64,000 bases of DNA from Streptomyces cathayae (GTDB lineage: Bacteria; Actinomycetota; Actinomycetes; Streptomycetales; Streptomycetaceae): assembly GCF_029760955.1 (NCBI RefSeq), contig NZ_CP121682.1, positions 1,302,001 to 1,366,000 of the forward strand, given 5' to 3'. Shown piece by piece: positions 1-64,000 of the stretch. The notes beneath the pieces are model-generated. The model did no database searches, was not told where the DNA came from, and saw only the letters and a list, made by a program, of their open reading frames with translations. Positions within the stretch are counted from its first letter, which is position 1. Each line of letters opens with the position of its first letter. The position numbers and the translations under genes were made by a program.

Positions 1-307
1 CAAGCCACTCACTGACAGTGATCTGGTTGGGCGGGACGAACGTCCCTTCCTGATGGCGGTTGGTGATGCGCGCGTACTCGGCCTTCGCTTCCTTGAGGGT
101 GGCGAACGTACGAGTCAGTTGCTTACGCTTCCCCGTTCCAAGGTCCACGCCGACGTCGACCACGAACCGGTAGCGCACCTGCCCCTTGGAGTTGGGTGGG
201 AGCTTCTTGATCGGAACGGACAGGAGGTACTCACTCTCCTTCAAAGTGGGACCTACGCCAGCCAGGCAAGGGCTCATCTGCCTGGCAGCAGACCGGTGCT
301 GTTTCAT
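1..307 (-). CDS. Tyrosine site-specific integrase, N-terminal part (cut by window edge)
   Basis: The minus strand is open from an ATG at 307 to the window edge. It reads like the N-terminus of an actinobacterial phage/plasmid tyrosine recombinase: a beta-strand arm-binding segment (RYRFVVDVGVDLGTGKRKQL) is followed by TFATLKEAKAEYARI and then by the start of the core-binding SAM-like domain (TVSEWL). The catalytic domain lies outside the window, so activity cannot be judged. No strong ribosome site precedes the ATG, and the frame stays open further upstream, so the start is uncertain. The enzyme would catalyse integration of a mobile element, which suits the mobilisation genes and IS elements found later. 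Confidence 0.7.
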   Translation of the reverse strand, partial: MKQHRSAARQMSPCLAGVGPTLKESEYLLSVPIKKLPPNSKGQVRYRFVVDVGVDLGTGKRKQLTRTFATLKEAKAEYARITNRHQEGTFVPPNQITVSEWL

Positions 308-585
308 CTCATGAATCAGCGATACCTGCTGAGTTCGCTGCAGCTCCACCGCCAAGCACAGCCGCGCACACGAACATCTTTCGAGGATCGCCACGATCGC
401 CGATTTCGCTAACCGGCGATCGTCGTCTATGTTGCGCTCGCCCATCGCAGGCCATCCGCGCGTTCACTGCGTCGCGGACGACGAGGCCGAGAAGAGTAAG
501 CGAACAGATCATTCGCGGGCGTCACCAAAAGGATCTCCTCAGCAGGTCAGAGGCGGGTTGACCGGCCCGTGGTTCAGGGGTGTTG

Positions 586-653
586 TACGTTGACATAGCC
601 CCACGGCGGGTTCCACCCTTTCCGAGATGTTCCTCGTCTGCCGTGAGCGAATG
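586..653. repeat. Dispersed repeat R1, copy 1
   Basis: It begins tacgttgacat and contains ttccaccctttccgag followed by gtctgccgtgagcgaatg. Copies occur at 1026-1071 (second half only) and, diverged, at 60930-60999. Copies 1 and 3 both lie upstream of minus-strand genes (integrase; the 60534-60887 gene), so a promoter or regulatory role is possible but unproven. Confidence 0.5.
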
Positions 654-1025
654 AGGGCCTGGTAGGCGCCGAAATCGGCTTCATCGACCAAGGGTCTGTT
701 CCCGCGCCGCTTAGCGGAAGATAGCCGCCGAAGCCACCTCGTCGCGCAGAGTGGGCATCCAGAATCGCTCAGAAAGCCCGCCTATCCAGCGGCCGGCACA
801 GCCCCTCACCGAATGCGGGCACGGTTCTGGCGGCTATGCCCCGCCGGAGCCGGGCGAACCAGGCGGGAGGCCTCCAGGCCCTCAGCCCTTGTTCGCCTCG
901 TCCGGCTGGCCGAGGCGACTCAGAGCGCATCCTTGTGGAGGCCCGACCACGGAGGTCGCGTCATGAGCACCGTGCACCGGCCGCCTCCCACCGCCATCTG
1001 CTCTGCTGACTGAACGAGGCCGCCG

Positions 1026-1071
1026 CGGTTCCACCCTTTGGAGTTCTTTCTTGTCTGCCGTGGACGAATGC
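1026..1071. repeat. Dispersed repeat R1, copy 2 (partial)
   Basis: This copy shares ttccacccttt, then a diverged GAG-TTCTTT segment, then gtctgccgtg and gaatg with copy 1 at 586-653. It lacks the tacgttgacat half. Confidence 0.5.
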
Positions 1072-1254
1072 CCGCCGACAGTTGCGTGGAGCCCTCCTGC
1101 CCCGGACCCATTGAGGCGTAAGACATGCGCCAACACCTGCGACTGATGCAGGTCGGTGGGTGAGTCCCACCCTCCTTCACCGGTAGCGACCAACCTTCGG
1201 CGTGCCCTGGACGGCTGGGGAGGGTCGCGGTACCCGAACTGGAAAGGTAGTTGC

Positions 1255-1440
1255 ATGGCCAACGATATTGTGATCGCGCAGACGACCAGCGACAACGAGG
1301 ATCAGGCGAAGGCGCTGGCCCGGGGCGCGGTCGAGAGCAAGCTGACAGCGGGCGTCCACATCGATGCACCGATCACAGCCTTCTACTGGTGGAAGAACAA
1401 GGTCGAGACGGCGCGGGAGATGGCCCGGGAGCGTTTGTAG
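1255..1440 (+). pseudogene. cutA: Truncated CutA-like divalent-cation tolerance protein
   Basis: The frame starts at an ATG with ggaaagg upstream and gives 61 residues. The first 50 fit CutA: IVIAQTTSDNEDQAKALARG, then the ITAFYWWKNKVETARE strand-helix unit. CutA is normally about 105 residues and continues with a conserved beta strand and a VPEI(V/I) C-terminal region. Here the frame runs into REMARERL and stops, so the second half is missing. The lost part coincides with the end of an oppositely oriented regulator remnant, indicating a recombination junction near 1410. A trimeric CutA fold is unlikely from this fragment. Confidence 0.65.
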
Positions 1441-1622
1441 GCGTCCGAGTGGCCCTTCACAGCGGCGTCGAGGCAGCGGGCTGCCCGTCCCTGGTCCTGG
1501 TCCTGGTCCTGGTCCGCAAGGATGACGAGGTCGAACAGCCCGTGAGCGGTGTGAGGGGCCTCGTCGTAGTAGGCCATCCGCGGCGGATCCTCGGACGGGC
1601 TAGCCTGGCCGACCCGACACAC
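1410..1622 (-). pseudogene. C-terminal remnant of an XRE/TPR-type regulator
   Basis: The minus strand reads RMAYYDEAPHTAHGLFDLVI, then GRAARCLDAAVKGHSDAYKR and SRAISRAV. This resembles the last helices of the TPR-like domain of long Streptomyces helix-turn-helix regulators. There is no start region or DNA-binding domain. The frame is expanded by a hexanucleotide repeat encoding Asp-Gln units and runs into the cutA remnant. It is probably a dead fragment; the family assignment rests on pattern only. Confidence 0.4.
1492..1515. repeat. Hexanucleotide tandem repeat (tggtcc)x4
   Basis: Four perfect copies of tggtcc lie inside the regulator remnant and encode repeated Asp-Gln on the minus strand. 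This looks like slippage expansion in a decaying frame. Confidence 0.8.
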
Positions 1623-1689
1623 GACCGACCTGGGTCTCAGGATTCCACCCAGTCCGCCAACACCTACTCACCGACAACGGCGGCTCAGG

Positions 1690-2412
1690 TCAGTCCCGGT
1701 CGACGTCCGCCGCCGCACATTGGTTGATCAGTCGAATCACGTTTTGTACGTCGGTCAGACCCGGCACAACATGGCAAGCGCCGGCTGCAGCAAGCGCCTC
1801 GGCCGAGGTGGTACCGGAAGCTACGCCGATCACGTGGGCGCCTCCTTCCCGTCCAGTGCGGACGTCCTCGAGGGAGTCGCCGATGATCACGGTCGTATCC
1901 CGCGTGAAGGTATACCCGTGGTGTGCGCCGGCTCGCTGCTGTGCCACGCGTACGAGGGCAGGGCGGTGGGAGTCGTCGGAGGAGTATCCACCGATGCCGA
2001 GGTCGAGATACTCGTCCAGGCCAAGAGCCTTGAGCTTGATCTCCGCGCTGCCTCGCAGGTTGCCAGTGACCACTGTGGGAACCAGCCCGGGCTCTTGTTG
2101 CACGGCGGCAAGGGCGGCAGGTGCGCCGGGCATGATCTGCCCCGTGCGAGAAAGATCGTCACGGTGACGCTCCAGTTGCGCGGGCATACGCTGCACGATG
2201 CGTTGCGCGAGTTCCTCGATCCGCTCGGGTTCCACTGCATTCGCGCGCAGCAGCTCCCGGACAGCGAGGGGCATCGTCACCCCGGTGCCCCGAGCGGGCA
2301 GACGCTCGGCAGGCCGGCCCACCACCTCCTCGAAGAGTTCCCGGTAGACCAGCCGGTCGGTGTCGCCGGTGTAGAGGAGGGTGCGGTCGATGTCCCAGAG
2401 AACCAGGATCAT
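1690..2412 (-). CDS. HAD-superfamily phosphatase
   Basis: This 240-residue protein has the HAD core. Motif I is LWDIDRTLL with the DxD nucleophile pair at D7 and D9, motif II is VVTGN, and motif IV is IIGDSLEDV, near residues 110-190. A helical cap follows motif I, as in phosphoglycolate phosphatase-like enzymes that hydrolyse small phosphomonoesters. The substrate cannot be told from sequence. It starts at ATG 2412, overlapping the stop of the upstream XRE regulator by four bases, so the two are co-translated and probably share a stimulus. Confidence 0.85.
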   Translation of the reverse strand: MILVLWDIDRTLLYTGDTDRLVYRELFEEVVGRPAERLPARGTGVTMPLAVRELLRANAVEPERIEELAQRIVQRMPAQLERHRDDLSRTGQIMPGAPAALAAVQQEPGLVPTVVTGNLRGSAEIKLKALGLDEYLDLGIGGYSSDDSHRPALVRVAQQRAGAHHGYTFTRDTTVIIGDSLEDVRTGREGGAHVIGVASGTTSAEALAAAGACHVVPGLTDVQNVIRLINQCAAADVDRD

Positions 2413-3905
2413 GCGGCGGCTCGCTGGCGCATGACGCTTTCCCCACGATCCAGTAGCTCCAGGGCGGTTGATGAGGCCCTGTAGGAACGCGCTTCATTGA
2501 GCATGGTGTGCAGGTGGTCGTCGAGACGGGCGGATTGAATGCCTTCGACGAGGGTCAGGACGTCATGGGCGGTGGCGCAGCCGGCGTCGGCGTCGCCGGC
2601 GCGCATCTGCGCGGTCGCGGCTCGGGAGAGGAACTGAGCGGTAGTGCGGGTCTCATCCTGGCTGAGCACGCCGCGGGCTGCGGCGAAGGATTGAGCCGCC
2701 CGAGCTGGCTGTCCCAGGTCGAGGTAGCAGCTTCCGGTCTGCCCGAGAATCTCCCCCGGGCTGATCCAGTACAGCCAATGAGGATCGTCCTCGCCCCGGC
2801 CACGCGCGCAGAGTTCTTCGGCTTCGGCGAGCGCGGCCAAGGCGTGGCGCTCTTCGCGGAGTCGAGCGTGACCGCGAGCCTGGCGGGTGAGGAGCATGGC
2901 GTTCAGGGCGGGGGCGTCATGATCGGTGATTGCCTGGCGTGCTGTGCGGGCGGCGGTGATGGCGTCGCGCGGGTCGCCGGTGGAGTAGCCGTGGATGGCG
3001 AGGAAACCGAGGGCGCCGGCGCGCAGGCGGGAGTCGCCTGAAGCGTGGGCTGCGCGCAGGGCGCCGAGGAAGAGGTGCTGGGCAGCGTCGTGGTCACCGC
3101 TGTCGAAGGTGTACCAGCCGGTCTGGGCTGCCGTGTCGGCGGTGACAGCAGCCAGGCGACGTCCGTAACCCTCCTTGTAGGAGCCATGCTTGAGCAGGTG
3201 CAGAAGCATCCGCAGGTGAGTCTTCGCCGTGTGGGCGAGGTTCCCGCTACCACTGGTGGCGTCCATCTGGCGGAGTGCGTCAGTGGTGCTTTGAAGCGAA
3301 TCGATCAGGGCGTCGGTGACAGTCGTGGTACCGGAAGAAGCAGCCACGGCCTCCGCGGGAGCGATGGCGGACTGCAGGACGTACTGGGTGAGCGCGGCTC
3401 CGCTCAGGGCGGTCAGCACGCGGCGGCGCTTCATGGTGGTACCTCCGATGGCCACTTCAAGTGACGTCACCATACGATCCGCCGTCCAGGGCAGTACGGC
3501 CTCCATGGAGAGGTTATGACCAGGTTTCGGTGCATCGCCGCGTAGAGGTGTCAGCAGCAAAGGCTGCAGGTCGGAAGGCAGGCCAAGGCCGTTGAGAAGG
3601 TCGAGAAGGGTGGCGGGGCTGCCGATCTGCTTCTGACCGCGTTCGAGGCCGGAAATGAAGGACTGAGGGAGCGCCGTCAGCTCACGCACGGCCATCTGGG
3701 ATAAACCAGACCGCTTGCGTACCAGGCGCAGCAGCTCGCCGAAATCCCAAGCCGCCAGGGCCCGGTGGACGGCTTCGTCGCGCCAGGCACGATCGGGCAC
3801 TCCCGGCGCCGTTTCTGCCTTTGCGCACAGGGCGCACAGGGCGTCGGGGTTGTACTGACTCAGCTCGGTCGCGCACCTCTCGCACACGCGGCTCGGCGGT
3901 CTCAT
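2409..3905 (-). CDS. XRE-family regulator with zinc-ribbon-like N-terminus and TPR-like C-terminus
   Basis: ATG at 3905 is preferred over the longer frame because the protein then begins with a compact cysteine motif (CERCATEL, CALCAKAE) typical of this Streptomyces family. A helix-turn-helix follows at about residues 45-105 (RLVRKRSGLSQMAVRELTAL, SGLERGQKQIG). The remaining ~380 residues are helical and TPR-like. The family consists of DNA-binding regulators, often paired with a target gene. Here the partner is a HAD hydrolase, overlapping by four bases. A perfect 16-bp palindrome at 3961-3976 in the divergent promoter region is a candidate operator. Confidence 0.8.
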   Translation of the reverse strand: MRPPSRVCERCATELSQYNPDALCALCAKAETAPGVPDRAWRDEAVHRALAAWDFGELLRLVRKRSGLSQMAVRELTALPQSFISGLERGQKQIGSPATLLDLLNGLGLPSDLQPLLLTPLRGDAPKPGHNLSMEAVLPWTADRMVTSLEVAIGGTTMKRRRVLTALSGAALTQYVLQSAIAPAEAVAASSGTTTVTDALIDSLQSTTDALRQMDATSGSGNLAHTAKTHLRMLLHLLKHGSYKEGYGRRLAAVTADTAAQTGWYTFDSGDHDAAQHLFLGALRAAHASGDSRLRAGALGFLAIHGYSTGDPRDAITAARTARQAITDHDAPALNAMLLTRQARGHARLREERHALAALAEAEELCARGRGEDDPHWLYWISPGEILGQTGSCYLDLGQPARAAQSFAAARGVLSQDETRTTAQFLSRAATAQMRAGDADAGCATAHDVLTLVEGIQSARLDDHLHTMLNEARSYRASSTALELLDRGESVMRQRAAA

Positions 3906-3960
3906 AGCGCGGTCCCCTGGGTCGAACTTCCCAACGGTCCACACGATATGCGGGATTCCG

Positions 3961-3976
3961 TATCTCTACAGAGATA
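3961..3976. promoter_or_regulatory. 16-bp AT-rich palindrome, candidate operator
   Basis: The sequence tatctctacagagata is a perfect inverted repeat with a two-base centre. It lies between the divergent XRE regulator (start 3905) and the ATPase gene (start 4214). Its AT content stands out in this genome, and its place suits autoregulation by the XRE protein. Confidence 0.55.
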
Positions 3977-4213
3977 TCGCCGCAGAGATCAGCACGGGTG
4001 CGTCCTGGGCCCACACTCATGCCCACTGCGCTGACCACTCGGTCGGATGCGGTGATCACCTTGTCGCTACGGAAGGGGGAGGGACGTGCGTGGCACCACG
4101 ACAACGCTGTTCGGCCCATGCCCGCCCCGTCTTCGCTCCGACAGCGAGCGGACCTCCCCTCGTAGAGCGACAGCCGTCACCCGACCGGTCCTCCATGCCC
4201 TCAAGAGGACGTG

Positions 4214-4684
4214 ATGACAACAACTGCCGAACGACTGCTTCGCTCTCCCATGACCGACGCTGATCTGTTGAATCGCACCTTTCAAATCGCTGAGCGCAGG
4301 CCAGGTCAACCCCCCGTGCGTATTGACATGTTGCGGGTCGCAGAGATGCGCAGGCTGACGCGGAACCACCTGGTCGAAGAGGGGCTGTCCTGCTTTGCGG
4401 ACGACGCCGTACTCGTCGTCTCCGAGCTGGTCACCAACGCGATCCAGCACAGCCACGGTCGAGAGGTCACCCTGACGCTCTCCCTCTGCAACGGTTGCTT
4501 GCGGATCAACGTCCACGACGGAGTCCGCAGTCATCGGTCCACTCCAGGGAGACCCTGCAACGAAGACGAGCACGGCCGCGGCTTGCTGTTGGTGCAGGCG
4601 ATCGCCGGTGCCCGACGGGGCTCCTGGGGTGTCAGCGACGACGGCGCCAGTACGTGGTGCGAACTTGCATTGGCGATGAGCTGA
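4214..4684 (+). CDS. Anti-sigma-factor-type ATP-binding protein (HATPase_c)
   Basis: This protein of about 156 residues has a GHKL ATPase fold. The N-box is VVSELVTNAIQHSHG and the G-box is EDEHGRGLLLVQAI, as in RsbW/SpoIIAB-like serine kinases that are abundant in Streptomyces. Such proteins phosphorylate anti-anti-sigma factors or bind sigma factors. The ATG at 4214 is chosen over GTG 4211 because it gives better spacing from the gagga sequence. The gene is divergent from the XRE regulator, with a shared promoter region. No cognate sigma or antagonist gene is adjacent. Confidence 0.8.
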   Translation: MTTTAERLLRSPMTDADLLNRTFQIAERRPGQPPVRIDMLRVAEMRRLTRNHLVEEGLSCFADDAVLVVSELVTNAIQHSHGREVTLTLSLCNGCLRINVHDGVRSHRSTPGRPCNEDEHGRGLLLVQAIAGARRGSWGVSDDGASTWCELALAMS

Positions 4685-4734
4685 TGACAAACCTTCTCAA
4701 GGCCGCGTGCCATCGTCACCTTCAAGCTCCGACG

Positions 4735-5223
4735 TCACGGGCGTTCGGTTGCATCCCTCCAGTACGCGGGGTCGAGCATCTCGCCGGGCCAGGCCGGCTG
4801 ACGTACGGTTCCTCGGGGTCCCATCTGTTCGAAGTATGGCGCCAGGTCGATCACGGGCGTCCCATCGACGGCATCGAGGTCGGTGACCAGGAGGTCCCGA
4901 CCGTCCACGTCGAGCAGCCGCGGGTAGCTGATCGCGAGCTGGTTCGGCCGCCGGTGGTTGCGGTGCACGAAGGTCCCGGTGGCCGGCCAGCGCGTGTTCC
5001 CTCGGGGGCTGCGGGCATGAAGCTGCACATCCTCCGGGCGCGCCAGGTGGAAGCGCCACGTCACCGTCAGGTGCGAGAACTCCTCGATCCCTTGCAGGGT
5101 TTCGAGTGGGTACTCGTCGTGGAGACGGATGATCGACCGGACTCCTCCCTGGTAGTCGTCCAGGACGCGGGTGTGTCCCCCGACGACCGTGGCGATCGGC
5201 CTGACCTCGTACGTGGAGACCAC
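4735..5223 (-). CDS. trmO: TrmO-like tRNA (t6A37) methyltransferase
   Basis: This 162-residue protein belongs to the TsaA/TrmO beta-barrel family, which N6-methylates threonylcarbamoyladenosine at tRNA position 37 using SAM. Visible signatures are EVRPIATV at the N-terminus, GIEEFSHLTVTWRFH, the RPNQLAISYPRLL block and the DLDAVDGTPVIDLAPYF block. GTG at 5223 is preferred to the upstream ATG because gagagga lies about eight bases before it and homology begins there. It is monocistronic. The substrate is assigned by family only; actinobacterial paralogues may act elsewhere. Confidence 0.75.
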   Translation of the reverse strand: MVSTYEVRPIATVVGGHTRVLDDYQGGVRSIIRLHDEYPLETLQGIEEFSHLTVTWRFHLARPEDVQLHARSPRGNTRWPATGTFVHRNHRRPNQLAISYPRLLDVDGRDLLVTDLDAVDGTPVIDLAPYFEQMGPRGTVRQPAWPGEMLDPAYWRDATERP

Positions 5224-5415
5224 CGTTCGTTCCTCTCGCTCGGCAGGGCGCGTTGGGCGGCATTCCGAGGGTGGGGACACCGCCGTCCGGATCGGTGTTC
5301 AGCCTATGGTGCGGAGCATTTCGCGTGCGCGGCGGTCCAGCTCCACAACGTGCCGGCCGCCGCGGTGCCGTGCGGGCGAGAGAGCGCTCTGCATGCGGAC
5401 GATGACGTCTCGGGG

Positions 5416-5823
5416 ATGAATCGCATCGAGCGGTACGGCCTGATCGGCGACATGCAGACAAGGGCGCATGCCGCCGCCGACGGCTCACTGGACTGGTTGT
5501 GCCTGCCCCGTTTCGACTCGGCCGCCGTCTTCGCGGCTCTGTTCGGCACGCAGAAGCACGGCGCCCGGCACATCACTCCGACCACGGACGCCGCTGTCGT
5601 CGGCCCCACTGCGGCAGCCGAGCGGCGACACCGCGGTGACTCGCTCGTCCTGGAATCGGGGCGGCGCACGCTCAGGGGCACGGCCCGGGTCATCGGCTTC
5701 ATGCCGCCTCGCGACAGGGCGACCCAGGTGATTCGCATCGTCAAAGGCGTGGCCGGTGAGGTGCCGATGGCCTCCACCCCCCATCCGCGGCCTGGGGTTT
5801 CCACGATACTCACGAGGTTTTGA
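5416..5823 (+). pseudogene. GH15 glucoamylase/trehalase-like, N-terminal fragment
   Basis: From ATG 5416 the frame reads RIERYGLIGDMQTRAHAAAD then GSLDWLCLPRFDSAAVFAAL, the conserved start of GH15 family proteins (glucoamylase-like or trehalase), and continues to the GFMPPRDRATQVIRIVKGV block. After GEVPM, at about 5770, homology is lost and a stop follows, overlapping cvnA. The family is about 600 residues; only about 120 remain, without the catalytic (alpha/alpha)6 barrel. The gene was cut by the rearrangement that placed the conservon here. Confidence 0.75.
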
Positions 5824-7181
5824 TGACTGTACTGATACTGGCTCTCGCCGTACTGATTGCCGTCGCCGGTGCCGCACTGGCCGCGCGCTTTCACCGCCGG
5901 GGACGTCGGGCGGAGCGCCTGGCCGCCAGGGAGCGCGGGCACGCGGCAGGGGTCACCCAGCAGATGCGGGTGGCGGAGCAGTTCGTCGGCTACCTCGCCG
6001 CCACGGTGGTCCCCGCCACGTCTGCCGCGGCGCAGGCCGGACGGTCCCACCAGGCCGACCTGGCGGTCCCGTCCCAGCTGGTGGGCACCTCGATGGGCGA
6101 CGCCGTCGGTGCGCTGGCCGATCAGGTCACTGCGGCCATCGCCGCCACCGGGCAACGGGCTCATGCCGCGGCCGAGGAACGTCTGGCTCAGGCGCGGCGG
6201 GAGGCCGAGGGGCGGGTCGCCCAGGTGCGGAAGGAGGCGGTCGACGTCGCCCGTGCTGCGGTGCGTGCCTTCGCCTCCAGCACGGTGGAGCGGGCCTCGA
6301 GGCTCAGCACCAGGATCGGTACTGGTGTGCGTCGGCATGTCTCGGACGAGGCGTACGAGACGCTGGTCGAGATCGACCACCTGGCCCAGCAGATGCTGCT
6401 GACGGCGAGTGGATATGCGGTGCTGGCGGGCGACAAGCTCTCGCGGCGCCATCCGGCCACCTCCCTCTCGGATGTGGTGCGCGCGGCCATGGGCCGCGTC
6501 GAGGGATACCAGCGCGTGCAGCATGCGGACCTGGATACCTTCGCGGTGGAGAGCCGGGCGGTGGAGGCGGTCGTCCACACCCTGGCCATCTTGTTGGACA
6601 ACGCGCTGCGCTACTCGCCTCCCAACGCCCGGGTGCACGTCTCCGCGGAGCACGGCAACGACGCCGTGTTCCTGATCGTGGACGACGCCGGACTGCGGAT
6701 GGAGGACGAGCGGCTGAACTGGGCCCGCCGGGTGATGTCCAGTGCGGAGCGCGACGACATCACCAACCTGGGGGCCTACCCGCAGACCGGGCTGCGGGTG
6801 GCGGCCGTTCTCGCCGCCGACTACGGATACCGGGTCGAGGTGACGGCCCCCAACGTCTACGGCGGTACCCGCGCCTTCATCGTGCTGCCGCAGAGTCTGC
6901 TGACCGCACCCCCACCGCCGGTGGTTCCTGCAGCCTCTCCCCTGGTGCCGCCTGCGCCGTCACGGGAACCACGACCGACTGAGCCGCCGACGAGTCAGGC
7001 GACCACGGCGAGCGGGCTCACCGTCCGCCGACGGACCGTGCATCCGGCCCCGTTCGCACGCTCGGCACCCGCTGCGCCACCGATGGAGCCGGGGCGGCCC
7101 GAGGTGGCCGCCGCCTGGATGGAAGGCACCCGCCTCGGCCGCCAGAGGCCGAGCACTCCCCCTGAGACCGAAGGAGACTGA
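5823..7181 (+). CDS. cvnA: Conservon sensor-kinase-like membrane protein CvnA
   Basis: This 452-residue protein has one N-terminal membrane helix (VLILALAVLIAVAGAALAA), a long coiled-coil-prone Ala/Glu/Arg segment and a GHKL ATPase domain (LDNALRYSPPNARVHV, VDDAGLRMED, a degenerate G-box around GAYPQTGLRV). A proline-rich tail follows. It fits CvnA, the histidine-kinase-like member of the four-gene conservon complex known from Streptomyces coelicolor. No phosphoacceptor His motif is obvious, as usual for this family. ATG 5823 overlaps the stop of the GH15 fragment. cvnB follows after two bases, so this is the head of an operon. Confidence 0.85.
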   Translation: MTVLILALAVLIAVAGAALAARFHRRGRRAERLAARERGHAAGVTQQMRVAEQFVGYLAATVVPATSAAAQAGRSHQADLAVPSQLVGTSMGDAVGALADQVTAAIAATGQRAHAAAEERLAQARREAEGRVAQVRKEAVDVARAAVRAFASSTVERASRLSTRIGTGVRRHVSDEAYETLVEIDHLAQQMLLTASGYAVLAGDKLSRRHPATSLSDVVRAAMGRVEGYQRVQHADLDTFAVESRAVEAVVHTLAILLDNALRYSPPNARVHVSAEHGNDAVFLIVDDAGLRMEDERLNWARRVMSSAERDDITNLGAYPQTGLRVAAVLAADYGYRVEVTAPNVYGGTRAFIVLPQSLLTAPPPPVVPAASPLVPPAPSREPRPTEPPTSQATTASGLTVRRRTVHPAPFARSAPAAPPMEPGRPEVAAAWMEGTRLGRQRPSTPPETEGD

Positions 7182-7183
7182 CC

Positions 7184-7609
7184 ATGGACGGCCACGACAA
7201 CAACCCCCTCGGCTGGCTGCTGGACGAGCAGCTCGGCGGCGTGGAGGGCGTCCGGTACGCCGTGCTGATGAGCAGCGACGGGCTGTTGAAGGCGCGTACG
7301 AAGACGATCGACCAGGAGGGCGGCGAGAAGTTCGCCGCGCTGACCGCCGCCATGCGCGCCTCGGCCAGGGCGTGGGACGAGTTCACCGGTGGCGGTGGTG
7401 TGCGCCAGCAGATGATCGAGTGTGTCGAGAACATCGGCCTGACGACTGCGGCCGGGCAGAACACGATGCTGTCGGTGTGTACCACCGGGCCGCACGCGGA
7501 TGTCGGCCTGATCAGCCGTCACATGGCACAGCTCGCGGTGCGGGTGGGCGAGCAGCTCGGCACCGAGAAGCGCGCCTCGCGGTTGGCGGGCGGGGGATCG
7601 GCGGCGTGA
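7184..7609 (+). CDS. cvnB: Roadblock/LC7 protein CvnB
   Basis: This 141-residue protein has the roadblock/LC7 fold: LGWLLDEQLGGVEGVRYAVL, then MSSDGLLKARTKTID, then VGLISRHMAQLAVRVGEQL. In conservons the CvnB protein associates with CvnA and CvnD as a GTPase-regulating complex at the membrane. It begins two bases after the cvnA stop, and its own stop overlaps the cvnC start in GTGA. Confidence 0.88.
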   Translation: MDGHDNNPLGWLLDEQLGGVEGVRYAVLMSSDGLLKARTKTIDQEGGEKFAALTAAMRASARAWDEFTGGGGVRQQMIECVENIGLTTAAGQNTMLSVCTTGPHADVGLISRHMAQLAVRVGEQLGTEKRASRLAGGGSAA

Positions 7610-7959
7610 CCGGGCCGCGGCGTGACCCGGACATCGTCAGGCCCTACGTCCGCACGGGCGGGCGGGTCCGCCCTCGCCGGGACGTGCGCCTGGAGAGTGT
7701 GGTCATCGCCGCGACCGGCCCGGTGAACGATCTGGGGCCCGACGCCCGGCAGGTGATGGGTCTGTTCGCCGCGGGGCGCGGTGGGCTCGCCGTGGCGGAC
7801 ATCGCCGCCGCCCTGCAGATGCCGCCCTCCACCGTGCGGATCCTCGTCTCCGGCCTGGTGGACACCGGTCACCTGACCAGCCCCACTCCCGCCGTCTCGG
7901 ACCGGCCCGACACCGACCTCATGCAAAGGGTGCTTGATGGACTACGCGAACTGGTCTGA
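7606..7959 (+). CDS. cvnC: DUF742 protein CvnC
   Basis: GTG 7606 gives a 117-residue DUF742 protein: DIVRPYVRTGGR at the start, a hydrophobic core strand, then a winged-helix-like segment (ADIAAALQMPPSTVRILVSG, LVDTGHLTSP). CvnC accompanies CvnB and CvnD in every conservon; its exact role is unsettled. It overlaps cvnB by four bases and cvnD by about 23 bases, which implies translational coupling. Confidence 0.87.
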   Translation: MTGPRRDPDIVRPYVRTGGRVRPRRDVRLESVVIAATGPVNDLGPDARQVMGLFAAGRGGLAVADIAAALQMPPSTVRILVSGLVDTGHLTSPTPAVSDRPDTDLMQRVLDGLRELV

Positions 7960-8557
7960 CCCTCTTGTCGCCTTCGTTCCCGCCACGGTGACCGAGTCCG
8001 CCAAGATCGTGGTCGCCGGCGGCTTCGGGGTGGGCAAGACGACTTTGATCGGCAGCGTGTCCGAGGTGGCCCCGCTGCGGATGGAAGAACCCATCACCAT
8101 CGACAGTGTCGGCGTGGACGACCTGCGCGGGACGCCGGAGAAGACCACGACCACGGTGGGCATGGACTTCGGTCGGCTCCACCTGGCCGACGGGCAGCTC
8201 GTCCTCTACCTCTTCGGGCTGCCGGGGCAGCTGCGGTTCCGGCCGCTGTGGGAGGACCTGGCCGAGGGCGCGTTGGGGTGCCTGGTCCTGGCCGACACCC
8301 GGGACCTGGATGCCTGTCACGGGGCCCTGGACCTGCTCGAAGCCCAGAAGACCCCGTACGCCGTCGCGGTCAACACCTTCCCCGACGCCCCGGCCTATGA
8401 GGCGAGCGAACTGCGTCAAGCCCTCGCACTCGACGCACAGACCCCGCTGACCACCTGCGACGCCCGCGACCGCACCTCCTCGCTCTACGCACTCATCACC
8501 CTCACCGAGTACCTCACCGCGCCCCGCGCAGCCGCACCCCTGGAGCCTCGGCCATGA
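7937..8557 (+). CDS. cvnD: Conservon GTPase-like protein CvnD
   Basis: This 206-residue P-loop protein starts at ATG 7937, which is preferred over TTG 7934. The P-loop GGFGVGKTT spans residues 28-36; the switch region carries TTTVGMDFGR and LYLFGLPGQLRFRPLWEDL, where the usual DTPGQ is changed. The VNTFPDAP element stands where NKxD is expected. CvnD proteins bind GTP and switch the complex. The stop overlaps the first P450 gene by four bases. Confidence 0.88.
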   Translation: MDYANWSDPLVAFVPATVTESAKIVVAGGFGVGKTTLIGSVSEVAPLRMEEPITIDSVGVDDLRGTPEKTTTTVGMDFGRLHLADGQLVLYLFGLPGQLRFRPLWEDLAEGALGCLVLADTRDLDACHGALDLLEAQKTPYAVAVNTFPDAPAYEASELRQALALDAQTPLTTCDARDRTSSLYALITLTEYLTAPRAAAPLEPRP

Positions 8558-9768
8558 TTCCCACCAACACCGGATCCCTCACCGGGCCGGACCGGATCCC
8601 CCTGTACTCAACGGAGTTCGCCGACGACCCGCACGCCGCATACGAACGCATGCGCAAGATCCACGGCGCGCTGGTGCCCGTCGAACTGACCCCAGGCATC
8701 CCCGCAACCCTGGTGATCGGCTATGCCCAGGCCCGGCGTATTCTCAATGACCCGCTGCGCTTCCCCGCGGATCCGCGCGTGTGGCAGCAGCAGGCGCCGG
8801 CGTCCTGCCCGGTGCGGCCGATGATGGAGTGGCGGCCCAACGCCCTGCGCAGCAGCGGTGCCGAGCACGCCCGCTACCGCGCGGCCAACACCGCCGGCCT
8901 CGACGCGATCGACCAGCACGGGCTGCGCGCACTCGTGGAGAAGGTCGCCGACTCCGCCATCACCGACTTCCGCACGACCGGCCGCGCAGACCTCGTCAGC
9001 CAGTACGCCTTCCCCATCGCCTTCCGGGTCCTGAGCACACTGCTGGGCTGCCCCGACGAGATCGGCGCCCGGATCGCCGACGGCATGGCCCGCGTCTTCG
9101 ACACCACCGACGCCGCCCGCGGCAACCACATCCTCGACCAGGCCGTCGCCGACCTCGTCACCCTGCGCCGACACCAGCCGGCCGACGACATCACCACCCG
9201 CCTGATGGCCCACCCCGCCCACCTGGACGACCGGGAGATGAGCCACCAGCTCATCACGCTCTACGGCGCCGGAATCGAGCCGCTGACCAACCTCATCGTC
9301 AACACCTGCCGCAAGCTCCTCACCGACGAGGAGTTCTCCACCTCCCTGCACGCCGCCCAGTCCACCGTCCGCGACGCCCTCGACGCCGTCCTCTACACGG
9401 ACCCGCCCCTGGCGAACTACTGCATCACCTACCCGCCCTATCCCGCGGACATCGACGGCGCCCTGCTCCCGGCCCACCAGCCGGTCGTGATCTCCATGGC
9501 CGCCTGCAACAACGACCCCGAACTCACCCTCGGGCTGCCCACTGACGCCATCACCGGCAACCGCGCCCACCTGGCCTGGAGCGCCGGCCCTCACACCTGC
9601 CCGGCCCGCTCCCACGCCTACCTCATCGCCGAGACCGCCATCAGCCACCTCACCGACGCGTTCCCGGAGATGGACCTCGCCGTCCCCACCGACGAGCTGC
9701 GCTGGCGCCCCGGCCCCTTCCACCGCGCCATGGAAGCCCTCCCCGTCCTCCTCCCGACCACCCGCTGA
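8554..9768 (+). CDS. cvnE: Cytochrome P450, CYP157-like, lacking ExxR
   Basis: This 404-residue protein has a P450 layout with the heme-thiolate loop SAGPHTCPAR and an I-helix GAGIEPLTN. The K-helix ExxR pair, nearly invariant in P450s, is absent: the aligned segment is DALDAVLYTDPP, giving AxxY before the DPP. Conservon-linked CYP157 enzymes are known to deviate at ExxR, so this fits that family. It may be an atypical oxidase or a non-catalytic partner of the next P450. It is co-translated with cvnD (ATGA overlap). Confidence 0.85.
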   Translation: MIPTNTGSLTGPDRIPLYSTEFADDPHAAYERMRKIHGALVPVELTPGIPATLVIGYAQARRILNDPLRFPADPRVWQQQAPASCPVRPMMEWRPNALRSSGAEHARYRAANTAGLDAIDQHGLRALVEKVADSAITDFRTTGRADLVSQYAFPIAFRVLSTLLGCPDEIGARIADGMARVFDTTDAARGNHILDQAVADLVTLRRHQPADDITTRLMAHPAHLDDREMSHQLITLYGAGIEPLTNLIVNTCRKLLTDEEFSTSLHAAQSTVRDALDAVLYTDPPLANYCITYPPYPADIDGALLPAHQPVVISMAACNNDPELTLGLPTDAITGNRAHLAWSAGPHTCPARSHAYLIAETAISHLTDAFPEMDLAVPTDELRWRPGPFHRAMEALPVLLPTTR

Positions 9769-9778
9769 AGGAGCCCCC

Positions 9779-11011
9779 GTGCCCGAGCAGCCGATACTCG
9801 CCCTCGACCCCGAAGCGTCCGACCACCACGCCGAGCACCAGGCCCTGCGCGCCGGCGGCCCGGCCACCCGGGTGGACATCCTCGGTGTGACCGCCTGGTC
9901 GATCACCGACCCCGCCCTCCTCAAGCGGCTCCTCACCGGCTCGGATGTCTCCAAGGACGGCCGTGCCCACTGGCCGGCCTTCGCCGACACCGTCCCCACC
10001 TGGCCCCTGAGTCTGTGGATCACGGTGACCAACATGTTCACCGCGCACGGCACCGACCACAGCCGTCTGCGCCGCATGGTCGCCCCGGCCTTCAGTGCCC
10101 GCCGCGTCGCCGCTCTCAAGCCGACCGTCGAGACGATCGTGACCGGCATCCTCGACGACCTCAGCATCCGGCCCGCCGACGAGAGCGTCGACCTGCGCGA
10201 GCATCTCGCCCACCCGCTGCCGATCGCGGTCATCGGCCGGCTCATGGGCGTTCCCGACGGCCAACACGACAGCTTCCGCTCCGTGGTCGACGGAGTCTTC
10301 AGCACCACCGTCACCGCCGCCCAGGCCGCCGCGAACGCGACCGCCCTGTACCAGCTGCTCGACCAGCTGATCACGGCGAAGCGCGCCCGGCCCGGCGACG
10401 ACATGACCTCTCTCCTCATCGCTACCCGCGACGACGAGGGCGATGGCCACACTCTCACCGAGGGCGAGCTGCGCGACACGCTCCTGCTGATGATCTCTGC
10501 CGGATACGAGACCACCGTCAACGTCATCGACCAGGCCATCAGCGCTCTGCTGACCGACCCGGAGCAGCTCGCCCACGTCCGTGCCGGCCGCGCCGACTGG
10601 AGCGACGTCGTCGAGGAGACCCTGCGGCACGAACCCGCGGTCAAGCACCTGCCCCTGCGCTACGCCCTCACGGACATCCCCCTGCCCGACGGGAAGACGA
10701 TCCGCAAGGGCGACGCGGTCCTCGCCTCCTACGCCGCCGCCAACCGCCACCCCGGCTGGCACGGCGAGTCCGCCAACCTCTTCGACGCCACTCGCACCAC
10801 GAAGGACCACCTCGCCTTCGGACACGGCGTGCACTTCTGCCTCGGAGCACCACTCGCCCGCCTCGAAGTCGCCACCGCGCTGAAGCAGCTGTTCGACCGC
10901 TTCCCCGACATCCGCCTCGCCGTCCCCGCGACCGATCTGAAGCCGCTGCCTTCGCTGATCAGCAACGGACACCAGGCCCTGCCCGTACACCTGCGCCCGG
11001 CCTCACGCTGA
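9779..11011 (+). CDS. Cytochrome P450, CYP154-like
   Basis: This 410-residue P450 has all standard motifs: I-helix ISAGYETTVN, ExxR in VVEETLRHEPAV, and the heme loop FGHGVHFCLGAPLAR with its Cys ligand. It starts at GTG 9779, ten bases after the previous P450, and closes the conservon. CYP157-CYP154 pairs are the usual conservon arrangement. The substrate is unknown. A redox partner is not encoded nearby. Confidence 0.9.
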   Translation: MPEQPILALDPEASDHHAEHQALRAGGPATRVDILGVTAWSITDPALLKRLLTGSDVSKDGRAHWPAFADTVPTWPLSLWITVTNMFTAHGTDHSRLRRMVAPAFSARRVAALKPTVETIVTGILDDLSIRPADESVDLREHLAHPLPIAVIGRLMGVPDGQHDSFRSVVDGVFSTTVTAAQAAANATALYQLLDQLITAKRARPGDDMTSLLIATRDDEGDGHTLTEGELRDTLLLMISAGYETTVNVIDQAISALLTDPEQLAHVRAGRADWSDVVEETLRHEPAVKHLPLRYALTDIPLPDGKTIRKGDAVLASYAAANRHPGWHGESANLFDATRTTKDHLAFGHGVHFCLGAPLARLEVATALKQLFDRFPDIRLAVPATDLKPLPSLISNGHQALPVHLRPASR

Positions 11012-11036
11012 GGCCGAACCAACCAGGAAGACCGTC

Positions 11037-11513
11037 ATGACCACCGCCCCGATCACTCCGCTCACCCCGGCCGAGCGACGCGTCGCCGACCATCTCGTCC
11101 GCGGCCTGGAGCCCCGCGCCATCGCCGCCGAGACCGGCCTGTCCTCGAACACCGTCTCCAGCTACGTCCGCACGATCCGGGCAAAGCTGCACTGCCCGAC
11201 CCGCAGCGCGCCGCACGTCCTGGTGCATCATCTGCTCAGCTCGGGGCAGGCCACCCCGCCTTCTGCGACCGAACCGACGCCCGATCTCACCCCGGCACGG
11301 CGGCTGCTGCTGAGGGCCTTCGCCGAGCACACCAGCCCCTACGACGTCGCCCGCGATGCCCGCATCGCCCCGGCCGACGTACGCGCCGAGGCCGACACAC
11401 TGCTCGCCGAAACGGGAGCCGACGACGCCACCCGGCTCGTAGTGCTGGCCCACGTCTGGGGCTTCCTGGGAGCCGGCCGAGAGACAACGATCCCGGCAGA
11501 GGCACGCCGATGA
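11037..11513 (+). CDS. LuxR-type helix-turn-helix regulator (small)
   Basis: This 158-residue protein carries a LuxR/GerE-type DNA-binding domain at the very N-terminus: PLTPAERRVADHLVRGLEPR, then AIAAETGLSSNTVSSYVRTI. The C-terminal half is a helical segment of unknown type (YDVARDARIAPADVRAEADT). It has no receiver or sensor domain. It lies 25 bases after the conservon P450 and overlaps the next gene by four bases. It could regulate the conservon, the lanthipeptide genes downstream or both; this is inference from position. Confidence 0.75.
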   Translation: MTTAPITPLTPAERRVADHLVRGLEPRAIAAETGLSSNTVSSYVRTIRAKLHCPTRSAPHVLVHHLLSSGQATPPSATEPTPDLTPARRLLLRAFAEHTSPYDVARDARIAPADVRAEADTLLAETGADDATRLVVLAHVWGFLGAGRETTIPAEARR

Positions 11514-12149
11514 ACACAACCTGCACTCCTCACCTGAACCCGAGCACCGAGAGGCAGGCCCCAAGCGACCGCCGACGCGATTCCGTCTACGAGATGCGGC
11601 TACTGGACACCGACGCCGAATGGGCAGAGGCCACCGCACTCCTCGCAGACCGCCTGGGCTGGCTCTCCCGCCACGGCCTGCCCGTTCCCGTTCGCGGGGA
11701 CATCCCCGCCCTCTACCAAGACGAGCAGGCCATAGCCGTGGGGTTGTTCGAGGACAGCGGCCTGTTCAGCTGCCTGATCCTCGACCGGACTCCCGACCTC
11801 GGGCACTGGGGCTCAGGCGGCGCCGGCCCCAGCCTGTTCCTCGACCACGTCCACACCCTCCCCGGGCGCTCCGACAACCTCATCCGGCTTGTCACCCTGT
11901 GGGCCTCCGACTACGCCGCCCGCCTCGGCCTGCCGTGCGTCCTTGCCGAGGCCCGGCACGGCCTGAGCGTCGATCCGATTGCACGCTTCCTTGATCAGCT
12001 GAAGGGCATGGGCTGGTCAGTCCGCGGAGCGGGCCGCCCGTCTCGAACTGCCCGCCGATCCCCGCCCCGGACTCGCGGCGTTCATCGGCTGTGCCGTCCC
12101 CCTCCCGCGCGAGCCCGTCCGGCCCAGCAGCCGCCGGAGCCGCTCATGA
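11510..12149 (+). pseudogene. GNAT-like acetyltransferase with frameshift
   Basis: From ATG 11510 the protein reads as a GNAT-like enzyme: EMRLLDTDAEWAEATALLAD, the YQDEQAIAVGLFEDSGL block and WASDYAARLGLPCVLAE. After LKGMGW at about 12014 the frame turns into low-information Arg/Pro residues. The +1 frame continues sensibly (SAERAARLELPADPRPGLAA, FIGCAVPLPREP) to a stop at 12147-12149. This indicates a single-base indel near 12014 that truncates or alters the C-terminus. A sequencing error is possible. It is co-translated with the LuxR-type gene. Confidence 0.6.
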
Positions 12150-12262
12150 CCAGCACAGGACCGCCCCGGCATGGCGCGGCGACCGAACCAGTAGCTGTTC
12201 AGTGCTGCCCACCCGATGCACCGGCAAGAGCAGCATCCACGATCAAGAAAGCAGGTCCAGTG

Positions 12263-12721
12263 ATGAAGACGTCCCACGCCGTGCTTGTCTCCTCCGCTGT
12301 TGGGGCCGTGGCCATCTGGTTCGCCGAGCGACGGCACCGTCAGCGGCTCGCACTGGACACGGCGCACATCCATCAACGCCTGCTCTCCGACATCGCGGCT
12401 GACCCGGAGCACCGGGCGATCTGGGCGCTTGAGGGGCTGTCCGACGAGGAGTCCAAGCACCTGCTGTGCTGCAACCGGCAGGTCAGCTTCCTCTCGGTCA
12501 AGTACCGCCTGGGCCTGCTCGACAAGGCCGGGCTGCGGGTGCAGGTCCGCGTGCTGATGGAGCGCGAGCCGTTCCGCGCCTACTGGCAGCGTTCCGCGAC
12601 GTTCCGCGACGAGGAGGCCGGGGACCGCGTCGACCGCTCGTTCAACAGGGTCTTCGAGGACGAGTACGCCGCCATGGCCGACGCCGATGAAGCGGTCGGC
12701 CGACTGCTGACCAGTGCGTAA
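12263..12721 (+). CDS. DUF6082-like protein with N-terminal membrane segment
   Basis: The start is ATG 12263 (or GTG 12260), inside the long open frame left by the upstream frameshift. The 152 residues begin with a membrane helix (AVLVSSAVGAVAIWFAERRH). A conserved helical region follows: IHQRLLSDIAADPEHRAIWA, LLCCNRQVSFLSVKYRLGLL. This matches the DUF6082 family common in Streptomyces, whose function is unknown; the name is recalled from pattern. It precedes the lanthipeptide cluster on the same strand. Confidence 0.6.
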   Translation: MKTSHAVLVSSAVGAVAIWFAERRHRQRLALDTAHIHQRLLSDIAADPEHRAIWALEGLSDEESKHLLCCNRQVSFLSVKYRLGLLDKAGLRVQVRVLMEREPFRAYWQRSATFRDEEAGDRVDRSFNRVFEDEYAAMADADEAVGRLLTSA

Positions 12722-13018
12722 CGGTCCCAGCCAGCGGGCGGTTGCTCCACCCGGCAGCCGAGCCCGCAAGACGGCTCGGCGCCGGACGGCACGCGTGGGA
12801 GGGACCCGTTCCCGCCTCGGGCTCCTCCCCGCACGAAGCGCGACCCACGAGAGAAGGGAACAACGGTGGTCATATCCCAGACCGCTTTCCGCCGAAGTCC
12901 GACGGCAAGTCGGCTGGGCGGCACGTAGAGCACTACCCCGGATACCGACCTGGCCAGCGTCGGCGACGACCGACAGATGACGCGCCTGGACCGCTCAGAC
13001 ACCACGTAAGGAACCCAC
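12722..13018 (+). other. Intergenic region before the FxLD methyltransferase
   Basis: This stretch of about 300 bases lacks a recognisable gene. A 20-codon frame from GTG 12866 to 12928 has gagaaggg upstream but no Cys and no family signal. The cluster promoter probably lies here. Confidence 0.4.
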
Positions 13019-14245
13019 ATGACCGGTGTGACGACCGCCGACTCCAGCGAGGCCACCCGCCTGCGCCACGAGATCATCGACCAGTTGCGGAACGAGGGCT
13101 GGATCACCTCCGCAGAGGTTGAGGCGGCGATGAAGAAGGTGCCCCGCGACCGGTTCACCCCGCCACAGACGCCGCTGAAGGAGGTGTACGACCCGTACTC
13201 GGCGGTGATCACGAAGACCGATGAGCACGGCGTGCAGATCAGCAGCGTCTCCGCCCCACAGATCCAGGCCATTCAACTGGAGCAGTGCCGGCTCCGGCCC
13301 GGCATGCGGGTCCTGGAGATCGGCTCGGGCGGCCTCAACGCCGCCTACCTGGCCGAGATCGTCGGCCGCGACGGCCGGGTGACCACGGTCGACATCGACA
13401 AGGAGGTCACCGAGCGTGCCACCCGGCTCCTCGCCGAGAACGGCTACGACCAGGTGCGCGTGGTCACGGCGGACGCAGCCGAACCGATCCCTGACCTGGG
13501 CATCGTGGACGTCATCCTGGTCACCGTGGGCGCCTGGGACATCCCGCCCGCCTGGATCGACCAGCTCAGCCCCACCGGCCGGCTGGTCGTGCCGTTGCGC
13601 ACGCGCGGTCTGACCCGCTCCGTGGCCCTCACCCGCGCCGGCGATCACCTTGAGTCGCGCTCCGCGAAGATCTGCGGCTTCGTTCCCATGCAGGGCTCCG
13701 CCGGGCACGAGGAGCAGCTCCTCCTGGTGAACGGCACACCGGAGATCGGCCTGCGCTTCGACGACGGCCTGCCCATCGACCCGAGCCGGCTCGACAACGC
13801 CGTCACCACACCCAGGGTCGAGAGGTGGACCGGTGTGACCATCGGCCGACAGGAGCCACTGGCCACGCTCCAGATGCACCTGGCGATCACCATTCCGGGG
13901 TTCTGCATCATGGCCGTCGACGAGGATCTGGACACCGGCATCGTGACGCCGAACCGCAAGGGCTTCTCGCTCGCCGCCGCCGAAGACGACTCCTTCGCCT
14001 ACCTCGTACACCACCCCTTTGGGGACAAGGACGTCGAGTACGGCGTCCACGCCCTGGGCAATCACGCGCAGCAGCTCGCCAAGAAGATCGCCAAGAGCCT
14101 GCGCGACTGGGAGGCCCACCGCCGCGGCGGGCCCGTCCCGGTCATCCGGGTCTACCCGGCCGGCACCCCCGACGAGCAGATCGAGGGCGACCGGGTCATC
14201 GACAAGGTCCACACCCGGATCTCGCTCTCCTGGCCCGCGACCTAG
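13019..14245 (+). CDS. FxLD-system PIMT-like methyltransferase
   Basis: This 408-residue protein is related to protein-L-isoaspartate O-methyltransferase. SSVSAP (residues 75-80) is followed by the SAM motif RVLEIGSGGLNAAY (about 97-110), VTTVDIDKEV (motif II) and DVILVTVGAWDIP. The long C-terminal half carries CGFVPMQG and ends in RISLSWPAT, characteristic of the FxLD lanthipeptide methyltransferase family. Relatives in class I lanthipeptide clusters (LanSA, for example OlvSA) methylate a core Asp, which cyclises and opens to isoaspartate. The precursor gene lies 57 bases downstream and offers an Asp-Gly site. A paralogous domain occurs in the 23130-25808 protein. Confidence 0.85.
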   Translation: MTGVTTADSSEATRLRHEIIDQLRNEGWITSAEVEAAMKKVPRDRFTPPQTPLKEVYDPYSAVITKTDEHGVQISSVSAPQIQAIQLEQCRLRPGMRVLEIGSGGLNAAYLAEIVGRDGRVTTVDIDKEVTERATRLLAENGYDQVRVVTADAAEPIPDLGIVDVILVTVGAWDIPPAWIDQLSPTGRLVVPLRTRGLTRSVALTRAGDHLESRSAKICGFVPMQGSAGHEEQLLLVNGTPEIGLRFDDGLPIDPSRLDNAVTTPRVERWTGVTIGRQEPLATLQMHLAITIPGFCIMAVDEDLDTGIVTPNRKGFSLAAAEDDSFAYLVHHPFGDKDVEYGVHALGNHAQQLAKKIAKSLRDWEAHRRGGPVPVIRVYPAGTPDEQIEGDRVIDKVHTRISLSWPAT

Positions 14246-14301
14246 CAATCGCGCCGCCAGGTCGTCATGCACCACTTCATCGAACAAGGAGAGTGATCGA
14301 C

Positions 14302-14496
14302 ATGAGTCCCACCGCCGCCCTGATGGACCGGCCGACGCAGCTCGTCGAGGACGACGACTTCGCCCCGCTGGAGGTCAAGGCCATCGTCGCCGCCCACCCG
14401 ATCGGCAAGCTGATGTGTTCCACGGGTGACGGCTGCGGGAGCACCTGCTCGGGCAGCTCGTCCGCGTGCAGCTCCTTCATCGAGGACCCGGCCTGA
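14302..14496 (+). CDS. lanA: FxLD-type class I lanthipeptide precursor
   Basis: This 64-residue peptide starts at ATG 14302 with aaggagag about eight bases upstream. The leader is acidic and holds the FxLD-box variant DDDFAPLEV (residues 17-25), the likely LanB/LanC recognition element. The core after about residue 30 has four Cys (39, 45, 49, 56), many Ser/Thr, one Asp-Gly pair (43-44) and the tail SSFIEDPA. The arrangement LMCSTGDGCGSTC recalls other FxLD peptides. It should yield up to four (methyl)lanthionine rings. It lies between the methyltransferase and lanB genes. Confidence 0.9.
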   Translation: MSPTAALMDRPTQLVEDDDFAPLEVKAIVAAHPIGKLMCSTGDGCGSTCSGSSSACSSFIEDPA

Positions 14497-14585
14497 TCCC
14501 AGGCCGGGTCGCGAGCGGGGGCGCCGAGCAGGTCTGCCCGGCGCCCCCGCCCCACCCCTACCCCCACGAGCTGCCGGAAGGGACC

Positions 14586-17500
14586 ATGGCCTTGGACGTT
14601 CCCAGATACCAGTGGACGGGCGCCGCCGTCCTACGGGCCACCACCGGCCCGAGCACCGCAGTCCTGCCCGCGGCCCTTGATCTGGACAGCGCGGACGCCG
14701 TCCGTGACTGGCTCGCCAAGCTGTGGCAGCGCGCCGAGATACGCAACGCCCTCTTCGCCGCCAGCCCCGTGCTCTGCCAGACCATCGACAACATCGTGCA
14801 CGGCCGCCACGACCAGCCCCGCCAGCTCCGCCGCGCCGCGCTGTCGGTCATCTCCTACCTGTTGCGGTGGCAGCACCGGCCCGCCCCCTTCGGGCTGTTC
14901 GCCGGTACCGCACCGCTCACCATCGGCACCACACCCCGCGTGCGCTGGGGCCCGCGCCACGCGGTCACGCTGCGCGCCGACGGCGAGTGGCTCAGCGACG
15001 TCGTCCGCGACCTGGAGCAGCAGCCCGCCCTCCTGGAGCGCCTGATGGTCATCGCCAACAACACCGCCGAGTTCCGCGGTGACCGGCTTGCCGCTCCTGG
15101 CCCGCCGGCCGACGGCCACGCCCGGTTGATGGCCCCGGTCGAAATCTCCCTGCGCGCGACCCGGCCGGTGAAGGCGGCCATGGAGCACGCCCGCACGCCG
15201 ATCACCTACGCCGCACTCCGCGACCTCCTCACGACCGCGTTCCCGGCCGGCGCGGGAGGCAAGATCGACGCGGTCCTTCAGGACCTGATCGAGCAGAACG
15301 TCCTCATCACCAGCCTCTGTCCCCCGATGACCACGGTCGATGCCCTCGACCACGTGTGCGCCGAGCTGAAGCGAGTCGACGCGCACTCCCTCCCCGACGT
15401 CGGCGGGCTCGCGCGCACCCTGTACGGGCTGCGCGACGACCTCACCGCGCACACCAGCCCGTCCGCCGAGACGGACCTGCGTGAACTGACGGCGCGAATG
15501 CACCGGCACTCGTCCATCGCGCCCCTGCCCGTGGTCGTCGACACCGCCCTGAACTGCGAGGTGCAACTGCCCGGAGAGGTCATCCAGGAGGTAGAGGACG
15601 CGGTCGCCGTCCTGCACCACGTGAGCCCGCTGCCGTACGGCTACAAGCTGTGGCGTGACTACCACCGTCGCTTCCGTGCCCGGTACGGGGTCGGCGCTGT
15701 CGTCCCCGTCCTCGACCTGGTCGCCGACAGCGGCCTGGGCCGGCCCGCCGAATACGTCGGCTCCGAGCGCGGCAAAGCCCCAAAGACGATCAGCGACCGC
15801 GACACGGTCGTCCTCAAACTCCTGCAACAAGCACACATGGAAGGCCGCGACGAACTCGTCCTCGACGACGCGGCGATCAGCGAACTCGCCGAGGCGGCCG
15901 GCACCGAGGAACGTCTCTACGGCGAGGGCAGCGAGATCGCCTTCGAAGTCCACGCGCCCTCCACGCACCACCTGGCCGACGGCAGGTTCGACATCGAGAT
16001 CACTGGCGTGCCCCGCCCCGGCAGCAGCATGCTCGGGCGCTTCGCGCACCTGATGCCCACCGCCGAACAGCACCTGCTCACGGACTCCTACGTGACCCGG
16101 CCGGACGTCATCACCGCCCAGCTCTCGTTCAGCCCCAGGCGCCGCCGCAACGAGAACGTGGCCCGCACCGATCGCCTGCTGCCGTACGTGATCCCGCTCG
16201 GCGAGCACCCCGGCGAGCACGGTGAACCGATCCCGCTGGACGACATCGGTGTCACGGCGGACGCCCGCCGCTTCCACCTCGTGCAGGTCTCCAGCGGGCG
16301 CCCGATCGACGTGCGGGTCCTGCACGCGCTGGAGGCCGGTATCCAGACGCCGCCGCTGGCTCGGTTCCTGTCCGAGGTCTCCGGCAGCCGGCGGGCGGTG
16401 TACAAGCGGTTCGACTTCGGCGCGGCTGCCCGCCTGCCGTACCTGCCCCGCGTGCGCTATCGCCGCACCACCCTGGCCCCGGCCCGTTGGTTGCTCAGCA
16501 GCAAGGACCTCCCCGGCCGCAAGGCACCGGTCGAGGAGTGGGAGGCGGCATTCGCCGTGTGGCGCGCACGGCTGAACGTCCCCAGCCGTGTCTGCGTGGT
16601 CGAGTACGACCAGCGACTCCCGGTCGACCTCGACCATCCCGCGCACCGTCGCCTCGTGCGTTCGCAGCTCCACGAAGCCCCGGAGCTGGAGCTGCGCGAG
16701 GTCGTGGACCCGGCCCGGTACGGGTGGATCGGCCGGGCCCACGAGATCCTGCTGCCCCTCCGTCGCGCCACCCCCGCCGTCTCGAGCACGCCGCTGCCCG
16801 CCTTCCGCGCGCAGCCCGTCCCAGCCGTACAACTCCCTGGCTGTGGCGAGGTGCTGAGGATGCGTCTGCATGCCCATCCGGACCGGTTCGACGAGATCCT
16901 GGACCGGCACGTTCCGCGCCTGCTCGACGTGCTCGGCCAGCCGATGTGGTGGTTCTCTCGGCACCGAGAACTCGCCCGCCCCGAAGCCGGCCAGCACCTC
17001 ACGGTCACCTTGCACCTTCCCGAGGCCGCCGCGGCCACGGCCACGGTGAACCGCTGGGCGACGGACCTGCATCTCCAACGCCTGCTGTCCGCGCTCACCC
17101 TGGAGCCGTACCAGCCCCAGACCGGCCGCTACGGAACAGGGCCGGCCATGGACGCTGCGCACCGCGCCTTCGCGGCCGACTCCAGCGCCGCCCTCGCCCA
17201 GATCCGCCTCACCACCCGTGGCGCCGTCCTCTCCCAGGCGCTCACGGCCGCGAGCCTGGCCGACCTCGCCACACACCTGCTCGCGTCCGAGGACGCCGCA
17301 TGGGACTGGCTGATCCAGAACACCCCGGCCCACGGTCGCCCCGACCGCACTGTGCGCGTCCAGGCCATCCAGCTCTACGCCACCCGTCAGCGGCTCGCCG
17401 AACACGGCGCCGCCGAACTCGGCGAGGGGTGGGCCGTACGCTCCACCGCCCTGGCCAAGTACCGGAAGGCCCTCATCACGGCAGAGCGTGAGCCGACCAC

Positions 17501-17630
17501 GGTCCTCCGGTCCCTGCTCCATCACCACCACGTACGCGCCATGGGCGTCGGCCCCGCTACCGAGGCCGCCACGCTGCACCTCGCCCGGACGATCGCCTTA
17601 CGCCACCGCCCCGTCAAGGCTCCGCGATGA
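14586..17630 (+). CDS. lanB: Class I lanthipeptide dehydratase LanB, full length
   Basis: ATG 14586, with ggaaggg upstream, gives 1014 residues, the usual LanB size; the longer frame would overlap the precursor stop. The N-terminal two thirds match the tRNA-Glu-dependent glutamylation domain (LLRWQHRPAPFGLFAG, RYGVGAVVPVLDLVADSGLG, LPYLPRVRYRRTTLAPARWL). The last ~270 residues form the SpaB_C elimination domain (ILDRHVPRLLDVLGQPMWWF, TVTLHLPEAA). It should glutamylate and then dehydrate core Ser/Thr. The stop overlaps lanC by four bases. The cluster also encodes a separate elimination-type protein, which is redundant on paper. Confidence 0.92.
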   Translation: MALDVPRYQWTGAAVLRATTGPSTAVLPAALDLDSADAVRDWLAKLWQRAEIRNALFAASPVLCQTIDNIVHGRHDQPRQLRRAALSVISYLLRWQHRPAPFGLFAGTAPLTIGTTPRVRWGPRHAVTLRADGEWLSDVVRDLEQQPALLERLMVIANNTAEFRGDRLAAPGPPADGHARLMAPVEISLRATRPVKAAMEHARTPITYAALRDLLTTAFPAGAGGKIDAVLQDLIEQNVLITSLCPPMTTVDALDHVCAELKRVDAHSLPDVGGLARTLYGLRDDLTAHTSPSAETDLRELTARMHRHSSIAPLPVVVDTALNCEVQLPGEVIQEVEDAVAVLHHVSPLPYGYKLWRDYHRRFRARYGVGAVVPVLDLVADSGLGRPAEYVGSERGKAPKTISDRDTVVLKLLQQAHMEGRDELVLDDAAISELAEAAGTEERLYGEGSEIAFEVHAPSTHHLADGRFDIEITGVPRPGSSMLGRFAHLMPTAEQHLLTDSYVTRPDVITAQLSFSPRRRRNENVARTDRLLPYVIPLGEHPGEHGEPIPLDDIGVTADARRFHLVQVSSGRPIDVRVLHALEAGIQTPPLARFLSEVSGSRRAVYKRFDFGAAARLPYLPRVRYRRTTLAPARWLLSSKDLPGRKAPVEEWEAAFAVWRARLNVPSRVCVVEYDQRLPVDLDHPAHRRLVRSQLHEAPELELREVVDPARYGWIGRAHEILLPLRRATPAVSSTPLPAFRAQPVPAVQLPGCGEVLRMRLHAHPDRFDEILDRHVPRLLDVLGQPMWWFSRHRELARPEAGQHLTVTLHLPEAAAATATVNRWATDLHLQRLLSALTLEPYQPQTGRYGTGPAMDAAHRAFAADSSAALAQIRLTTRGAVLSQALTAASLADLATHLLASEDAAWDWLIQNTPAHGRPDRTVRVQAIQLYATRQRLAEHGAAELGEGWAVRSTALAKYRKALITAEREPTTVLRSLLHHHHVRAMGVGPATEAATLHLARTIALRHRPVKAPR

Positions 17631-18853
17631 TCACAGCCCACGACCGGGCGCAGACCCTGGCCCATGAGTACGCCGCACACCTCGCACGCCCGAGCGGACC
17701 GGTAGAAGACCAGCCGTGGCTCGGGCAGTCCCTCGCCGAGGGCGCCGCCGGCATCGCCCTGCTCCACATCGAACGCGCGACGCACGGCCATGCGCCGTGG
17801 AGCACCGCGCACCACTGGATCGGACAAGCCGCGGCCGGGGACATCACCGCCGCCGACACCACCGGGCTGTACCTCGGCGCCCCCGCGCTCGCCTTCGTCC
17901 TGACGACCGTCCCCGACTCCAGGGATCATCTCTACCGGGGCGCCCACGACACCCTGCACGCACACGTCGCAGCCCTCGCGCATCGCCGCGTGGACGCCGC
18001 GCTCGCACGCCTCCACCGCGGCGCATCAGCCACCTTTGCCGAATACGACACCTTCTACGGACTCACCGGCATCGGCGCCTACCTGATGCGCAGCGCCCCG
18101 GACAGCAGCGCCATGGAACGCGTCCTGCGCTACCTCATGACACTGGCCCAGCCGCTGACCGGCGACTGCGGCCCCACGCCCGGGTGGTGGGTCGACCACG
18201 ATCCCCAGCGCCGCGACACCCTGGCGGGCGGGCACGGCAACTTCGGCGCCGCCCACGGCATCACCGGCCCCCTGCTCCTCTTGGCCCGGGCCGAGCGCCG
18301 CGGCATTCGTGTCGACGGACAAGCCGATGCGATCCGCACGATCTGCGATCACCTCGACACCTGGAAGCAGGACAGCGACACCGGTCCGTGGTGGCCCGAA
18401 CACCTCACGCTCGCCGACCTCAAGGCCGGCCGGCCCCACCAACGCCATCCCGGACGGCCGAGCTGGTGCTACGGCACGCCCGGCATCGCGCGGGCCGGGC
18501 AGCTCGCCGGGATCGCACTGGGCGACCAGGACCTCCAGCGCAGCTACGAGGACGCCCTGTACCGGTGCCTCACCGATCCCGTGCAGCTCGGCAAGATCAT
18601 CGACACGAGCCTGTGCCACGGCTGGGCGGGGGTCTACCAAACCGTCTTCCGCGCAGCACACGACGCCAGCACCCCGCAGCTCGACGCCCTCCTGCCGGAA
18701 CTGCGCGAGAGCCTGACCATCCATGCCCGAGGTGCCTCAGCCAAGGGACCCGGCTTCCTGGAGGGCGACGCCGGCTGCGCCCTCGCCCTCACCACCGCCG
18801 CCGCCAACCAGCCCCCGACCACCGGATGGGACGCATGTCTGCTGATCAGCTAA
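17627..18853 (+). CDS. lanC: Lanthipeptide cyclase LanC
   Basis: This 408-residue alpha/alpha-barrel zinc enzyme shows the LanC ligands: Cys281 in SWCYGTPG, and Cys330-His331 in LCHGWAG. GHGNFGAAHGITGPLLLLA is the usual HG-rich helix turn. It should add Cys thiols to dehydrated residues to make lanthionine rings in the precursor. It is translationally coupled to lanB (ATGA), and its 3' end overlaps the next gene by 19 bases. Confidence 0.92.
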   Translation: MITAHDRAQTLAHEYAAHLARPSGPVEDQPWLGQSLAEGAAGIALLHIERATHGHAPWSTAHHWIGQAAAGDITAADTTGLYLGAPALAFVLTTVPDSRDHLYRGAHDTLHAHVAALAHRRVDAALARLHRGASATFAEYDTFYGLTGIGAYLMRSAPDSSAMERVLRYLMTLAQPLTGDCGPTPGWWVDHDPQRRDTLAGGHGNFGAAHGITGPLLLLARAERRGIRVDGQADAIRTICDHLDTWKQDSDTGPWWPEHLTLADLKAGRPHQRHPGRPSWCYGTPGIARAGQLAGIALGDQDLQRSYEDALYRCLTDPVQLGKIIDTSLCHGWAGVYQTVFRAAHDASTPQLDALLPELRESLTIHARGASAKGPGFLEGDAGCALALTTAAANQPPTTGWDACLLIS

Positions 18854-19857
18854 CCCCTGTTACCTGGCCGCCGACCCCCGACCCGGTCGGACAAGCCGTC
18901 CGCCAGGTTCTGGCCGGACACCCGATCACCGAGGTCGCCCAGCACGCGGGTATGGAGCCGATTGCGCTCTCCGACGCGGCCGAGGTGTTCCAGCAGGCGG
19001 GGAACGAAGCCCTCGCACGCCACGAACTCCGCACCGACTGGACACAGTTCTACGTGGAATTCGCCGACTGGGGCGACGCCGAGTCGGCCGCGGCCGCGCA
19101 CCTCGCGCCGATGCTGAACAGCCTGGAGGATCGCGGCGCGCTTTCGTCGTGGTGGTTCATCCGTAAACATCCCTGCTGGCGGCTACGCCTCTACGGCTGC
19201 CCTGACTCCCCGGCGCACACCGAGCTCACCACCCACCTGAACAAGCTGGTCAAGGCCGGGCACCTTCGGCGCTGGTGGCCGGGGATCTACGAGCCCGAGA
19301 CCGCGGCCTTCGGCGGCCGCGCAGGCATGCTCGCCGCGCACGCCCTGTTCTCCGCCGACAGTCACCACCTTCTCGCCGGGCACAGCCGTAGCAACGTTCC
19401 CATCGGCCGCCGGGAACTGTCCGTCATCCTGTGCACGGTCATGATGCAGGCGGCCGGGCTGGAGTGGCAGGAACAGGGCGACGTCTGGGACCGCGTGATC
19501 AACGAGGAGCACCGCTCCGTTACCGGAGAGGTCCTCGAAGACCGGCTGGAGGGGATGACCCGGCAGATCCGTCAGCTTCTGACCAGCCAGACCAGCCCGA
19601 ACGGGCCGCTGTTCGGTCCGCAGGGCCCGCTCCATCCCGTCGCCGAATGGGCGGCGGCCTTCCGGAGCACCGGCAACGCCCTGAAGGAGGCGGTCGCCTG
19701 TGGCTCCCTCGACCGGGGCATCCGCAGGGTGCTCGCCTACCACGTGATCTTCCACTGGAACCGCGCCGGCCTGTCCCTCGGTGCGCAAAGCGCCCTCGCG
19801 CTCGCCGCCCGCGCCGCCGTCCTCGACCCGCCCCCGCCGGGACCCGAGATTGCTTGA
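18835..19857 (+). CDS. Stand-alone thiopeptide-type/SpaB_C elimination-domain protein
   Basis: ATG 18835 gives 340 residues. A short helical N-terminal part (VGQAVRQVLAGHPITEVAQH) is followed by the thiopep_ocin/SpaB_C fold: DWTQFYVEFADWGDAESAAA, SSWWFIRKHPCWRLRLYG, the ETAAFGGRAGMLAAHALFSA block and ELSVILCTVMMQAAG. In split systems such proteins remove glutamate from glutamylated Ser/Thr. Here a full LanB with its own elimination domain is present too, so this protein may assist, be specialised or have another role. FxLD clusters commonly carry such a gene. Confidence 0.85.
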   Translation: MSADQLTPVTWPPTPDPVGQAVRQVLAGHPITEVAQHAGMEPIALSDAAEVFQQAGNEALARHELRTDWTQFYVEFADWGDAESAAAAHLAPMLNSLEDRGALSSWWFIRKHPCWRLRLYGCPDSPAHTELTTHLNKLVKAGHLRRWWPGIYEPETAAFGGRAGMLAAHALFSADSHHLLAGHSRSNVPIGRRELSVILCTVMMQAAGLEWQEQGDVWDRVINEEHRSVTGEVLEDRLEGMTRQIRQLLTSQTSPNGPLFGPQGPLHPVAEWAAAFRSTGNALKEAVACGSLDRGIRRVLAYHVIFHWNRAGLSLGAQSALALAARAAVLDPPPPGPEIA

Positions 19858-20161
19858 CTTCCACCTTCCAGACGGCAGAGAGGCAGCAGATTCATCGGTC
19901 GCTCGGGCGGTGCCGGCATCCCGTCGCCTTCGGGCGGTCCGCCGCTCGAACCTCATTCGTCACAGGGGTTTCACGCGTCGGCGATTCGGCCATTCCGGGC
20001 CGCCACCCAGGGGCGGCACAGCGGGCCCAGGGCCGTACAGACCGTGCGGCGCAAGGGGTCCACGCCGTCCGGAATCGAGCGCGTTCGAATCCCGATCGGC
20101 GTCGTTAAGCCGTGCACCGCCGAGCCATCCGGGTACGGCACCGACCCCACGGAGGGACCAG
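19858..20161. other. Intergenic region before the ABC transporter gene
   Basis: About 300 bases without a credible protein. A tRNA-like T-loop string (gttcgaatc, 20083-20091) does not pair properly. The ribosome site ggaggga of the ABC gene lies at its end. Confidence 0.45.
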
Positions 20162-22051
20162 GTGACTGTGACTGCCGCCCCGACCGAAACCCCAAGGACG
20201 CCTCCCCCTCCACCGCCGGCCACCATCAGCTTCGAGGGCAGGTTCGGCCAGAACCCGCTGGAGGACGCCGGCTTCGGGACGATGTGCCGACGCCTGCCCT
20301 CCGTACTGGCCCACACCGCGCGCAAGGCATGGGCCGTCGACAGGACCGGCTCCGTCCTCCTCCTCGTATGCCAGGTGCTCACCGGCGTCGCCGCTGCTGT
20401 CGTCCTGGCCTCCACCGCCCGCGCCATGACGCACGTCCTCGGCGGCGGCACCGTTTCCGAACGTCTGCACGGCGCGGTCCCCGCCTTGATCGTGGTGACC
20501 CTGGCCGCGGGCACCGGCCGGATCTGCGGCCTCCTGTCCTCGTACGCGGACGGACGCATCACGCCGCTGTTGACCACCGAAGCCGACGTCGCGCTCGTCT
20601 CCGCCGTGCTGCGTGTGGAGTCGTCCGCCTACGGGAGAGACGGTTTCTCCGACCAGCAGGAGGCGGCCGAGATCGGGGTCACCCGCACCCGCCTGATGGT
20701 GCAGGACGCGCAGCGGTTCATGTCCGCCCTGGTCCGCATGATCGCCGCCGGCGGGGTCATCACCGCACTGCATCCGCTGATGCTGCCGGTGCTCCTCCTG
20801 GCCGTGCTGCCCGCCGGGGTGGGGGCCGTGCTGTCGGCCCGTGTCGACTACCGCACGCACTTCCTCAACCTCGGCGACCGCAACGTACGGGCCATGATGC
20901 GCAGTTGGGCCACCCACTCCCGCTTCGGCGACGAGGTCCGCGCCAACGGCATGACCGGCTACCAGATCCACTGGTACCAGGCCCTGTCCGACCGCATCGA
21001 CCGACGCACCCTCGAAGCGGCGCCGCAGATGCTGCGCATCCAGTTGTCCACCAGCGCCCTGGGCGGCTTCTTCCTGATGTGCACCTGGGCCACCCTCGCC
21101 GGTCTCTCCGTCACCGGCCGCATCGCCCTGCCCGTCGCGGCCACCGCGGTGGTCGCCGTCCAGAGCGCGCTCGCCGCGCTCTCCCAGCTCGTCATCAACG
21201 GCGCCGCCCTGTTCCACACCTCGCTCTACCTCGCCGACATGCGGGCGTTCCTCGGCCTCGCTCACGAACGCGCCCCGAAGCGGGGTGAGCTGACGATCCC
21301 GGAACATGTCGACGAGATCCGTATCGAGGAGGCCGTCTACCACTACCCCGGCAAGGAGGATCCGGCCGTCGCGGGGATCTCCCTGACCCTGCGCCGCGGT
21401 GAGATCCTGGCCGTCGTCGGCGCGAACGGTTCCGGCAAGTCCACCCTGACCAGACTCATCACCGGGATCGTGCTCGCCGACAAGGGGCGCGTCCTGTGGG
21501 ACGGCGTCGATCTCGCCGACGCCGACCCCGACGCTGTGTGGAGCCGCACCTCACTCGTTCCGCAGAACTTCGCGTGCTGGCCGTTGCGGGCCCGCGAGAA
21601 CATCACCCTGGGCCAGCCCCGCACCCACGACGACGAGCCGGTGTGGGACGCCATCGACGCCGTCGGCATGCGCGAGGAGATCGAGAGGCTGCCCCGCCGA
21701 CTCGACACCCTCCTGGCCCGAGAGCTGTTCGGCGGCGCCGAACTGTCGGGCGGTCAGTGGCAGCGGCTCGTGTGTGGCCGCGCGCTGTACCGGCAGACGC
21801 CGCTCATGATCCTGGACGAGCCCACCTCGCAGATGGACGCCCGCGGCGAGCACGCGATCTTCACGCAGATCAAGCGCCTGGCACCCCAGTGCATGACGAT
21901 CGTCGTCACGCACCAGCTGGAGAACACCCGGCTCGCCGACCGCATCCTCGTGATGGACGAAGGCCGCGTCGTCGAACAGGGCGCGTACGACGACCTGGTG
22001 AACGCCGGCGGCCAGTTCGCCGACCTCGTCGCCCTGGCCAAGGACCGCTGA
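20162..22051 (+). CDS. ABC exporter, fused TMD-NBD (lanthipeptide export candidate)
   Basis: GTG 20162 (ggaggga upstream) gives 629 residues. An N-terminal proline-rich stretch leads into five or six membrane helices up to about residue 370 (SVLLLVCQVLTGVAAAVVLA, LMLPVLLLAVLPAGVGAVL). The ATPase domain follows: Walker A GANGSGKST near 420, signature LSGGQWQR near 530, and Walker B LMILDEPTSQMD near 550. It is a half-transporter likely to work as a homodimer. It has no N-terminal peptidase domain, so leader removal must be done elsewhere. It begins the second half of the cluster. Confidence 0.88.
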   Translation: MTVTAAPTETPRTPPPPPPATISFEGRFGQNPLEDAGFGTMCRRLPSVLAHTARKAWAVDRTGSVLLLVCQVLTGVAAAVVLASTARAMTHVLGGGTVSERLHGAVPALIVVTLAAGTGRICGLLSSYADGRITPLLTTEADVALVSAVLRVESSAYGRDGFSDQQEAAEIGVTRTRLMVQDAQRFMSALVRMIAAGGVITALHPLMLPVLLLAVLPAGVGAVLSARVDYRTHFLNLGDRNVRAMMRSWATHSRFGDEVRANGMTGYQIHWYQALSDRIDRRTLEAAPQMLRIQLSTSALGGFFLMCTWATLAGLSVTGRIALPVAATAVVAVQSALAALSQLVINGAALFHTSLYLADMRAFLGLAHERAPKRGELTIPEHVDEIRIEEAVYHYPGKEDPAVAGISLTLRRGEILAVVGANGSGKSTLTRLITGIVLADKGRVLWDGVDLADADPDAVWSRTSLVPQNFACWPLRARENITLGQPRTHDDEPVWDAIDAVGMREEIERLPRRLDTLLARELFGGAELSGGQWQRLVCGRALYRQTPLMILDEPTSQMDARGEHAIFTQIKRLAPQCMTIVVTHQLENTRLADRILVMDEGRVVEQGAYDDLVNAGGQFADLVALAKDR

Positions 22052-22075
22052 CCCACCCACGGAATCGAGACCCAC

Positions 22076-22471
22076 ATGACCGACACCTGGCAGACGATCG
22101 CGGACCTCGCCGACCGCCTCGACGACCACTCCACGCTCCCCCGCGAACAGCGAGTCCTCTTCCACCTCCTCAAGATCCAGGAGGAGGCCGGCGAAGTCGC
22201 CGAAGCCGCCATCGGCGCAGCCGGGCAGAACCCCCGCAAGGGCCACTCCCACACCTGGCAGGACGTCGAATCCGAGGTCTGCGACGTCATCGTCACCGGC
22301 ATGGTCGCCCTGATGCGTATGAACCCCAACGCGGAGGCGGTCTTCGCCCAGCACATGCAGCGCACCGCGGACCGCGATCCGAGCCGGCCCGGGAGGACAG
22401 CCGCCAGCCACTCCTCGCACGCGCAGTTCCCACACCCGGGCGGTGCGCCGAGCACCTCCGAACCCGCCTGA
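22076..22471 (+). CDS. MazG-like all-alpha NTP pyrophosphohydrolase
   Basis: This 131-residue protein carries the metal-binding helices of the MazG fold: EEAGEVAEA (E36, E37, E40) and ESEVCDVIV (E67, D70). MazG-type enzymes hydrolyse NTPs or dNTPs to monophosphates and act as housekeepers or in alarmone control. The last ~35 residues are a disordered Ser/Pro-rich tail. It lies 24 bases after the transporter, in the same operon. Its place in a lanthipeptide cluster beside two NUDIX-containing proteins suggests a shared nucleotide-related theme. Confidence 0.82.
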   Translation: MTDTWQTIADLADRLDDHSTLPREQRVLFHLLKIQEEAGEVAEAAIGAAGQNPRKGHSHTWQDVESEVCDVIVTGMVALMRMNPNAEAVFAQHMQRTADRDPSRPGRTAASHSSHAQFPHPGGAPSTSEPA

Positions 22472-22491
22472 CGAGGCCCGGAAGGAACGCT

Positions 22492-23091
22492 ATGGTCCAC
22501 ACGTCACAAGACGCCCGAGCAAGCGGAGCGTACGAAGCAGGCGAGGCCGGCGCATACTGGGAGCCGCTGTGGCAATCCGACCGCCGCTATCGGAGCATGG
22601 ACGCGCCGGAACACGAAGCCCTGAACCGGCAAGTAAGCCTCGGTCGAGGGAGGCCGGCGCTCGACATCGGCTCCGGCGACGGGGCACTCGTGCAGGCCCT
22701 CGCCGAACTCGGCTACCGGCCGACCGGGATCGACTGCGCACCCAGCGCGCTCTCCACCGCCCGTCGCGAGCACCCCGGCCTTGACTTCAGGCACTTCGAC
22801 TTCGACACCGACGACCTGGCCGACCTGCCCGAACCGGCGTTCACGCTCATCACCTGCCGACTGGTCTACCGCTGGGTCCAGGACAAGCACGCCTTCCTGT
22901 CCCGGGTGCGGCAACTCCTCGCCCCCGGCGGCATCTTCTGGGTGGCCACTTCCGTACGCAGCCCCCGGCACGACGAAGCCAAACCGTGGGAGATCGAGGT
23001 CACAGAGGTGGAACTCCTCACCGCCAGCTGGAGCCGTGCGGACGTGACACAGCTCGACGAGTCGTACCACTGCTTCGCCCTGCACCCCTGA
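22492..23091 (+). CDS. Class I SAM-dependent methyltransferase
   Basis: ATG 22492 with ggaagga upstream gives 199 residues. Motif I is PALDIGSGDGALVQAL, followed by TGIDCAPSALSTAR and then FTLITCRLVYRWVQDKHAF and LLAPGGIFWVA. It is a small free-standing Rossmann methyltransferase of the Methyltransf_11/25 type. The substrate could be the peptide or a nucleotide-related compound; nothing in the sequence decides. It starts 21 bases after the MazG gene and 39 bases before the four-domain fusion gene. Confidence 0.85.
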   Translation: MVHTSQDARASGAYEAGEAGAYWEPLWQSDRRYRSMDAPEHEALNRQVSLGRGRPALDIGSGDGALVQALAELGYRPTGIDCAPSALSTARREHPGLDFRHFDFDTDDLADLPEPAFTLITCRLVYRWVQDKHAFLSRVRQLLAPGGIFWVATSVRSPRHDEAKPWEIEVTEVELLTASWSRADVTQLDESYHCFALHP

Positions 23092-23129
23092 CCTCGCCCG
23101 CTTCACCTTCGCCGTCCGAAAGGCCCACC

Positions 23130-25808
23130 GTGACGACTCCGCCCACCACCGAACTCGACGAAGCGAGCGAGCCACGCCACCGGCTCGCCGACCAACTCCA
23201 CGCAGCCGGCCACATCCGCACCACCGCGGTCGAGAACGCCTTCCACACCGTGCCCCGGCACGCCTTCGCCCCCGACGTCCCGATCCACAAGGCGTACGCC
23301 AACGACATCATCCCCACCCACCACACAGCCGACGGTCGAATCATCAGTTCCGTGTCCGCTCCATGGCTCCAGGCCGACATGCTCGAAGCCGCCCGCATCC
23401 GGCCCGGCCACCGCGTCCTGGAGATCGGCTCCGGCGGCTACAACGCCGCCCTCATCGCCGAACTCGTCGGCCCCACCGGCAGCGTCACCACCCTCGACAT
23501 CGACCCGGCCGTCACCGACCACGCCGCCCGATTCCTCGCCGAAACCGGATACGACCGCGTCCGCGTGGTCACCGCCGACGCCGAACACCTCCACGCCGGC
23601 ATCGTGCCGGACGGCGGCTTCGACACCATCCTGGTCACCGTCGCCACCTGGGACCTTCCCTGGATCGACGCTGTCGCCGACGGCGGACGTCTCGTCGCCC
23701 CGCTGCGCCTGCACCAGTACACCTGGGCCATCGGCTTCACCAGGCGCGACGGGGCCCTGCACAGCGACGAGCCGCTCATCGTCTGCGGCTTCGTCGCCAT
23801 GCAGGGCGACGGCGCCTGGAACACGGACCGGCGCACCGTCCCGGGCACCGGCGTTCACCTGTCCTGGGAGGACGGCACCCCACTGCCCGTCGACCAGCTC
23901 GAACCCGCCCTCACCCGCGAACCGGTCGTGGCGCACACCCACGTCACCGTCGGCGGCCAGGAGCCCTTCGACGCCCTCACCCTCTACCTGGCCGGAGCCC
24001 TGCCCGGCTTCTGCCGCCTCTCGGTCGACCCCGACGGCAACAACGGAATCCTCAACCCGCCGCCCCGGCACTGGCCCGGCGCCGCGATCGTCCGCGGCCC
24101 CTCCCTCGCGCGCCTGGCCACCGAACGCATCTCCGACGGAGACGACGGCAACGGCCTGTACGAGCTGGTCGTCCACGGCTACGGGCCCCACGGCCACCTG
24201 GCCGCCCAGGAGATGACCGAACAGGTCCAACACTGGCAGCGCAACCACCGCGCCGCCCTCTGCCCGCGGATCACCGTCCATCCCCTGGCCGACGGTGGTC
24301 CCGCGACCGTGACCGACGATCCGCACGTCTTCGTCAAGAAGCGCACCCGCGTCGTGATCGACTGGCCGATCGTTCCCGGCACGGCGGCCCTGCTCACCGA
24401 CGCCGAACGCTCGCTGCTCGCCGCACATGTGCCGCCCGCTGCCGGGGGACGGGCTCTCGATGTCGGGTGCGGCACCGGCGAACTCGCCGCACACCTGTCC
24501 TCGGCCGGGTACACCGTGGACGCCGTCGACCGGTCCGAGACCGCCCTCGCCGAAGCCAGCTCCCGCCACGGCGGGGCCGCTCGATGGCTCCGTCTCGACA
24601 TCGAGGAGGACGACGGGGCCGCACTGCACGGCGACGGCTACGACCTGATCACCCTGCGATTCGTCGCTCCGTTCCTCAGCTCCCGCGCCCACACCCTGGA
24701 CGCGCTGGGCCGGCGGCTGCGGCCGGGCGGCACCCTCGTGATCATCACCCCGCTCGCCGTCGACACCCCCGCCGCACGGCGCGGTATCGCCCTCGCCGAG
24801 GACGAGCTTGAACGCCTACAGAGCCGGTGGGCGGCAGCGGAGCGACACGACGCCGACGGGCTGGTCTTCCTCGTCCTGCGTGGGCCGCGCCAGGACGAGA
24901 CCGCCCCGCACCTCGCGGCGCAGCACACGCCGTCGAGTGCACACAACGGGGAAGGAGACGCCCCCCGGCGCCGGCACCACTTCCACCTCTTGGGGCGCTA
25001 CTACGCGCAGGTGGAGTCGGGACGCAAGACGATCGAGGTCCGCGTCGCCACCCCCGAGAAGGCGGCCGTCGAAGTCGGGGACGCCATCGTCTTCCACGAC
25101 CGGGACAGCGACCGGGAACTCGACATCGTCGTGAAGCGGATCACCACGTACGGCTCGTTCGAGGACCTGCTCAGCGCGGAGGACCCCACCCGTATCGACC
25201 CGGACGGCCGGCGCGAGGAACTGCTCGCCAGCCTCCGCAGCATCTATCCGCCAGCCAAGGAGGCGCTCGGCGCCCTCGCCCTCGAGTTCGACCACCGTCC
25301 CGCACGGCCCGGCCGTCCCATGCCGATGACCCCGTCGCAGTACGCGCAGACCGTTCCCCACCACACGGTGTACGGCTGCCTGTACGTCCGTGACGAGCAC
25401 GATCGGCCGGTGCAGCTGCGCTCGGTCTACGGATCCCGGCTCTGGCAGTTCCCCGGCGGCAACCTCGACGTGCAAAGGGAGGACCCACTCCAGACCGCCC
25501 GGCGCGAAGCGGTCGAAGAGACCGGTCTCGAACTCGGCCCGGAAACGCCAAGGCTGCTGCTGACGCACTTCCTGCACGCCGGGCCCCGGATGCCCTTGAA
25601 CAAGGTGGGTCTCATCTTCGACGGAGGCCGGCTCAGCGCGGACCGGCTCGGCCGGATCCGCCTCGATCCTGCGGAGCACGACATGTGGGCCGCCCACGAC
25701 CTTGCCGACTGGCAGGAGTTGATGGCGCCCCTGGCCTTCGCCCGTCTCGACGCCGTCGAACGAGCCCGGCGCGGCGAAGGCCCGGCCTACCTCATCACGC
25801 ATACCTGA
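23130..25808 (+). CDS. Four-domain fusion: FxLD PIMT-like methyltransferase + methyltransferase + ASCH + NUDIX
   Basis: GTG 23130 opens an uninterrupted 892-residue frame. Residues 1-415 are a second FxLD methyltransferase (SSVSAP 73-78, RVLEIGSGGYN about 95-105, CGFVAMQG, ending in RVVIDWPIV). Residues 430-595 are another Rossmann methyltransferase (GRALDVGCGTGELAAHL, LRPGGTLVIITP). Residues 615-720 look like an ASCH domain (LGRYYAQVESGRKTIEVRV, VEVGDAIVFHD). Residues 730-892 are a NUDIX hydrolase whose box (GGNLDVQREDPLQTARREAV then EETGLEL) has one extra residue between the Gly and the first Glu. ASCH domains are thought to bind RNA. The reading frame and codon use are constant, so a real fusion is likelier than an assembly artefact. 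Confidence 0.85.
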   Translation: MTTPPTTELDEASEPRHRLADQLHAAGHIRTTAVENAFHTVPRHAFAPDVPIHKAYANDIIPTHHTADGRIISSVSAPWLQADMLEAARIRPGHRVLEIGSGGYNAALIAELVGPTGSVTTLDIDPAVTDHAARFLAETGYDRVRVVTADAEHLHAGIVPDGGFDTILVTVATWDLPWIDAVADGGRLVAPLRLHQYTWAIGFTRRDGALHSDEPLIVCGFVAMQGDGAWNTDRRTVPGTGVHLSWEDGTPLPVDQLEPALTREPVVAHTHVTVGGQEPFDALTLYLAGALPGFCRLSVDPDGNNGILNPPPRHWPGAAIVRGPSLARLATERISDGDDGNGLYELVVHGYGPHGHLAAQEMTEQVQHWQRNHRAALCPRITVHPLADGGPATVTDDPHVFVKKRTRVVIDWPIVPGTAALLTDAERSLLAAHVPPAAGGRALDVGCGTGELAAHLSSAGYTVDAVDRSETALAEASSRHGGAARWLRLDIEEDDGAALHGDGYDLITLRFVAPFLSSRAHTLDALGRRLRPGGTLVIITPLAVDTPAARRGIALAEDELERLQSRWAAAERHDADGLVFLVLRGPRQDETAPHLAAQHTPSSAHNGEGDAPRRRHHFHLLGRYYAQVESGRKTIEVRVATPEKAAVEVGDAIVFHDRDSDRELDIVVKRITTYGSFEDLLSAEDPTRIDPDGRREELLASLRSIYPPAKEALGALALEFDHRPARPGRPMPMTPSQYAQTVPHHTVYGCLYVRDEHDRPVQLRSVYGSRLWQFPGGNLDVQREDPLQTARREAVEETGLELGPETPRLLLTHFLHAGPRMPLNKVGLIFDGGRLSADRLGRIRLDPAEHDMWAAHDLADWQELMAPLAFARLDAVERARRGEGPAYLITHT

Positions 25809-25839
25809 TCCGCGTCCCGCTGCCCACCGAGGAGACACC

Positions 25840-27042
25840 GTGCCCGTCGAGGACATCAACACCCAAGCCTGGAAGATCTACGGCCGGCGCCAGCTGGCTC
25901 GCGGCTACATGCCGCCCATCCCCGACCACCTGGCCTGGACGCCCTGGGAGGGGGTTGGACCGGGTGTTGAAGTCCTCGGCGACATCACCGGCCGGCGTGT
26001 CCTGGACATCGGCTCCGGGGCCGGCCACCACGCCGTGCATCTCGCCCAGGCCCACGGCGCTCGCGTCACCGGGATCGAGCTGTCGCCGACCCAGCACGAG
26101 CGCGCCGTCTCCACGCACGCGGATGTGCCGGGCGTGGAATTCACGCACGGAGATGTGGTCGAATACCTCGCCCGGTCCGAACCGTTCGACGCCGCGTACG
26201 CCATCGGCACCCTGGCCTTCATCGACCCGCACCGCGTGCTGCCCGCACTGCGCGACGGTCTGCACCCTGGCGCGCCGCTGGTCCTTTCGCTCCTGCACAC
26301 AGACCTGCACGGCCGCGGCCCGTCCACGGAACCGGCACCGCGCGAGCAGACGATCCTGTTGCGTGAAGATCCCCCCTTGCCGACTCGGATGTGGGTCCTC
26401 GCACCGCAGCTGTGGGAGGACCTGCTCACCGAGTACGGCTTCCGCGTCGAGGCCATCGACCTGCTGCACCACCCCGAGGAAAACGCCCCGGTCATCCAGC
26501 AGCTCATCCGGGCCCGACGCCTGCCCGACCGGCCGGCGCGGGTGTCCAGCCGCCCCCGCAGCATCAAGCCACCGCAGGCGCACGCGGCCGTGGGGGTTGG
26601 CGCGATCCTCCTCAGCGCGCAGGGACTGCTCCTGGGCCGTCATCGTCGCGGCACCCTCGAACTGCCCGGCGGAACCGTCGAGGCCGGGGAATCCCTCGAA
26701 GCCGCGGTAGTCCGCGCACTCCGCGAGGAGACCGGCCTGATCGCCCGCCCTGCCGACGTCAGGCTCCTGGGAACGCTCGTCGACCACGTCGAAGATGTCC
26801 TTCGGGTCACGGTGGGTGCCCTCGTTCACGCCTGGCGGGGACAGCCGACCCGGCAACCGGACGAAAGCGTCGGCGACTGGGCCTGGTATCCCCTGGATCA
26901 GCTTCCCGACGGTCTGTTCGTGTGCAGTGCACACATCCTGACGGCCTGGCGTCCCGACCTGCCCATCGACCACACCCCCGCGCACTTCACGCCCTTCGCC
27001 TACGGCCCATCGCCCTCGACGCCAATGGGCGGCGTGGCATGA
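25840..27042 (+). CDS. Methyltransferase-NUDIX fusion protein
   Basis: GTG 25840 with a gagga site gives 400 residues. The N-terminal ~230 residues are a SAM methyltransferase (RRVLDIGSGAGHHAVHLAQA, VTGIELSPTQHERAV, YAIGTLAFIDPH). The C-terminal ~140 residues are a NUDIX domain with a canonical box: GGTVEAGESLEAAVVRALRE followed by ETGL. It lies 31 bases after the four-domain gene, so the operon encodes methyltransferase-NUDIX pairings twice. The substrate is unknown; the domains could act in sequence on one nucleotide-linked compound. Another small frame overlaps its stop. Confidence 0.85.
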   Translation: MPVEDINTQAWKIYGRRQLARGYMPPIPDHLAWTPWEGVGPGVEVLGDITGRRVLDIGSGAGHHAVHLAQAHGARVTGIELSPTQHERAVSTHADVPGVEFTHGDVVEYLARSEPFDAAYAIGTLAFIDPHRVLPALRDGLHPGAPLVLSLLHTDLHGRGPSTEPAPREQTILLREDPPLPTRMWVLAPQLWEDLLTEYGFRVEAIDLLHHPEENAPVIQQLIRARRLPDRPARVSSRPRSIKPPQAHAAVGVGAILLSAQGLLLGRHRRGTLELPGGTVEAGESLEAAVVRALREETGLIARPADVRLLGTLVDHVEDVLRVTVGALVHAWRGQPTRQPDESVGDWAWYPLDQLPDGLFVCSAHILTAWRPDLPIDHTPAHFTPFAYGPSPSTPMGGVA

Positions 27043-27197
27043 CGTCCACCCGCGAGCCCGGGCTGTTCCGGTCCCTGTGGCGGCTCCGGCAGCGCACCGC
27101 GAGCAAGACGGGGCAGCACCACGTGACCGGCCCCGCGCTACTCACCGGGGTTCTCACTCCTCATCCTGCCGCGTGCGAGGCGCGATCGACTAGATGA
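27039..27197 (+). pseudogene. Small frame cut by the outer IS982-type end
   Basis: ATG 27039 overlaps the preceding stop (ATGA) and gives 52 residues (MTSTREPGLFRSLWRLRQRT...). The frame ends inside the outer inverted repeat at 27188-27211. It is therefore probably the 5' part of a longer gene at the cluster end, truncated by the insertion. No family is recognised. Confidence 0.4.
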
Positions 27198-27211
27198 TCA
27201 ATTCCAAGGGG
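27188..27211 (+). repeat. IS982-type terminal repeat, outer left
   Basis: The sequence ctagatgatcaattccaagg continues with ggtg. It differs at one position from the complement of the right end over 23 bases. Confidence 0.8.
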
Positions 27212-27297
27212 TGTCTTGTGCCTGTGCATCCCTGTGCCGTGACACGTTAGTTGGAACCTGGCCAGGCGGGTTGGAACCAGGCGGCTAGGCTTCGGCT

Positions 27298-27786
27298 ATG
27301 CCGCCCCAGCACCAGTCCGCAGGCCCCGCTGACGAGCAGTTGTCGATCATCGACAACTTGAGCTCTCTGCCCTTCCCTGAGGTGGAGGGAAGGCCGGGAC
27401 CGGACGGCCAGTGGGGTGGGCCCGGGTTTCACCTGGCCGTGCTCCGAGAGAGCCGGGACTTCTGGGAGGACCGGAGCACCGAGATCGTCCAGGCGGCCGA
27501 GCAGGAGTTGGAAGCCAACCTCGCCGCTCTGGCTGTCATCCTCACGAAACGTTGGGGCGCCCCGGAAGCGGTTGATCTGTGGCCGTATCTCGGGCTCGAC
27601 GACCCCGACCCTGACGTCACGACTCGCGAGCCACTCAGCTTCCTATGCAGTGTCGCCGGGAGCATGCAGATGTGGCGGTTGCCGAACTCGGAGCGATGGA
27701 TCGGCCTGACCATCGGTCAAGCCGATCCGGAGTGGCAGTTCCAACTGCTGGCGGCCGTTGGTGAAGCGTCCTCGCTCGCCCGGTGA
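27298..27786 (+). CDS. Hypothetical protein, possible IS passenger
   Basis: This 162-residue acidic protein (MPPQHQSAGPADEQLSIIDN...) lies between the outer and inner IS982-type ends. It has no signal peptide or membrane helix. A helix-rich middle (STEIVQAAEQELEANLAAL, AVILTKRWGAPEAVDLWPYL) is followed by a compact beta-rich end (GSMQMWRLPNSERWIGLTIG). The overall look recalls small immunity-type proteins, but I cannot assign a family. It is transcribed in the same direction as the transposase. Confidence 0.6.
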   Translation: MPPQHQSAGPADEQLSIIDNLSSLPFPEVEGRPGPDGQWGGPGFHLAVLRESRDFWEDRSTEIVQAAEQELEANLAALAVILTKRWGAPEAVDLWPYLGLDDPDPDVTTREPLSFLCSVAGSMQMWRLPNSERWIGLTIGQADPEWQFQLLAAVGEASSLAR

Positions 27787-27837
27787 ACCGCAGCCTGAAC
27801 TTCTTGCGGTCGGGGGAAACGAGACGAGTCGGGCCGA

Positions 27838-27859
27838 CTAAATGATCGATTTCAAGGGA
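27838..27859 (+). repeat. IS982-type terminal repeat, inner left
   Basis: The sequence ctaaatgatcgatttcaagg plus ga is related to the right end with about three differences. Confidence 0.75.
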
Positions 27860-27899
27860 TCGGCTGCGCGCACAAGGGAAGGGAGCCCAACGTCGGTGT

Positions 27900-28814
27900 G
27901 TGAAGACAGAGTTGGACTCCCTCGCCATCGCACTCTATGTGAAGACCGACGACCTGCTGAAGGCATCACCGCATCTGGCTCCCTGGCGTCCGGCCATCGG
28001 GATCGCTCCGCAACTGACCGATGCTGAGCTGGTCACGCTCGCGATGATGCAGGCCATGCTGGGCTTCACCTCCGAGGCCAAGTGGCTTCGCTATGCCCGC
28101 GCCCACCTGCGGCATCTCTTCCCCTACCTGCCAAAGCAGCCCGGCTACAACAAGCGCCTGCGCAAGGCCGCCGAGCTGCTGCGGCGGGTCACCCGGGTGC
28201 TGGCCACCGACACCTCGGTATGGAGCGACGACGTGTGGATCGTGGATTCCACGCCGGTGGAGTGCGGGCGTTCCCGCGAGACCGTCAAGCGCTCCGACCT
28301 GGCCGGATGGGCCGAGTACGGGCACTGCGCCAGCCACAGCCGCTTCTTTTGGGGCCTGCGCCTGCACCTGGTGTGCACCCTGCAGGGCCTGCCGATCGCC
28401 TTTGCCCTGACCGGGGCCAAGGCCGATGAACGCGAGACTCTGCTGGACCTGCTCGCCGCCGAACCGGGCCTGACCGCCGCCCGGCCCGGACAGACGCTGA
28501 TCGGTGACAAGAACTACTTCGGCCGCGACTTCGAGCACCAGTTGGCCGAGCAGGACATCCGGCTGCTGCGGCCGGCCCGCAAGGGCGAGGCGGAACGGCC
28601 CGGTGCCTCGCTGTTCAAGCCGTTGCGGCAGGTGATCGAGTCGGTCAACGAGTCCTTCAAGGGCCAACTCAACCTCGAACAGCACCGAGGCCGTACACCG
28701 GGCGGCGTGATCGCCCGTGTCATGCAGCGCATCCTCGCGTTGACCTCCGCGATCTGGCACAACGACCACACCGGCCAGCCCGTCCTTCGCTCACTGACCG
28801 CCTACGACCACTAA
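27900..28814 (+). CDS. IS982-family transposase
   Basis: GTG 27900 starts a 304-residue intact transposase. DDE candidates are the Asp of VWIVDSTPVECGRSRE, the Asp of TLIGDKNYFGRDF and a Glu in VIESVNESFKGQLNLEQH. The SRFFWGLRLHLVCTLQGLP block is typical of actinobacterial IS982 elements. The size and a roughly 1-kb element fit the family. It lacks frameshifts and could be active. Confidence 0.88.
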   Translation: MKTELDSLAIALYVKTDDLLKASPHLAPWRPAIGIAPQLTDAELVTLAMMQAMLGFTSEAKWLRYARAHLRHLFPYLPKQPGYNKRLRKAAELLRRVTRVLATDTSVWSDDVWIVDSTPVECGRSRETVKRSDLAGWAEYGHCASHSRFFWGLRLHLVCTLQGLPIAFALTGAKADERETLLDLLAAEPGLTAARPGQTLIGDKNYFGRDFEHQLAEQDIRLLRPARKGEAERPGASLFKPLRQVIESVNESFKGQLNLEQHRGRTPGGVIARVMQRILALTSAIWHNDHTGQPVLRSLTAYDH

Positions 28815-28819
28815 CCACA

Positions 28820-28843
28820 GACCCCTTGGAATCGATCATCTAG
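28820..28843 (-). repeat. IS982-type terminal repeat, right
   Basis: The sequence gaccccttggaatcgatcat plus ctag is the inverted partner of both left-type ends. The regulator gene at 28854-30167 ends only ten bases away. Confidence 0.8.
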
Positions 28844-28853
28844 GACGCACACG

Positions 28854-30167
28854 TCAGGCCGCCGCGAGCGTCAGGAGCGCGTCGACTCCCTCTGCGGCGT
28901 GCACTCGCTGGAACTGGGGGACGAGGTCCTGGACCAAATGCTCGCAGCGTGGGGCGCTGATTCGGCGGGCGAGTACCAAGGCTTCGCCGGCGGCGGCTGC
29001 GGCGAGTTCCGGTTCGCCGAGCTTGAGGTGGCTGGCGGCCTGGTAGGCGAGGAAGACGCCTCGGGTCTTGTCGCGGGCCGCAGGCAGCAGGGCTTGCCCT
29101 TCGGTGATCAGCTGGTGGGCGCGGGCGGTGTCGCCGAGATCGAGGAGGTACTGGCCGGAGTCGACGGCGAGGTCGGCCTCGGACATCCACGAGCACCAGG
29201 GCGGCAAGGGCCGGGTGGTCGACGCTCCCAGGAGTTGTTCGGCCACGGTGAGAGATCGCCGCGCGTCCTTGCCGTTGCCCTGGGCTGCGAGTGCACGGGC
29301 CAGGCGCAGGTTGAGCAGGGACTTCGCGGCGGGGTGCTCGGTGCGGGTGAGGGCGTGGGTGAGGATGCCGACGGCGGTGGTGTGGTCCTGGCGCCAGGCT
29401 GCCTGGTAGGCCAGGTCCCCGAGCATGGCGGCGCCCATGTCGTGGTCGCCGGTGGCGTGGGTGCTGTGCAGGGCGGCGACCCAGTGCTTGGTTGCCGCCG
29501 TGTGCAGACCGTGGTCGAATCGATGCCACGCGACGGTCTGGGAGAGGGAGGCTGCCAGCGAGTGCAGGCGGTTGCCGATCGGCCGGGTGAAGCGGCCGTG
29601 CTCAATGAGATCGGTGACCGTCGCGAGGTGGGCATCGAGGAGCATGGCCAGGTGCTGGCGCTGCTCGGTGGCGACCGAGCTGAGCTTGCGGGTGCTGTCT
29701 TCGAGCATGGTGACGAGATCGTCCCCCACGCTTCTGGCACCGCCGGCGGCAGCGAGGGCGGGCACGACCCCGGTGTCCGCCCAGGCGGCGGCAAGGCCGG
29801 TCAGGACGGTGCCCGAAACGGTGAGGAAGGCACGGCGGTCCATGGTGCTGATGAGGGCCTCCCGGAGGGCGGGCACTGTGCTGGCGGGACCGAGAGCGAC
29901 GACGCCCGACTCGTCCCAGTGAAGCCAGTTCGGCCAGTTCCCCGGGTCGACCGCGTCAGTCGGCATGCCGAGGGCCTCGGCAAGATAGTGCTGGTTGTCG
30001 GCGTCCGGAGTCACACCCAGGACCTCCCACTTGCGCAACCGGGCCTTGTCGGTGCCCGAGCGCAGGCCCCGGCGGGCTGCGGCGGCGCGGATCTTGGCCG
30101 CCAGGTCAGGGCGAGTCAGCCCTCGTTGCGACCGGGCGTACGTGAGCGGGTGGGTGAACTGGTCCAC
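28854..30167 (-). CDS. XRE/TPR-type transcriptional regulator
   Basis: GTG 30167 is chosen because recognisable sequence starts there: FTHPLTYARSQRGLTRPDLA, then a basic helix-turn-helix region to about residue 70. The remaining ~360 residues are TPR-like helices. A segment resembling a twin-Arg/lipoprotein-like start (DRRAFLTVSGTVLTGLAAAW), common inside this family, is present. It is about 437 residues long and has the same architecture as the 2409-3905 regulator. It is divergent from a gene start at 30267 that is now interrupted by an IS, its likely regulatory partner. Confidence 0.75.
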   Translation of the reverse strand: MDQFTHPLTYARSQRGLTRPDLAAKIRAAAARRGLRSGTDKARLRKWEVLGVTPDADNQHYLAEALGMPTDAVDPGNWPNWLHWDESGVVALGPASTVPALREALISTMDRRAFLTVSGTVLTGLAAAWADTGVVPALAAAGGARSVGDDLVTMLEDSTRKLSSVATEQRQHLAMLLDAHLATVTDLIEHGRFTRPIGNRLHSLAASLSQTVAWHRFDHGLHTAATKHWVAALHSTHATGDHDMGAAMLGDLAYQAAWRQDHTTAVGILTHALTRTEHPAAKSLLNLRLARALAAQGNGKDARRSLTVAEQLLGASTTRPLPPWCSWMSEADLAVDSGQYLLDLGDTARAHQLITEGQALLPAARDKTRGVFLAYQAASHLKLGEPELAAAAAGEALVLARRISAPRCEHLVQDLVPQFQRVHAAEGVDALLTLAAA

Positions 30168-30266
30168 CTCGACATCAAAGCACCGTCCACCTCCCTTCGC
30201 CCTTGCTTCGATGCAGCGGGACTCCTGCGGGACTCCCGGCAAATTCTGTACGGATAAGCACAGTTG

Positions 30267-30366
30267 ATGGAGTCTCAAATACCTGCCCGAGCGGCAGAGG
30301 CGGCTCTGGAAGATGCGCTCGCACACGTTCGCTGCGATGTCGTCGAGGGGCTCGCCGCCAGCCCTA
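30267..30366 (+). pseudogene. 5' part of a gene interrupted by the first IS630 element
   Basis: ATG 30267 opens MESQIPARAAEAALEDALAH, then VRCDVVEGLAASP, and meets the IS at the TA 30365-30366. Joining across one TA to 32051 continues the frame as SFEDPTYLNGTGASCVAD. The gene is divergent from the XRE regulator. The family is not recognised. The 3' part is further cut after about 32095, where sequence convergent with the DUF6461 remnant begins. Confidence 0.6.
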
Positions 30367-30399
30367 AGTGGTCTGCTTCGTAAGTCCTTCGGGGGTTGA
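30365..30399. repeat. Left inverted repeat of first IS630 element
   Basis: It starts taagtggtctgcttcg and pairs with 32016-32050, with three mismatches in 35. Confidence 0.88.
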
Positions 30400-30429
30400 C
30401 GTTGGAGCTTGCCGTGCACTTACCCGCGG

Positions 30430-30769
30430 TCAGGTGCCGAGGCCGGTGAGGTGGAGGTGGCAAGCGGTGTCGAGAGCGTCCTCGGGGGGGGGTGCCACTG
30501 CCGCTGCCGATGGGCAGCAGGGCGTCCTGATAGCGGTCGCCGGCCGCGTCGTACAGGGCGAAGCCCCAACGGTTCGCGGTGCCGTGGAAGCGCAGGCGCA
30601 TCAGCTTGACGCTCCCGCTGCCGGCCAGTTCGCCCTGGACGTAGGCGTACTGGCCCCGGTGGCGGACCCGCAGGCCGGCCAGCCGCGGCCAGGCGGCCTT
30701 GGCGCGCATGTTCAGGTACAGCTCAAGCTGAAGCCGGGTGTGTTCCGAGGGCGTGGGCACAGCGGACAT
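30430..30769 (-). pseudogene. IS630-associated small protein, frameshifted in a nine-G tract
   Basis: The frame from 30769 reads SEHTRLQLELYLNMRAKAAW, PRLAGLRVRHRGQYAYVQGE, the LMRLRFHGTANRWGFALYDA block and AGDRYQDALLPIGSGSGTPP. It then runs through nine G (30484-30492, C on the coding strand) into Arg/Pro noise. With eight, it would continue EDALDTACHLHLTGLGT and stop at 30430. The protein would be about 112 residues and rich in basic beta-strand segments, of unknown role. It lies wholly inside the IS, opposite to the transposase. A homopolymer sequencing error is possible. Confidence 0.65.
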
Positions 30770-30837
30770 CCTGCCGCAGGGCCGGGGTGCGGGGTGCGGC
30801 AGGATGCGGCCTGTCCTGGTCCACTTTCGTGATCGGC

Positions 30838-32015
30838 GTGTCCGCCTTGCCCGTTGCCCGCGCCCGCCCGATAGCCCTGACCGCCTCGGAACGTGAGCGG
30901 CTGAAGAAGATGGCCTACGGCCACAGGATTGAGCACCGGATCCGTCAGCGCGCCCAGATCGTTCTGCACGCCGCCCGGGGCCGCCCCAACGCCCGGATCG
31001 CTCGCGAGACCGGGCTGCACCTGGACACCGTCCGCACCTGGCGCGGCCGCTTCGCCGAGCACCGGCTGCCGGCTCTGTCCGACCGCAAGCGGTCCGGCCG
31101 GCCGGCCACCTTCACGCCGCTGCAGACCGCGCAGGTCAAGGCCCTGGCCTGTCAGCTGCCCGCCAAGAGCGGGGTGCCGCTGTCCCGCTGGTCGGCCCCG
31201 GAACTGGCCCGCGAGGTCGCCGCCCGCGCCATTGCCGGCGCGATCTCCGCTTCCACCGTGCGCCGCTGGCTCAAGGAGGACGCGATCAAGCCCTGGCAGC
31301 ACCAGCCCTGGATCTTCATCACCGACCCCGTCTTCCGGCCCAGGGCCGAACGCGTGCTCGGCCTGTACGCCCGCACCTGGGGCGGCGTCCCGCTCGGCGC
31401 GGACGAGTACGTGATCAGCGCCGACGAGAAGACCTCCATCCAGGCCCGCTGCCGCTGCCACCCCACCCTGGCCCCGGGCCAGGCCAGGGCGATGCGGGTC
31501 AACCACACCTACGACCGCGGCGGCGCCCTGGCCTACCTGGCCGCCTACGACGTCCACCGCGCACAGGTCTTCGGCCGCTGCGAGCCGAGAAAACCGGCAT
31601 CGACCCGTTCATGGCCTTGGTCGCCCAGGTCATGAGCACCGAGCCGTACGCCGGGGCCAAGCGCGTGTTCTGGATCGTGGACAACGGCTCCTCCCACCGC
31701 GGCCGGAAGGCCGCCGACCGGCTGACCGCCGCGTTCCCGAACGCCGTCATGGTCCACACCCCGGTCCACGCCTCCAGGCTGAACCAGGTGGAGATCTACT
31801 TCTCCGTCGTACAGCGCAAGGCCGTCTCACCCAACGACTTCACCGACCTCGACGAGGTCACAGACCGGCTCCGAGCGTTCGAAGACCGCTACAACGCCAC
31901 GGCACAGCTGTTCCAGTGGAAGTTCACCACCTCCGACCTGGACGATCTGCTGGCCAGGCTCGACCGGCACACCGCCGATCACCCAGAAGAATCCTCCGTC
32001 GCCCTGGCCGCCTGA
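30838..32015 (+). pseudogene. IS630-family transposase with internal -1 frame change
   Basis: The first frame (GTG 30838 to 31635) carries the paired HTH (RIARETGLHLDTVRTWRGRF) and the first catalytic Asp (YVISADEKTSIQARC). The second frame, reached by a -1 shift at an AAAA run (31590-31593), carries the remaining DDE motif (RVFWIVDNGSSHRGRKAADR, HTPVHASRLNQVEIYFSVVQ). Either one A has been lost or the element uses a programmed shift. The joined protein would be about 390 residues. Serine-for-Trp in HASRLNQ is a further deviation from the common HASWLNQ. Confidence 0.75.
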
Positions 32016-32050
32016 TCAACCCCCGAAGGACTTACGGAGTCGACCACTTA
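32016..32050. repeat. Right inverted repeat of first IS630 element
   Basis: It begins immediately after the transposase stop and ends in TA at 32049-32050. It pairs with 30365-30399. Confidence 0.88.
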
Positions 32051-32095
32051 GCTTCGAAGACCCGACCTACCTCAACGGCACGGGAGCCTCGTGCG
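32051..32095 (+). pseudogene. Continuation of the gene interrupted by the first IS630 element
   Basis: Read with one TA copy, the sequence continues the 30267 frame as SFEDPTYLNGTGASC. Beyond about 32095 it runs into the antisense of the DUF6461 remnant, so the true 3' end is lost. Confidence 0.5.
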
Positions 32096-32499
32096 TTGCA
32101 GACCCCGCCCGTCCACCGGCTGACCCGCTCCGGCCACCGGTGCTGTCCGCGGGGTCGCGAAGCACGCCGCCGCCGGGCAGCGGCGTGCGGCTCGCTCAGG
32201 CCGGCGGGACGTCCGGGCCGGCCCCGTCGGTGAGCAGGACCCCGGCTCCCCGGCCCCGGCCGCCGGGCCAGGACGGTCGTCTCCGAGCAGCACGGTCGGC
32301 AGGGGGCCCTCGAGAGTGGCGTCGTCCAAGACGGCGCCCATGCGGTCGCCGATCATCCGGACCGCCGCCACCAGTCCGGGCTCGCTGCCCCCGCCTGCTT
32401 CCCGTCGTTCCTGTAGGGCATCCCACCAGGGATGTGGCGGGGGCCGCCGAGTGCCCGGGTCATCCGGTTCGAAGGCTTCGGTGCACCAGCCGTCGCGCT
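32072..32499 (-). pseudogene. C-terminal part of a DUF6461-like gene interrupted by the second IS630 element
   Basis: The minus frame from 32497 reads RDGWCTEAFEPDDPGTRRPP, then a WWDALQER segment and VRMIGDRMGAVLDDATLEGP. It continues in phase the 33980-33633 frame once the IS is removed. Joined, the two make a protein of about 250 residues resembling DUF6461. In the rebuilt sequence a TAG codon stands at the junction, where Trp would be expected. Confidence 0.6.
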
Positions 32500-32527
32500 A
32501 GTCTTCTGAGTCAGGAATCCCGTTCAG
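32498..32527. repeat. Left inverted repeat of second IS630 element
   Basis: It begins ctagtcttctgagtcaggaa and pairs with 33607-33636, with two mismatches. Confidence 0.9.
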
Positions 32528-32544
32528 ATGTGTAGAGTTGCGGG

Positions 32545-33636
32545 GTGGTGCGTACTGGGCGGCCGAAGGCCGAGTTGATCCTGTCGGATGAGGAACGGGC
32601 CGCGCTGGAGGGCTGGGTGCGGCGCCGTTCCACGCCGCAGGCGTGGGCCTTGCGGTGCCGGATCATCCTGGCGTGCGCCACCGGCGCGTCGAACAAGGAC
32701 GTGGCTGCGCAACTCGGCTCGACGCCGCATGCGGTGGGCCGCTGGCGGAAGCGGTTCGTTGAGCACCGGATCGCCGGCCTGGGCGACATGCCACGCTCCG
32801 GCGGGCCCCGGACGGTCACCGACGAGCAGGTGGCCGCCGTGGTGCAGCGGACGCTGGAGAGCACGCCGAAGAACGCCACCCACTGGTCAACCCGGGCGAT
32901 GGCCCAGGAGATGGGCCTGTCGCAGTCGACGGTGTCGCGGATCTGGCGGGCGTTCGGCCTGCAGCCGCACCGCACCGAGACGTTCAAGCTGTCCACCGAC
33001 CCGTACTTCGTCGACAAGGTGCACGACGTGGTCGGCCTGTACCTGGATCCGCCGGAGCGGGCGCTGGTGTTCTGCGTGGACGAGAAGTCGCAGATCCAGG
33101 CCCTGGACCGCTCCCAGCCGGTGCTGCCGATGATGCCCGGCGTCCCGCAGCGCCTCACCCACGACTATGTGCGGGCGGGCACCACCACCCTGTTCGCCGC
33201 GCTGGAGGTGGCCACGGGCAAGGTGATCGGCTCGCTGCACCGCCGGCACCGGGCCGAGGAGTTCAAGAAGTTCCTGGTCAAGCTGGACCGGGAGGTCCCG
33301 GCGGATCTGGACGTGCACCTGGTGCTGGACAACTACGCCACCCACAAGACCCCGGCGATCAAGACGTGGCTGCTGGCCCATCCCCGCTTCCACCTGCACT
33401 TCACGCCCACCGGGTCGTCCTGGCTGAACCTGGTGGAGCGGTGGTTCGCCGAGCTGACGAACAAGCAGATACGGCGCGGCGTCCACAAATCGGTGCAGGC
33501 GCTGGAGAAGGACATCCGCGCCTGGATCGCTGCGTGGAACACCGACCCGAAGCCCTACGTGTGGACGAAGACCGCGGACGAGATCCTCGAACGCCTCGCC
33601 GGTTATCTGAACAGAATTCCTGACTCAGAAGACTAG
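32545..33636 (+). CDS. IS630-family transposase
   Basis: GTG 32545 gives 363 residues. An HTH region (NKDVAAQLGSTPHAVGRWRK) is followed by a second one (MGLSQSTVSRIWRAFGLQPH). The DDE domain has Asp in LVFCVDEKSQIQALDR, Asp in LDVHLVLDNYATHKTPAIK and Glu in FTPTGSSWLNLVERWFAEL. It is uninterrupted, and its stop falls in the right terminal repeat. It looks capable of transposition. Confidence 0.92.
   Translation: MVRTGRPKAELILSDEERAALEGWVRRRSTPQAWALRCRIILACATGASNKDVAAQLGSTPHAVGRWRKRFVEHRIAGLGDMPRSGGPRTVTDEQVAAVVQRTLESTPKNATHWSTRAMAQEMGLSQSTVSRIWRAFGLQPHRTETFKLSTDPYFVDKVHDVVGLYLDPPERALVFCVDEKSQIQALDRSQPVLPMMPGVPQRLTHDYVRAGTTTLFAALEVATGKVIGSLHRRHRAEEFKKFLVKLDREVPADLDVHLVLDNYATHKTPAIKTWLLAHPRFHLHFTPTGSSWLNLVERWFAELTNKQIRRGVHKSVQALEKDIRAWIAAWNTDPKPYVWTKTADEILERLAGYLNRIPDSED
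33607..33636. repeat. Right inverted repeat of second IS630 element
   Basis: Complement of 32498-32527 with two mismatches; it includes the transposase stop codon. Confidence 0.9.
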
Positions 33637-33980
33637 TGCCCGAAGGCGTCCACGCTGACATTACTGTCGACGGTGAATGTCTCCGTGTCGTGGGAGAGCC
33701 TCGACAGGAGGCCGGGCATGCCGCCCAGGACTCCCCATTCCTCGTAGCAGAACGACCAGTCGCCCAGCGAACCGACCCGCAGCACCGACTTCGGGGCCCC
33801 AGCCCGGTAAGCATCGGCGCCCAGGCGGACTGCCTCCAGCTTCGGCATTATCCGGGCATCTCCGGGGAGTGCGCCGTAGCGGACGAGTACGTCGTCCGGT
33901 GGGATGCCACGGGTGAACGTGGTGCACCACGATTCTGCGCGGACCCAGTCGAGGGAAGGCCCTGTCGGCAACTCGCTCAT
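33633..33980 (-). pseudogene. N-terminal part of a DUF6461-like gene interrupted by the second IS630 element
   Basis: ATG 33980 opens SLDWVRAESWCTTFTRGIPP, then DVLVRYGALPGDARIM, RVGSLGDWSFCYEEWGVLGG and DTETFTVDSNVSVDAFGH, where the IS begins. The pattern (WC.TF.RG, RVG..G.W.F..E, V..N..V) is typical of DUF6461, an actinobacterial family of unknown role. The rest lies at 32072-32499, beyond the IS. Confidence 0.7.
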
Positions 33981-34322
33981 CTTTGCTCACCCTCGCAGGG
34001 AACGATGGCCGTCCAGGAGGCGTCGCCCCTGATTGCGTCAAGAACAGAAATGATCACTCATGGCCACGGGCATCCTGCTGCCAGGCCCCTACCCCGGGCC
34101 CTCACGCAACGTGACGGCCAGGCAGTCCACTCGGGACGACACACCGCCCAAGTTCGAAGATCCCCGAAAGTTCGAGCCCCACAGTAACGGACAGCCGTCT
34201 CGCGCCGTACGGTCACCGATCGCCCAGGGTGTCGTCTCGGCCTTTCGTGAACTGCGCACGGACGGCCCGCTGTCAGTCCCCCTTCGTAGGCTGGTGTGAG
34301 ACACCTGAGACAGGAGGGCAAC
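33981..34322. other. Intergenic region between DUF6461 remnant and the 34323 gene
   Basis: This stretch of about 340 bases has no recognisable gene. It contains two near copies of aagttcgaa/aagttcgag at 34151-34178 and must hold the promoter of the downstream cassette, whose start is preceded by aggaggg. Confidence 0.4.
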
Positions 34323-35384
34323 GTGGCCCGCAACGGAATCAACAAGCGCGAGCTAGACAAGTGGGCGAGAAACGTCGTCAAGGAGACCAACAAGAGCCTG
34401 GAGCGCGCTCAACGACGGAACCCTCCTCGTGTGTCTGCCCAGCTCGATGCCACCGCCGGCGCGGTCCCCGGCGGTGAGACGACCGAGAGCAGCGGCTATC
34501 TGGCCCGGCTGCTGCTGTGGCTGGACAGCAGCGCGAAGCAGAACCCGTCGGCGTACATCAACGTCGCCCCCTTTGTTGAGGAACTCCAGCTAGAGGAAGA
34601 AGATCCGACCATCCTCGCTCTCCAACTGGAGCAGCACGGCCTGGTGGAGATCCTCCGTGCCATGGGAGATACCGGCACCCACGTCCATCTCACCGACCCA
34701 GGCCGCGTCGCCGTGCGTCAGCTGAAAGACCTGCAGAAGGACCGTGCCGCCCGGATCCGGCACACGATGGACGCCCTGCTGCGGTGGCTCTTCGACACCG
34801 CCAGCGACCAGACGCCCGTCAATCCGGCCCTGTTCCTCGCGACGCCCGGCTCGTACTTCGCCGGAACCGAGATCAGCGGGACCGAGCTGCACCAGGCGCT
34901 CGCATACCTGACAGAGCACAAGCTGATCGAACACATCGACACCGACCCCGCCACGGTCGCCATCACATCCCGGGGCGTCAGCTGCGCCCTGTCCGGAGGA
35001 AGCGTGCAGGACCACATCAACCAGCCCCGCCCCGGCACCACATACAACAACTACATGCCGAACGCCAAGGGCGTCATCATGGGCGAGCAGCAGCACTTCA
35101 CCCAGAACAACACCGACGGCGTCGACCCCACGCTGTTTGCCCAGCTCGCCGGATACATCGGCCAGGTCAGTACCACCCTGGGAATGTCCGACGCGGACCG
35201 CGTGGAGCTGGAGCGCGTCGCCCAGGACCTCCACACCGAGGCGACCTCGGGCAACCCTGAGCCGGGCCGCCTGCGTCAGTTCGCCACGCAGCTCAAGGAC
35301 AAGCTCCTGGAGGCCGGCACCACCATCGCGGCCACGATGGGAGTACAGATGGCTGATCAGGCCCTCGCCGGACTGATGCAGTAG
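34323..35384 (+). CDS. Hypothetical protein with winged-helix-like segments and an Asn/Gln-rich linker
   Basis: GTG 34323, with aggagg seven bases upstream, gives 353 residues. The basic N-terminus (INKRELDKWARNVVKETNKS) is followed by two similar helical units that look like paired winged helices (PTILALQLEQHGLVEILRAM and TELHQALAYLTEHKLIEHID). A turn-rich Asn/Gln linker follows (TTYNNYMPNAKGVIMGEQQH), then a helical C-terminal domain (GQVSTTLGMSDADRVELERV). Linkers of this G..N/Q type recur in modular conflict-system proteins. No family is assigned. It heads a three-gene operon with an AlbA_2 protein. Confidence 0.65.
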   Translation: MARNGINKRELDKWARNVVKETNKSLERAQRRNPPRVSAQLDATAGAVPGGETTESSGYLARLLLWLDSSAKQNPSAYINVAPFVEELQLEEEDPTILALQLEQHGLVEILRAMGDTGTHVHLTDPGRVAVRQLKDLQKDRAARIRHTMDALLRWLFDTASDQTPVNPALFLATPGSYFAGTEISGTELHQALAYLTEHKLIEHIDTDPATVAITSRGVSCALSGGSVQDHINQPRPGTTYNNYMPNAKGVIMGEQQHFTQNNTDGVDPTLFAQLAGYIGQVSTTLGMSDADRVELERVAQDLHTEATSGNPEPGRLRQFATQLKDKLLEAGTTIAATMGVQMADQALAGLMQ

Positions 35385-35450
35385 CCGCTTCCAGCACCAC
35401 CACGGGCCCGGGGGTCAGCCATGACGCCCGGGCCCGGTGAAAGAGGAACA

Positions 35451-35684
35451 GTGAAGGAAGAGACCGCCGAACAGAACCGCTATTGGCGCGCGATGTGCGC
35501 GCTCCCCGCAGCGAGCCGGGAACCTGCTACCGCCGGGCACGCTGTCTTCTGGGACGTCACCGAAAAGATCCTCAAGGAGCACGCACCTGCCGATGGTCCT
35601 GAACCCTCTTGTCAGGGGTGCGGCAAGCGCTGGCCGTGCGAGATAGCCGAGTCCGCCATGAAGCAGGTCGGGGTGTGGTCGTGA
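35451..35684 (+). CDS. Small cysteine-motif protein
   Basis: GTG 35451 (agagga upstream) gives 77 residues. The C-terminal half has CQGCGKRWPC, a possible zinc-binding knuckle. Its stop overlaps the next gene in GTGA, so it is co-translated with the AlbA_2 protein. Small proteins with this CxxC...WPC layout are common in Streptomyces accessory regions; their function is unknown. Confidence 0.6.
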   Translation: MKEETAEQNRYWRAMCALPAASREPATAGHAVFWDVTEKILKEHAPADGPEPSCQGCGKRWPCEIAESAMKQVGVWS

Positions 35685-37081
35685 GCACCCCCATGCCGCC
35701 GTCGGAACCACCGCTACTGCCAGTGCTCCCGCTCACCCCCCGGCGTAGCCTGCTCGAGAGCATGAACCGTGACGATGCGCCTGGTTCGGCACCACACGGT
35801 ACTGGGAGAGGGGAGCCGGGCATGGCGAACGGCGGGCAGATGGAGACGGCTGCACTGGTGGCGATGCTCAGCGAGCGCGCCTTGGTGAAGGTCAAGCTGG
35901 CCCTGGTCGCGGACGCACAACAGTGGCGACTGCACCATGGCCAGGTCACCTTGGACGACGACGCCCCACTGAAGGATCGAGCCTGGCGCTACAGCACGGC
36001 AACCTTTCTGGAGCTGCGCCTGCCCGGCCCGACGGTCGCCGCGCTGCTGCGGGGCGACGACCAGGACGTCCACGGCCTTCGCGTCGTCTCCCCCGACCCG
36101 GTGTCCTCCAGCGCCTCCACCTATCGGCTGCGCGGCCAGGAAGAGTGGGGCCGGGTGACCACGCCATGGCCGCGCACCGAGTGGACCATCAACCGGGACA
36201 CCAGCGCTCCCCAGCCCGGCCACGGCCTACTGGTCGGGGGCGGCCCTTCCTTTCTGAACTTCGACCAAGCGCTTAACGCCTTCCTTCACCAGCGCCCCCA
36301 CGACAGCACCGCGGGCCGTGCGGACCTGTGGCGTATCGTCCTGCCGCAGCGTGCGGGCTGGTTTGCGCAGATCACCATCGGGCCCGACCTGCTGACGGCC
36401 GTCGTTGACGGTGAGGCCCTGAACGGCGCGGTACTGGAGCTGAGCTGGGCGGCGGGCAACCAGTCCCAGTCCGTCGACGGTGCCGACACCTACCGCTTTC
36501 CGCTGCCCCATGGACTCGCCCACGAGAGCCTGTTGATGCTCCGCCGCGAGGACCAGTGGCTGGACTGGCGCAGCTTCCCGGCTCCCACATACGGGCGTGC
36601 CCGCGACGCCTCGGTCGTCTGGGAGCAGCCCGGACCTGAGCTGGACATCCTCCTGGCGAACGGAGAGGGACAGTACCTGGAGTGCAAACGGGAGGTCCCG
36701 GAGGGCGACTCACGGAAGAAGATGCTCAAAACCATCGCCGCCTTCGCATCGCAGGACGGCGGCACCGTCCTCATCGGCGTCCGAGACGACCTGCAGGTCG
36801 TGGGCCTGCCCGAGGGAGCGAACGTCGACAAGCAGGTCCTCCAGGTCGTCGGCATGATCCGCGACAACCTGGAGCCGGTGCCGGCCTACGAAACACGCGT
36901 GATCGACCACGACGGAAAGACGGTCCTTGCTATCGAAGTCTCCGGTGGGGGCCAGATGTACGCCTACCGCGACGGACAGCGCGCGGAGTTCTACGTCCGC
37001 GTCGGCCCGAACACGGTGCCCGCACGCCACCATGAGATCGCCGCCGGATTCCGGCAGGCTCCGACCGTCGCAACGTTCTGA
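35681..37081 (+). CDS. AlbA_2/Schlafen-type DNA-binding protein with large N-terminal domain
   Basis: This 466-residue protein starts at GTG 35681, overlapping the previous stop. Residues ~325-440 are an AlbA_2 (Schlafen-like) domain: GEGQYLECKREVPEGDSRKK, TIAAFASQDGGTVLIGVRDD, VVGLPEGANVDKQVLQVVGM and the VLAIEVSGGGQMYAYRDGQR strands. The N-terminal ~320 residues are of unknown fold. AlbA_2 proteins occur as regulators and in defence systems. No helicase or protease domain is fused. Confidence 0.75.
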   Translation: MSTPMPPSEPPLLPVLPLTPRRSLLESMNRDDAPGSAPHGTGRGEPGMANGGQMETAALVAMLSERALVKVKLALVADAQQWRLHHGQVTLDDDAPLKDRAWRYSTATFLELRLPGPTVAALLRGDDQDVHGLRVVSPDPVSSSASTYRLRGQEEWGRVTTPWPRTEWTINRDTSAPQPGHGLLVGGGPSFLNFDQALNAFLHQRPHDSTAGRADLWRIVLPQRAGWFAQITIGPDLLTAVVDGEALNGAVLELSWAAGNQSQSVDGADTYRFPLPHGLAHESLLMLRREDQWLDWRSFPAPTYGRARDASVVWEQPGPELDILLANGEGQYLECKREVPEGDSRKKMLKTIAAFASQDGGTVLIGVRDDLQVVGLPEGANVDKQVLQVVGMIRDNLEPVPAYETRVIDHDGKTVLAIEVSGGGQMYAYRDGQRAEFYVRVGPNTVPARHHEIAAGFRQAPTVATF

Positions 37082-37139
37082 GAGCCGCCGCACCGGCGAC
37101 GGCGCATGTCGACCGCACCCGGTGCGGTCGACATCGCGC

Positions 37140-37343
37140 TCACCAGTCGTCGGGGGCGCTGCCCACCCACGCGATCGGCTCGCCGTCGCTGTTGTGGCCC
37201 CAGTGCGGTTCCTCCAGCGAGGTCTCGTGCCCTTCGTCCAGGACGCAGATCTGTCCCCAGCGGCCGTGCTTGCCCGAGCAGATCCGGATTAGCACGGCCG
37301 CTTCGCCGTCGTGCACCGTGAAGATGGGACGGTCGCAGCCCGG
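37140..37343 (-). CDS. Short frame, hypothetical (possibly a fragment)
   Basis: The minus strand reads VHDGEAAVLIRICSGKHGRW, GQICVLDEGHETSLEEPHWG and HNSDGEPIAWVGSAPDDW to the stop. This is coherent protein-like sequence with Trp and His, but it lacks a clear start: the upstream segment (RRRCRPGCDRP) leads into antisense of the OLD gene. It may be a real small protein of about 60 residues starting at GTG 37317, or the tail of a lost gene. Confidence 0.35.
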   Translation of the reverse strand, partial: PGCDRPIFTVHDGEAAVLIRICSGKHGRWGQICVLDEGHETSLEEPHWGHNSDGEPIAWVGSAPDDW

Positions 37344-37479
37344 ACGACACCGCCGCCGAACTCGGTGAGCAGTGGCCGAAGTTTCCGCATGCCCGCGTGG
37401 TCTTGTGTTGCTGAACCTCAGCAGCGTGGTCACACCGGCCTCTACGATGTTCGTTCGGCTGAACCATCTCTGGAGCACC

Positions 37480-39699
37480 ATGCGCCTTGAGCACATCAGA
37501 ATCGACAACTTCCGTGGCCTGAGCCGTGTGGACATGTCGTTCTCCCGATTCGGGTGCCTGATCGGCGAGAACAACGCCGGGAAGTCGTCGGTGTTCCAGG
37601 CGCTCAACATGTTCCTGCGTTCCGGCTCGGCTGCCCAGACCGACTTTCTGAACCCTGTGCGCCCGGTCCGCATCCAGTTGACGTTCGCCGAAATCAGCGA
37701 TGCCGACCTGCAGCGTCTGGAGGAAGGCCACCGATCCCGCATTGAGGGAGAGATCCACGAGGGGCGCCTGACCCTGGCCCGTACCTACACCGGGCCGGGC
37801 AAAGGCGCCGTGTGGCTGGTCAAGAAGGTGCCCAGCGACCCCCGCTTCCATAGGAAGGTCCTCGAGGAGGTCATCAAACCCAAGATCCCCCCGGAGGAGC
37901 TTGCGGAGAACGTCCGGCACACCTACCCGCAGATCTACGAGAAGCTGTCCGGAAAGATCACGCGTGTTGCAGTCAGACGGGAGTGGGAGGAACTCGTCTC
38001 CGCTCTCACCGGCGACGACTACGTAACGGGCGACGAGCCGCTGAAGACGGGCATGGACAAGTCGGTCGCTGCACTGCTGCCGGAGCCGATCTACATCCCG
38101 GCCGTGAAGGAACTCAACGACGACGTCAAGACCGGCTCCACGGCAACGTTCGGGCGGCTGTTATCCATCCTGTTCGAAGACATTGAGCACCAACTCCCCG
38201 AGCTTGAGTCCTCCTTCGATCAGCTGCGCAAGCAGCTCAACGTGGTGAAGGACGAGGACGGCAAAGAGAGGGACAAGCGGCTGCCCGAGGTGCGCCAGAT
38301 CGAGTCGCTGATCCAGCGCAATCTGCAGGAGTCCTTCCCCCTCGCCAGCGTGCGCCTGGAGATCCCCCCGCCGCGGCTGCGCAGCCTGCTGGAGGAGGCG
38401 GAGATTGCTGTTAACGACGGCATCAGCGGGCCGTTCAAGACCAAGGGAGACGGGCTGCGCCGCTCGGTGGCGTTCGCCATTCTGCGCGCCTACGTGGACC
38501 TGAAGACCGCTCGGCCTGCCCGGCCCGACAGTGCCCAGCAGCCCTGCCTCCTGCTGTTCGAGGAGCCCGAGGTCTTTCTCCACCCACGCGCCCAGCGCAA
38601 GCTCTTCGAGGCCCTGGCGGTCTTCGCCACTTACAACGACGTCCTGGTCAGCACGCACTCATCCGCCTTCTTCGCGCCCGGGGCCACGGGCACATTTGTG
38701 AAGGTGGTCAAGGACCACTCGTTGACCCCGCCGACCAGCCGAGCCTGCGTGATCGATCTGTCCGACATGGACGCCCGGGACCAGTTCGAGATCATCACGC
38801 ACGAGAACAACGAGGCGGCGTTCTTCGCCAGCTCCGTGCTGCTCGTGGAAGGCCCGAGCGACCACATCCTCATCCCGCATATCGCGCGCACTCTGAATCC
38901 GGCGTGGGACTTCGACAAGCACGGAGCGGCGATCGCCCGGGTCGAGGGCAAGGGCAGCATCGCGCGGTACCGCAACTTCTTCCGCCGCTTCGACATGCGG
39001 GTCGCGGTCGTCGCAGATCTGGACGCGGTGCTGGACGGCTTCGACAAGCTGGGCGCCAGCCGCAACTGCCATGAGCTGCGTGACCGGGTGGTGTCCCGGG
39101 TCAACGAGCTGGTGGCGAAGGAAGACGGCGAGGTGCCGGGCAGCACCCTGAAAAGCATGCGGTCCAGCGGTTCCGTGCGAGAGCTGTGGCGGCAGGCTCA
39201 GCGCAAGCGCGAGGAGCACTCCCAGGGACTGTGCGCGTTCGAGGAGCTGGACGCCGCAGTCAGCGCCTTCTTCGCCCGCTCCACCTCGGGCGCCGCACGG
39301 CGGATCCTCGAAGAGGCCCTGGACCCGAAGCTTAAGAAGATGAAGCTGGAACTGTTGGGGATGCTGCGCCAAGAGGACATCTACGTGTGGGAGCACGGGG
39401 CTATCGAGGCCTACTACCCTCTGCGGGAGACGAACGAGTCAAACAAGAAGAACGATCGAGCGCGCCGGTTCTGCGAGGATCACATCACCCCAGACGACAT
39501 CCGTGGTCTGGATGTCTTCAAGGAGTCGGCTGTCTGCGAGTTTGATCTCATCTTCGAAGCCTTCTTCGGATCCTCGGCGCTGGATGCCGCGCCTCAGCTC
39601 CCCTCGCAGGGGGTTTCTGGCGCATCGGTGGCGGAACCGGCTGCCGAAGTGGATATGCCGCGACCGGATGACCGGCTGGCCCCTTACCCCGCGGGCTGA
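37480..39699 (+). CDS. OLD-family ATP-dependent nuclease (AAA + TOPRIM)
   Basis: ATG 37480 gives 739 residues; upstream codons in the frame show no conservation. The AAA ATPase has Walker A GENNAGKSS at 29-37, a KTKGDGLRRSVAFAI signature-like segment, Walker B LLLFEEPEVFLHPRAQ and the VLVSTHSSAFF His switch near 390. The TOPRIM nuclease follows: VLLVEGPSDHILIPHIA near 456, and the DLDAVLDG acidic motif near 509. OLD nucleases cleave DNA and act in phage defence (P2 Old, Gabija GajA). No UvrD-like helicase partner is adjacent, so this is not a Gabija pair. Confidence 0.85.
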   Translation: MRLEHIRIDNFRGLSRVDMSFSRFGCLIGENNAGKSSVFQALNMFLRSGSAAQTDFLNPVRPVRIQLTFAEISDADLQRLEEGHRSRIEGEIHEGRLTLARTYTGPGKGAVWLVKKVPSDPRFHRKVLEEVIKPKIPPEELAENVRHTYPQIYEKLSGKITRVAVRREWEELVSALTGDDYVTGDEPLKTGMDKSVAALLPEPIYIPAVKELNDDVKTGSTATFGRLLSILFEDIEHQLPELESSFDQLRKQLNVVKDEDGKERDKRLPEVRQIESLIQRNLQESFPLASVRLEIPPPRLRSLLEEAEIAVNDGISGPFKTKGDGLRRSVAFAILRAYVDLKTARPARPDSAQQPCLLLFEEPEVFLHPRAQRKLFEALAVFATYNDVLVSTHSSAFFAPGATGTFVKVVKDHSLTPPTSRACVIDLSDMDARDQFEIITHENNEAAFFASSVLLVEGPSDHILIPHIARTLNPAWDFDKHGAAIARVEGKGSIARYRNFFRRFDMRVAVVADLDAVLDGFDKLGASRNCHELRDRVVSRVNELVAKEDGEVPGSTLKSMRSSGSVRELWRQAQRKREEHSQGLCAFEELDAAVSAFFARSTSGAARRILEEALDPKLKKMKLELLGMLRQEDIYVWEHGAIEAYYPLRETNESNKKNDRARRFCEDHITPDDIRGLDVFKESAVCEFDLIFEAFFGSSALDAAPQLPSQGVSGASVAEPAAEVDMPRPDDRLAPYPAG

Positions 39700-40224
39700 C
39701 CAGACGTGGTCGATGGATGGTGAAGGCGCCGTGCTCCTCCTCTGGTTGGAAGGGCGGCGCCAGCGGGAGACGGCGATGTGAGGGAATCAGTTCCCCCGGG
39801 GAGTCCGCCCCGAAGGGCCGAGGGTCAGGATGTGAGTCTGTGGAGCCCATCGGCCGAATGTAGTGGTAGAAGGGGCTCCCGCTTTCAGGGCTTCCCAACC
39901 TCACGATTCCGAGCCGCTCCCGCCCGAAGTTGGCCGGCTGTTGGAGCTTGTCGGTGACGCAACCTGTACGGGCGCCGACCACTCAACTCGCAGCTACGTC
40001 AGCGGCCGGGCGCGCCGGAGGTCCAGAAGCGTGGGCGGCAGGCCAAGAGCATTCATCGCCTTGTCGATGGTCGGCTTCATCGGGTTGCCGGCGAGCAGCG
40101 GGCTGATCGCCGCTGCTGCCTGAAGCAGTGCCACCGGGACCCATAGACGCTCCGGGGTGATGTCCGCCTCACCAGGCCCGATGTTCGATCAGATCCGCGC
40201 TCATGATCGATAGGAATACGGCTT
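39700..40224. other. Gap with one minus-strand coding remnant
   Basis: No intact gene is present. The minus strand at 39994-40185 reads ADITPERLWVPVALLQAAAA, ISPLLAGNPMKPTIDKAMNA and LGLPPTLLDLRRARP before a stop. This looks like the C-terminus of a lost enzyme with no start codon. The family is not recognised. Confidence 0.4.
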
Positions 40225-40640
40225 CTAACGGTCAGGAGCCTCGCCCGCCCGGCCTTCTGGGAGGCCGGGCGGGCAGCCGAGAAGCGATGCTAGGACTTCG
40301 GCCATTGCAAGCAAAGTCGGGTCCGAGTAAGCCGGTCCCACAAGCTGCACGCCGATCGGGAGCCCATCCACGTTTTGTGCAACAGGTACGACCAGGCTGG
40401 GCAGACCGACGTGATTGGTGAGGTTGGCCCAGCTGGTCTGGTCGAAGAAACTCCGTTCGACGCCGTCGACCACGAGGGTGCGGCTGCTGGCCGAGATCGC
40501 CGGGGTGGGGGCCGCTGGGGTGATGAGGACATCGTGCTCGGCTTCGGCGAAGAACCGCTGCCAGGTCTCCCGAAGCCAGAGGCGCTCTTCGTTGGCGCGG
40601 AGCCAGGCTCGGTGCGTCTGCGTCCGGTGGCGGCGAAGCC
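40225..40640 (-). pseudogene. Amidase (GatA-like family), C-terminal fragment
   Basis: The minus frame carries the last ~135 residues of an amidase-signature enzyme: RLWLRETWQRFFAEAEHDVL, ITPAAPTPAIS, then the LTNHVGLPSLVVPVAQNVDG and LPIGVQLVGPAYSDPTLLAM blocks. The Ser-Ser-Lys catalytic region would be upstream and is missing; homology starts abruptly near 40635. At that point plus-strand coding sequence begins, so this is a rearrangement junction. Confidence 0.7.
40243..40274 (-). terminator. GC-rich hairpin at the amidase 3' end
   Basis: A perfect 13-bp stem (gcccgcccggcct / aggccgggcgggc) with a 6-base loop overlaps the end of the amidase frame. It is a likely terminator for the minus strand. 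Confidence 0.55.
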
Positions 40641-40772
40641 GCCCGCGTCCGCGTGGTCGGCTACCGCAACCCAGGCCGCCCCCTGCCCTCCGCCGACCTG
40701 CTGGAGTACTGCGGCATGTCCGCCGCCGCACTCACCGACCAGGCGCTCTCGATGCTGAAGGAGCCGCGATGA
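40641..40772 (+). pseudogene. C-terminal remnant of an unknown gene upstream of the dioxygenase
   Basis: The plus frame ending at 40772 reads RVRVVGYRNPGRPLPSADLL, EYCGMSAAALTDQALSMLKE and PR, and overlaps the next ATG (ATGA), so it once headed the same operon. It has lost its 5' part at the junction near 40635. The family is not certain. Confidence 0.4.
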
Positions 40773-41598
40773 CTACCCCGCTCGCACCCGACCCTGAGCA
40801 GCTGGCCGCCTTCGACCGCGACGGCCTGCTCATCCTGCGCGGCGCCCTCGACCCCAAGGTCCGCGACCGCGCGGCCGAGGCCGCAGGCCGACTCCTCGCC
40901 ACGGACCGGACCTCGGGCCGGACCGCTCGGTCGACGGCAAGGACGGCTTCCGCGGCGTCGTCGCCAACCCGGCCGTGCTGCCCACGCCCATCGCGCTGCT
41001 CAGCCCCAACATCCATCTGCTGTCGAGCAACCTGATCTCCATGCCGTCCCGGCACGGATGGCACCGCGGCATGTCCTCCACTGTGACCGACCTCGGCGTC
41101 GAGTACACGCCCCGCCTGGCGATCAAGGTGGCGTACTTCCTCACCGTCCCAGGCCCGGATGCCGGGCTCACGATGTTCGTGCCCGGCAGCCACACCCGCA
41201 CCGGACCCGTCACCGTCCCCCAGGGGGACATCGACCCGCCCGGCGCGATCACTCCGGACATCGGCCCGTACGACGTGGTGCTCTTCGAGAACCGCACCTG
41301 GCACGCCGGCGGCCTCAACCGCTCCGGACACGAGCGGCTGGCCGTGATGATGCAGTACGGCTTCCGGTGGCTCAACGCGGTCGACGACCCCGACCTCGCC
41401 CTCCTCGACCGGCCGGACCTCGACGCCGTCGAGCGGCAGCCCCCCGGCGCCCGCGACCGCCGCCCCGACGACTCCGTCGCCCGCGAGGGCTCCGGTGCCC
41501 GCCCCCTCACCGACTGGTGGCAGCACCCGACCGGCGCCCCGGCTCGTCGACCGATCACCCGACCCCGACCGCACCACCGCGGGAGACTGGACCCGTGA
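40769..41598 (+). pseudogene. Phytanoyl-CoA-dioxygenase-like (PhyH) gene, frameshifted and lacking an iron ligand
   Basis: ATG 40769 opens PEQLAAFDRDGLLILRGALD. After LLATDRTSG, at about 40915, the sense continues in another frame: DRSVDGKDGFRGVVANPAVL, ISMPSRHGWHRG, then LAIKVAYFLTVPGPDAG and WHAGGLNRSGHERLAVMMQY. The Fe(II) 2-His-1-Asp motif is normally HxD (WHRDM); here it is WHRGM, so the Asp is gone. Two independent lesions argue for a dead gene. It lies in an operon with the methyltransferase that follows (GTGA overlap). Confidence 0.7.
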
Positions 41599-42407
41599 CC
41601 TCCTCCACCCCCTCGCACCCGCCCGGAGAGCCGTTCGCGTCCACCGTGCCGTACTACGCCGCCTTCCGGCCCCGCTACGCGCCCGAGTTCTCCACCCTGC
41701 TCGCCGAGCGCTTCGGCCTGGACGGCACCCAGCGCGTCCTCGATCTCGGCGCAGGACCCGGCACCATCGCCCTCGACCTCGCCCCGCGCGTCGGCGAGGT
41801 CATCGCCGTCGACCCCGAGAAGGGCATGCTCGACGAGGGCCGCCGCCTGGCCGCCGAGCACGGCATCACCAACATCACCTGGCGCGAGGGCGACTCCACC
41901 CTCCTCCCGGCGATGGACATCGGGCCCGTGCTGCTCGCCGTCCTGGGCGCGGCGTACCACTGGATGGACCGCGACCGGGTCGCCCGGGACCTCGACCGGA
42001 TCATCGAGCCGGGCGGAGCGGTCGTCCTCGCCTCCCGCGGCGCCCCCGGCGACCTCGAGCCCGCCCCCTGGCGGCGGGTCGTCGACGAGGTCCGCACCCG
42101 CCACCTCGGTCCCGAGCGCCGCGCCGGCTCCGGCGCCTGCTCCCCTCCCGGGGAACGCCACCAGGATGTCCTCGCCCGCGGCCCGTTCTCCCGGGTCGAC
42201 ACCGCGCGCTGGGAGCACACCCTGACCCGCACCGTGGACGAGGTCATCGGCTGGGTCTTCAGCCTCTCCTACTCGAGCCCCGCCCGGCTCGGCGCGAAGA
42301 AGGACGCCTTCGAGCAGGACCTGCGCGCGGCGCTGCTCGCCTTCGCCCCGTCCGGCCGGTTCGACGGGGTGATCCACACCGAGGCGGTCATCGCCACCAG
42401 GCCGTAA
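41595..42407 (+). CDS. Class I SAM-dependent methyltransferase
   Basis: GTG 41595 overlaps the dioxygenase stop and gives 270 residues. Motif I is RVLDLGAGPGTIALDLAPRV, motif II EVIAVDPEKGMLDEGR, and there is an AAYHWMDRDRVARDLDRI loop and IIEPGGAVVLASRG. It is of the Methyltransf_11 / trans-aconitate-like type. The frame is intact, although its operon partner upstream is broken. The partnership with a PhyH enzyme suggests lost small-molecule biosynthesis. Confidence 0.85.
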   Translation: MTSSTPSHPPGEPFASTVPYYAAFRPRYAPEFSTLLAERFGLDGTQRVLDLGAGPGTIALDLAPRVGEVIAVDPEKGMLDEGRRLAAEHGITNITWREGDSTLLPAMDIGPVLLAVLGAAYHWMDRDRVARDLDRIIEPGGAVVLASRGAPGDLEPAPWRRVVDEVRTRHLGPERRAGSGACSPPGERHQDVLARGPFSRVDTARWEHTLTRTVDEVIGWVFSLSYSSPARLGAKKDAFEQDLRAALLAFAPSGRFDGVIHTEAVIATRP

Positions 42408-42462
42408 CCCAACCTGGGTCGGCTCGGGCATACGGTCCGCGTAACAGCACTCAGGATCTTAG

Positions 42463-43860
42463 TACTGCAACGGTGCTTGTGCTGATTGCTGACCAGTTCA
42501 GGGACTGTGGCCACGCCGTTTGTAGTGACTGACGCGGGCCTGACGTTGTCGTCTGCGCCGCCATGTCGACCAGTGCAGGATGTGCTCGACCGGTGCGGGG
42601 CGGCGGTCGGTGAGGCGGGTGATCAGCCGTCGGATCTCGGCGATGCTCAGGTGGATGAGCGGGGAGGATCCGTTTCTGCTTTCTCCGCATCCAGCTGGCG
42701 GGCGCGCAGGACGGTCAGGCAGGCGTGGGCGGCCATGGCCAATGTCATGTGGCGGTGCCAGCCGGGGTAGCGGCGGACCTGGTAGTCGTCCAGGCCGCAC
42801 TCCTGCTTCGCTGTCTGAAAGCACTCCTCGATCGCCCACCGGCTGCCCGCGATGCGGATGAGCTGATCCAGCGTGGTGCCGGCGGGGCAGTAGGCGATGT
42901 AGTAGGAGATCTCCTCGGGGCGGCTGACGCTGCGGCGGGCCAACACCCAGTGCCGACGGTCGGGCCGGTGCCAGGGACGGACTTCGACGCGGGCCCAGTC
43001 GTAGATGCGCCGGCCGTGGGCTCCTTCACCGCAGGAACGGCGTTTCCACTTCTGCCGTGGCAGGCCCGGGAACAGCTCGTGGACGGGGTGGTCGAGCGCG
43101 AAGCGGGTGACGACGGTGTCGTGTCGGGTGGTGGCCATGACGTGGAAGACGTCCGCCTGCTCGAGTTCGAAGCGCCAGCCCTTGCTGAAGCCGTAGGCGG
43201 CATCTGCCGTCACCCACCGGAACGGAATCTTCTCGGCGATCGCCCGGCGGATCATCGCCTTGGCGATGGCCACCTTGGTGGCGAAGCCGACCTCGTCGCC
43301 GATGCCGGCCTGCCGGCACCGTTCCCGGTCGTCCGTCCAGGACGTGGGCAGATACAGCCTGCGGTCGATCAGCGTGCGGCCGCGGTCGGTGGCGTAGGCG
43401 AGGAACACCCCGATCTGGGAGTTCTCGGTGCGTCCCGCGGTGCCGGAGTACTGCCTTTGCACCCCGGCCGAGCGGGTGCCCTTCTTCAGGAAACCGGTGT
43501 CGTCGATGATGAGCACCGCGTCCTGATCACCGAGGTTGTCGACTACGTATCGGCGCACGTCGTCGAGGACCTCGTCGGTGTCCCACTCGATCCGGTTCAG
43601 CATCCGCTGGATGCGATCCGGCCCGGCATGGCCAGCTTCCTCCGCCAGGGTCCAGCCGTTCTTGCGCTGCAGCGGAGCGATTAGGCCCCGCATGTACGCC
43701 AGCGCCGACTGGCGCGGCTCCTCCCGATTGAACCGGTGCACAAACCGCTCATGCACCGCCTCGAGTTCACCCGCCCACAGCCTGACATCAGCAAGGTCCC
43801 CACCCATGACCACATCAACGACCGAGCTGGCCAGCAGTCACGGCAAGCACCGTTGCAGTA
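42463..43860 (-). mobile_element. IS701-family element
   Basis: The 17-bp perfect terminal repeats tactgcaacggtgcttg (42463-42479) and its complement (43844-43860) bound a 1398-bp element. It is flanked by the direct repeat TTAG (42459-42462 and 43861-43864), the 4-bp duplication expected for IS701. The transposase runs on the minus strand. Confidence 0.88.
42498..43813 (-). pseudogene. IS701-family transposase, frameshifted near the C-terminus
   Basis: The frame from 43813 carries the IS701 DDE domain: LIIDDTGFLKKGTRSAGVQR, then VTADAAYGFSKGWRFELEQA, and RWAIEECFQTAKQECGLDDY. It stops early at 42647. The remainder of the usual C-terminus (LIHLSIAEIRRLITRLTD, then HILHWSTWRRRRQRQARVSH) is in the next frame to 42498. 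A one-base change in a CCCC run near 42665 explains this. The catalytic core is whole, so activity is not excluded. Confidence 0.8.
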
Positions 43861-43863
43861 TTA

Positions 43864-44716
43864 GAAGTCATCTCATTTGGCGAGTCTGCGGTAGCAGATG
43901 AGGGTGCAGGCGATGCTCGTGAAGGCCAGGAAGTGCTCGGCCTTGCGCTCGTAGCGGCGGTGGAGCCGTCGGCAGCCGGCCAGCCAGGCCATGGTCCGCT
44001 CGATCGTCCACCGGTGCCGCCCCAGCCGCTGCAAGGTCTCGATGCCCTTGCGGGCGATGCGATGGGTGATACCGCGCCCGCGGAGCCATCGCCGCAGGTG
44101 ACGGTAGTCGTACCCCTTGTCGGCGTGCAGCTTGCCGGGCCGGCGCCGACGAGGGCCCCGGCGGGACCGGATCGGCGGGATGCCCTGCACCAGCGGGATC
44201 AGGGCCTGGCTGTCGTGGACGTTGGCCCCGGAGATGCCGACGGACAGGGGCAAACCCGTCCGCTCCGTGAGCAAATGGATCTTCGACCCGTACTTGCCCC
44301 GGTCCACAGGATTCGGACCCGTCAGGTCCCCCTTTTCAGGGCCCGCAGGTTCACCGAGTCGATCGCGCACCGCGACCGGTCCAGCTCACCTCGGGACCCG
44401 AGCTCATCCAGGACCAGCCGGTGCAGCTTGGCCCACACCCGGGCCTTGGTCCACTCGGTGAACCGACGGTGCGCCGTGGCCCCGGACGGCCCGAACGACT
44501 CCGCCGGCAACTGCTGCCACGTGCAGCCGGAGGTCGCGACGAACACGATCGCGGCCAGCACCTCGCGGTCGCCGTACCGGCGCCGGCCGCCGCCCTGAGG
44601 CCGCGTCGGCGCCTCCGGCACCACCCGCTGGAACAGCTCCCACAACTCATCCGGCACCAGCCGCTCAACGATCCCTGCCACGGCCGACAGCCTACCCAGC
44701 CAAATGAGATGACCTC
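43864..44716 (-). mobile_element. IS5-family element inserted in the IS701 target duplication
   Basis: Terminal repeats gaagtcatctcatttggc (left) and, inverted, gaggtcatctcatttggc (right) differ at one of 18 positions and bound an 853-bp element flanked by TTA. That TTA is part of the TTAG duplicated by the neighbouring IS701 element, so this insertion is the later event. Confidence 0.88.
43873..44681 (-). CDS. IS5-family transposase, two frames joined by a -1 shift
   Basis: GTG 44681 opens GIVERLVPDELWELFQRVVP, with a YGDREVLAAIVFVATSGCTW helix region and the first Asp in RCAIDSVNLRALKRGT, where frame one stops. Frame two, entered by -1 slippage at AAAAGGGGG (about 44330), reads KGDLTGPNPVDRGKYGSKIH, LHADKGYDYRHLRRWLRG and the WTIERTMAWLAGCRR signature. 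This two-frame layout is standard for the IS427-type IS5 subgroup, so it is probably functional. Confidence 0.82.
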
Positions 44717-44757
44717 TTAGACGTACCCGAAGCATGCGTCGCCCGCTACCTCCGTGA

Positions 44758-44786
44758 GCGGGCTCCACCTTCAAAGTGGAGCCCGC
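44758..44786. terminator. Hairpin, terminator-like
   Basis: A perfect 11-bp stem (gcgggctccac / gtggagcccgc) has a seven-base loop. It stands just beyond the IS5 end and may have terminated the operon that ended at 42407 before the IS elements arrived. Confidence 0.5.
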
Positions 44787-44856
44787 GTCCGGCACCGGCC
44801 GCCACCCTGACTACTTCATCACCGCGGACGAGCCCACACTCGCCTTGGAAGGGAGC

Positions 44857-45048
44857 ATGACATCGTGAGCGAGCACCGCCGTCCTGCTCATCGGGAGCAC
44901 CGGCTCCGGCAAGACACGTCTCGCCCAGGCCTTGGCCGACCGCGACCTGATCCGCCTTACCGTGGACGAGGAGGTCTACCATCTCCACGGACGGTACGGC
45001 GTCGACTACCCCGAGCATCAATACTTCGAGCGCGACACCCCTTGTTGA
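44857..45048 (+). pseudogene. P-loop kinase/AAA-type fragment with early stop
   Basis: ATG 44857 with ggaagggag upstream starts in frame with a clear P-loop protein, but codon 4 is TGA. After it the frame reads ASTAVLLIGSTGSGKTRLAQ, ALADRDLIRLTVDEEVYHLH and GRYGVDYPEHQYFERDTP, ending at TGA 45046. The intact family (small AAA_33/gluconate-kinase-like enzymes) is about 170 residues, so the 3' two thirds are lost. GTG 44865 is in a different frame. Confidence 0.55.
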
Positions 45049-45164
45049 GACCGTACGCGCGATAGCGTGACTGGACAAGGTGATCGTCAGCCGCTGCTGC
45101 GCGTGGCTACCAGGCGGCTCCACCGATACGGGACGCGCCCGATACGGCGCGCCCGCCGAAGCTG

Positions 45165-45788
45165 CTACCGCAGAAGCGTGAACACCAGGGCGGCGGTGGA
45201 GCCCAACGCGGTGCCGCAGACGAGCTGAGCCAGGGTGTGTGCCTTCAGGACGCGGCGGGACCACCCCATGGCCGCGACGAAAAGGACCGCGGGAAGGACC
45301 AGCGTCTGGCCGAAGACCAGGACGAGGATCATCACGGTGCCGCCGGCCACCGCGTTGTGCACGGATATCTGCCACCACACCGTCACCGCCAGCGCGCTGG
45401 CCAGGCCGACGAGCATGGCGATGACGAGGGCGAAGACCTCCCGCGGCGCGCCCAGGACGTTCAGGAGCACGATGCCGGCCACCACGGAGGCCAGGGTGGC
45501 CGTGAGGGGGGCGATGCGCTGCTTGCGTACGCGGATGTGCTTGTCGGTGAGCTTCCCGCGACGGACGCCGAAGTGGATGATCCCCATGGGGACGATGCCG
45601 CAGAAGAAGGCCGCGAACAGGCCCCATCCGACTCCGCTGAAACTGCCTGTGCTGTGCCAGCCGATCAGCAGGAGCAGCGCGATGACCAGGTTGGCCGGTG
45701 CGAAGACGTCGGTGAGGACCTTCGCCGCTTTCACGCGCGGGGTGGCTTCGGCGTAGGTGGGGGTAGGGGGCGCGACGAAGGTGCTCAT
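45165..45788 (-). CDS. PAP2-like integral membrane protein
   Basis: This 207-residue protein has about six membrane helices (LVIALLLLIGWHSTG, FAAFFCGIVPMGIIHFG, VVAGIVLLNVLGA, VFALVIAMLVGLASALAVTV). Motifs reminiscent of PAP2 phosphatases are VWWQISVHNAVAGG (SxH) and GWSRRVLKAHTLAQLVCG (R...H). The usual KxxxxxxRP motif is only partly seen (DKHIRVRKQRI). It starts four bases inside the upstream gene, closing a four-gene operon. The substrate is unknown. Confidence 0.7.
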   Translation of the reverse strand: MSTFVAPPTPTYAEATPRVKAAKVLTDVFAPANLVIALLLLIGWHSTGSFSGVGWGLFAAFFCGIVPMGIIHFGVRRGKLTDKHIRVRKQRIAPLTATLASVVAGIVLLNVLGAPREVFALVIAMLVGLASALAVTVWWQISVHNAVAGGTVMILVLVFGQTLVLPAVLFVAAMGWSRRVLKAHTLAQLVCGTALGSTAALVFTLLR

Positions 45789-46978
45789 GCCAGTGGCTCC
45801 ATCAGGCGGTCTTCGGCGTCCGTGAAGTCTCGGACGAGGTCGGAGTGGTAGGCGTCGGACAGCTGGGTGAGCGCGGAGATCTCACTGTGCAGGTCCCGCC
45901 CGCCGCCCGCGGGGCGGTGCTCGACGCTGGAACCGGGCGCTGCGCCGCGGAGCTTGGCGTGGCGTGCGGTCGCGAGCCAGCAGGCTTCGGCGGCGATTGC
46001 GGCCTGGGTGCCGAAGAGGCCGTGGGCTTCGGCGTGCTGCTGGGCCCGTTTCCGGAGGGCGGGCGACGCGTAGTTGTTGAGGGCCAGGGCGGCATCACGG
46101 ATCTCGACGCCTCGCCGGTACAAGCGGTCGTGCACATTGAGTGGGTTGAGGTGTTCGGTCACCACGCTGCGTGGAGCGTGGAGGCGTACGGAGGGTGTGA
46201 CCTGTGTGAGGTCTCGCCACAGGGGGCGCAGGCGCAGTAGCGCGTGCCGCTTGGTCCGCCAGCTGTGGAGCAGGCTGAGCATGGGCAGGCTGGTGCCTGC
46301 GACGATGAGGACGAGGGCCGCCATGAGCAGGGCGGTGCTGATGTAGTCGTCCATGGCGCCGGGGAAGAGGCCGTCACCGTGGATGCGTGTGGTGATCGTT
46401 GTCGCTCTGACGACGGCATACGCGACGCCGGCAGCCAAGCCCATGCCGACGATTCGAAGTCCCCAACTGAGCGCTGGACCACTTGAGTTGTGTCCCCAGC
46501 GCCAACAGAGCCTCATGCCTCCCAGCAGTGAGGCGGTGAGGTAGCCGAGGAAGAGAAGTGTGTAGGCGAGGAACGCGTAACGGGCCACGGGATCCGCAAG
46601 TATCGACGGCGTCTCGTACGGCTGGAGTTTCGCGAAGAACAAGATCGCCATGGCGAGCGCCGTCGCGCAGGCGAACATGGTGCGCCGCCGCTTGGTTCGC
46701 GGCTCGTCCGAAGCCCCGGAGACCTTACGCAGGAAGGCCAGCAGAGCAGCTGATGCAAGCACCCCTCCAATGAGGTGCTTCAGCAAGTAGGAGAGGTCGG
46801 TGACGCTTGTCCATTGGTCGAGCGCTCTTCCAGGTGGCATGCGCAACGTCATCATGACGGCCAGCCCAAAAAAGGCCCACCAAAGAGACCGGTCCTGCCC
46901 CCTACGCCAGACCTTGACGGCACGCCATGCAACGGTGATCCACAGGAGTACAGCGACCACGAACGTGAAGGTGCTCAT
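45785..46978 (-). CDS. MAB_1171c-type multi-pass membrane protein
   Basis: This 397-residue protein has seven or more helices in its first 250 residues (FTFVVAVLLWITVAWRAVKV, FLAYTLLFLGYLTASLLGG, LRIVGMGLAAGVAYAVVRA, LLMAALVLIVAGTSLPMLSL). A soluble C-terminal domain follows (LNVHDRLYRRGVEIRDAALA and the EAHGLFGTQAAIAAEACWLA helix). The layout matches the actinobacterial MAB_1171c putative transporter family. The transported substance is unknown. It overlaps both neighbours by four bases in the XRE-ImmA-MAB-PAP2 gene string. Confidence 0.8.
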   Translation of the reverse strand: MSTFTFVVAVLLWITVAWRAVKVWRRGQDRSLWWAFFGLAVMMTLRMPPGRALDQWTSVTDLSYLLKHLIGGVLASAALLAFLRKVSGASDEPRTKRRRTMFACATALAMAILFFAKLQPYETPSILADPVARYAFLAYTLLFLGYLTASLLGGMRLCWRWGHNSSGPALSWGLRIVGMGLAAGVAYAVVRATTITTRIHGDGLFPGAMDDYISTALLMAALVLIVAGTSLPMLSLLHSWRTKRHALLRLRPLWRDLTQVTPSVRLHAPRSVVTEHLNPLNVHDRLYRRGVEIRDAALALNNYASPALRKRAQQHAEAHGLFGTQAAIAAEACWLATARHAKLRGAAPGSSVEHRPAGGGRDLHSEISALTQLSDAYHSDLVRDFTDAEDRLMEPLA

Positions 46979-47523
46979 CTTCTGCCGTCACCGCGCAGCG
47001 CCGCGTCAAGACGGTCGAGTTCGGGATTACGAGCTTTCGGAAGGGGCGTCAGTTTTGCCAATTGGGCTATTCGGGTGGCGAGTTGCTCGGCCTCGCGTTC
47101 CTGGGGACTGCTGAAGTTCGCTCGTCCCAGCACACTGCGGACAGTGCGGGGGTCGATGGTGGTGAACAGTTCGCCCAGGTGGGCGCCCGTACTTGTATCG
47201 CTCGAGGAGCTGTGCCCGAGGAGCATGTGGCTGATTTCGTGCAGGACGATGTGGTCTCGGTGCAACGGGGAAGTCGACGCCTCGAAAAAGATGTAGTCCG
47301 CGGTATCGAGTTCCACCCACAGGCCGCACAACTCGTCGTCCGCGCCGCTCACTCCTTCTACTTCCTCGACAAGCAGAAGGCGGCCTCGGTACGCCGCTAC
47401 AGCAGCGCAGAATTTCTGCATATCGAAGGGGGAAGGAATCTCGATCCCTGACAGTGGATCCGGATTCACTAGTTTCCGGCGCTGCCGGAAGGACGGTATC
47501 CGGAGTCGTCGCTGTGAGCGCAA
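46975..47523 (-). CDS. ImmA/IrrE-type metallopeptidase-like protein
   Basis: This 182-residue protein contains the zinc motif HEISH (residues 95-99 in HIVLHEISHMLLGHSSS). It is preceded by a beta-hairpin (LWVELDTADYIFFEAST) and followed by an acidic segment with the third-ligand candidate REAEQLATRI. ImmA/IrrE proteins cleave XRE-type repressors in response to stress, and an XRE gene lies directly upstream on the same strand. It overlaps the membrane-protein gene by four bases. Confidence 0.78.
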   Translation of the reverse strand: MRSQRRLRIPSFRQRRKLVNPDPLSGIEIPSPFDMQKFCAAVAAYRGRLLLVEEVEGVSGADDELCGLWVELDTADYIFFEASTSPLHRDHIVLHEISHMLLGHSSSSDTSTGAHLGELFTTIDPRTVRSVLGRANFSSPQEREAEQLATRIAQLAKLTPLPKARNPELDRLDAALRGDGRR

Positions 47524-47719
47524 CGAGCCCCTCCCTGGTCTTTCATTTCCGCTTGCTTCAGGCGCACTGACGGCGCATCACCGGTCACCCTATGTGACCT
47601 GAGGGTGATGATCCAGATTCGGCCAAAGAACCTTCGCGACGGCCCCGGCGTTTTCAGGACAGCCCGACAGAAGTGTCCTGATTTTTACGGGACCTATCCC
47701 CCACAGTGAGTGACGAGAG

Positions 47720-48166
47720 TCATACGTCTCGTTCCGACTGGCCGTCTTCGTCGAGGCCCTCGAGCTCCCGAGCTCGCTCAATGAACGCCTGCACGGTGCG
47801 GAGGGTCTCGGGAGAAAGACCGGAGGCACGCAGGGCCACGGAGCGGACCTGGTTGTCGCGCATCGACTCGAGCAGGGTCACCTCCGCCTGAGCACGCGCC
47901 CCCTCACCATCGTCAAAGAAGTACGCCGGCGACACGCCAAAAAAGCCTGCAATCGCCTTCAGGTACTTGATGCCAGGGTTATCCCGTTGCCCCGTGCGCA
48001 ACTGGTGAAGGAAGCTCGCCGACATGCTGGGGCCGCCCATGTCCGCCACACCTCGAGCGACTTCGCGCAGCGAGTAAGGCCCCCGCCCCTCGGGGTGAAT
48101 CACCCGAAACAGCCGGTCGACCTTCTCCGCCAGAGCGCGCCCCTCCTCGCTGACCCCGTCGCCCAC
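47720..48166 (-). CDS. XRE-family repressor
   Basis: GTG 48166 is preferred because ggaagggg lies about seven bases before it; the frame also allows GTG 48190. The 148 residues hold an XRE HTH (YSLREVARGVADMGGPSMSA, SFLHQLRTGQRDNPGIKYLK, AIAGFFGVSPAYFFDDG) and a helical C-terminus. It resembles the actinobacterial regulators paired with ImmA-like genes. Three TTGACAG-type sites upstream (48209-48317) are likely operators. Confidence 0.82.
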   Translation of the reverse strand: MGDGVSEEGRALAEKVDRLFRVIHPEGRGPYSLREVARGVADMGGPSMSASFLHQLRTGQRDNPGIKYLKAIAGFFGVSPAYFFDDGEGARAQAEVTLLESMRDNQVRSVALRASGLSPETLRTVQAFIERARELEGLDEDGQSERDV

Positions 48167-48208
48167 ACTCGTCCCCTTCCTGTCACGCACAGGGACCCAT
48201 CAAACCAA

Positions 48209-48317
48209 ACCTGTCAACTCAGGCGCACACCGAACCCGCAAGGCCAACAAAGTTGTCCGCTCTAGTTGACAGGTGATGCCGCCTGCGACTTACGATCTTG
48301 CTCGACTGTCAACAGGT
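48209..48317. promoter_or_regulatory. Three TTGACAG/CTGTCAA operator-like sites
   Basis: acctgtcaac lies at 48209-48218, gttgacaggt at 48265-48274 and actgtcaacaggt at 48305-48317. The first two form an inverted pair and the third has extended symmetry. They fall between the XRE gene and the rightward replication block, so they could control either or both. Confidence 0.55.
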
Positions 48318-48695
48318 GTGAACAGCTCCCGCATGAGACGACCTCACCCAAGGAGCGAACACCTGACCGCACGTAAGCCCACTAACGGACAAATCGACAT
48401 GAAGTAGAGAGTTGTAGAGAGTTTAAGAACCAAGTCTGGATCTTGACGCAGCGTCGTGCGTATGTTCGTCGTCCCCTGGGCAGCCCGCCCGGCGCAACAA
48501 CCATAAGGAGCAGTGGCATGCGCACCCTCCTAGCCACGTAGGCCCGCAAACAGCGACGGTGCCCGAGAGCGGCAACTCCCGGACACCGAACGCTTCACGG
48601 CAGACCGCCCCGGCAAGGGCGGAGATCGCCACCATCACCACGCTGATCCCTTCCACCGGGCGTCTCAGCGTGGCAATACCAAAGGAGATTCTTGC
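48318..48695 (+). other. Leader region of the replication block
   Basis: About 380 bases carry no long frame. A seven-codon frame at 48518-48541 (MRTLLAT) has an aaggag site at the correct distance, suggesting a translated leader. AT-rich tagagagttgtagagagttt at 48412-48431 is a tandem near-repeat (gtagagagtt twice). Confidence 0.45.
48518..48541 (+). CDS. Possible leader peptide MRTLLAT
   Basis: ATG 48518 is preceded by aaggag and the frame closes after seven codons. It is too short to test by homology. The next small gene at 48696 begins with a similar MRSVL and the same style of ribosome site. Confidence 0.3.
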   Translation: MRTLLAT

Positions 48696-48842
48696 ATGCG
48701 CTCCGTCCTGCGCAAAAGGCCTGATGGCCTGGCCTGCTCGGTAGCCCCCAGCTTCCCCGACTCCACCCGCCAGTGGCGGGAACACGTCCCGGCCACCGGG
48801 CCGACGCAGCCCTTCCGCCCGATGATCGGGAGCGGCCGGTGA
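48696..48842 (+). CDS. Small protein upstream of the Rep-like gene
   Basis: ATG 48696 with aaaggaga upstream gives 48 residues (MRSVLRKRPDGLACSVAPSF..., ending RPMIGSGR). Its TGA overlaps the GTG of the next gene, so it may serve translational coupling. No family is recognised. Confidence 0.5.
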   Translation: MRSVLRKRPDGLACSVAPSFPDSTRQWREHVPATGPTQPFRPMIGSGR

Positions 48843-49735
48843 GCGTCGACGCCCGCGAATGGGTGTGGGAGCACAGCTCCAGCCGTGGGACCGCGCGCCT
48901 GGTCCTGCTGTCGATCGCCGACCGCGTACCGGACGAGCAGTGCGTCGCCTGGGCCTCACTCTCCAGTCTGGTCGAGCGCACGAACGCGAGCCGGACCGCG
49001 GTACGCGACGCGCTCACGTCGCTCGTCCAGAGCGGCGAGCTGAAGGTGCTGGACCATCTGCAGGGCCCGCAGCGCACCACGGCCTACCGCTTGCCGCGCG
49101 CCGCCGCGTGGCTGGCCAAGGTCGCGGCAGCCACGCGGGAGGACCCGGACGCGTACGTCGAGCCGCCGACCGAGTCGGACCCGGTGCCCGAGCTGGACGA
49201 GGTACGGCTCCGGCGGCACGGGATCTGGCCCAAGGAGGGTAAGGAATCCGCCCCCTCCCGCCGGAGTTCGACCGGTGCGGAATCTGGCCCCTCGCGACGG
49301 AATCCGACCCCCCGACGTGCCGGAATCCGCACCCCACAAGGTACGGAATCCAACCCCCAGAACCGTAGAGAACCGAAGGTAAACCGTAAAGGCAGCAGTA
49401 GTGGTGCTGCCCTCACCCCGGCCGGCGAGTGGCAGGTCGACCCAGCCACCGAAGCCTGGGCTCACGAGCAGGGGCACTTCGCCCGCCTCGGCGAGGACGG
49501 CCTGCGCGCCGCCGACGCGAAGTGGCGTACCCACCGGGCCGACTGGAAGCCCCGCTCGGCGGGCGCCTGGGCTGCCGACTGGCGCTCCTGGATCGCCCGG
49601 GAACACGCCCTCGGCCGCCCGAACCTCTACACCCTGGCCGGCAGCGGCCCCGCCCCCGCAGGCGGCATGACCCGCGCGGAAGCCCACACCGCCGCCCTCC
49701 TCGCCGCCCTCGACGAGCCGACCGAAGCGGAGTAG
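48839..49735 (+). CDS. Helix-turn-helix protein, putative plasmid replication initiator
   Basis: GTG 48839 gives 298 residues. An N-terminal winged helix (RLVLLSIADRVPDEQCVAWA, SLSSLVERTNASRTAVRDAL, TSLVQSGELKVLDHLQG) resembles Rep/phage HTH_36 domains. A low-complexity centre (~residues 125-190) is encoded by DNA repeats (49220-49360). The C-terminal helical domain has DAKWRTHRADWKPRSAGAWA and DWRSWIARE, typical of phage/plasmid replication proteins. Iterons inside a rep gene are known from the linear plasmid pSLA2, which supports a Rep role. It heads a cotranscribed block. Confidence 0.65.
   Translation: MSVDAREWVWEHSSSRGTARLVLLSIADRVPDEQCVAWASLSSLVERTNASRTAVRDALTSLVQSGELKVLDHLQGPQRTTAYRLPRAAAWLAKVAAATREDPDAYVEPPTESDPVPELDEVRLRRHGIWPKEGKESAPSRRSSTGAESGPSRRNPTPRRAGIRTPQGTESNPQNRREPKVNRKGSSSGAALTPAGEWQVDPATEAWAHEQGHFARLGEDGLRAADAKWRTHRADWKPRSAGAWAADWRSWIAREHALGRPNLYTLAGSGPAPAGGMTRAEAHTAALLAALDEPTEAE
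49220..49360 (+). repeat. Iteron-like direct repeats in the Rep-like gene
   Basis: Six copies of GGAATC(C/T)GRCCCC-type sequence start at 49220, 49243, 49279, 49299, 49322 and 49345. Spacings are 23, 36, 20, 23 and 23 bases, close to two helical turns. The first copy is GGGATCTGG. The encoded peptide is not evenly repeated, so selection seems to act on DNA. Confidence 0.6.
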
Positions 49736-49737
49736 CC

Positions 49738-50439
49738 ATGGACCGCCGCGAAATCGCCGCCCTGCTGGCCTACATCGGCCGACTCGACCCCCGCACCATC
49801 CGCACCGACCAGGGCGAGGCCCGCGACCAGCTCGCCCAGTGGCACGAGCTGCTCGGCGACGTCCCCCTGGCCACACCGCACGGCTGGGACGCCCGCATCG
49901 CAGCCCGCCAACACATCCGGGTCTCGCCGTACCAGATCCTCCCGGCGGACATTGCCCGTCCGTGGGAGAGCTACCGACGCGACCGCCTCCAGCGGCACAC
50001 CGATCCCACCCCGTCTGTGGACCCGGACGACCAGGCGGCCTGGACCGCCGAGCTGGTCGGCACCCGCCGCGCCGTCGCCACCGGCCACGCACAACCCGTG
50101 CATCACCGGCAGCTCGCCGGGCGCCGCATCGACCCGAGGCTGGAAGCGCGGCTGAAGGAAGTCGGCTCCTGCATCCCCCCGGAGGCCCGGGCCGCGCTGG
50201 CGCCCTTCCGGCCCGCCCGTGCGGCACGAGAGGCGGCCATCGCCCAGGGCGAGCCTGACGCGCTCTCGGTCCGCTGCGAATGGTGCGAGGCCGCGGTCGG
50301 CGAGCCATGCCGCCGCCGGCGGGTCGCCCCCGACGGCTTCGCACGCGGCAACGCCACGCGGACCGACCCCCACCACTGTCGCCGGGACCTCGCCGCCGCA
50401 AAACAGGCGCGGGATACCCCCCAGTCGGCGATGGCCTGA
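49738..50439 (+). CDS. Hypothetical protein with C-terminal zinc-finger-like motif
   Basis: ATG 49738, two bases after the Rep-like stop, gives 233 residues. The N-terminal part (IAALLAYIGRLDPRTIRTDQ) and middle (WDARIAARQHIRVSPYQILP) recur in Streptomyces phage/plasmid hypothetical proteins. The end has VRCEWCEAAVGEPCRRR and HHCRRDLAAAK, a CxxC...C...C arrangement common in actinobacterial DNA-linked proteins. It probably assists replication, but no function is established. Confidence 0.6.
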   Translation: MDRREIAALLAYIGRLDPRTIRTDQGEARDQLAQWHELLGDVPLATPHGWDARIAARQHIRVSPYQILPADIARPWESYRRDRLQRHTDPTPSVDPDDQAAWTAELVGTRRAVATGHAQPVHHRQLAGRRIDPRLEARLKEVGSCIPPEARAALAPFRPARAAREAAIAQGEPDALSVRCEWCEAAVGEPCRRRRVAPDGFARGNATRTDPHHCRRDLAAAKQARDTPQSAMA

Positions 50440-50595
50440 CCGGCCCACCACCGGCGCTCCCTGTCCGCTGCCCCGGCAACACCATCTCGTCCCGCACCGG
50501 CTGCGGCGCCGCCCCACGCCGCAGCCGACCCCCGACGCCGCGTCCGCCCTCCGCCGGCTCCAACCAGCCGACGCGGCAGCACATCGGAGACCACC

Positions 50596-51243
50596 TTGCG
50601 CCACATCACCACCCACACCTCGCCGACCAGCGGCCTGCGCGGCATCGGCGACACCAGCTGGCACACCCGCGGCGTGTGCCACGGCATGAACCCCGAGGAG
50701 GCCGACGCCACCTTCTTCCCGCTCCCCCGGGACTACGAGGCCATCGCCGAGGCGAAGGAACTGTGCGGCCTGTGTCCGGTCCGCCGCGACTGCCTCAACT
50801 ACGCCCTGGAGAACGCCCTCAAGGAAGGGATCTGGGGCGGGCTGACCGAGGCGGAGCGGCGCCCCTGGCACGACGGGCTGCCTCAGCGCCTCGACTACGG
50901 CCGCGTGATCGCCTTCTTCAACGGGCGCGACGTGCACCTGACCGGGGCCGAGCGCCAGGTCGTCATCGACCACGCCTATGTCCGGGGCTGGCGCCCCGAC
51001 CGGCTCGCCGCCGCCCTGCAGATCAGCCACAAGCACGCCCGCGACCTGCTGCGGCAGGCCGCCAACAAGGTCTTCGACCGCGACCGGACCCTCGGCGTAT
51101 CGAGGCGCAAGAACAAGAAGAAGGGGACGCAGACCGCCCCGTCGACCAGTGGATCCGCGTCCGCCAAGCCCAGCACGAAGCCGCCGACATGCCCGCCGGC
51201 GAAGCCCACCTCGGCGCACGCCTCTCCCGGAAAGGCCGCATGA
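50596..51243 (+). CDS. WhiB-like protein with C-terminal extension
   Basis: TTG 50596 with ggaga upstream gives 215 residues. The iron-sulfur ligands are Cys28 (GVCHGMNPEEADATFFP), Cys57 and Cys60 (LCGLCPVRRDC), and Cys66; the GIWGGLTEAER turn follows. After the Wbl domain a helix-turn-helix-like segment (RPDRLAAALQISHKHARDLL) and a Lys/Pro-rich tail extend the protein far beyond the usual ~90 residues. Wbl proteins bind sigma factors or DNA; plasmid- and phage-borne versions can modulate host transcription. The stop overlaps the next gene (ATGA). Confidence 0.82.
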   Translation: MRHITTHTSPTSGLRGIGDTSWHTRGVCHGMNPEEADATFFPLPRDYEAIAEAKELCGLCPVRRDCLNYALENALKEGIWGGLTEAERRPWHDGLPQRLDYGRVIAFFNGRDVHLTGAERQVVIDHAYVRGWRPDRLAAALQISHKHARDLLRQAANKVFDRDRTLGVSRRKNKKKGTQTAPSTSGSASAKPSTKPPTCPPAKPTSAHASPGKAA

Positions 51244-52820
51244 CCCACCCCACCGTTCTGTCCCTCGGTGTCGTCCCGGACCTGTCCCTCCTCCTCGTCA
51301 TCGGCGTCCCCGTCACCGCCCTGGCGCTGGCCCTGACCGCCTGGGCGATCCGTTACCGGAGCGCCCGTCCGCAGAAACGTCTCGGCAGCCCGGCGGTCAA
51401 GGTGGCCGCGCTCGCCGCGCTCGGCTGCACCGCCTACAGCGCGGACACGAGCTGGCGGTTCGCCGCCGACTACCTCGACATGGCCGGTACCGCCGAACGC
51501 GTCGGCATGTTCGCCGCCGCCGAACTCGCCCTCTTCGCAACCGCGCTGATGGCCCGGCAGAACCTGGCCATCCAGGGAGCACCCGGGCTGCCGGGCACCC
51601 TGGTGTGGGTCATCACCGGAGTGCAGGTGATCCCTGCCTACGCCGAGAGCGGTCCCGTCGGCGGCACCGTCCGCGCCTTCGTGGGACCGGTCATGGCGGC
51701 GATGCTGTGGCACCTTGCCATGGGCATCGAACTCCGCGTACGCACTCCTGGCGCCGCCTCCCACGGCCTGCTCGCCGTCCTCGGGCGTGAGGCACACGAG
51801 CGGCTGCTGTCCCGCCTCGGCATCGCCGCACGGGACCGCGACGCCGCGCAGATCACCCGCGACCGAGCCACCGCCCGCGCGGTCGCGCTCGCCGCCCGCC
51901 TCGCCGAACGCACCCCCAAACAGCAGCAGAACTGGCGTGGTCGGCGACTCACGCGACGGCTGTCGAAGGCGATCGGCCGGGCCTCGGTCGGAACGGACCC
52001 TGCCCAGCGCGCCGAGCTGCTCGACCAGCTCGCCGCCCGTCGGCATGCACTCGCGCTCGCCACAGTCCCCCTGCCCTCCCCTTGGTCCCCGCACCACGAC
52101 AACACGACGACCGTCACGGTCCCCGCACCGACCGTCTGGAGCGCCACGGTCCCCGTCGACGGTCCCCGCACCACCTCCGACCCCGCTGGGGACCGGGGAC
52201 CGTGCGTGGAGAGGGGACCGGCCCCCGCAACCGGGGACCGGGGAGCGGGGACCGAGCTGGGGACCGGGAACCGTGACGCGGGGACCGGGGACCGCGACGG
52301 CGCGGGCACCGGGGCGGTCGAACCCGAGTCCCAAATGGACCGCATCAGCTGCGTGGGGACCGACCTCACTGCGGCGAAAGCGCCTGCTCAGGGCCCTGAC
52401 CTGCGCCGGGGACCGAGTAATACCGAGTCGGGGACCGACACCACCGGGGACCGGGGACCGAGCACCCCCGACACGGGGACCGACACCACCGGGGACCGGG
52501 AGCACAAGGTGCCCCTCAAGCGGAAGCCGATCACGGAGGTCAAGAGCAGGGCAGACAAGCGGAGCAGGTCCCGGAGTCCGCAGACGCAGCGTCCGCCGCT
52601 CGAGCCGGAGCAGTCCGTGGAGCACCTCGTCGAACAGGTCCGCCCTCACGTACCGGCCTTGCTCGAACGGGACGGCAACGAAGCCGTGACCCGGGTCCAG
52701 CTGAGGGAGATCATCCGGCGCGAGGGCCTCAAGGGCGGCCGGAACGACCGATTGGGCCTCGCCCTCCAGCAACTGCGGAGCGAGGACACCACCACGAAGA
52801 CAAGGAGCAGCACCCGATGA
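51240..52820 (+). CDS. Spd/DUF2637-like membrane protein with repeat-encoded linker and C-terminal wHTH
   Basis: The protein has 526 residues. About five membrane helices lie in the first 170 (LSLLLVIGVPVTALALALTA, VKVAALAALGCTAYSADTSW, GMFAAAELALFATALMAR, GPVMAAMLWHLAMGIELRV). A cytosolic helical region follows, then a disordered linker (residues ~290-420) rich in GDRGP/TGTD because the DNA holds GGGGACCG octamers. The C-terminal ~60 residues look like a winged helix (EAVTRVQLREIIRREGLKGG). Spd-type proteins aid intramycelial plasmid spread in Streptomyces; this is the favoured but unproven role. Confidence 0.65.
   Translation: MTHPTVLSLGVVPDLSLLLVIGVPVTALALALTAWAIRYRSARPQKRLGSPAVKVAALAALGCTAYSADTSWRFAADYLDMAGTAERVGMFAAAELALFATALMARQNLAIQGAPGLPGTLVWVITGVQVIPAYAESGPVGGTVRAFVGPVMAAMLWHLAMGIELRVRTPGAASHGLLAVLGREAHERLLSRLGIAARDRDAAQITRDRATARAVALAARLAERTPKQQQNWRGRRLTRRLSKAIGRASVGTDPAQRAELLDQLAARRHALALATVPLPSPWSPHHDNTTTVTVPAPTVWSATVPVDGPRTTSDPAGDRGPCVERGPAPATGDRGAGTELGTGNRDAGTGDRDGAGTGAVEPESQMDRISCVGTDLTAAKAPAQGPDLRRGPSNTESGTDTTGDRGPSTPDTGTDTTGDREHKVPLKRKPITEVKSRADKRSRSRSPQTQRPPLEPEQSVEHLVEQVRPHVPALLERDGNEAVTRVQLREIIRREGLKGGRNDRLGLALQQLRSEDTTTKTRSSTR
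52117..52498 (+). repeat. GGGGACCG octamer array
   Basis: Fifteen exact GGGGACCG octamers start at 52188, 52195, 52213, 52233, 52247, 52259, 52280, 52287, 52355, 52408, 52430, 52446, 52453, 52475 and 52491. Three inverted CGGTCCCC copies start at 52117, 52147 and 52160. They lie inside the Spd-like gene and set its linker composition. Confidence 0.85.
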
Positions 52821-53008
52821 AGACCTGCCCACGGTTCACGGCCCTCCGCAAGGAGTACGAGCGGGAGATCGGCTTCCTGAACGCTCACTCCGAGCGGCAT
52901 GCCGGAAAGCCGGCGGCGAAATGCAGCGCAAAATACGCCGCGTCAACGAAGGCGCGGATGGCCCGGGCACTCAGCGGCCACGTCGGACGCTGCCCCGAGT
53001 GCGGCTGA
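52817..53008 (+). CDS. Small hypothetical protein
   Basis: ATG 52817 overlaps the preceding stop by four bases and gives 63 residues: helical basic sequence (CPRFTALRKEYEREIGFLNA) with Cys at both ends (CGRC-like ...GHVGRCPECG). It may bind zinc or DNA. The tight coupling argues for a real gene in the mobilisation block. Confidence 0.55.
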   Translation: MKTCPRFTALRKEYEREIGFLNAHSERHAGKPAAKCSAKYAASTKARMARALSGHVGRCPECG

Positions 53009-53095
53009 CCTGCAAACCAACAAGTCAAAGCCTCTACCACCAGCGGTGGCCCGGCCTGTGCCGGGCCACCGCCCCCGCTCCAGGAGTTCCCCATA

Positions 53096-53329
53096 GTGCC
53101 CCTTCCCACCCGCGCATCCAGCCCAACGGTCGCCGAGGCCGACGCCTGGGCGGACGTCTTGGTCCGACGGCGGCTTCTACACGCCGTAGTTTCCGTCCCG
53201 AGCGACCAGTGGCTCGTCCAGCACGAGGCCGCCGGGCCCGTACGCGTCTTCGCAGGGCCGGCCGACGTCGTCGACCTGGTTGCCGCCATCCAGCTCCGCA
53301 CCCGCTCGCCGAGGCCCGACAGCCGATGA
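53096..53329 (+). CDS. Small hypothetical protein before mobC-like gene
   Basis: GTG 53096 (ggagttcccc upstream) gives 77 residues: ADAWADVLVRRRLLHAVVSV, PSDQWLVQHEAAGPVRVFAG and VVDLVAAIQLRTRSP. It forms a compact alpha/beta sequence of no known family. Its stop overlaps the ATG of the mobC-like gene, so it belongs to the mob operon. Confidence 0.55.
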   Translation: MPLPTRASSPTVAEADAWADVLVRRRLLHAVVSVPSDQWLVQHEAAGPVRVFAGPADVVDLVAAIQLRTRSPRPDSR

Positions 53330-53952
53330 CAACTCCGCACGAGAACGGCACCACCCCAGAACCTTCCTCTGACCCCAACTCGGTCTCGGGGCGAGCAAGT
53401 TGGGGCGGAAGCGTAGCTTCCACCGAACCCGCCCCCGAGGGGGCAGGAGAGGACCTGCACCGGGGGGCGCAGGTCCTGGAGGCTTCGACCGAGGGCGGAT
53501 CGAAGCCGGAGCAGGAGGAGAAGCCGTCGCAGCACCACAGCCACCGCGAGCTCAGTGCCCGCGCCCGCCAGCGTCCGCGTCAGCCGCGCGAGAAGAAGCG
53601 CCTGCACCAGCCCAACACGCGTTTCAACGACGAAGAGTTCGCCCTGATCAAGTCCGCCGCCGCTCGATGCAACCTGTCCGTCGCCGGGTTCCTCGCCCGT
53701 GCCGCGCTCGCCGCCGCCCGTGACCTCGACCGCACCAGCGCCGAGATCGCCGACGAGCGCGAAGTGATCACCGCTCTCTTCGACAGCCGCCGCAGACTCG
53801 GCTGGGCCGGCAGCAACCTCAACCAGGCGGTTAAGGCCCTCAACTCCGGCGCCGAGGCACCCCATCTGGAAGCGGCGATCGTCACCGTCCACCGCGCCGC
53901 CGAGAGTGTGCGCGAAGCCTCTGCCCGGCTGCTCGAGCAGCGCGCTCCATGA
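53326..53952 (+). CDS. mobC: MobC-like relaxosome accessory protein
   Basis: The protein has 208 residues. The first ~90 are acidic and disordered; a basic patch (RQRPRQPREKKRLHQPNTRF) precedes a ribbon-helix-helix-type segment (NDEEFALIKSAAARCNLSVA, GFLARAALAAARDLDRT). The C-terminus has the MobC pattern RRRLGWAGSNLNQAVKALNS. MobC binds oriT DNA and helps the relaxase. The stop overlaps the relaxase start (ATGA). The oriT is expected near or upstream of here. Confidence 0.75.
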   Translation: MTTPHENGTTPEPSSDPNSVSGRASWGGSVASTEPAPEGAGEDLHRGAQVLEASTEGGSKPEQEEKPSQHHSHRELSARARQRPRQPREKKRLHQPNTRFNDEEFALIKSAAARCNLSVAGFLARAALAAARDLDRTSAEIADEREVITALFDSRRRLGWAGSNLNQAVKALNSGAEAPHLEAAIVTVHRAAESVREASARLLEQRAP

Positions 53953-55670
53953 TCCCCAGCGTCCACAAGGCCGGCTCCCGGACGATCGGCTTGCTCGCGT
54001 ACCTCTATGGTCCGGGCAAGCACGAGGAGCACACCGACCCCCACCTCGTGGCCTCCTTCGACGGCATGTCCCCCGACCCCGGCCGCGACCCGAAAGCCAC
54101 CCTCAAGGATCTCCAGCAGCTCCTCGACCAGCCCGTCCAGGCTCTCCCCGAACACGCGCGTCCGGCCAAGCACGTCTGGCACACCTCCGTGCGCGCGACC
54201 GCCGACGACCGGATCCTCACCGATGAGGAGTGGGGCGACATCGCCCGACGCATCGTGGCCGCCACCGGCATCGACCCCGGTGACGGACAGAGCGGCTGCC
54301 GGTGGGCCGCCGTACGCCACGCCGAGGATCACATCCACATCGTCGCCACCCTGGTGTGCGAGGACGGCAGCCGCCCCGACGACTTCCGCTCCGGCAAGCG
54401 TGCCCAGGCCGAATGCCGCCTCATCGAGAAGGAACTCGGCCTCCACCAGGTCGCGCCTGGAGACGGCACCGCCGCCCAGAGACCCACCAGCGCCGAACGT
54501 CACAAAGCCGAGCGCCAGGGCCGCGAGCGCACCGCACGGGAGGAGCTACGCAAGACCGTCCGGCGCGCGGTGGCCGGCGCGACCAGCGAGGAAGAGTTCT
54601 TCGACCGGCTGGCCGCCGCCGGCCTGCTGATCCGCAAGCGGGTCGCCCCCTCCGGGGACCTGCTCGGCTACAAGGTAGCTCTACCCGACGACCGTAACGC
54701 CCAGGACGAGCCGGTGTTCTACCCCGGTGCACGTCTCGCGCCGGACCTGTCCCTGCCCCGGATCCGAGAACGCTGGTCCGCCGAAAGCCACGCCCAGGAC
54801 GCCGCGCCGGCCGATGCGAAGGTGCGTACGGCGCCGAGCGGACCGTCCGTCGCCCGTCGACTTACTGCCTCCGCGGCGTGGCAGGCGGTGCACGTCATCG
54901 AGCGCGGCGGCGACGCGGTCGCCGCCGCCCACATCGCCTCAGCTGGTGAGGTCCTGGATGCGCTGGCAAAGACGTCCGCCGCGCACACCCGCCGCGAATT
55001 GCGTGACGCCGCCTTCGCGTTCGAGCGCGCCTCCCGCTCCCACGTCCGCGCCGAGCGCGGTCACGACCGGGCACTGCGGCAGGCCGCCCGCGATCTCGTC
55101 CAAAGTGGCCCCTCCCTCGGCCGGGGCGAAGACGGCGCGACGACTGCCATGGCGATCGACATGCTGTTCTTCCTCATCACCGCCGCCGTCCACTGGCATG
55201 CGAAGAAGGGCCACGCCCAGCAGGCCGCCGCCGCGCGCCGGGCCGCCGCACATCTGCGCGCCGCCTACCAGTTGGCTGCCGCCCAGCCGCTCGGCGCCCT
55301 CTACCGGCGCGGCCGGCGCCTGGGCCGCCCCCTCCTCCAGCGGCAGACAAGGGCACTGCGCGAGGCGCTACCGGAACTGGCGGAGCAGATCCTCGCCGAG
55401 CCCGGCTGGTACGCGCTCGTCGCCACCCTCGCCGACGCCGAAGCTGCCGGCCACGATCCCGCTGCCCTGCTTACCGACGCCGTCGGGCGACGGGAACTCG
55501 ACACGGCCGAGTCCATCAGCGACGTCCTGGTGTGGCGACTGCGCCGGACCGCGGACCTGCCCGCCGATACCAGCGACATGGTCAGCAACGCCCCCAGGGA
55601 AGGCCAGGCCGCACGCCGTACGGGCCGGCAGGCACCGCAGCGGCCCGGGTCCCGGCACGGACGGGCGTGA
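53949..55670 (+). CDS. mobA: Relaxase/mobilisation nuclease
   Basis: This 573-residue protein has the relaxase N-terminal domain: IPSVHKAGSRTIGLLAYLYG, VWHTSVRATADDRILTDEEW and the metal-binding His cluster RHAEDHIHIVATLV near residue 123. The catalytic Tyr is probably the Y of AYLYG near residues 17-20. Helical regions of unknown function follow. It would nick oriT and pilot transfer of one strand. No coupling protein (FtsK/TraB) is in the window, so the element may be mobilisable only. Confidence 0.82.
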   Translation: MIPSVHKAGSRTIGLLAYLYGPGKHEEHTDPHLVASFDGMSPDPGRDPKATLKDLQQLLDQPVQALPEHARPAKHVWHTSVRATADDRILTDEEWGDIARRIVAATGIDPGDGQSGCRWAAVRHAEDHIHIVATLVCEDGSRPDDFRSGKRAQAECRLIEKELGLHQVAPGDGTAAQRPTSAERHKAERQGRERTAREELRKTVRRAVAGATSEEEFFDRLAAAGLLIRKRVAPSGDLLGYKVALPDDRNAQDEPVFYPGARLAPDLSLPRIRERWSAESHAQDAAPADAKVRTAPSGPSVARRLTASAAWQAVHVIERGGDAVAAAHIASAGEVLDALAKTSAAHTRRELRDAAFAFERASRSHVRAERGHDRALRQAARDLVQSGPSLGRGEDGATTAMAIDMLFFLITAAVHWHAKKGHAQQAAAARRAAAHLRAAYQLAAAQPLGALYRRGRRLGRPLLQRQTRALREALPELAEQILAEPGWYALVATLADAEAAGHDPAALLTDAVGRRELDTAESISDVLVWRLRRTADLPADTSDMVSNAPREGQAARRTGRQAPQRPGSRHGRA

Positions 55671-55723
55671 CTGTGGAGTTTGTGAATTGAAGCAGGTCGG
55701 GGCCCAGGGCACGATCATGACGC

Positions 55724-56200
55724 GTGCAAGACGAGACGAGGGAGAACGTCAGGGTGTTCCAACGGATACGCCGCCATCGTGAAGCGGAGATCAGCGAGAT
55801 GCGCCATCTCCACGAGACAATGAGGGCCCGGCTGGACGGCTTGGTGCCGTCGGAAGTGGAACGGATACGGGTCGCGATGCGAGCCGACGAACCTGTCCCG
55901 GTGGTGGACGACTTCCTCCCGCCGGAATTGCGTGTCCCGAGCCACGACCAGCTCGACGGCCGGATGATGCCCTGGCCCTGGCCGATCACCCTCGACGGCG
56001 AGATAGTCGACTGTGCCACATGCGGCGCATACCGTGACTGGCTCGTCCTCTCCACCCGCGACCAGGTCTGGCTGCGCTGCCGAGCAGGCCACCAGCAGCA
56101 CGAGAGGCGCCTCGACACCGCCTGGTACAACCGGCACGCCGGACCGGCGGACGCGACGCACGCCACCTTCGAGGACTGTCTGCGCCACCTCGGCCACTGA
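55724..56200 (+). CDS. Hypothetical protein with zinc-knuckle-like motif
   Basis: GTG 55724 gives 158 residues. The helical N-terminus (FQRIRRHREAEISEMRHLHE) is followed by a beta-rich part with CATCGAYRDWLVLSTRDQVW and LRCRAGHQQHERRL, a CxxC...C/H arrangement resembling a zinc ribbon. It is common in Streptomyces accessory loci, with unknown function. The ribosome site is weak. Confidence 0.55.
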   Translation: MQDETRENVRVFQRIRRHREAEISEMRHLHETMRARLDGLVPSEVERIRVAMRADEPVPVVDDFLPPELRVPSHDQLDGRMMPWPWPITLDGEIVDCATCGAYRDWLVLSTRDQVWLRCRAGHQQHERRLDTAWYNRHAGPADATHATFEDCLRHLGH

Positions 56201-56278
56201 CCCCCACTCCTACGACCCCACCGGGCCCGCAGGCCCGCACTGACCACTCGTCGCCCAGCACCAAGGGCTCAGTCCGAC

Positions 56279-56416
56279 ATGCGTGTTCGCATCGCCGCCA
56301 CCGCTCTCGGCCTCGTAACCGTCGCGTCTCTTGCCCTCCCCACCGACACCAGCGAGCCGAAGCCCGCCGCATCATCTTCCGCCCGCCTCGAGCGCACCGC
56401 GAAGCTCCCACGCTGA
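56279..56416 (+). CDS. Small predicted secreted peptide
   Basis: ATG 56279 gives 45 residues: MRVRIAATALGLVTVASLAL followed by PTDTSEPKPAASSSARLERT. The first 20 look like a Sec signal (Arg, hydrophobic core, Ala-Leu-Pro exit), leaving a short hydrophilic tail. No Shine-Dalgarno site is evident (aagggctcagtccgac), which lowers confidence. Confidence 0.4.
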   Translation: MRVRIAATALGLVTVASLALPTDTSEPKPAASSSARLERTAKLPR

Positions 56417-56472
56417 CCCGTCGCACACAGCACGACGGGCCCGCCCAGCGCCGTGGTTCAGGCCCGCGCCGT

Positions 56473-56709
56473 GTGTGCTGCTGCTCAGGCTGTGGCCGCG
56501 GCGAGCTCCGGCTCGGCCGACTTCCGGGCGGCGAGGTAGCACTCGGCGTCCAGCGCGGCGGCGGCGCCGGTGCCGGCGCCGCCCTCGCGGCCCCTCTCGG
56601 CGGCTACGGCCCCCTCTTTGGCCTCCTGGCAGCCGTCTCCATGGCCGCCGCGCTCGTCGCACCATGGACAGCCGTCGGCACAGCAGGCCGCCAAGCACCA
56701 CGGAGCTGA
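56473..56709 (+). pseudogene. MFS transporter C-terminal remnant
   Basis: The plus frame ends GAGAALAAPLGGYGPLFGLL, AAVSMAAALVAPWTAVGTAG, RQAPRS, which looks like the last helix of a major-facilitator transporter. Upstream residues are Arg/Gly noise, so only the tail of a gene survives. Confidence 0.4.
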
Positions 56710-56798
56710 CAGCGCCTGCGCTTTATACAGGCGCCCAGTGCCTCGGCTGGCCAGCGCAGACCGCTGACTGGGCGACGAGGCTCTGGGATCATCGACGG

Positions 56799-58205
56799 AT
56801 GGTCGGCAGCAGGGATCGCTCGGCACTTCGGCAGCTGGTGAGTGATGTCGTCTCACCTCTCGGCTATGAGAACACGCACCCCACGCTCAACACAGCATTT
56901 GCCCAGCTGAGCATGCCGCCGGTCCCCGAAGACGAAGGGTCGAAGCGCGTACGGGTCGAACGCAGCCTCGCCCAGGTATCCGACGGCGACCTTCCCCGAG
57001 TCGCGGAACACATCCTGGCCCGAAGGAACCTGACTCCCGCGACGCGCAACGCGATAGAGGACCTGCTGTGGGCTGAGACTTCACCGCCGGAGATACCCAA
57101 GAGGGTCCGCCGCGAGCTGGCACGCGCCCTGGACCTGACGGACATGGCCCGAAACGAAGCCCGGTTCATGGCGCTCCTGGAGCGCTTCTGGGTGCTCGAC
57201 CGTGAGGAATCCTTCGCTGACTTGCTGCTGCCCAGCGCCGACCGCACGCCGAGTTTGAGACAGCACATCCAGCAGCACGTCTTCCGCAACCCGGAGGACT
57301 GGTCGGCCGAGAACCTCTTCGAACACCTGGGGGCGTTCGAAGCTGGCGACGCACGGTTCGCCCGGTTCCTCGAGCAGGTGGTTTCCGCAGATGTCCTCCT
57401 CGACGAGCCCGCCCAGCGTCACCTCATGAACGCGATCAACGAGCACATCCGCAACGCAGGGATCGAACTCCGCGAGACCGGATCCGACGGAGGCTACCCG
57501 CGCTTCACCATGGTCTCCACCCGCCTCACCGACAACCGACGGCCGAAGAACGTCATCTTCGCCTCTCTCACCAAGCCGGACATCCGCTTCCTATCCGCAG
57601 TGGACAACGACATCGAGATCGTGGGCGACCCCGACAACGTCCTCGTCTACGACCGCCAGATCGCAGGAGACGGCATCCGCTGGCGGGATCTCCAGAGCTG
57701 GTGGCAGAGCAACCAACAACTCCCCAGCGAAGCCGAAGCGAAAAAGACCCTCTACCACCGGCTTCGCCGCAGCCTGCCCGGCAACTCCCCCGGCCAGCGC
57801 AACCTCTTCGAGCTCTACCACCAGATCCTCGGGCCCGCCGTCTACGACCTCCCGGCCCTCCTGCCCGAAGTGTGGCTCCACTGGGACCATAAGACCGTCC
57901 GCGAGCGGGGCCCCGAAGCGCTACTGCGCTCCCGCATGGACTTCCTGCTCCTGCTGCCCCACGGGCAGCGCGTCGTATTCGAGGTTGACGGGTCCCAGCA
58001 CTACACCCGAGACGACGGTCAGGTCCCCGACAGCTCCAAGTACGCGGAGATGGTGGCCGGCGACCGCGACCTCAAGCTCAGAGGTTACGAGGTCTTCCGC
58101 TTCGGCCACGACGAACTCAGGGACTTCGAATACGCCCGGGACCTCCTGTGGGAGTTCCTTCCGGCCCTGTTCCAGCGTTTCGATGTGAACGGCTGGACCA
58201 GCTGA
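56799..58205 (+). CDS. AbiJ-like protein with PD-(D/E)XK-type nuclease C-terminus
   Basis: ATG 56799 gives 468 residues. The N-terminal domain (RDRSALRQLVSDVVSPLGYE, LPRVAEHILARRNLTPATRN, AIEDLLWAETSPPEIPKRVR) resembles AbiJ_NTD-type domains. The C-terminal ~110 residues carry SRMDFLLLLPHGQRVVFEVD (D near 380, ExD near 395), then KYAEMVAGDRDLKLRGYEVF, consistent with a restriction-endonuclease fold. AbiJ relatives are predicted abortive-infection effectors. It is a single gene with no visible partner. Confidence 0.7.
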   Translation: MVGSRDRSALRQLVSDVVSPLGYENTHPTLNTAFAQLSMPPVPEDEGSKRVRVERSLAQVSDGDLPRVAEHILARRNLTPATRNAIEDLLWAETSPPEIPKRVRRELARALDLTDMARNEARFMALLERFWVLDREESFADLLLPSADRTPSLRQHIQQHVFRNPEDWSAENLFEHLGAFEAGDARFARFLEQVVSADVLLDEPAQRHLMNAINEHIRNAGIELRETGSDGGYPRFTMVSTRLTDNRRPKNVIFASLTKPDIRFLSAVDNDIEIVGDPDNVLVYDRQIAGDGIRWRDLQSWWQSNQQLPSEAEAKKTLYHRLRRSLPGNSPGQRNLFELYHQILGPAVYDLPALLPEVWLHWDHKTVRERGPEALLRSRMDFLLLLPHGQRVVFEVDGSQHYTRDDGQVPDSSKYAEMVAGDRDLKLRGYEVFRFGHDELRDFEYARDLLWEFLPALFQRFDVNGWTS

Positions 58206-58304
58206 CGCTGAAGTCCCGGCGCGGAAGGGCAGCGCTCAGCGGGAGGCCGGTCGCGCGACGGCAAGCAGACCCGAACCCGTACAAGGGGCCCCGACGGTAG
58301 GGAA

Positions 58305-58568
58305 ATGACGTACGGGTTCGGTGGGCTTCGGCTGCAGGATTCCGCGAACCCGCGCGCTTCCGACAGGGCCACGCAGAAGATGGCCCCGCCCCAGCTCGGT
58401 GACGAGCAGTGGCGCCATCTGCTGACCTTCTCCGCAGGCGGACGCGACACGGTGGTGAAGCAGACCGCGGTCCGCGACGGCAGCGTGCTGCTGATCGTCT
58501 CCGACTCACCGGCCCTGGTGGACCGGCACCTCGACAAGACCGTCGCCAAGGCCACAGCAGTCCACTGA
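58305..58568 (+). CDS. Small hypothetical protein
   Basis: ATG 58305 (tagggaa upstream) gives 87 residues. The second half (GDEQWRHLLTFSAGGRDTVV, KQTAVRDGSVLLIVSDSPAL, VDRHLDKTVAKATAVH) looks like the end of a beta-rich Streptomyces lipoprotein or secreted protein. The first part carries no signal peptide. It may therefore be a fragment. Confidence 0.4.
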   Translation: MTYGFGGLRLQDSANPRASDRATQKMAPPQLGDEQWRHLLTFSAGGRDTVVKQTAVRDGSVLLIVSDSPALVDRHLDKTVAKATAVH

Positions 58569-58670
58569 CAGTCAGTCACATGACGACGCCGGTGCTTTCC
58601 TGGCCATCGCGGTCGGGAGCGCTGGCGCACGTGGTCCCTGCGATGCTCCACGGCGCCCAGCCCGGTGCTG

Positions 58671-59087
58671 CTACGAGTGGAGCGGGTCGGGAGCGAGGGT
58701 GACGGTCATCCACGGCACGGCGCGCTGACGGAAGCTATGCCCCACGGGCTCCAGGCCGCCGCTCTGCCCGGTGAGGCTGAAGGTCGTCACCATGACCAGG
58801 TCCGAGCCGTCGGCTACGGAGACGAGGTGGGTGCCGCAGCGCGCGCAGTGGCCGCGGCGCAGGGTCGGCCAGGTCGAGTGCCATGTCGGCTCCCCGCCGC
58901 GGCCGGTCCAGGTCAGCGTCTCCCAGCGGAACCCGACCCATGCCATCGCCGGTGAACCGGACAACAGAGTGCAATGGCCACAGGAACACAGGTGCGGATC
59001 GTCCGGAACGCCTGCCACCTCGTACGCGATATCACCGCACTGGCAACGGCCCATCCGCAGATCAGGTGCGGTGGTCGATTCGGTCAC
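58671..59087 (-). CDS. GFA/CENP-V-family zinc protein
   Basis: This 138-residue protein has the glutathione-dependent formaldehyde-activating (GFA) fold with paired zinc sites: RCQCGDIAYEV (Cys15, 17), HLCSCGHCTLLSG (Cys34, 36, 39) and GHCARCGTHLV. The C-terminus WMTVTLAPDP is also typical. Members are often annotated as aldehyde-activating enzymes; actinomycetes lack glutathione, so the natural role is uncertain. Confidence 0.85.
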   Translation of the reverse strand: MTESTTAPDLRMGRCQCGDIAYEVAGVPDDPHLCSCGHCTLLSGSPAMAWVGFRWETLTWTGRGGEPTWHSTWPTLRRGHCARCGTHLVSVADGSDLVMVTTFSLTGQSGGLEPVGHSFRQRAVPWMTVTLAPDPLHS

Positions 59088-59224
59088 TGCGACATCTCCT
59101 TCGACGCGACGTGCATTTGCGGTGCCAGTGTGCTGCCCTGGAGCAGCCCGCGCTGGTGTTCGGGGTTCTGCGCCCTGTGTGGAGAGGCACGTTCACCTCT
59201 CACGGTGAACAGCAGCCCAGAACG

Positions 59225-59267
59225 CGTGAAGCTCGGCCGCCCCGGATCGGGCTGGCCGAGCTTCACG
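59225..59267 (-). terminator. Perfect 14-bp hairpin, terminator
   Basis: cgtgaagctcggcc pairs with ggccgagcttcacg across a 15-base loop. It lies just after the DUF317 gene (minus strand) and before the GFA gene, the right place for an intrinsic terminator. Confidence 0.7.
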
Positions 59268-59301
59268 TGTGGCGGGCGGGTGGAGCGGCCGGCCTCGAAC
59301 C

Positions 59302-60123
59302 TCAGTCGGCCGGAGCGCGCAGGAGCCGCTCCCGCGTGCTCTCGGGCAGCACCCGGCGCAGGACCGGCACGGTGGAGCTGAGCGCGTTGGCGAAGCACGC
59401 GACGAGGTCGTGCGGCACGCCGGCACCGAAGGACGCGGCCCACAGGCATGGTGAACCCGGCGCCGGCTCGGCCCACGCCTGCCACCCGCCCGGTCCCACC
59501 TCATCGGCCTCAGCCGTCAGGGCGCGCGGGTCGCCGTCCTGGATGAGGGGCGGTACCACGCCGAGGCTGATGTGCGAGGTGACGGTCGGGTCCATCGCTC
59601 CCGCATGGGGCTGGTCGATGTCGCGGAACCAGCCGTGCGCGGTGACCGCGTCGAGGACCAGCTCGGGGCCGCCCAGCGGGACACCGGGCTGATCGCGGGC
59701 GTCGAGCGCGACAAGGAAGTCGACGAGGACCTCCCCCGGGACGTCGGGGGTGAAGTAGGCGGACCACTGCGCGAGCGGGCTGCTCGTGTCCGCGCGTGCG
59801 GAGACCTGCCAGGCGATCGGCAGCTCCCCCAGATGGAACGGCTCGTCCGCCAGCACCCACTGGGCCCAGCGGAGGGTGTCGGGGCTGATGTGCAGGACGG
59901 TGCTGCGCAGGACCTGGCGGTCCTGCGGCGCCTCGTCCGGCTCCTGCCGTCCGCGGACGATCGTCAGGCTCGTCCAGCCAAGGCCGGCGAGCGTGTCGGC
60001 GACGGCGTCGTAGAAACGTCCGTCGTCACCGGCCAGGTGACGGGGGCCGACCCAGTACGCGGACTGGGCACCGTACGGGGTGGGCGGGTCGAGTGGAGAC
60101 TCGGGATGCAGGGGCGCCTCCAA
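59302..60123 (-). CDS. DUF317-family protein
   Basis: This 273-residue protein matches actinobacterial DUF317: WVGPRHLAGDD near the N-terminus, LGWTSLTIVRGRQEPDEAPQ, WSAYFTPDVPGEVLVDFLVA and LWAASFGAGVPHDLVACFAN. The domain seems duplicated (two W..(Y/S)F..(D/G)VP strands). The function is unknown; such genes cluster in mobile and conjugative regions of Streptomyces. It is followed by a strong hairpin and preceded by a related small gene. Confidence 0.75.
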   Translation of the reverse strand: MEAPLHPESPLDPPTPYGAQSAYWVGPRHLAGDDGRFYDAVADTLAGLGWTSLTIVRGRQEPDEAPQDRQVLRSTVLHISPDTLRWAQWVLADEPFHLGELPIAWQVSARADTSSPLAQWSAYFTPDVPGEVLVDFLVALDARDQPGVPLGGPELVLDAVTAHGWFRDIDQPHAGAMDPTVTSHISLGVVPPLIQDGDPRALTAEADEVGPGGWQAWAEPAPGSPCLWAASFGAGVPHDLVACFANALSSTVPVLRRVLPESTRERLLRAPAD

Positions 60124-60138
60124 AGGCGAGATGCGGTT

Positions 60139-60429
60139 CTACTTGCCGCCGGCGGTGCGGCGGGGGCGGCGCGGGGGCGTCTGGACCGGAGGCTGCCAGG
60201 CCAGCTCGACGGCGACCTCGGGTGGCAGATGACCGAGCTGCGTGTCCGCGTCCCGCCCTTCGGCGAGGTAGACGACGGGCCGACCGGTCTCGTCCACGGC
60301 CTGGACGACCTGCGCAAGACGGTGCGCCATCGGGAAGAACGGGTTCATCGCCTGCCGCACCGGAGCGCTCCGATCGCAGGCGGACAACAGGTCAATGAGA
60401 TCGCCGACGGTCAACTCCGTGTGAGTCAC
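60139..60429 (-). CDS. Small hypothetical protein of the DUF317 locus
   Basis: GTG 60429 with aaggaga at ideal spacing gives 96 residues: ELTVGDLIDLLSACDRSAPV, RQAMNPFFPMAHRLAQVVQA, the GRPVVYLAEGRDADTQLGHL block and a proline-rich tail. It is often found next to DUF317 genes. The function is unknown. Confidence 0.65.
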   Translation of the reverse strand: MTHTELTVGDLIDLLSACDRSAPVRQAMNPFFPMAHRLAQVVQAVDETGRPVVYLAEGRDADTQLGHLPPEVAVELAWQPPVQTPPRRPRRTAGGK

Positions 60430-60533
60430 GGACAGTCTCCTTGTGCGGGGAACGCGGTGAGCGGCGGCCTGTGGTGCCGCCGGGATCCGGAGAGCAACCT
60501 CCGGTGTCGGACTTCCGACTCGAGCCTCCGGTG

Positions 60534-60887
60534 TTACGGGCGCCGGGAGGTCTCCAGCACGCGCGCCACGGCGGCGGCGACGATATCGGCCGGCGTCTCG
60601 GTATCGAAGGACATGTGGTAGCCGCGTACCTTGGCTGTGCCGGTGACGGCGATCTTCCACCCCTCGCCGTCGGTGCCGGGACGCCCGAGCGGGAACCACC
60701 CGAGGTAGAAGCGGCCGTCCTTGCTGCTGACGTGCACGTCCGCCCGGTCGTCCACAATCAGGTTGAAGTCCTCGGCAGAGAACTGGTCCATGACGAGCGT
60801 GGGCTGGCCCGGGCCGAGTTGCCACTCGCGCCGCCGCAGGGCTTCGACAGTGGTAGAGAATCCGGGGCCGAGGGGAGCCACGGTCAC
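60534..60887 (-). CDS. DUF317-like small protein
   Basis: GTG 60887 (gagagg upstream) gives 117 residues: STTVEALRRREWQLGPGQPT, NLIVDDRADVHVSSKDGRFY, LGWFPLGRPGTDGEGW and IVAAAVARVLETSRRP. It looks like a single DUF317-type repeat. An R1 repeat lies just upstream (60930-60999), possibly part of its promoter. Confidence 0.6.
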   Translation of the reverse strand: MTVAPLGPGFSTTVEALRRREWQLGPGQPTLVMDQFSAEDFNLIVDDRADVHVSSKDGRFYLGWFPLGRPGTDGEGWKIAVTGTAKVRGYHMSFDTETPADIVAAAVARVLETSRRP

Positions 60888-60929
60888 GAGCAATCACCTC
60901 TCTGACCTGGGGTTTCCTGCAAGGTCGTC

Positions 60930-60999
60930 TACGTTGACATGCCCCTGCTCGCGTTGGCCAGTCTTTCGAGGATCTTTCCTGTCTGCCCCCGGCGAACTG
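60930..60999. repeat. Dispersed repeat R1, copy 3 (diverged)
   Basis: It begins tacgttgacatgcccc and continues with a diverged version of the R1 body (gtctttcgaggatctttcct, gtctgcc). It is related to 586-653. Confidence 0.45.
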
Positions 61000-61072
61000 T
61001 CCTTGGACAGCGAAGTTAGTCGGGGGCGACTCTCTGATCTGCGACGACTGGATTGAATGTCAAACGCCGTGG

Positions 61073-61597
61073 TCAGGTTCGCGCACGCGGGAGCAGGCGA
61101 TCCAGCTCTTCACGGGCCCAGCGGCAGTGGTCCACACCGCAGGGGGTCAGACCACGCCCCTCTGCTTCGGACTCGAACTGCGTGTGGAACAAGTCAGGAT
61201 GCCGCCCGGCACCGGAGACGCGGCCGCAGCTCATGCTGTAGTGGTAGATCTTGAGGGCAGCGCCGATGGTGGTCCGGGTCCAGACAACGGGGTCGTTCCA
61301 ATGGGCCCTTAGGCTTGCCTCCCGTGCTTCGAGGGCTTGACGTTCACTGGGGATCGGGTCGAGGGCGGTAGCGAAGTCCGCGCGTGCCAGTCCTCGAACG
61401 CGCTGACTCTCTCCGCTGTCTTGGAACAGGAGGCGGTCGGCGTCGGTCTCGTGAGTCATGCACCGCTCGCGGATAGCTTGCGCTGCCTGACTGCGCCGCC
61501 GCTCGTAGGCTTCCCGATCCGCGAGAAGCTGCTTGAGCTGGCGCCCTCGGTGTTCGTTACGCCAGACGAGTAGGTCCGAAGTACTGATGACGTCCAC
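61073..61597 (-). CDS. Hypothetical coiled-coil-like protein
   Basis: GTG 61597 is chosen since ggggga precedes it and the upstream part of the frame has no conserved look. The 174 residues are helical and charged (LLVWRNEHRGRQLKQLLADR, EAYERRRSQAAQAIRERCMT), with a more globular end (AALKIYHYSMSCGRVSG). No family is recognised; the style resembles small accessory-region proteins. Confidence 0.5.
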   Translation of the reverse strand: MDVISTSDLLVWRNEHRGRQLKQLLADREAYERRRSQAAQAIRERCMTHETDADRLLFQDSGESQRVRGLARADFATALDPIPSERQALEAREASLRAHWNDPVVWTRTTIGAALKIYHYSMSCGRVSGAGRHPDLFHTQFESEAEGRGLTPCGVDHCRWAREELDRLLPRART

Positions 61598-62050
61598 GGT
61601 ACTTTTCCCCCTAATGCGCGTTGTGCGCGCGAGCGTACATCGTGAGCCGAGGACGGGGCCGGAGTGTGCTCGATGTGTGGACGGAGGGAGCTCCACGTCC
61701 GTGACTACCGCGACTGCGTTGGCTGACACGGAACGTCAGTCGCCTAAGAGGTCGCGCGGATAGGTGCTCCGCGACGACGAGCTCCCCGTGCCCAGGAAGC
61801 TCTGGCGAACGGGCCTACGAGTGAAGACATGAGACGTCAGGCAGGTGCCTGACCCGGGTGTCTCCTCCCTGGTAGCGTTCACGGCATGTCTGCTGCCTCG
61901 TGCGCGGCCGCTTGCGCCGCAGTGACCAGGACGTCCCGCTAGCGGCGGGACGTTCCACTCACACTCCTCCTGGACGTCCAACCGCTTCGTGATCAGACCG
62001 GAGCGGCACGTTCGTGCTGCTCGGAGTTTCCTCTGAGTACGGAGCACCTG
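61598..62050. other. Intergenic region upstream of the MFS exporter
   Basis: About 450 bases lack a gene. A perfect 9-bp hairpin (acgtcccgc, tagcg loop, gcgggacgt) lies at 61931-61953, about 100 bases before the exporter start. It could be an operator or an attenuator. Confidence 0.5.
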
Positions 62051-63481
62051 ATGTTCCCGGACATCCTTTCCTCACGCGGGCCCAGCCCGTCCCCCGCACG
62101 CGCACGGCTGGTGCTGTGCGCGATGTCCATGCTGCAGTTCTTCATCGCGGTCGACGTGACCGTGGTCAACATCGCCCTGCCCTCGATCGGCGCCGACTTC
62201 GACGTCGACGGGCACACCCTGACCTGGGTCGTGGTCGGGTACACGGTCACCGGCGGCGGGCTTCTGATGCTCGGCGGCCGGCTGGGCGACCTGCTCGGGC
62301 GGCGGCGCGTACTGCTGCTCGGCACCGGCCTGTTCGGCACCGCGTCCCTGCTGGCCGGCCTGGCCCCCACGTTTTCCCTGCTGGTGGCCGCGCGCCTGCT
62401 GCAGGGCGCCGGTGAGGCCATCGCACTGCCCGCCGCGATGGCCACCATCGTCCTGATGTTCCCCGACGGCCCGCGCCGGTCGCGGGCCCTGAGCGTGTGG
62501 GCCGCGGTGGCCAGCTGCGGTCTCGTGCTCGGCTTCGTCCTGTCCGGACTCATCACCGCCCACCTGGGGTGGCGGTGGATCTTCCTGGTCTCGGTCCCGT
62601 TCCTCCTGGTCGTGCTGCTGGCAGCCGTCTTCCTGATCGAGGGTGACCGGCCCGTGGCCCAGGACGCCCCGCCGCTGGACCTTCCCGGCGCGCTGCTGCT
62701 GACCGCCTGCCCGCTGCTGTTCACCTTCGGCGTGGTCGAGGCCGGTGAACCCAAAACGCCCGCATGGGTGGTCCCGGGGGCGCTGGCCGGGGCGGCGGCC
62801 GCGGGGGCCGGGTTCGCACGGGTCGAGGCACGCTCGCGCAACCCGCTGCTGCCGCCGCGCTTCTTCGCCCACCGCACGCGGGTGGCAGCCAACCTGGCCA
62901 CGATGCTGCTGAGCGGGGCGTTGTCGACCTCGTTCCTGCTGTTCACCTTCTATCTGCAGGACCGGTCGGGCCTCGGCCCGCTGGGCGCGGGCCTGACGAT
63001 GCTGCCTCTGGCGGTCTCGCTGATCGTCTTCTCCATGCTCGTGCCCCGGCTGCTGGGCCGCTGGGGAGCACGCGCGTGTGTGCTGGCCGGCCTCGGGTTC
63101 ACCGCGGCCGCGACGGCCGCGATCGCGCTCGTCTCGGCCCTGCGGGCAGACGGGGTGGCGATGATCCCGGCCATGCTCCTGATCGCGGCCGGAATGGGGT
63201 TCGGCCTCGTGGGGCTCCAGTACCTCGCGGTCAGCGGCGTCACCGAGGACGACGCCGGGATCGCCTCGGGCGTCCAGCGCGCGGCTGACCAGCTGGGCGG
63301 TGCGACCGGGGTGGCGGTCTGCGTCGGGATCGGGTTCGCTCCGACCCTGCACTCCCTCGACCCGTTCCTGGTCGCCACCGTGCTGGCCGGCGTGGGGCTC
63401 GTGACCGGGGCAGTCTTGGCCTGGCGCATGTCCACGCCCATTCCCGCAACGGACCTGCAGGAACAGGAACAGGCCGGGTGA
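62051..63481 (+). CDS. MFS multidrug exporter, DHA2 (14-TM) family
   Basis: This 476-residue transporter has helix 1 MSMLQFFIAVDVTVVNIALP (motif D1), motif A GGRLGDLLGRRRVL, motif C region GLVLGFVLSGLITAHLGWRW, and further helices up to about residue 465. The length and motifs fit EmrB/QacA-type proton antiporters. It is monocistronic, with a strong terminator immediately after the stop. No TetR or MarR regulator is adjacent. Confidence 0.9.
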   Translation: MFPDILSSRGPSPSPARARLVLCAMSMLQFFIAVDVTVVNIALPSIGADFDVDGHTLTWVVVGYTVTGGGLLMLGGRLGDLLGRRRVLLLGTGLFGTASLLAGLAPTFSLLVAARLLQGAGEAIALPAAMATIVLMFPDGPRRSRALSVWAAVASCGLVLGFVLSGLITAHLGWRWIFLVSVPFLLVVLLAAVFLIEGDRPVAQDAPPLDLPGALLLTACPLLFTFGVVEAGEPKTPAWVVPGALAGAAAAGAGFARVEARSRNPLLPPRFFAHRTRVAANLATMLLSGALSTSFLLFTFYLQDRSGLGPLGAGLTMLPLAVSLIVFSMLVPRLLGRWGARACVLAGLGFTAAATAAIALVSALRADGVAMIPAMLLIAAGMGFGLVGLQYLAVSGVTEDDAGIASGVQRAADQLGGATGVAVCVGIGFAPTLHSLDPFLVATVLAGVGLVTGAVLAWRMSTPIPATDLQEQEQAG

Positions 63482-63487
63482 CCTTCG

Positions 63488-63538
63488 TCCCGCCGGGGTG
63501 TGCCGCCCCTACTGCCGAAGCGGCACACCCCGGCGGGA
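63488..63538 (+). terminator. Perfect 19-bp hairpin terminator after the exporter
   Basis: tcccgccggggtgtgccgc pairs perfectly with gcggcacaccccggcggga across a 13-base loop, seven bases after the exporter stop. Confidence 0.85.
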
Positions 63539-63577
63539 CTTGCTGGTCAACGTCCTCCACGGCCGAGCGAAGATCAC

Positions 63578-64000
63578 GTGCCCGTCCTGCCCTCCTCCAT
63601 CACCAACCCGTTGTGGGACCAGTTCCAAGCCCTCCTGCCCGAGCGGGAGGCGGCCGCTCATCCGCTGGGCTGTCACCGTCCTCGCATCCCCGACCGGGTC
63701 GTGTTCGACAAGCTCCTGGCCCGCCTCGTACTCGGAGGCACCTACCAGCAGCACGCCGACCACACCTGCTCGGCAACCACGATGAGGGCCCGGCGGGATG
63801 AGTGGATCGCCGCCGGCGTCTTCGAGCGGCTGCACCGGCTGGCGCTGGAGGCATACGACGAGGCCATCGGCCTGGACCTCGAGAATCTCGTGGTGGACGG
63901 TTGCATCGTGAAAGCCCCTGGTGGTGGCCAGAACACCGGGCGCAGCCCGGTGGACCGAGGCAAGAGCGGTCTGAAGCGCTCGGTACTGGTAGATGGTGGA
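63578..64000 (+). CDS. IS5-family transposase, N-terminal part (cut by window edge)
   Basis: GTG 63578 opens a frame that stays open to the window end: SSITNPLWDQFQALLPERE, then FDKLLARLVLGGTYQQHADH, a helical segment (RRDEWIAAGVFERLHRLALE) and the first catalytic Asp in LVVDGCIVKAPGGGQNTG, followed by SPVDRGKSGLKRSVL. This matches IS5-type transposases. The remaining catalytic residues are outside the window. Confidence 0.8.
   Translation, partial: MPVLPSSITNPLWDQFQALLPEREAAAHPLGCHRPRIPDRVVFDKLLARLVLGGTYQQHADHTCSATTMRARRDEWIAAGVFERLHRLALEAYDEAIGLDLENLVVDGCIVKAPGGGQNTGRSPVDRGKSGLKRSVLVDGG

Follow-up and report, generated by a model that had tools for sequence, protein, structure and literature searches.

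Results

A fusion gene downstream of an FxLD lanthipeptide cluster

We analyzed a window of 64,000 nucleotides from Streptomyces cathayae (contig NZ_CP121682.1, positions 1,302,001 to 1,366,000 of the forward strand), the numbering of which is used throughout. A class I FxLD lanthipeptide cluster lies upstream of the gene studied here. The lanthipeptide genes are followed on the plus strand by an ABC transporter, a MazG-like protein, the methyltransferase MT3, the fusion gene and MT4-NUDIX, in this order.

13019..14245, plus strand: FxLD1, the lanthipeptide cluster's canonical FxLD methyltransferase, encoded as a stand-alone protein (TIGR04364, 535.6 bits)
14302..14496, plus strand: FxLD-family lanthipeptide precursor of 64 aa, leader DFAPLEV, core MCSTGDGC... 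(TIGR04363, 49.3 bits, cut-off 30)
14586..17630, plus strand: LanB dehydratase, start inferred (Lant_dehydr_N, 689.6 bits; Lant_dehydr_C, 99.2 bits)
17627..18853, plus strand: LanC-like cyclase (LANC_like, 127 bits)
18838..19857, plus strand: stand-alone LanB elimination-domain protein (Lant_dehydr_C, 95.2 bits; TIGR03891, 191.9 bits)
20162..22051, plus strand: ABC transporter, start inferred
22076..22471, plus strand: MazG-like protein (51% identity in 94 residues with a protein that is annotated as MazG-like and neighbors a fused FxLD gene)
22492..23091, plus strand: MT3 methyltransferase, a relative of which is fused to FxLD2 in locus L049
23130..25808, plus strand: fusion gene, an open frame of 892 aa
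25840..27042, plus strand: MT4-NUDIX, a second methyltransferase-NUDIX fusion and the next gene 3' of the fusion gene

The precursor shares 69% identity with the peptide at the same position in locus L043. The MazG-like protein matches the Pfam MazG model at just 14.6 bits, under the cut-off of 22. Immediately 5' of the lanthipeptide cluster (5820-11011) are genes for a GTP-binding protein and two P450-like proteins, a set that we take to be conservon-like. Just 3' of the region, an IS982-family transposase and a split transposase pair, presumably IS630-like, occupy 27900-32015, as if the locus had been rearranged.

The fusion gene runs from a GTG codon at 23130 to a TGA ending at 25808. As the initial annotation had claimed, these 892 codons form a single frame uninterrupted by stops. 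A few bases 5' of the start is an AAAGG sequence, and G+C at the three codon positions (0.76/0.51/0.87, computed from 22986) follows the pattern of a real gene. The same annotation had read the protein as an FxLD methyltransferase, a second methyltransferase, an ASCH domain and a NUDIX domain, and in our domain search each of the four scored above its curated cut-off. The observation of a four-domain fusion in one open frame is confirmed.

Domains of the fusion protein

23163..24365, plus strand: FxLD2, an FxLD-type (PIMT-like) methyltransferase including its C-terminal domain, residues 12-412 (NCBIfam TIGR04364, "methyltransferase, FxLD system," model positions 1-394, 378.6 bits, cut-off 320; PF01135, residues 17-223, 107.7 bits, cut-off 20.3)
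24393..24401, plus strand: fusion junction CTC ACC GAC, residues 422-424, the same 9 bases being in frame in both parent genes of locus L052
24456..24743, plus strand: MT2, a second Rossmann methyltransferase, residues 443-538, lacking the first 20 codons of the unfused gene (Methyltransf_25/12/11, 76.1/69.3/69.1 bits, cut-offs 27/30/21.2)
24996..25289, plus strand: ASCH domain, residues 623-720 (PF04266, 27.1 bits, gathering cut-off 21.2; nearest solved structure by sequence, 1xne)
25020-25043, plus strand: GRKTIEVR motif in ASCH, residues 631-638
25359..25709, plus strand: NUDIX domain, residues 744-860 (PF00293, 36.4 bits, gathering cut-off 21.1; nearest solved structure by sequence, 1mk1)
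25455-25526, plus strand: NUDIX box, residues 776-799, containing REAVEE

FxLD2 passes the curated cut-off of the FxLD/LanSA methyltransferases (TIGR04364; OlvSA; RiPP-associated PIMTs, PAMTs), and its nearest solved structures by sequence are PIMTs. MT2 scores as a class I SAM methyltransferase. In the ASCH domain, GRKTIEVR at residue 631 matches GxKxxExR, the motif of the ASCH superfamily. The NUDIX box is one residue longer before its first Glu than the usual consensus, and it aligns without a gap to 1mk1, the ADP-ribose pyrophosphatase of M. tuberculosis. The nearest solved structures for the ASCH and NUDIX domains are the ASCH protein PF0469 (1xne; E, 1.4e-8) and 1mk1 (E, 3.7e-6), respectively; both are distant from the fusion's domains, and it is not certain that they share the same activity.

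Structure prediction for the whole protein was confident for the PIMT core, MT2 and ASCH, and all 50 rows listed by Foldseek look like methyltransferases. The FxLD C-terminal part and the NUDIX domain were modeled poorly (mean pLDDT, 64), and the structure model is therefore no test of them. Sequence and fold both mark the N-terminus as a PIMT-type enzyme. Taken together, the resemblances to PIMT, NUDIX and ASCH proteins point to a type of reaction rather than to a substrate.

The exact fusion is found in a single Streptomyces genome

We searched 392 Streptomyces genomes, including the window's own, with the DNA of the gene. Matches at an E value of 1e-100 or better were found in 39 genomes, and only in the window's own did they span both halves; two candidates were scored per genome, so a diverged fusion could be missed. 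The four-domain fusion was absent from the matches at an E value of 1e-60 or better in 60 other relatives. At the protein level (120 of 176 matches listed; 7997 best candidates scored), the only cluster that covered the whole query was the window's own. The next-nearest proteins listed were FxLD-NUDIX-NUDIX proteins of 711 to 723 aa, with up to 96% identity to the N-terminal half, and stand-alone Streptomyces MT-ASCH-NUDIX proteins of about 491 aa, with up to 95% identity to the C-terminal half. The latter are annotated as "methyltransferase," as "NUDIX domain-containing protein" or by their domains. Other combinations, among them FxLD-MT and MT-NUDIX-FxLD, lay farther off among the matches listed.

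MT2 at 65% identity or more occurs in 11 distinct loci, and in the 10 others MT2-ASCH-NUDIX is apart from FxLD2; two loci (L056 and L088) have a more distant MT2 (60%) and, instead, MT-NUDIX-FxLD fusions. The C-terminal half was found in 42 named loci, 41 from Streptomyces and one from Actinacidiphila. Apparent additional cases were rejected: the locus of G284 is not one 1301-aa fusion, as stops lie between its genes, and in G107 and G057 a gap of about 85 bases separates the MT-NUDIX-FxLD gene from the ASCH-NUDIX gene. Among the genomes searched, the fusion is local to one Streptomyces.

The initial annotation had described the fusion as apparently new and FxLD methyltransferases as otherwise separate proteins. 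Its first part stood, in that the exact domain order was present in no other genome searched and no description of it was found in the literature searched, most subscription journals lying outside that search. Its second part did not: FxLD-type enzymes are known in fused form, both with LanB elimination domains, as has been reported (PMC7268733), and in 9 of 21 FxLD2 loci, the window's included (see below). The window's protein resembles the reported fusions in joining an FxLD-type methyltransferase to another cluster enzyme and differs from them in its partner domains.

FxLD2 forms a clade of its own within a mosaic operon

PIMT-type methyltransferases are the commonest accessory enzymes of class I lanthipeptide clusters (PMC13001092), and lanthipeptides with such enzymes have been reported to carry a TxDGC core (PMC10787088). 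The window fits this pattern: its cluster has a canonical FxLD/LanSA member, and the core of its FxLD-family precursor contains TGDGC. FxLD2 itself is different. A tree built from 58 FxLD domains placed 22 rows in the FxLD2 group (support, 100/100) and united these with MT-NUDIX-FxLD proteins in a set of 29 rows (100/98); the other 29 rows were canonical and elimination-domain-fused lanthipeptide enzymes and a few others. The tree was midpoint rooted on a convenience sample of rows, with long-branch warnings in both sets. Judged from these sequences, FxLD2 is a separate clade that appears linked to NUDIX and methyltransferase domains and not tied to LanB, unlike the FxLD/LanSA enzymes. One protein, P0106 (885 aa), reads from its sequence as containing two FxLD methyltransferase domains.

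We compared 57 distinct loci (62 less 6 duplicates, plus the window; some come from the same strain). Varying sets of the same blocks recur in them: an ABC transporter, FxLD2, one protein with two NUDIX domains and another with three, (MT2-)ASCH-NUDIX and MT4-NUDIX, as well as a phosphotransferase or P-loop kinase joined to a VanX-like M15 peptidase, an M15 peptidase and another P-loop kinase. The number of NUDIX domains in these loci reached eight, and L141 had nine. ASCH-NUDIX was also found by itself, as well as in fusions with a phosphotransferase or a peptidase, and a LanBC-FxLD1 fusion is present in many loci. Lanthipeptide genes were seen in at least 14 of the 57 loci, a lower bound because the flanks were about 10 kb or less. 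The same layout is seen independently on a plasmid of Streptomyces sp. NBC_01454, in the order LanC, elimination protein, fxlM, ABC transporter, a second fxlM (MT, NUDIX, FxLD), MazG-like, NUDIX, NUDIX. In G107 and G057, which lack LanB, an ABC transporter, NUDIX proteins, MT-NUDIX-FxLD, ASCH-NUDIX and MT4-NUDIX stand in a row. A search with PADLOC for a defense system gave two models only, which matched generic methyltransferase and NUDIX parts. An alignment of 47 rows, in which domain orders were mixed, was set aside for one of 38 rows.

Of 21 distinct loci with FxLD2, 9 join it in frame to a partner, which is NUDIX in seven, a methyltransferase in one and, in the window, MT2-ASCH-NUDIX. A change of frame in L045 breaks the FxLD2 part itself in two. 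The frequency of fusion, together with the place of MT-NUDIX-FxLD in the same operon, means that a tie between peptide methylation and the NUDIX/methyltransferase parts may be selected. The window's fusion might itself be a selected, better-working enzyme that carries out peptide methylation and the clean-up or making of a nucleotide-linked group on one scaffold. MT-NUDIX-FxLD lying right before ASCH-NUDIX and MT4-NUDIX in two genomes, and 3' of the ABC transporter on the plasmid, would agree with this, as would the fact that FxLD2, ASCH and NUDIX show no sign of decay. However, the exact fusion occurs in one genome, it lacks two NUDIX domains as well as the conserved N-terminal segment of MT2, and 12 of the 21 loci keep FxLD2 unfused; we consider this explanation unlikely.

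Several further features of these loci were recorded. A conserved 47-aa frame ending in RPDTRYLA lies 5' of kinase/NUDIX genes in L033, L039-L041, L043, L045, L052, L067, L072 and others, mostly in loci without LanB. As a candidate second precursor it was rejected: dN/dS was 0.47-0.94 in 20 of 21 pairs (the last pair was identical) and changes were even over codon positions, which gives no coding signal. A 370-aa protein without a Pfam match (L034:14679-15791 and relatives) was found in 16 loci, duplicates included, usually between the elimination-domain/FxLD1 gene and the ABC transporter. The L074 locus (S. olivaceus NRRL B-3009) has NUDIX, kinase-M15, ASCH-NUDIX and an MT4-FxLD fusion on one contig. 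PMC7268733 names this strain for the studied Asp methyltransferase, which PMC13001092 calls OlvSA.

The fusion probably arose by deletion

The parental gene order FxLD2-NUDIX-NUDIX, MT2-ASCH-NUDIX, MT4-NUDIX is retained in L052 (S. olivochromogenes), L043 and L139 (S. chartreusis plasmid). In L052, the sequence CTC ACC GAC (CTCACCGAC) is in frame in both parent genes, at sites 1036 bases apart, and the window's sequence passes straight from one parent to the other at this point. Only two codon-aligned 9-mers are common to the L052 FxLD2-NUDIX-NUDIX gene, taken in full, and the opening 40 codons of its MT2 gene; the junction is one of them. Since the junction coincides with a 9-base in-frame match of both parents, a deletion is the likely origin of the fusion. 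The dS values between the window and L052 were alike in FxLD2 (0.206), MT2 (0.223) and NUDIX (0.193), which fits one locus minus an internal piece; ASCH, at 0.104, departs from these three.

If some 1 kb was deleted in the window's lineage, at the shared in-frame sequence of the neighboring genes, the first gene would have lost both its NUDIX domains and MT2 would have lost 20 codons. Stand-alone MT-ASCH-NUDIX proteins have their own gene and begin with a conserved segment resembling MFTTQ(D/E)EWDRGYxxGRRYRPL, which the fusion lacks. This start was seen in nearly all of 25 relatives examined (41 selected); P0015 lacks it and P0022 is longer. As this segment is gone, MT2 may be weakened.

The initial annotation had allowed that the domains might always be separate genes elsewhere and the fusion an artefact of assembly. 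The first half of that proviso proved correct, as every other homologue found has FxLD2 and MT2-ASCH-NUDIX as separate genes. Nevertheless, a natural deletion explains the window better. A repeat of 9 bases is too short to mislead assemblers, and an artefact is improbable because the repeat could not collapse the assembly. In addition, the genome (7.6 Mb) is 100% complete in two contigs, and the 90% cluster of the fusion protein has six member sequences, although these are listed on one contig and may not come from independent genomes. We regard an artefact as very unlikely.

Whether the deletion product is decaying, so that the FxLD part alone or nothing still works, was judged from substitutions. 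The domain families have a median dN/dS of 0.14-0.39, indicating purifying selection. Amino acid changes in the window lineage versus L052 were not in excess for FxLD2 (29 v 29), ASCH (9 v 10) or NUDIX (7 v 8), and for MT2 (14 v 8) they were too few to call decay. Decay would suit a fusion restricted to a single genome, with a microhomology junction, a missing MT2 start of 20 codons and a transposase gene close by. Against it, the frame is fully open, the key ASCH, NUDIX and FxLD motifs are kept, and the rate of amino acid change is not raised, except perhaps in MT2; decay is thus a rather improbable account.

FxLD2 and ASCH-NUDIX occur in genomes without LanB

The initial annotation had raised the hypothesis that an RNA-binding ASCH domain links lanthipeptide modification to LanB's glutamyl-tRNA or nucleotide by-products. 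The setting agrees with this idea: the fusion gene closely follows a complete FxLD lanthipeptide cluster that includes LanB, so that in the window FxLD2 is encoded near both LanB and an FxLD precursor. We searched for Lant_dehydr_N in all 39 genomes that matched the gene's DNA (21 + 18). No such protein was present in 15 of them (8 of the first 21 and 7 of the other 18). Nineteen genomes have a full-length FxLD2. LanB lies within about 8 kb in nine (G000, G116, G203, G216, G253, G262, G284, G325 and G404), is absent from seven (G169, G174, G191, G237, G244, G277 and G332; three are single-contig genomes), and in three is located elsewhere (G117 and G165) or on another contig (G279, where FxLD2 is at a contig end).

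Proximity in 9 of 19 genomes would be far above chance for an 8-Mb genome, so the lanthipeptide link would seem to be real but optional. Conversely, the absence of LanB from 15 of 39 genomes, and from 7 of the 19 with full-length FxLD2, indicates that FxLD2 and ASCH-NUDIX do not depend on LanB or its glutamyl-tRNA. ASCH-NUDIX is found alone or with other partners, such as the phosphotransferase or peptidase, and the NUDIX domain is nearest to an ADP-ribose pyrophosphatase. The proposed coupling is not supported, and we consider it very unlikely. As FxLD2 is fused in 9 of 21 loci, the window's fusion says little about mechanism.

Discussion

On balance, we favor the following explanation, which we hold to be probable but far from assured: a deletion of about 1 kb fused FxLD2-NUDIX-NUDIX to MT2-ASCH-NUDIX, and the parts belong to one accessory pathway, joined by chance or for co-expression and not to process LanB's tRNA by-product. 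That pathway would comprise the ABC transporter, NUDIX proteins, methyltransferases, kinases and peptidase, and probably often rides with FxLD lanthipeptide genes. By analogy with other FxLD/LanSA enzymes, the N-terminal part would methylate an Asp carboxylate in a peptide. In the RiPP PIMT family, this Asp is converted to an aspartimide or isoaspartate (PMC13001092, PMC10787088), and the same products would be expected here. The ASCH-NUDIX part may hydrolyze a nucleoside-diphosphate-linked compound, with ASCH as its binding domain.

The parent genes of the fusion belong to a little-noticed, mix-and-match set of NUDIX and methyltransferase genes, often beside lanthipeptide genes and also in genomes without them. 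We tentatively suggest, as a possibility that we do not think likely, that what the window contains is a derived part of a Streptomyces pathway that has yet to be described. In this pathway the NUDIX-linked clade of FxLD (PIMT-like) methyltransferases would work with an ABC exporter, as many as nine NUDIX domains, ASCH, methyltransferases, kinases and a VanX-like peptidase, whether or not lanthipeptide enzymes are present, and would make or neutralize a peptide with a phosphate- or nucleotide-derived group.

The fusion shows how a mosaic operon is remodeled through small deletions, and the substrate of the operon is a more interesting question than the fusion itself. A second PIMT clade that is accompanied by many NUDIX domains and occurs in genomes without LanB suggests that these enzymes serve a different pathway as well.
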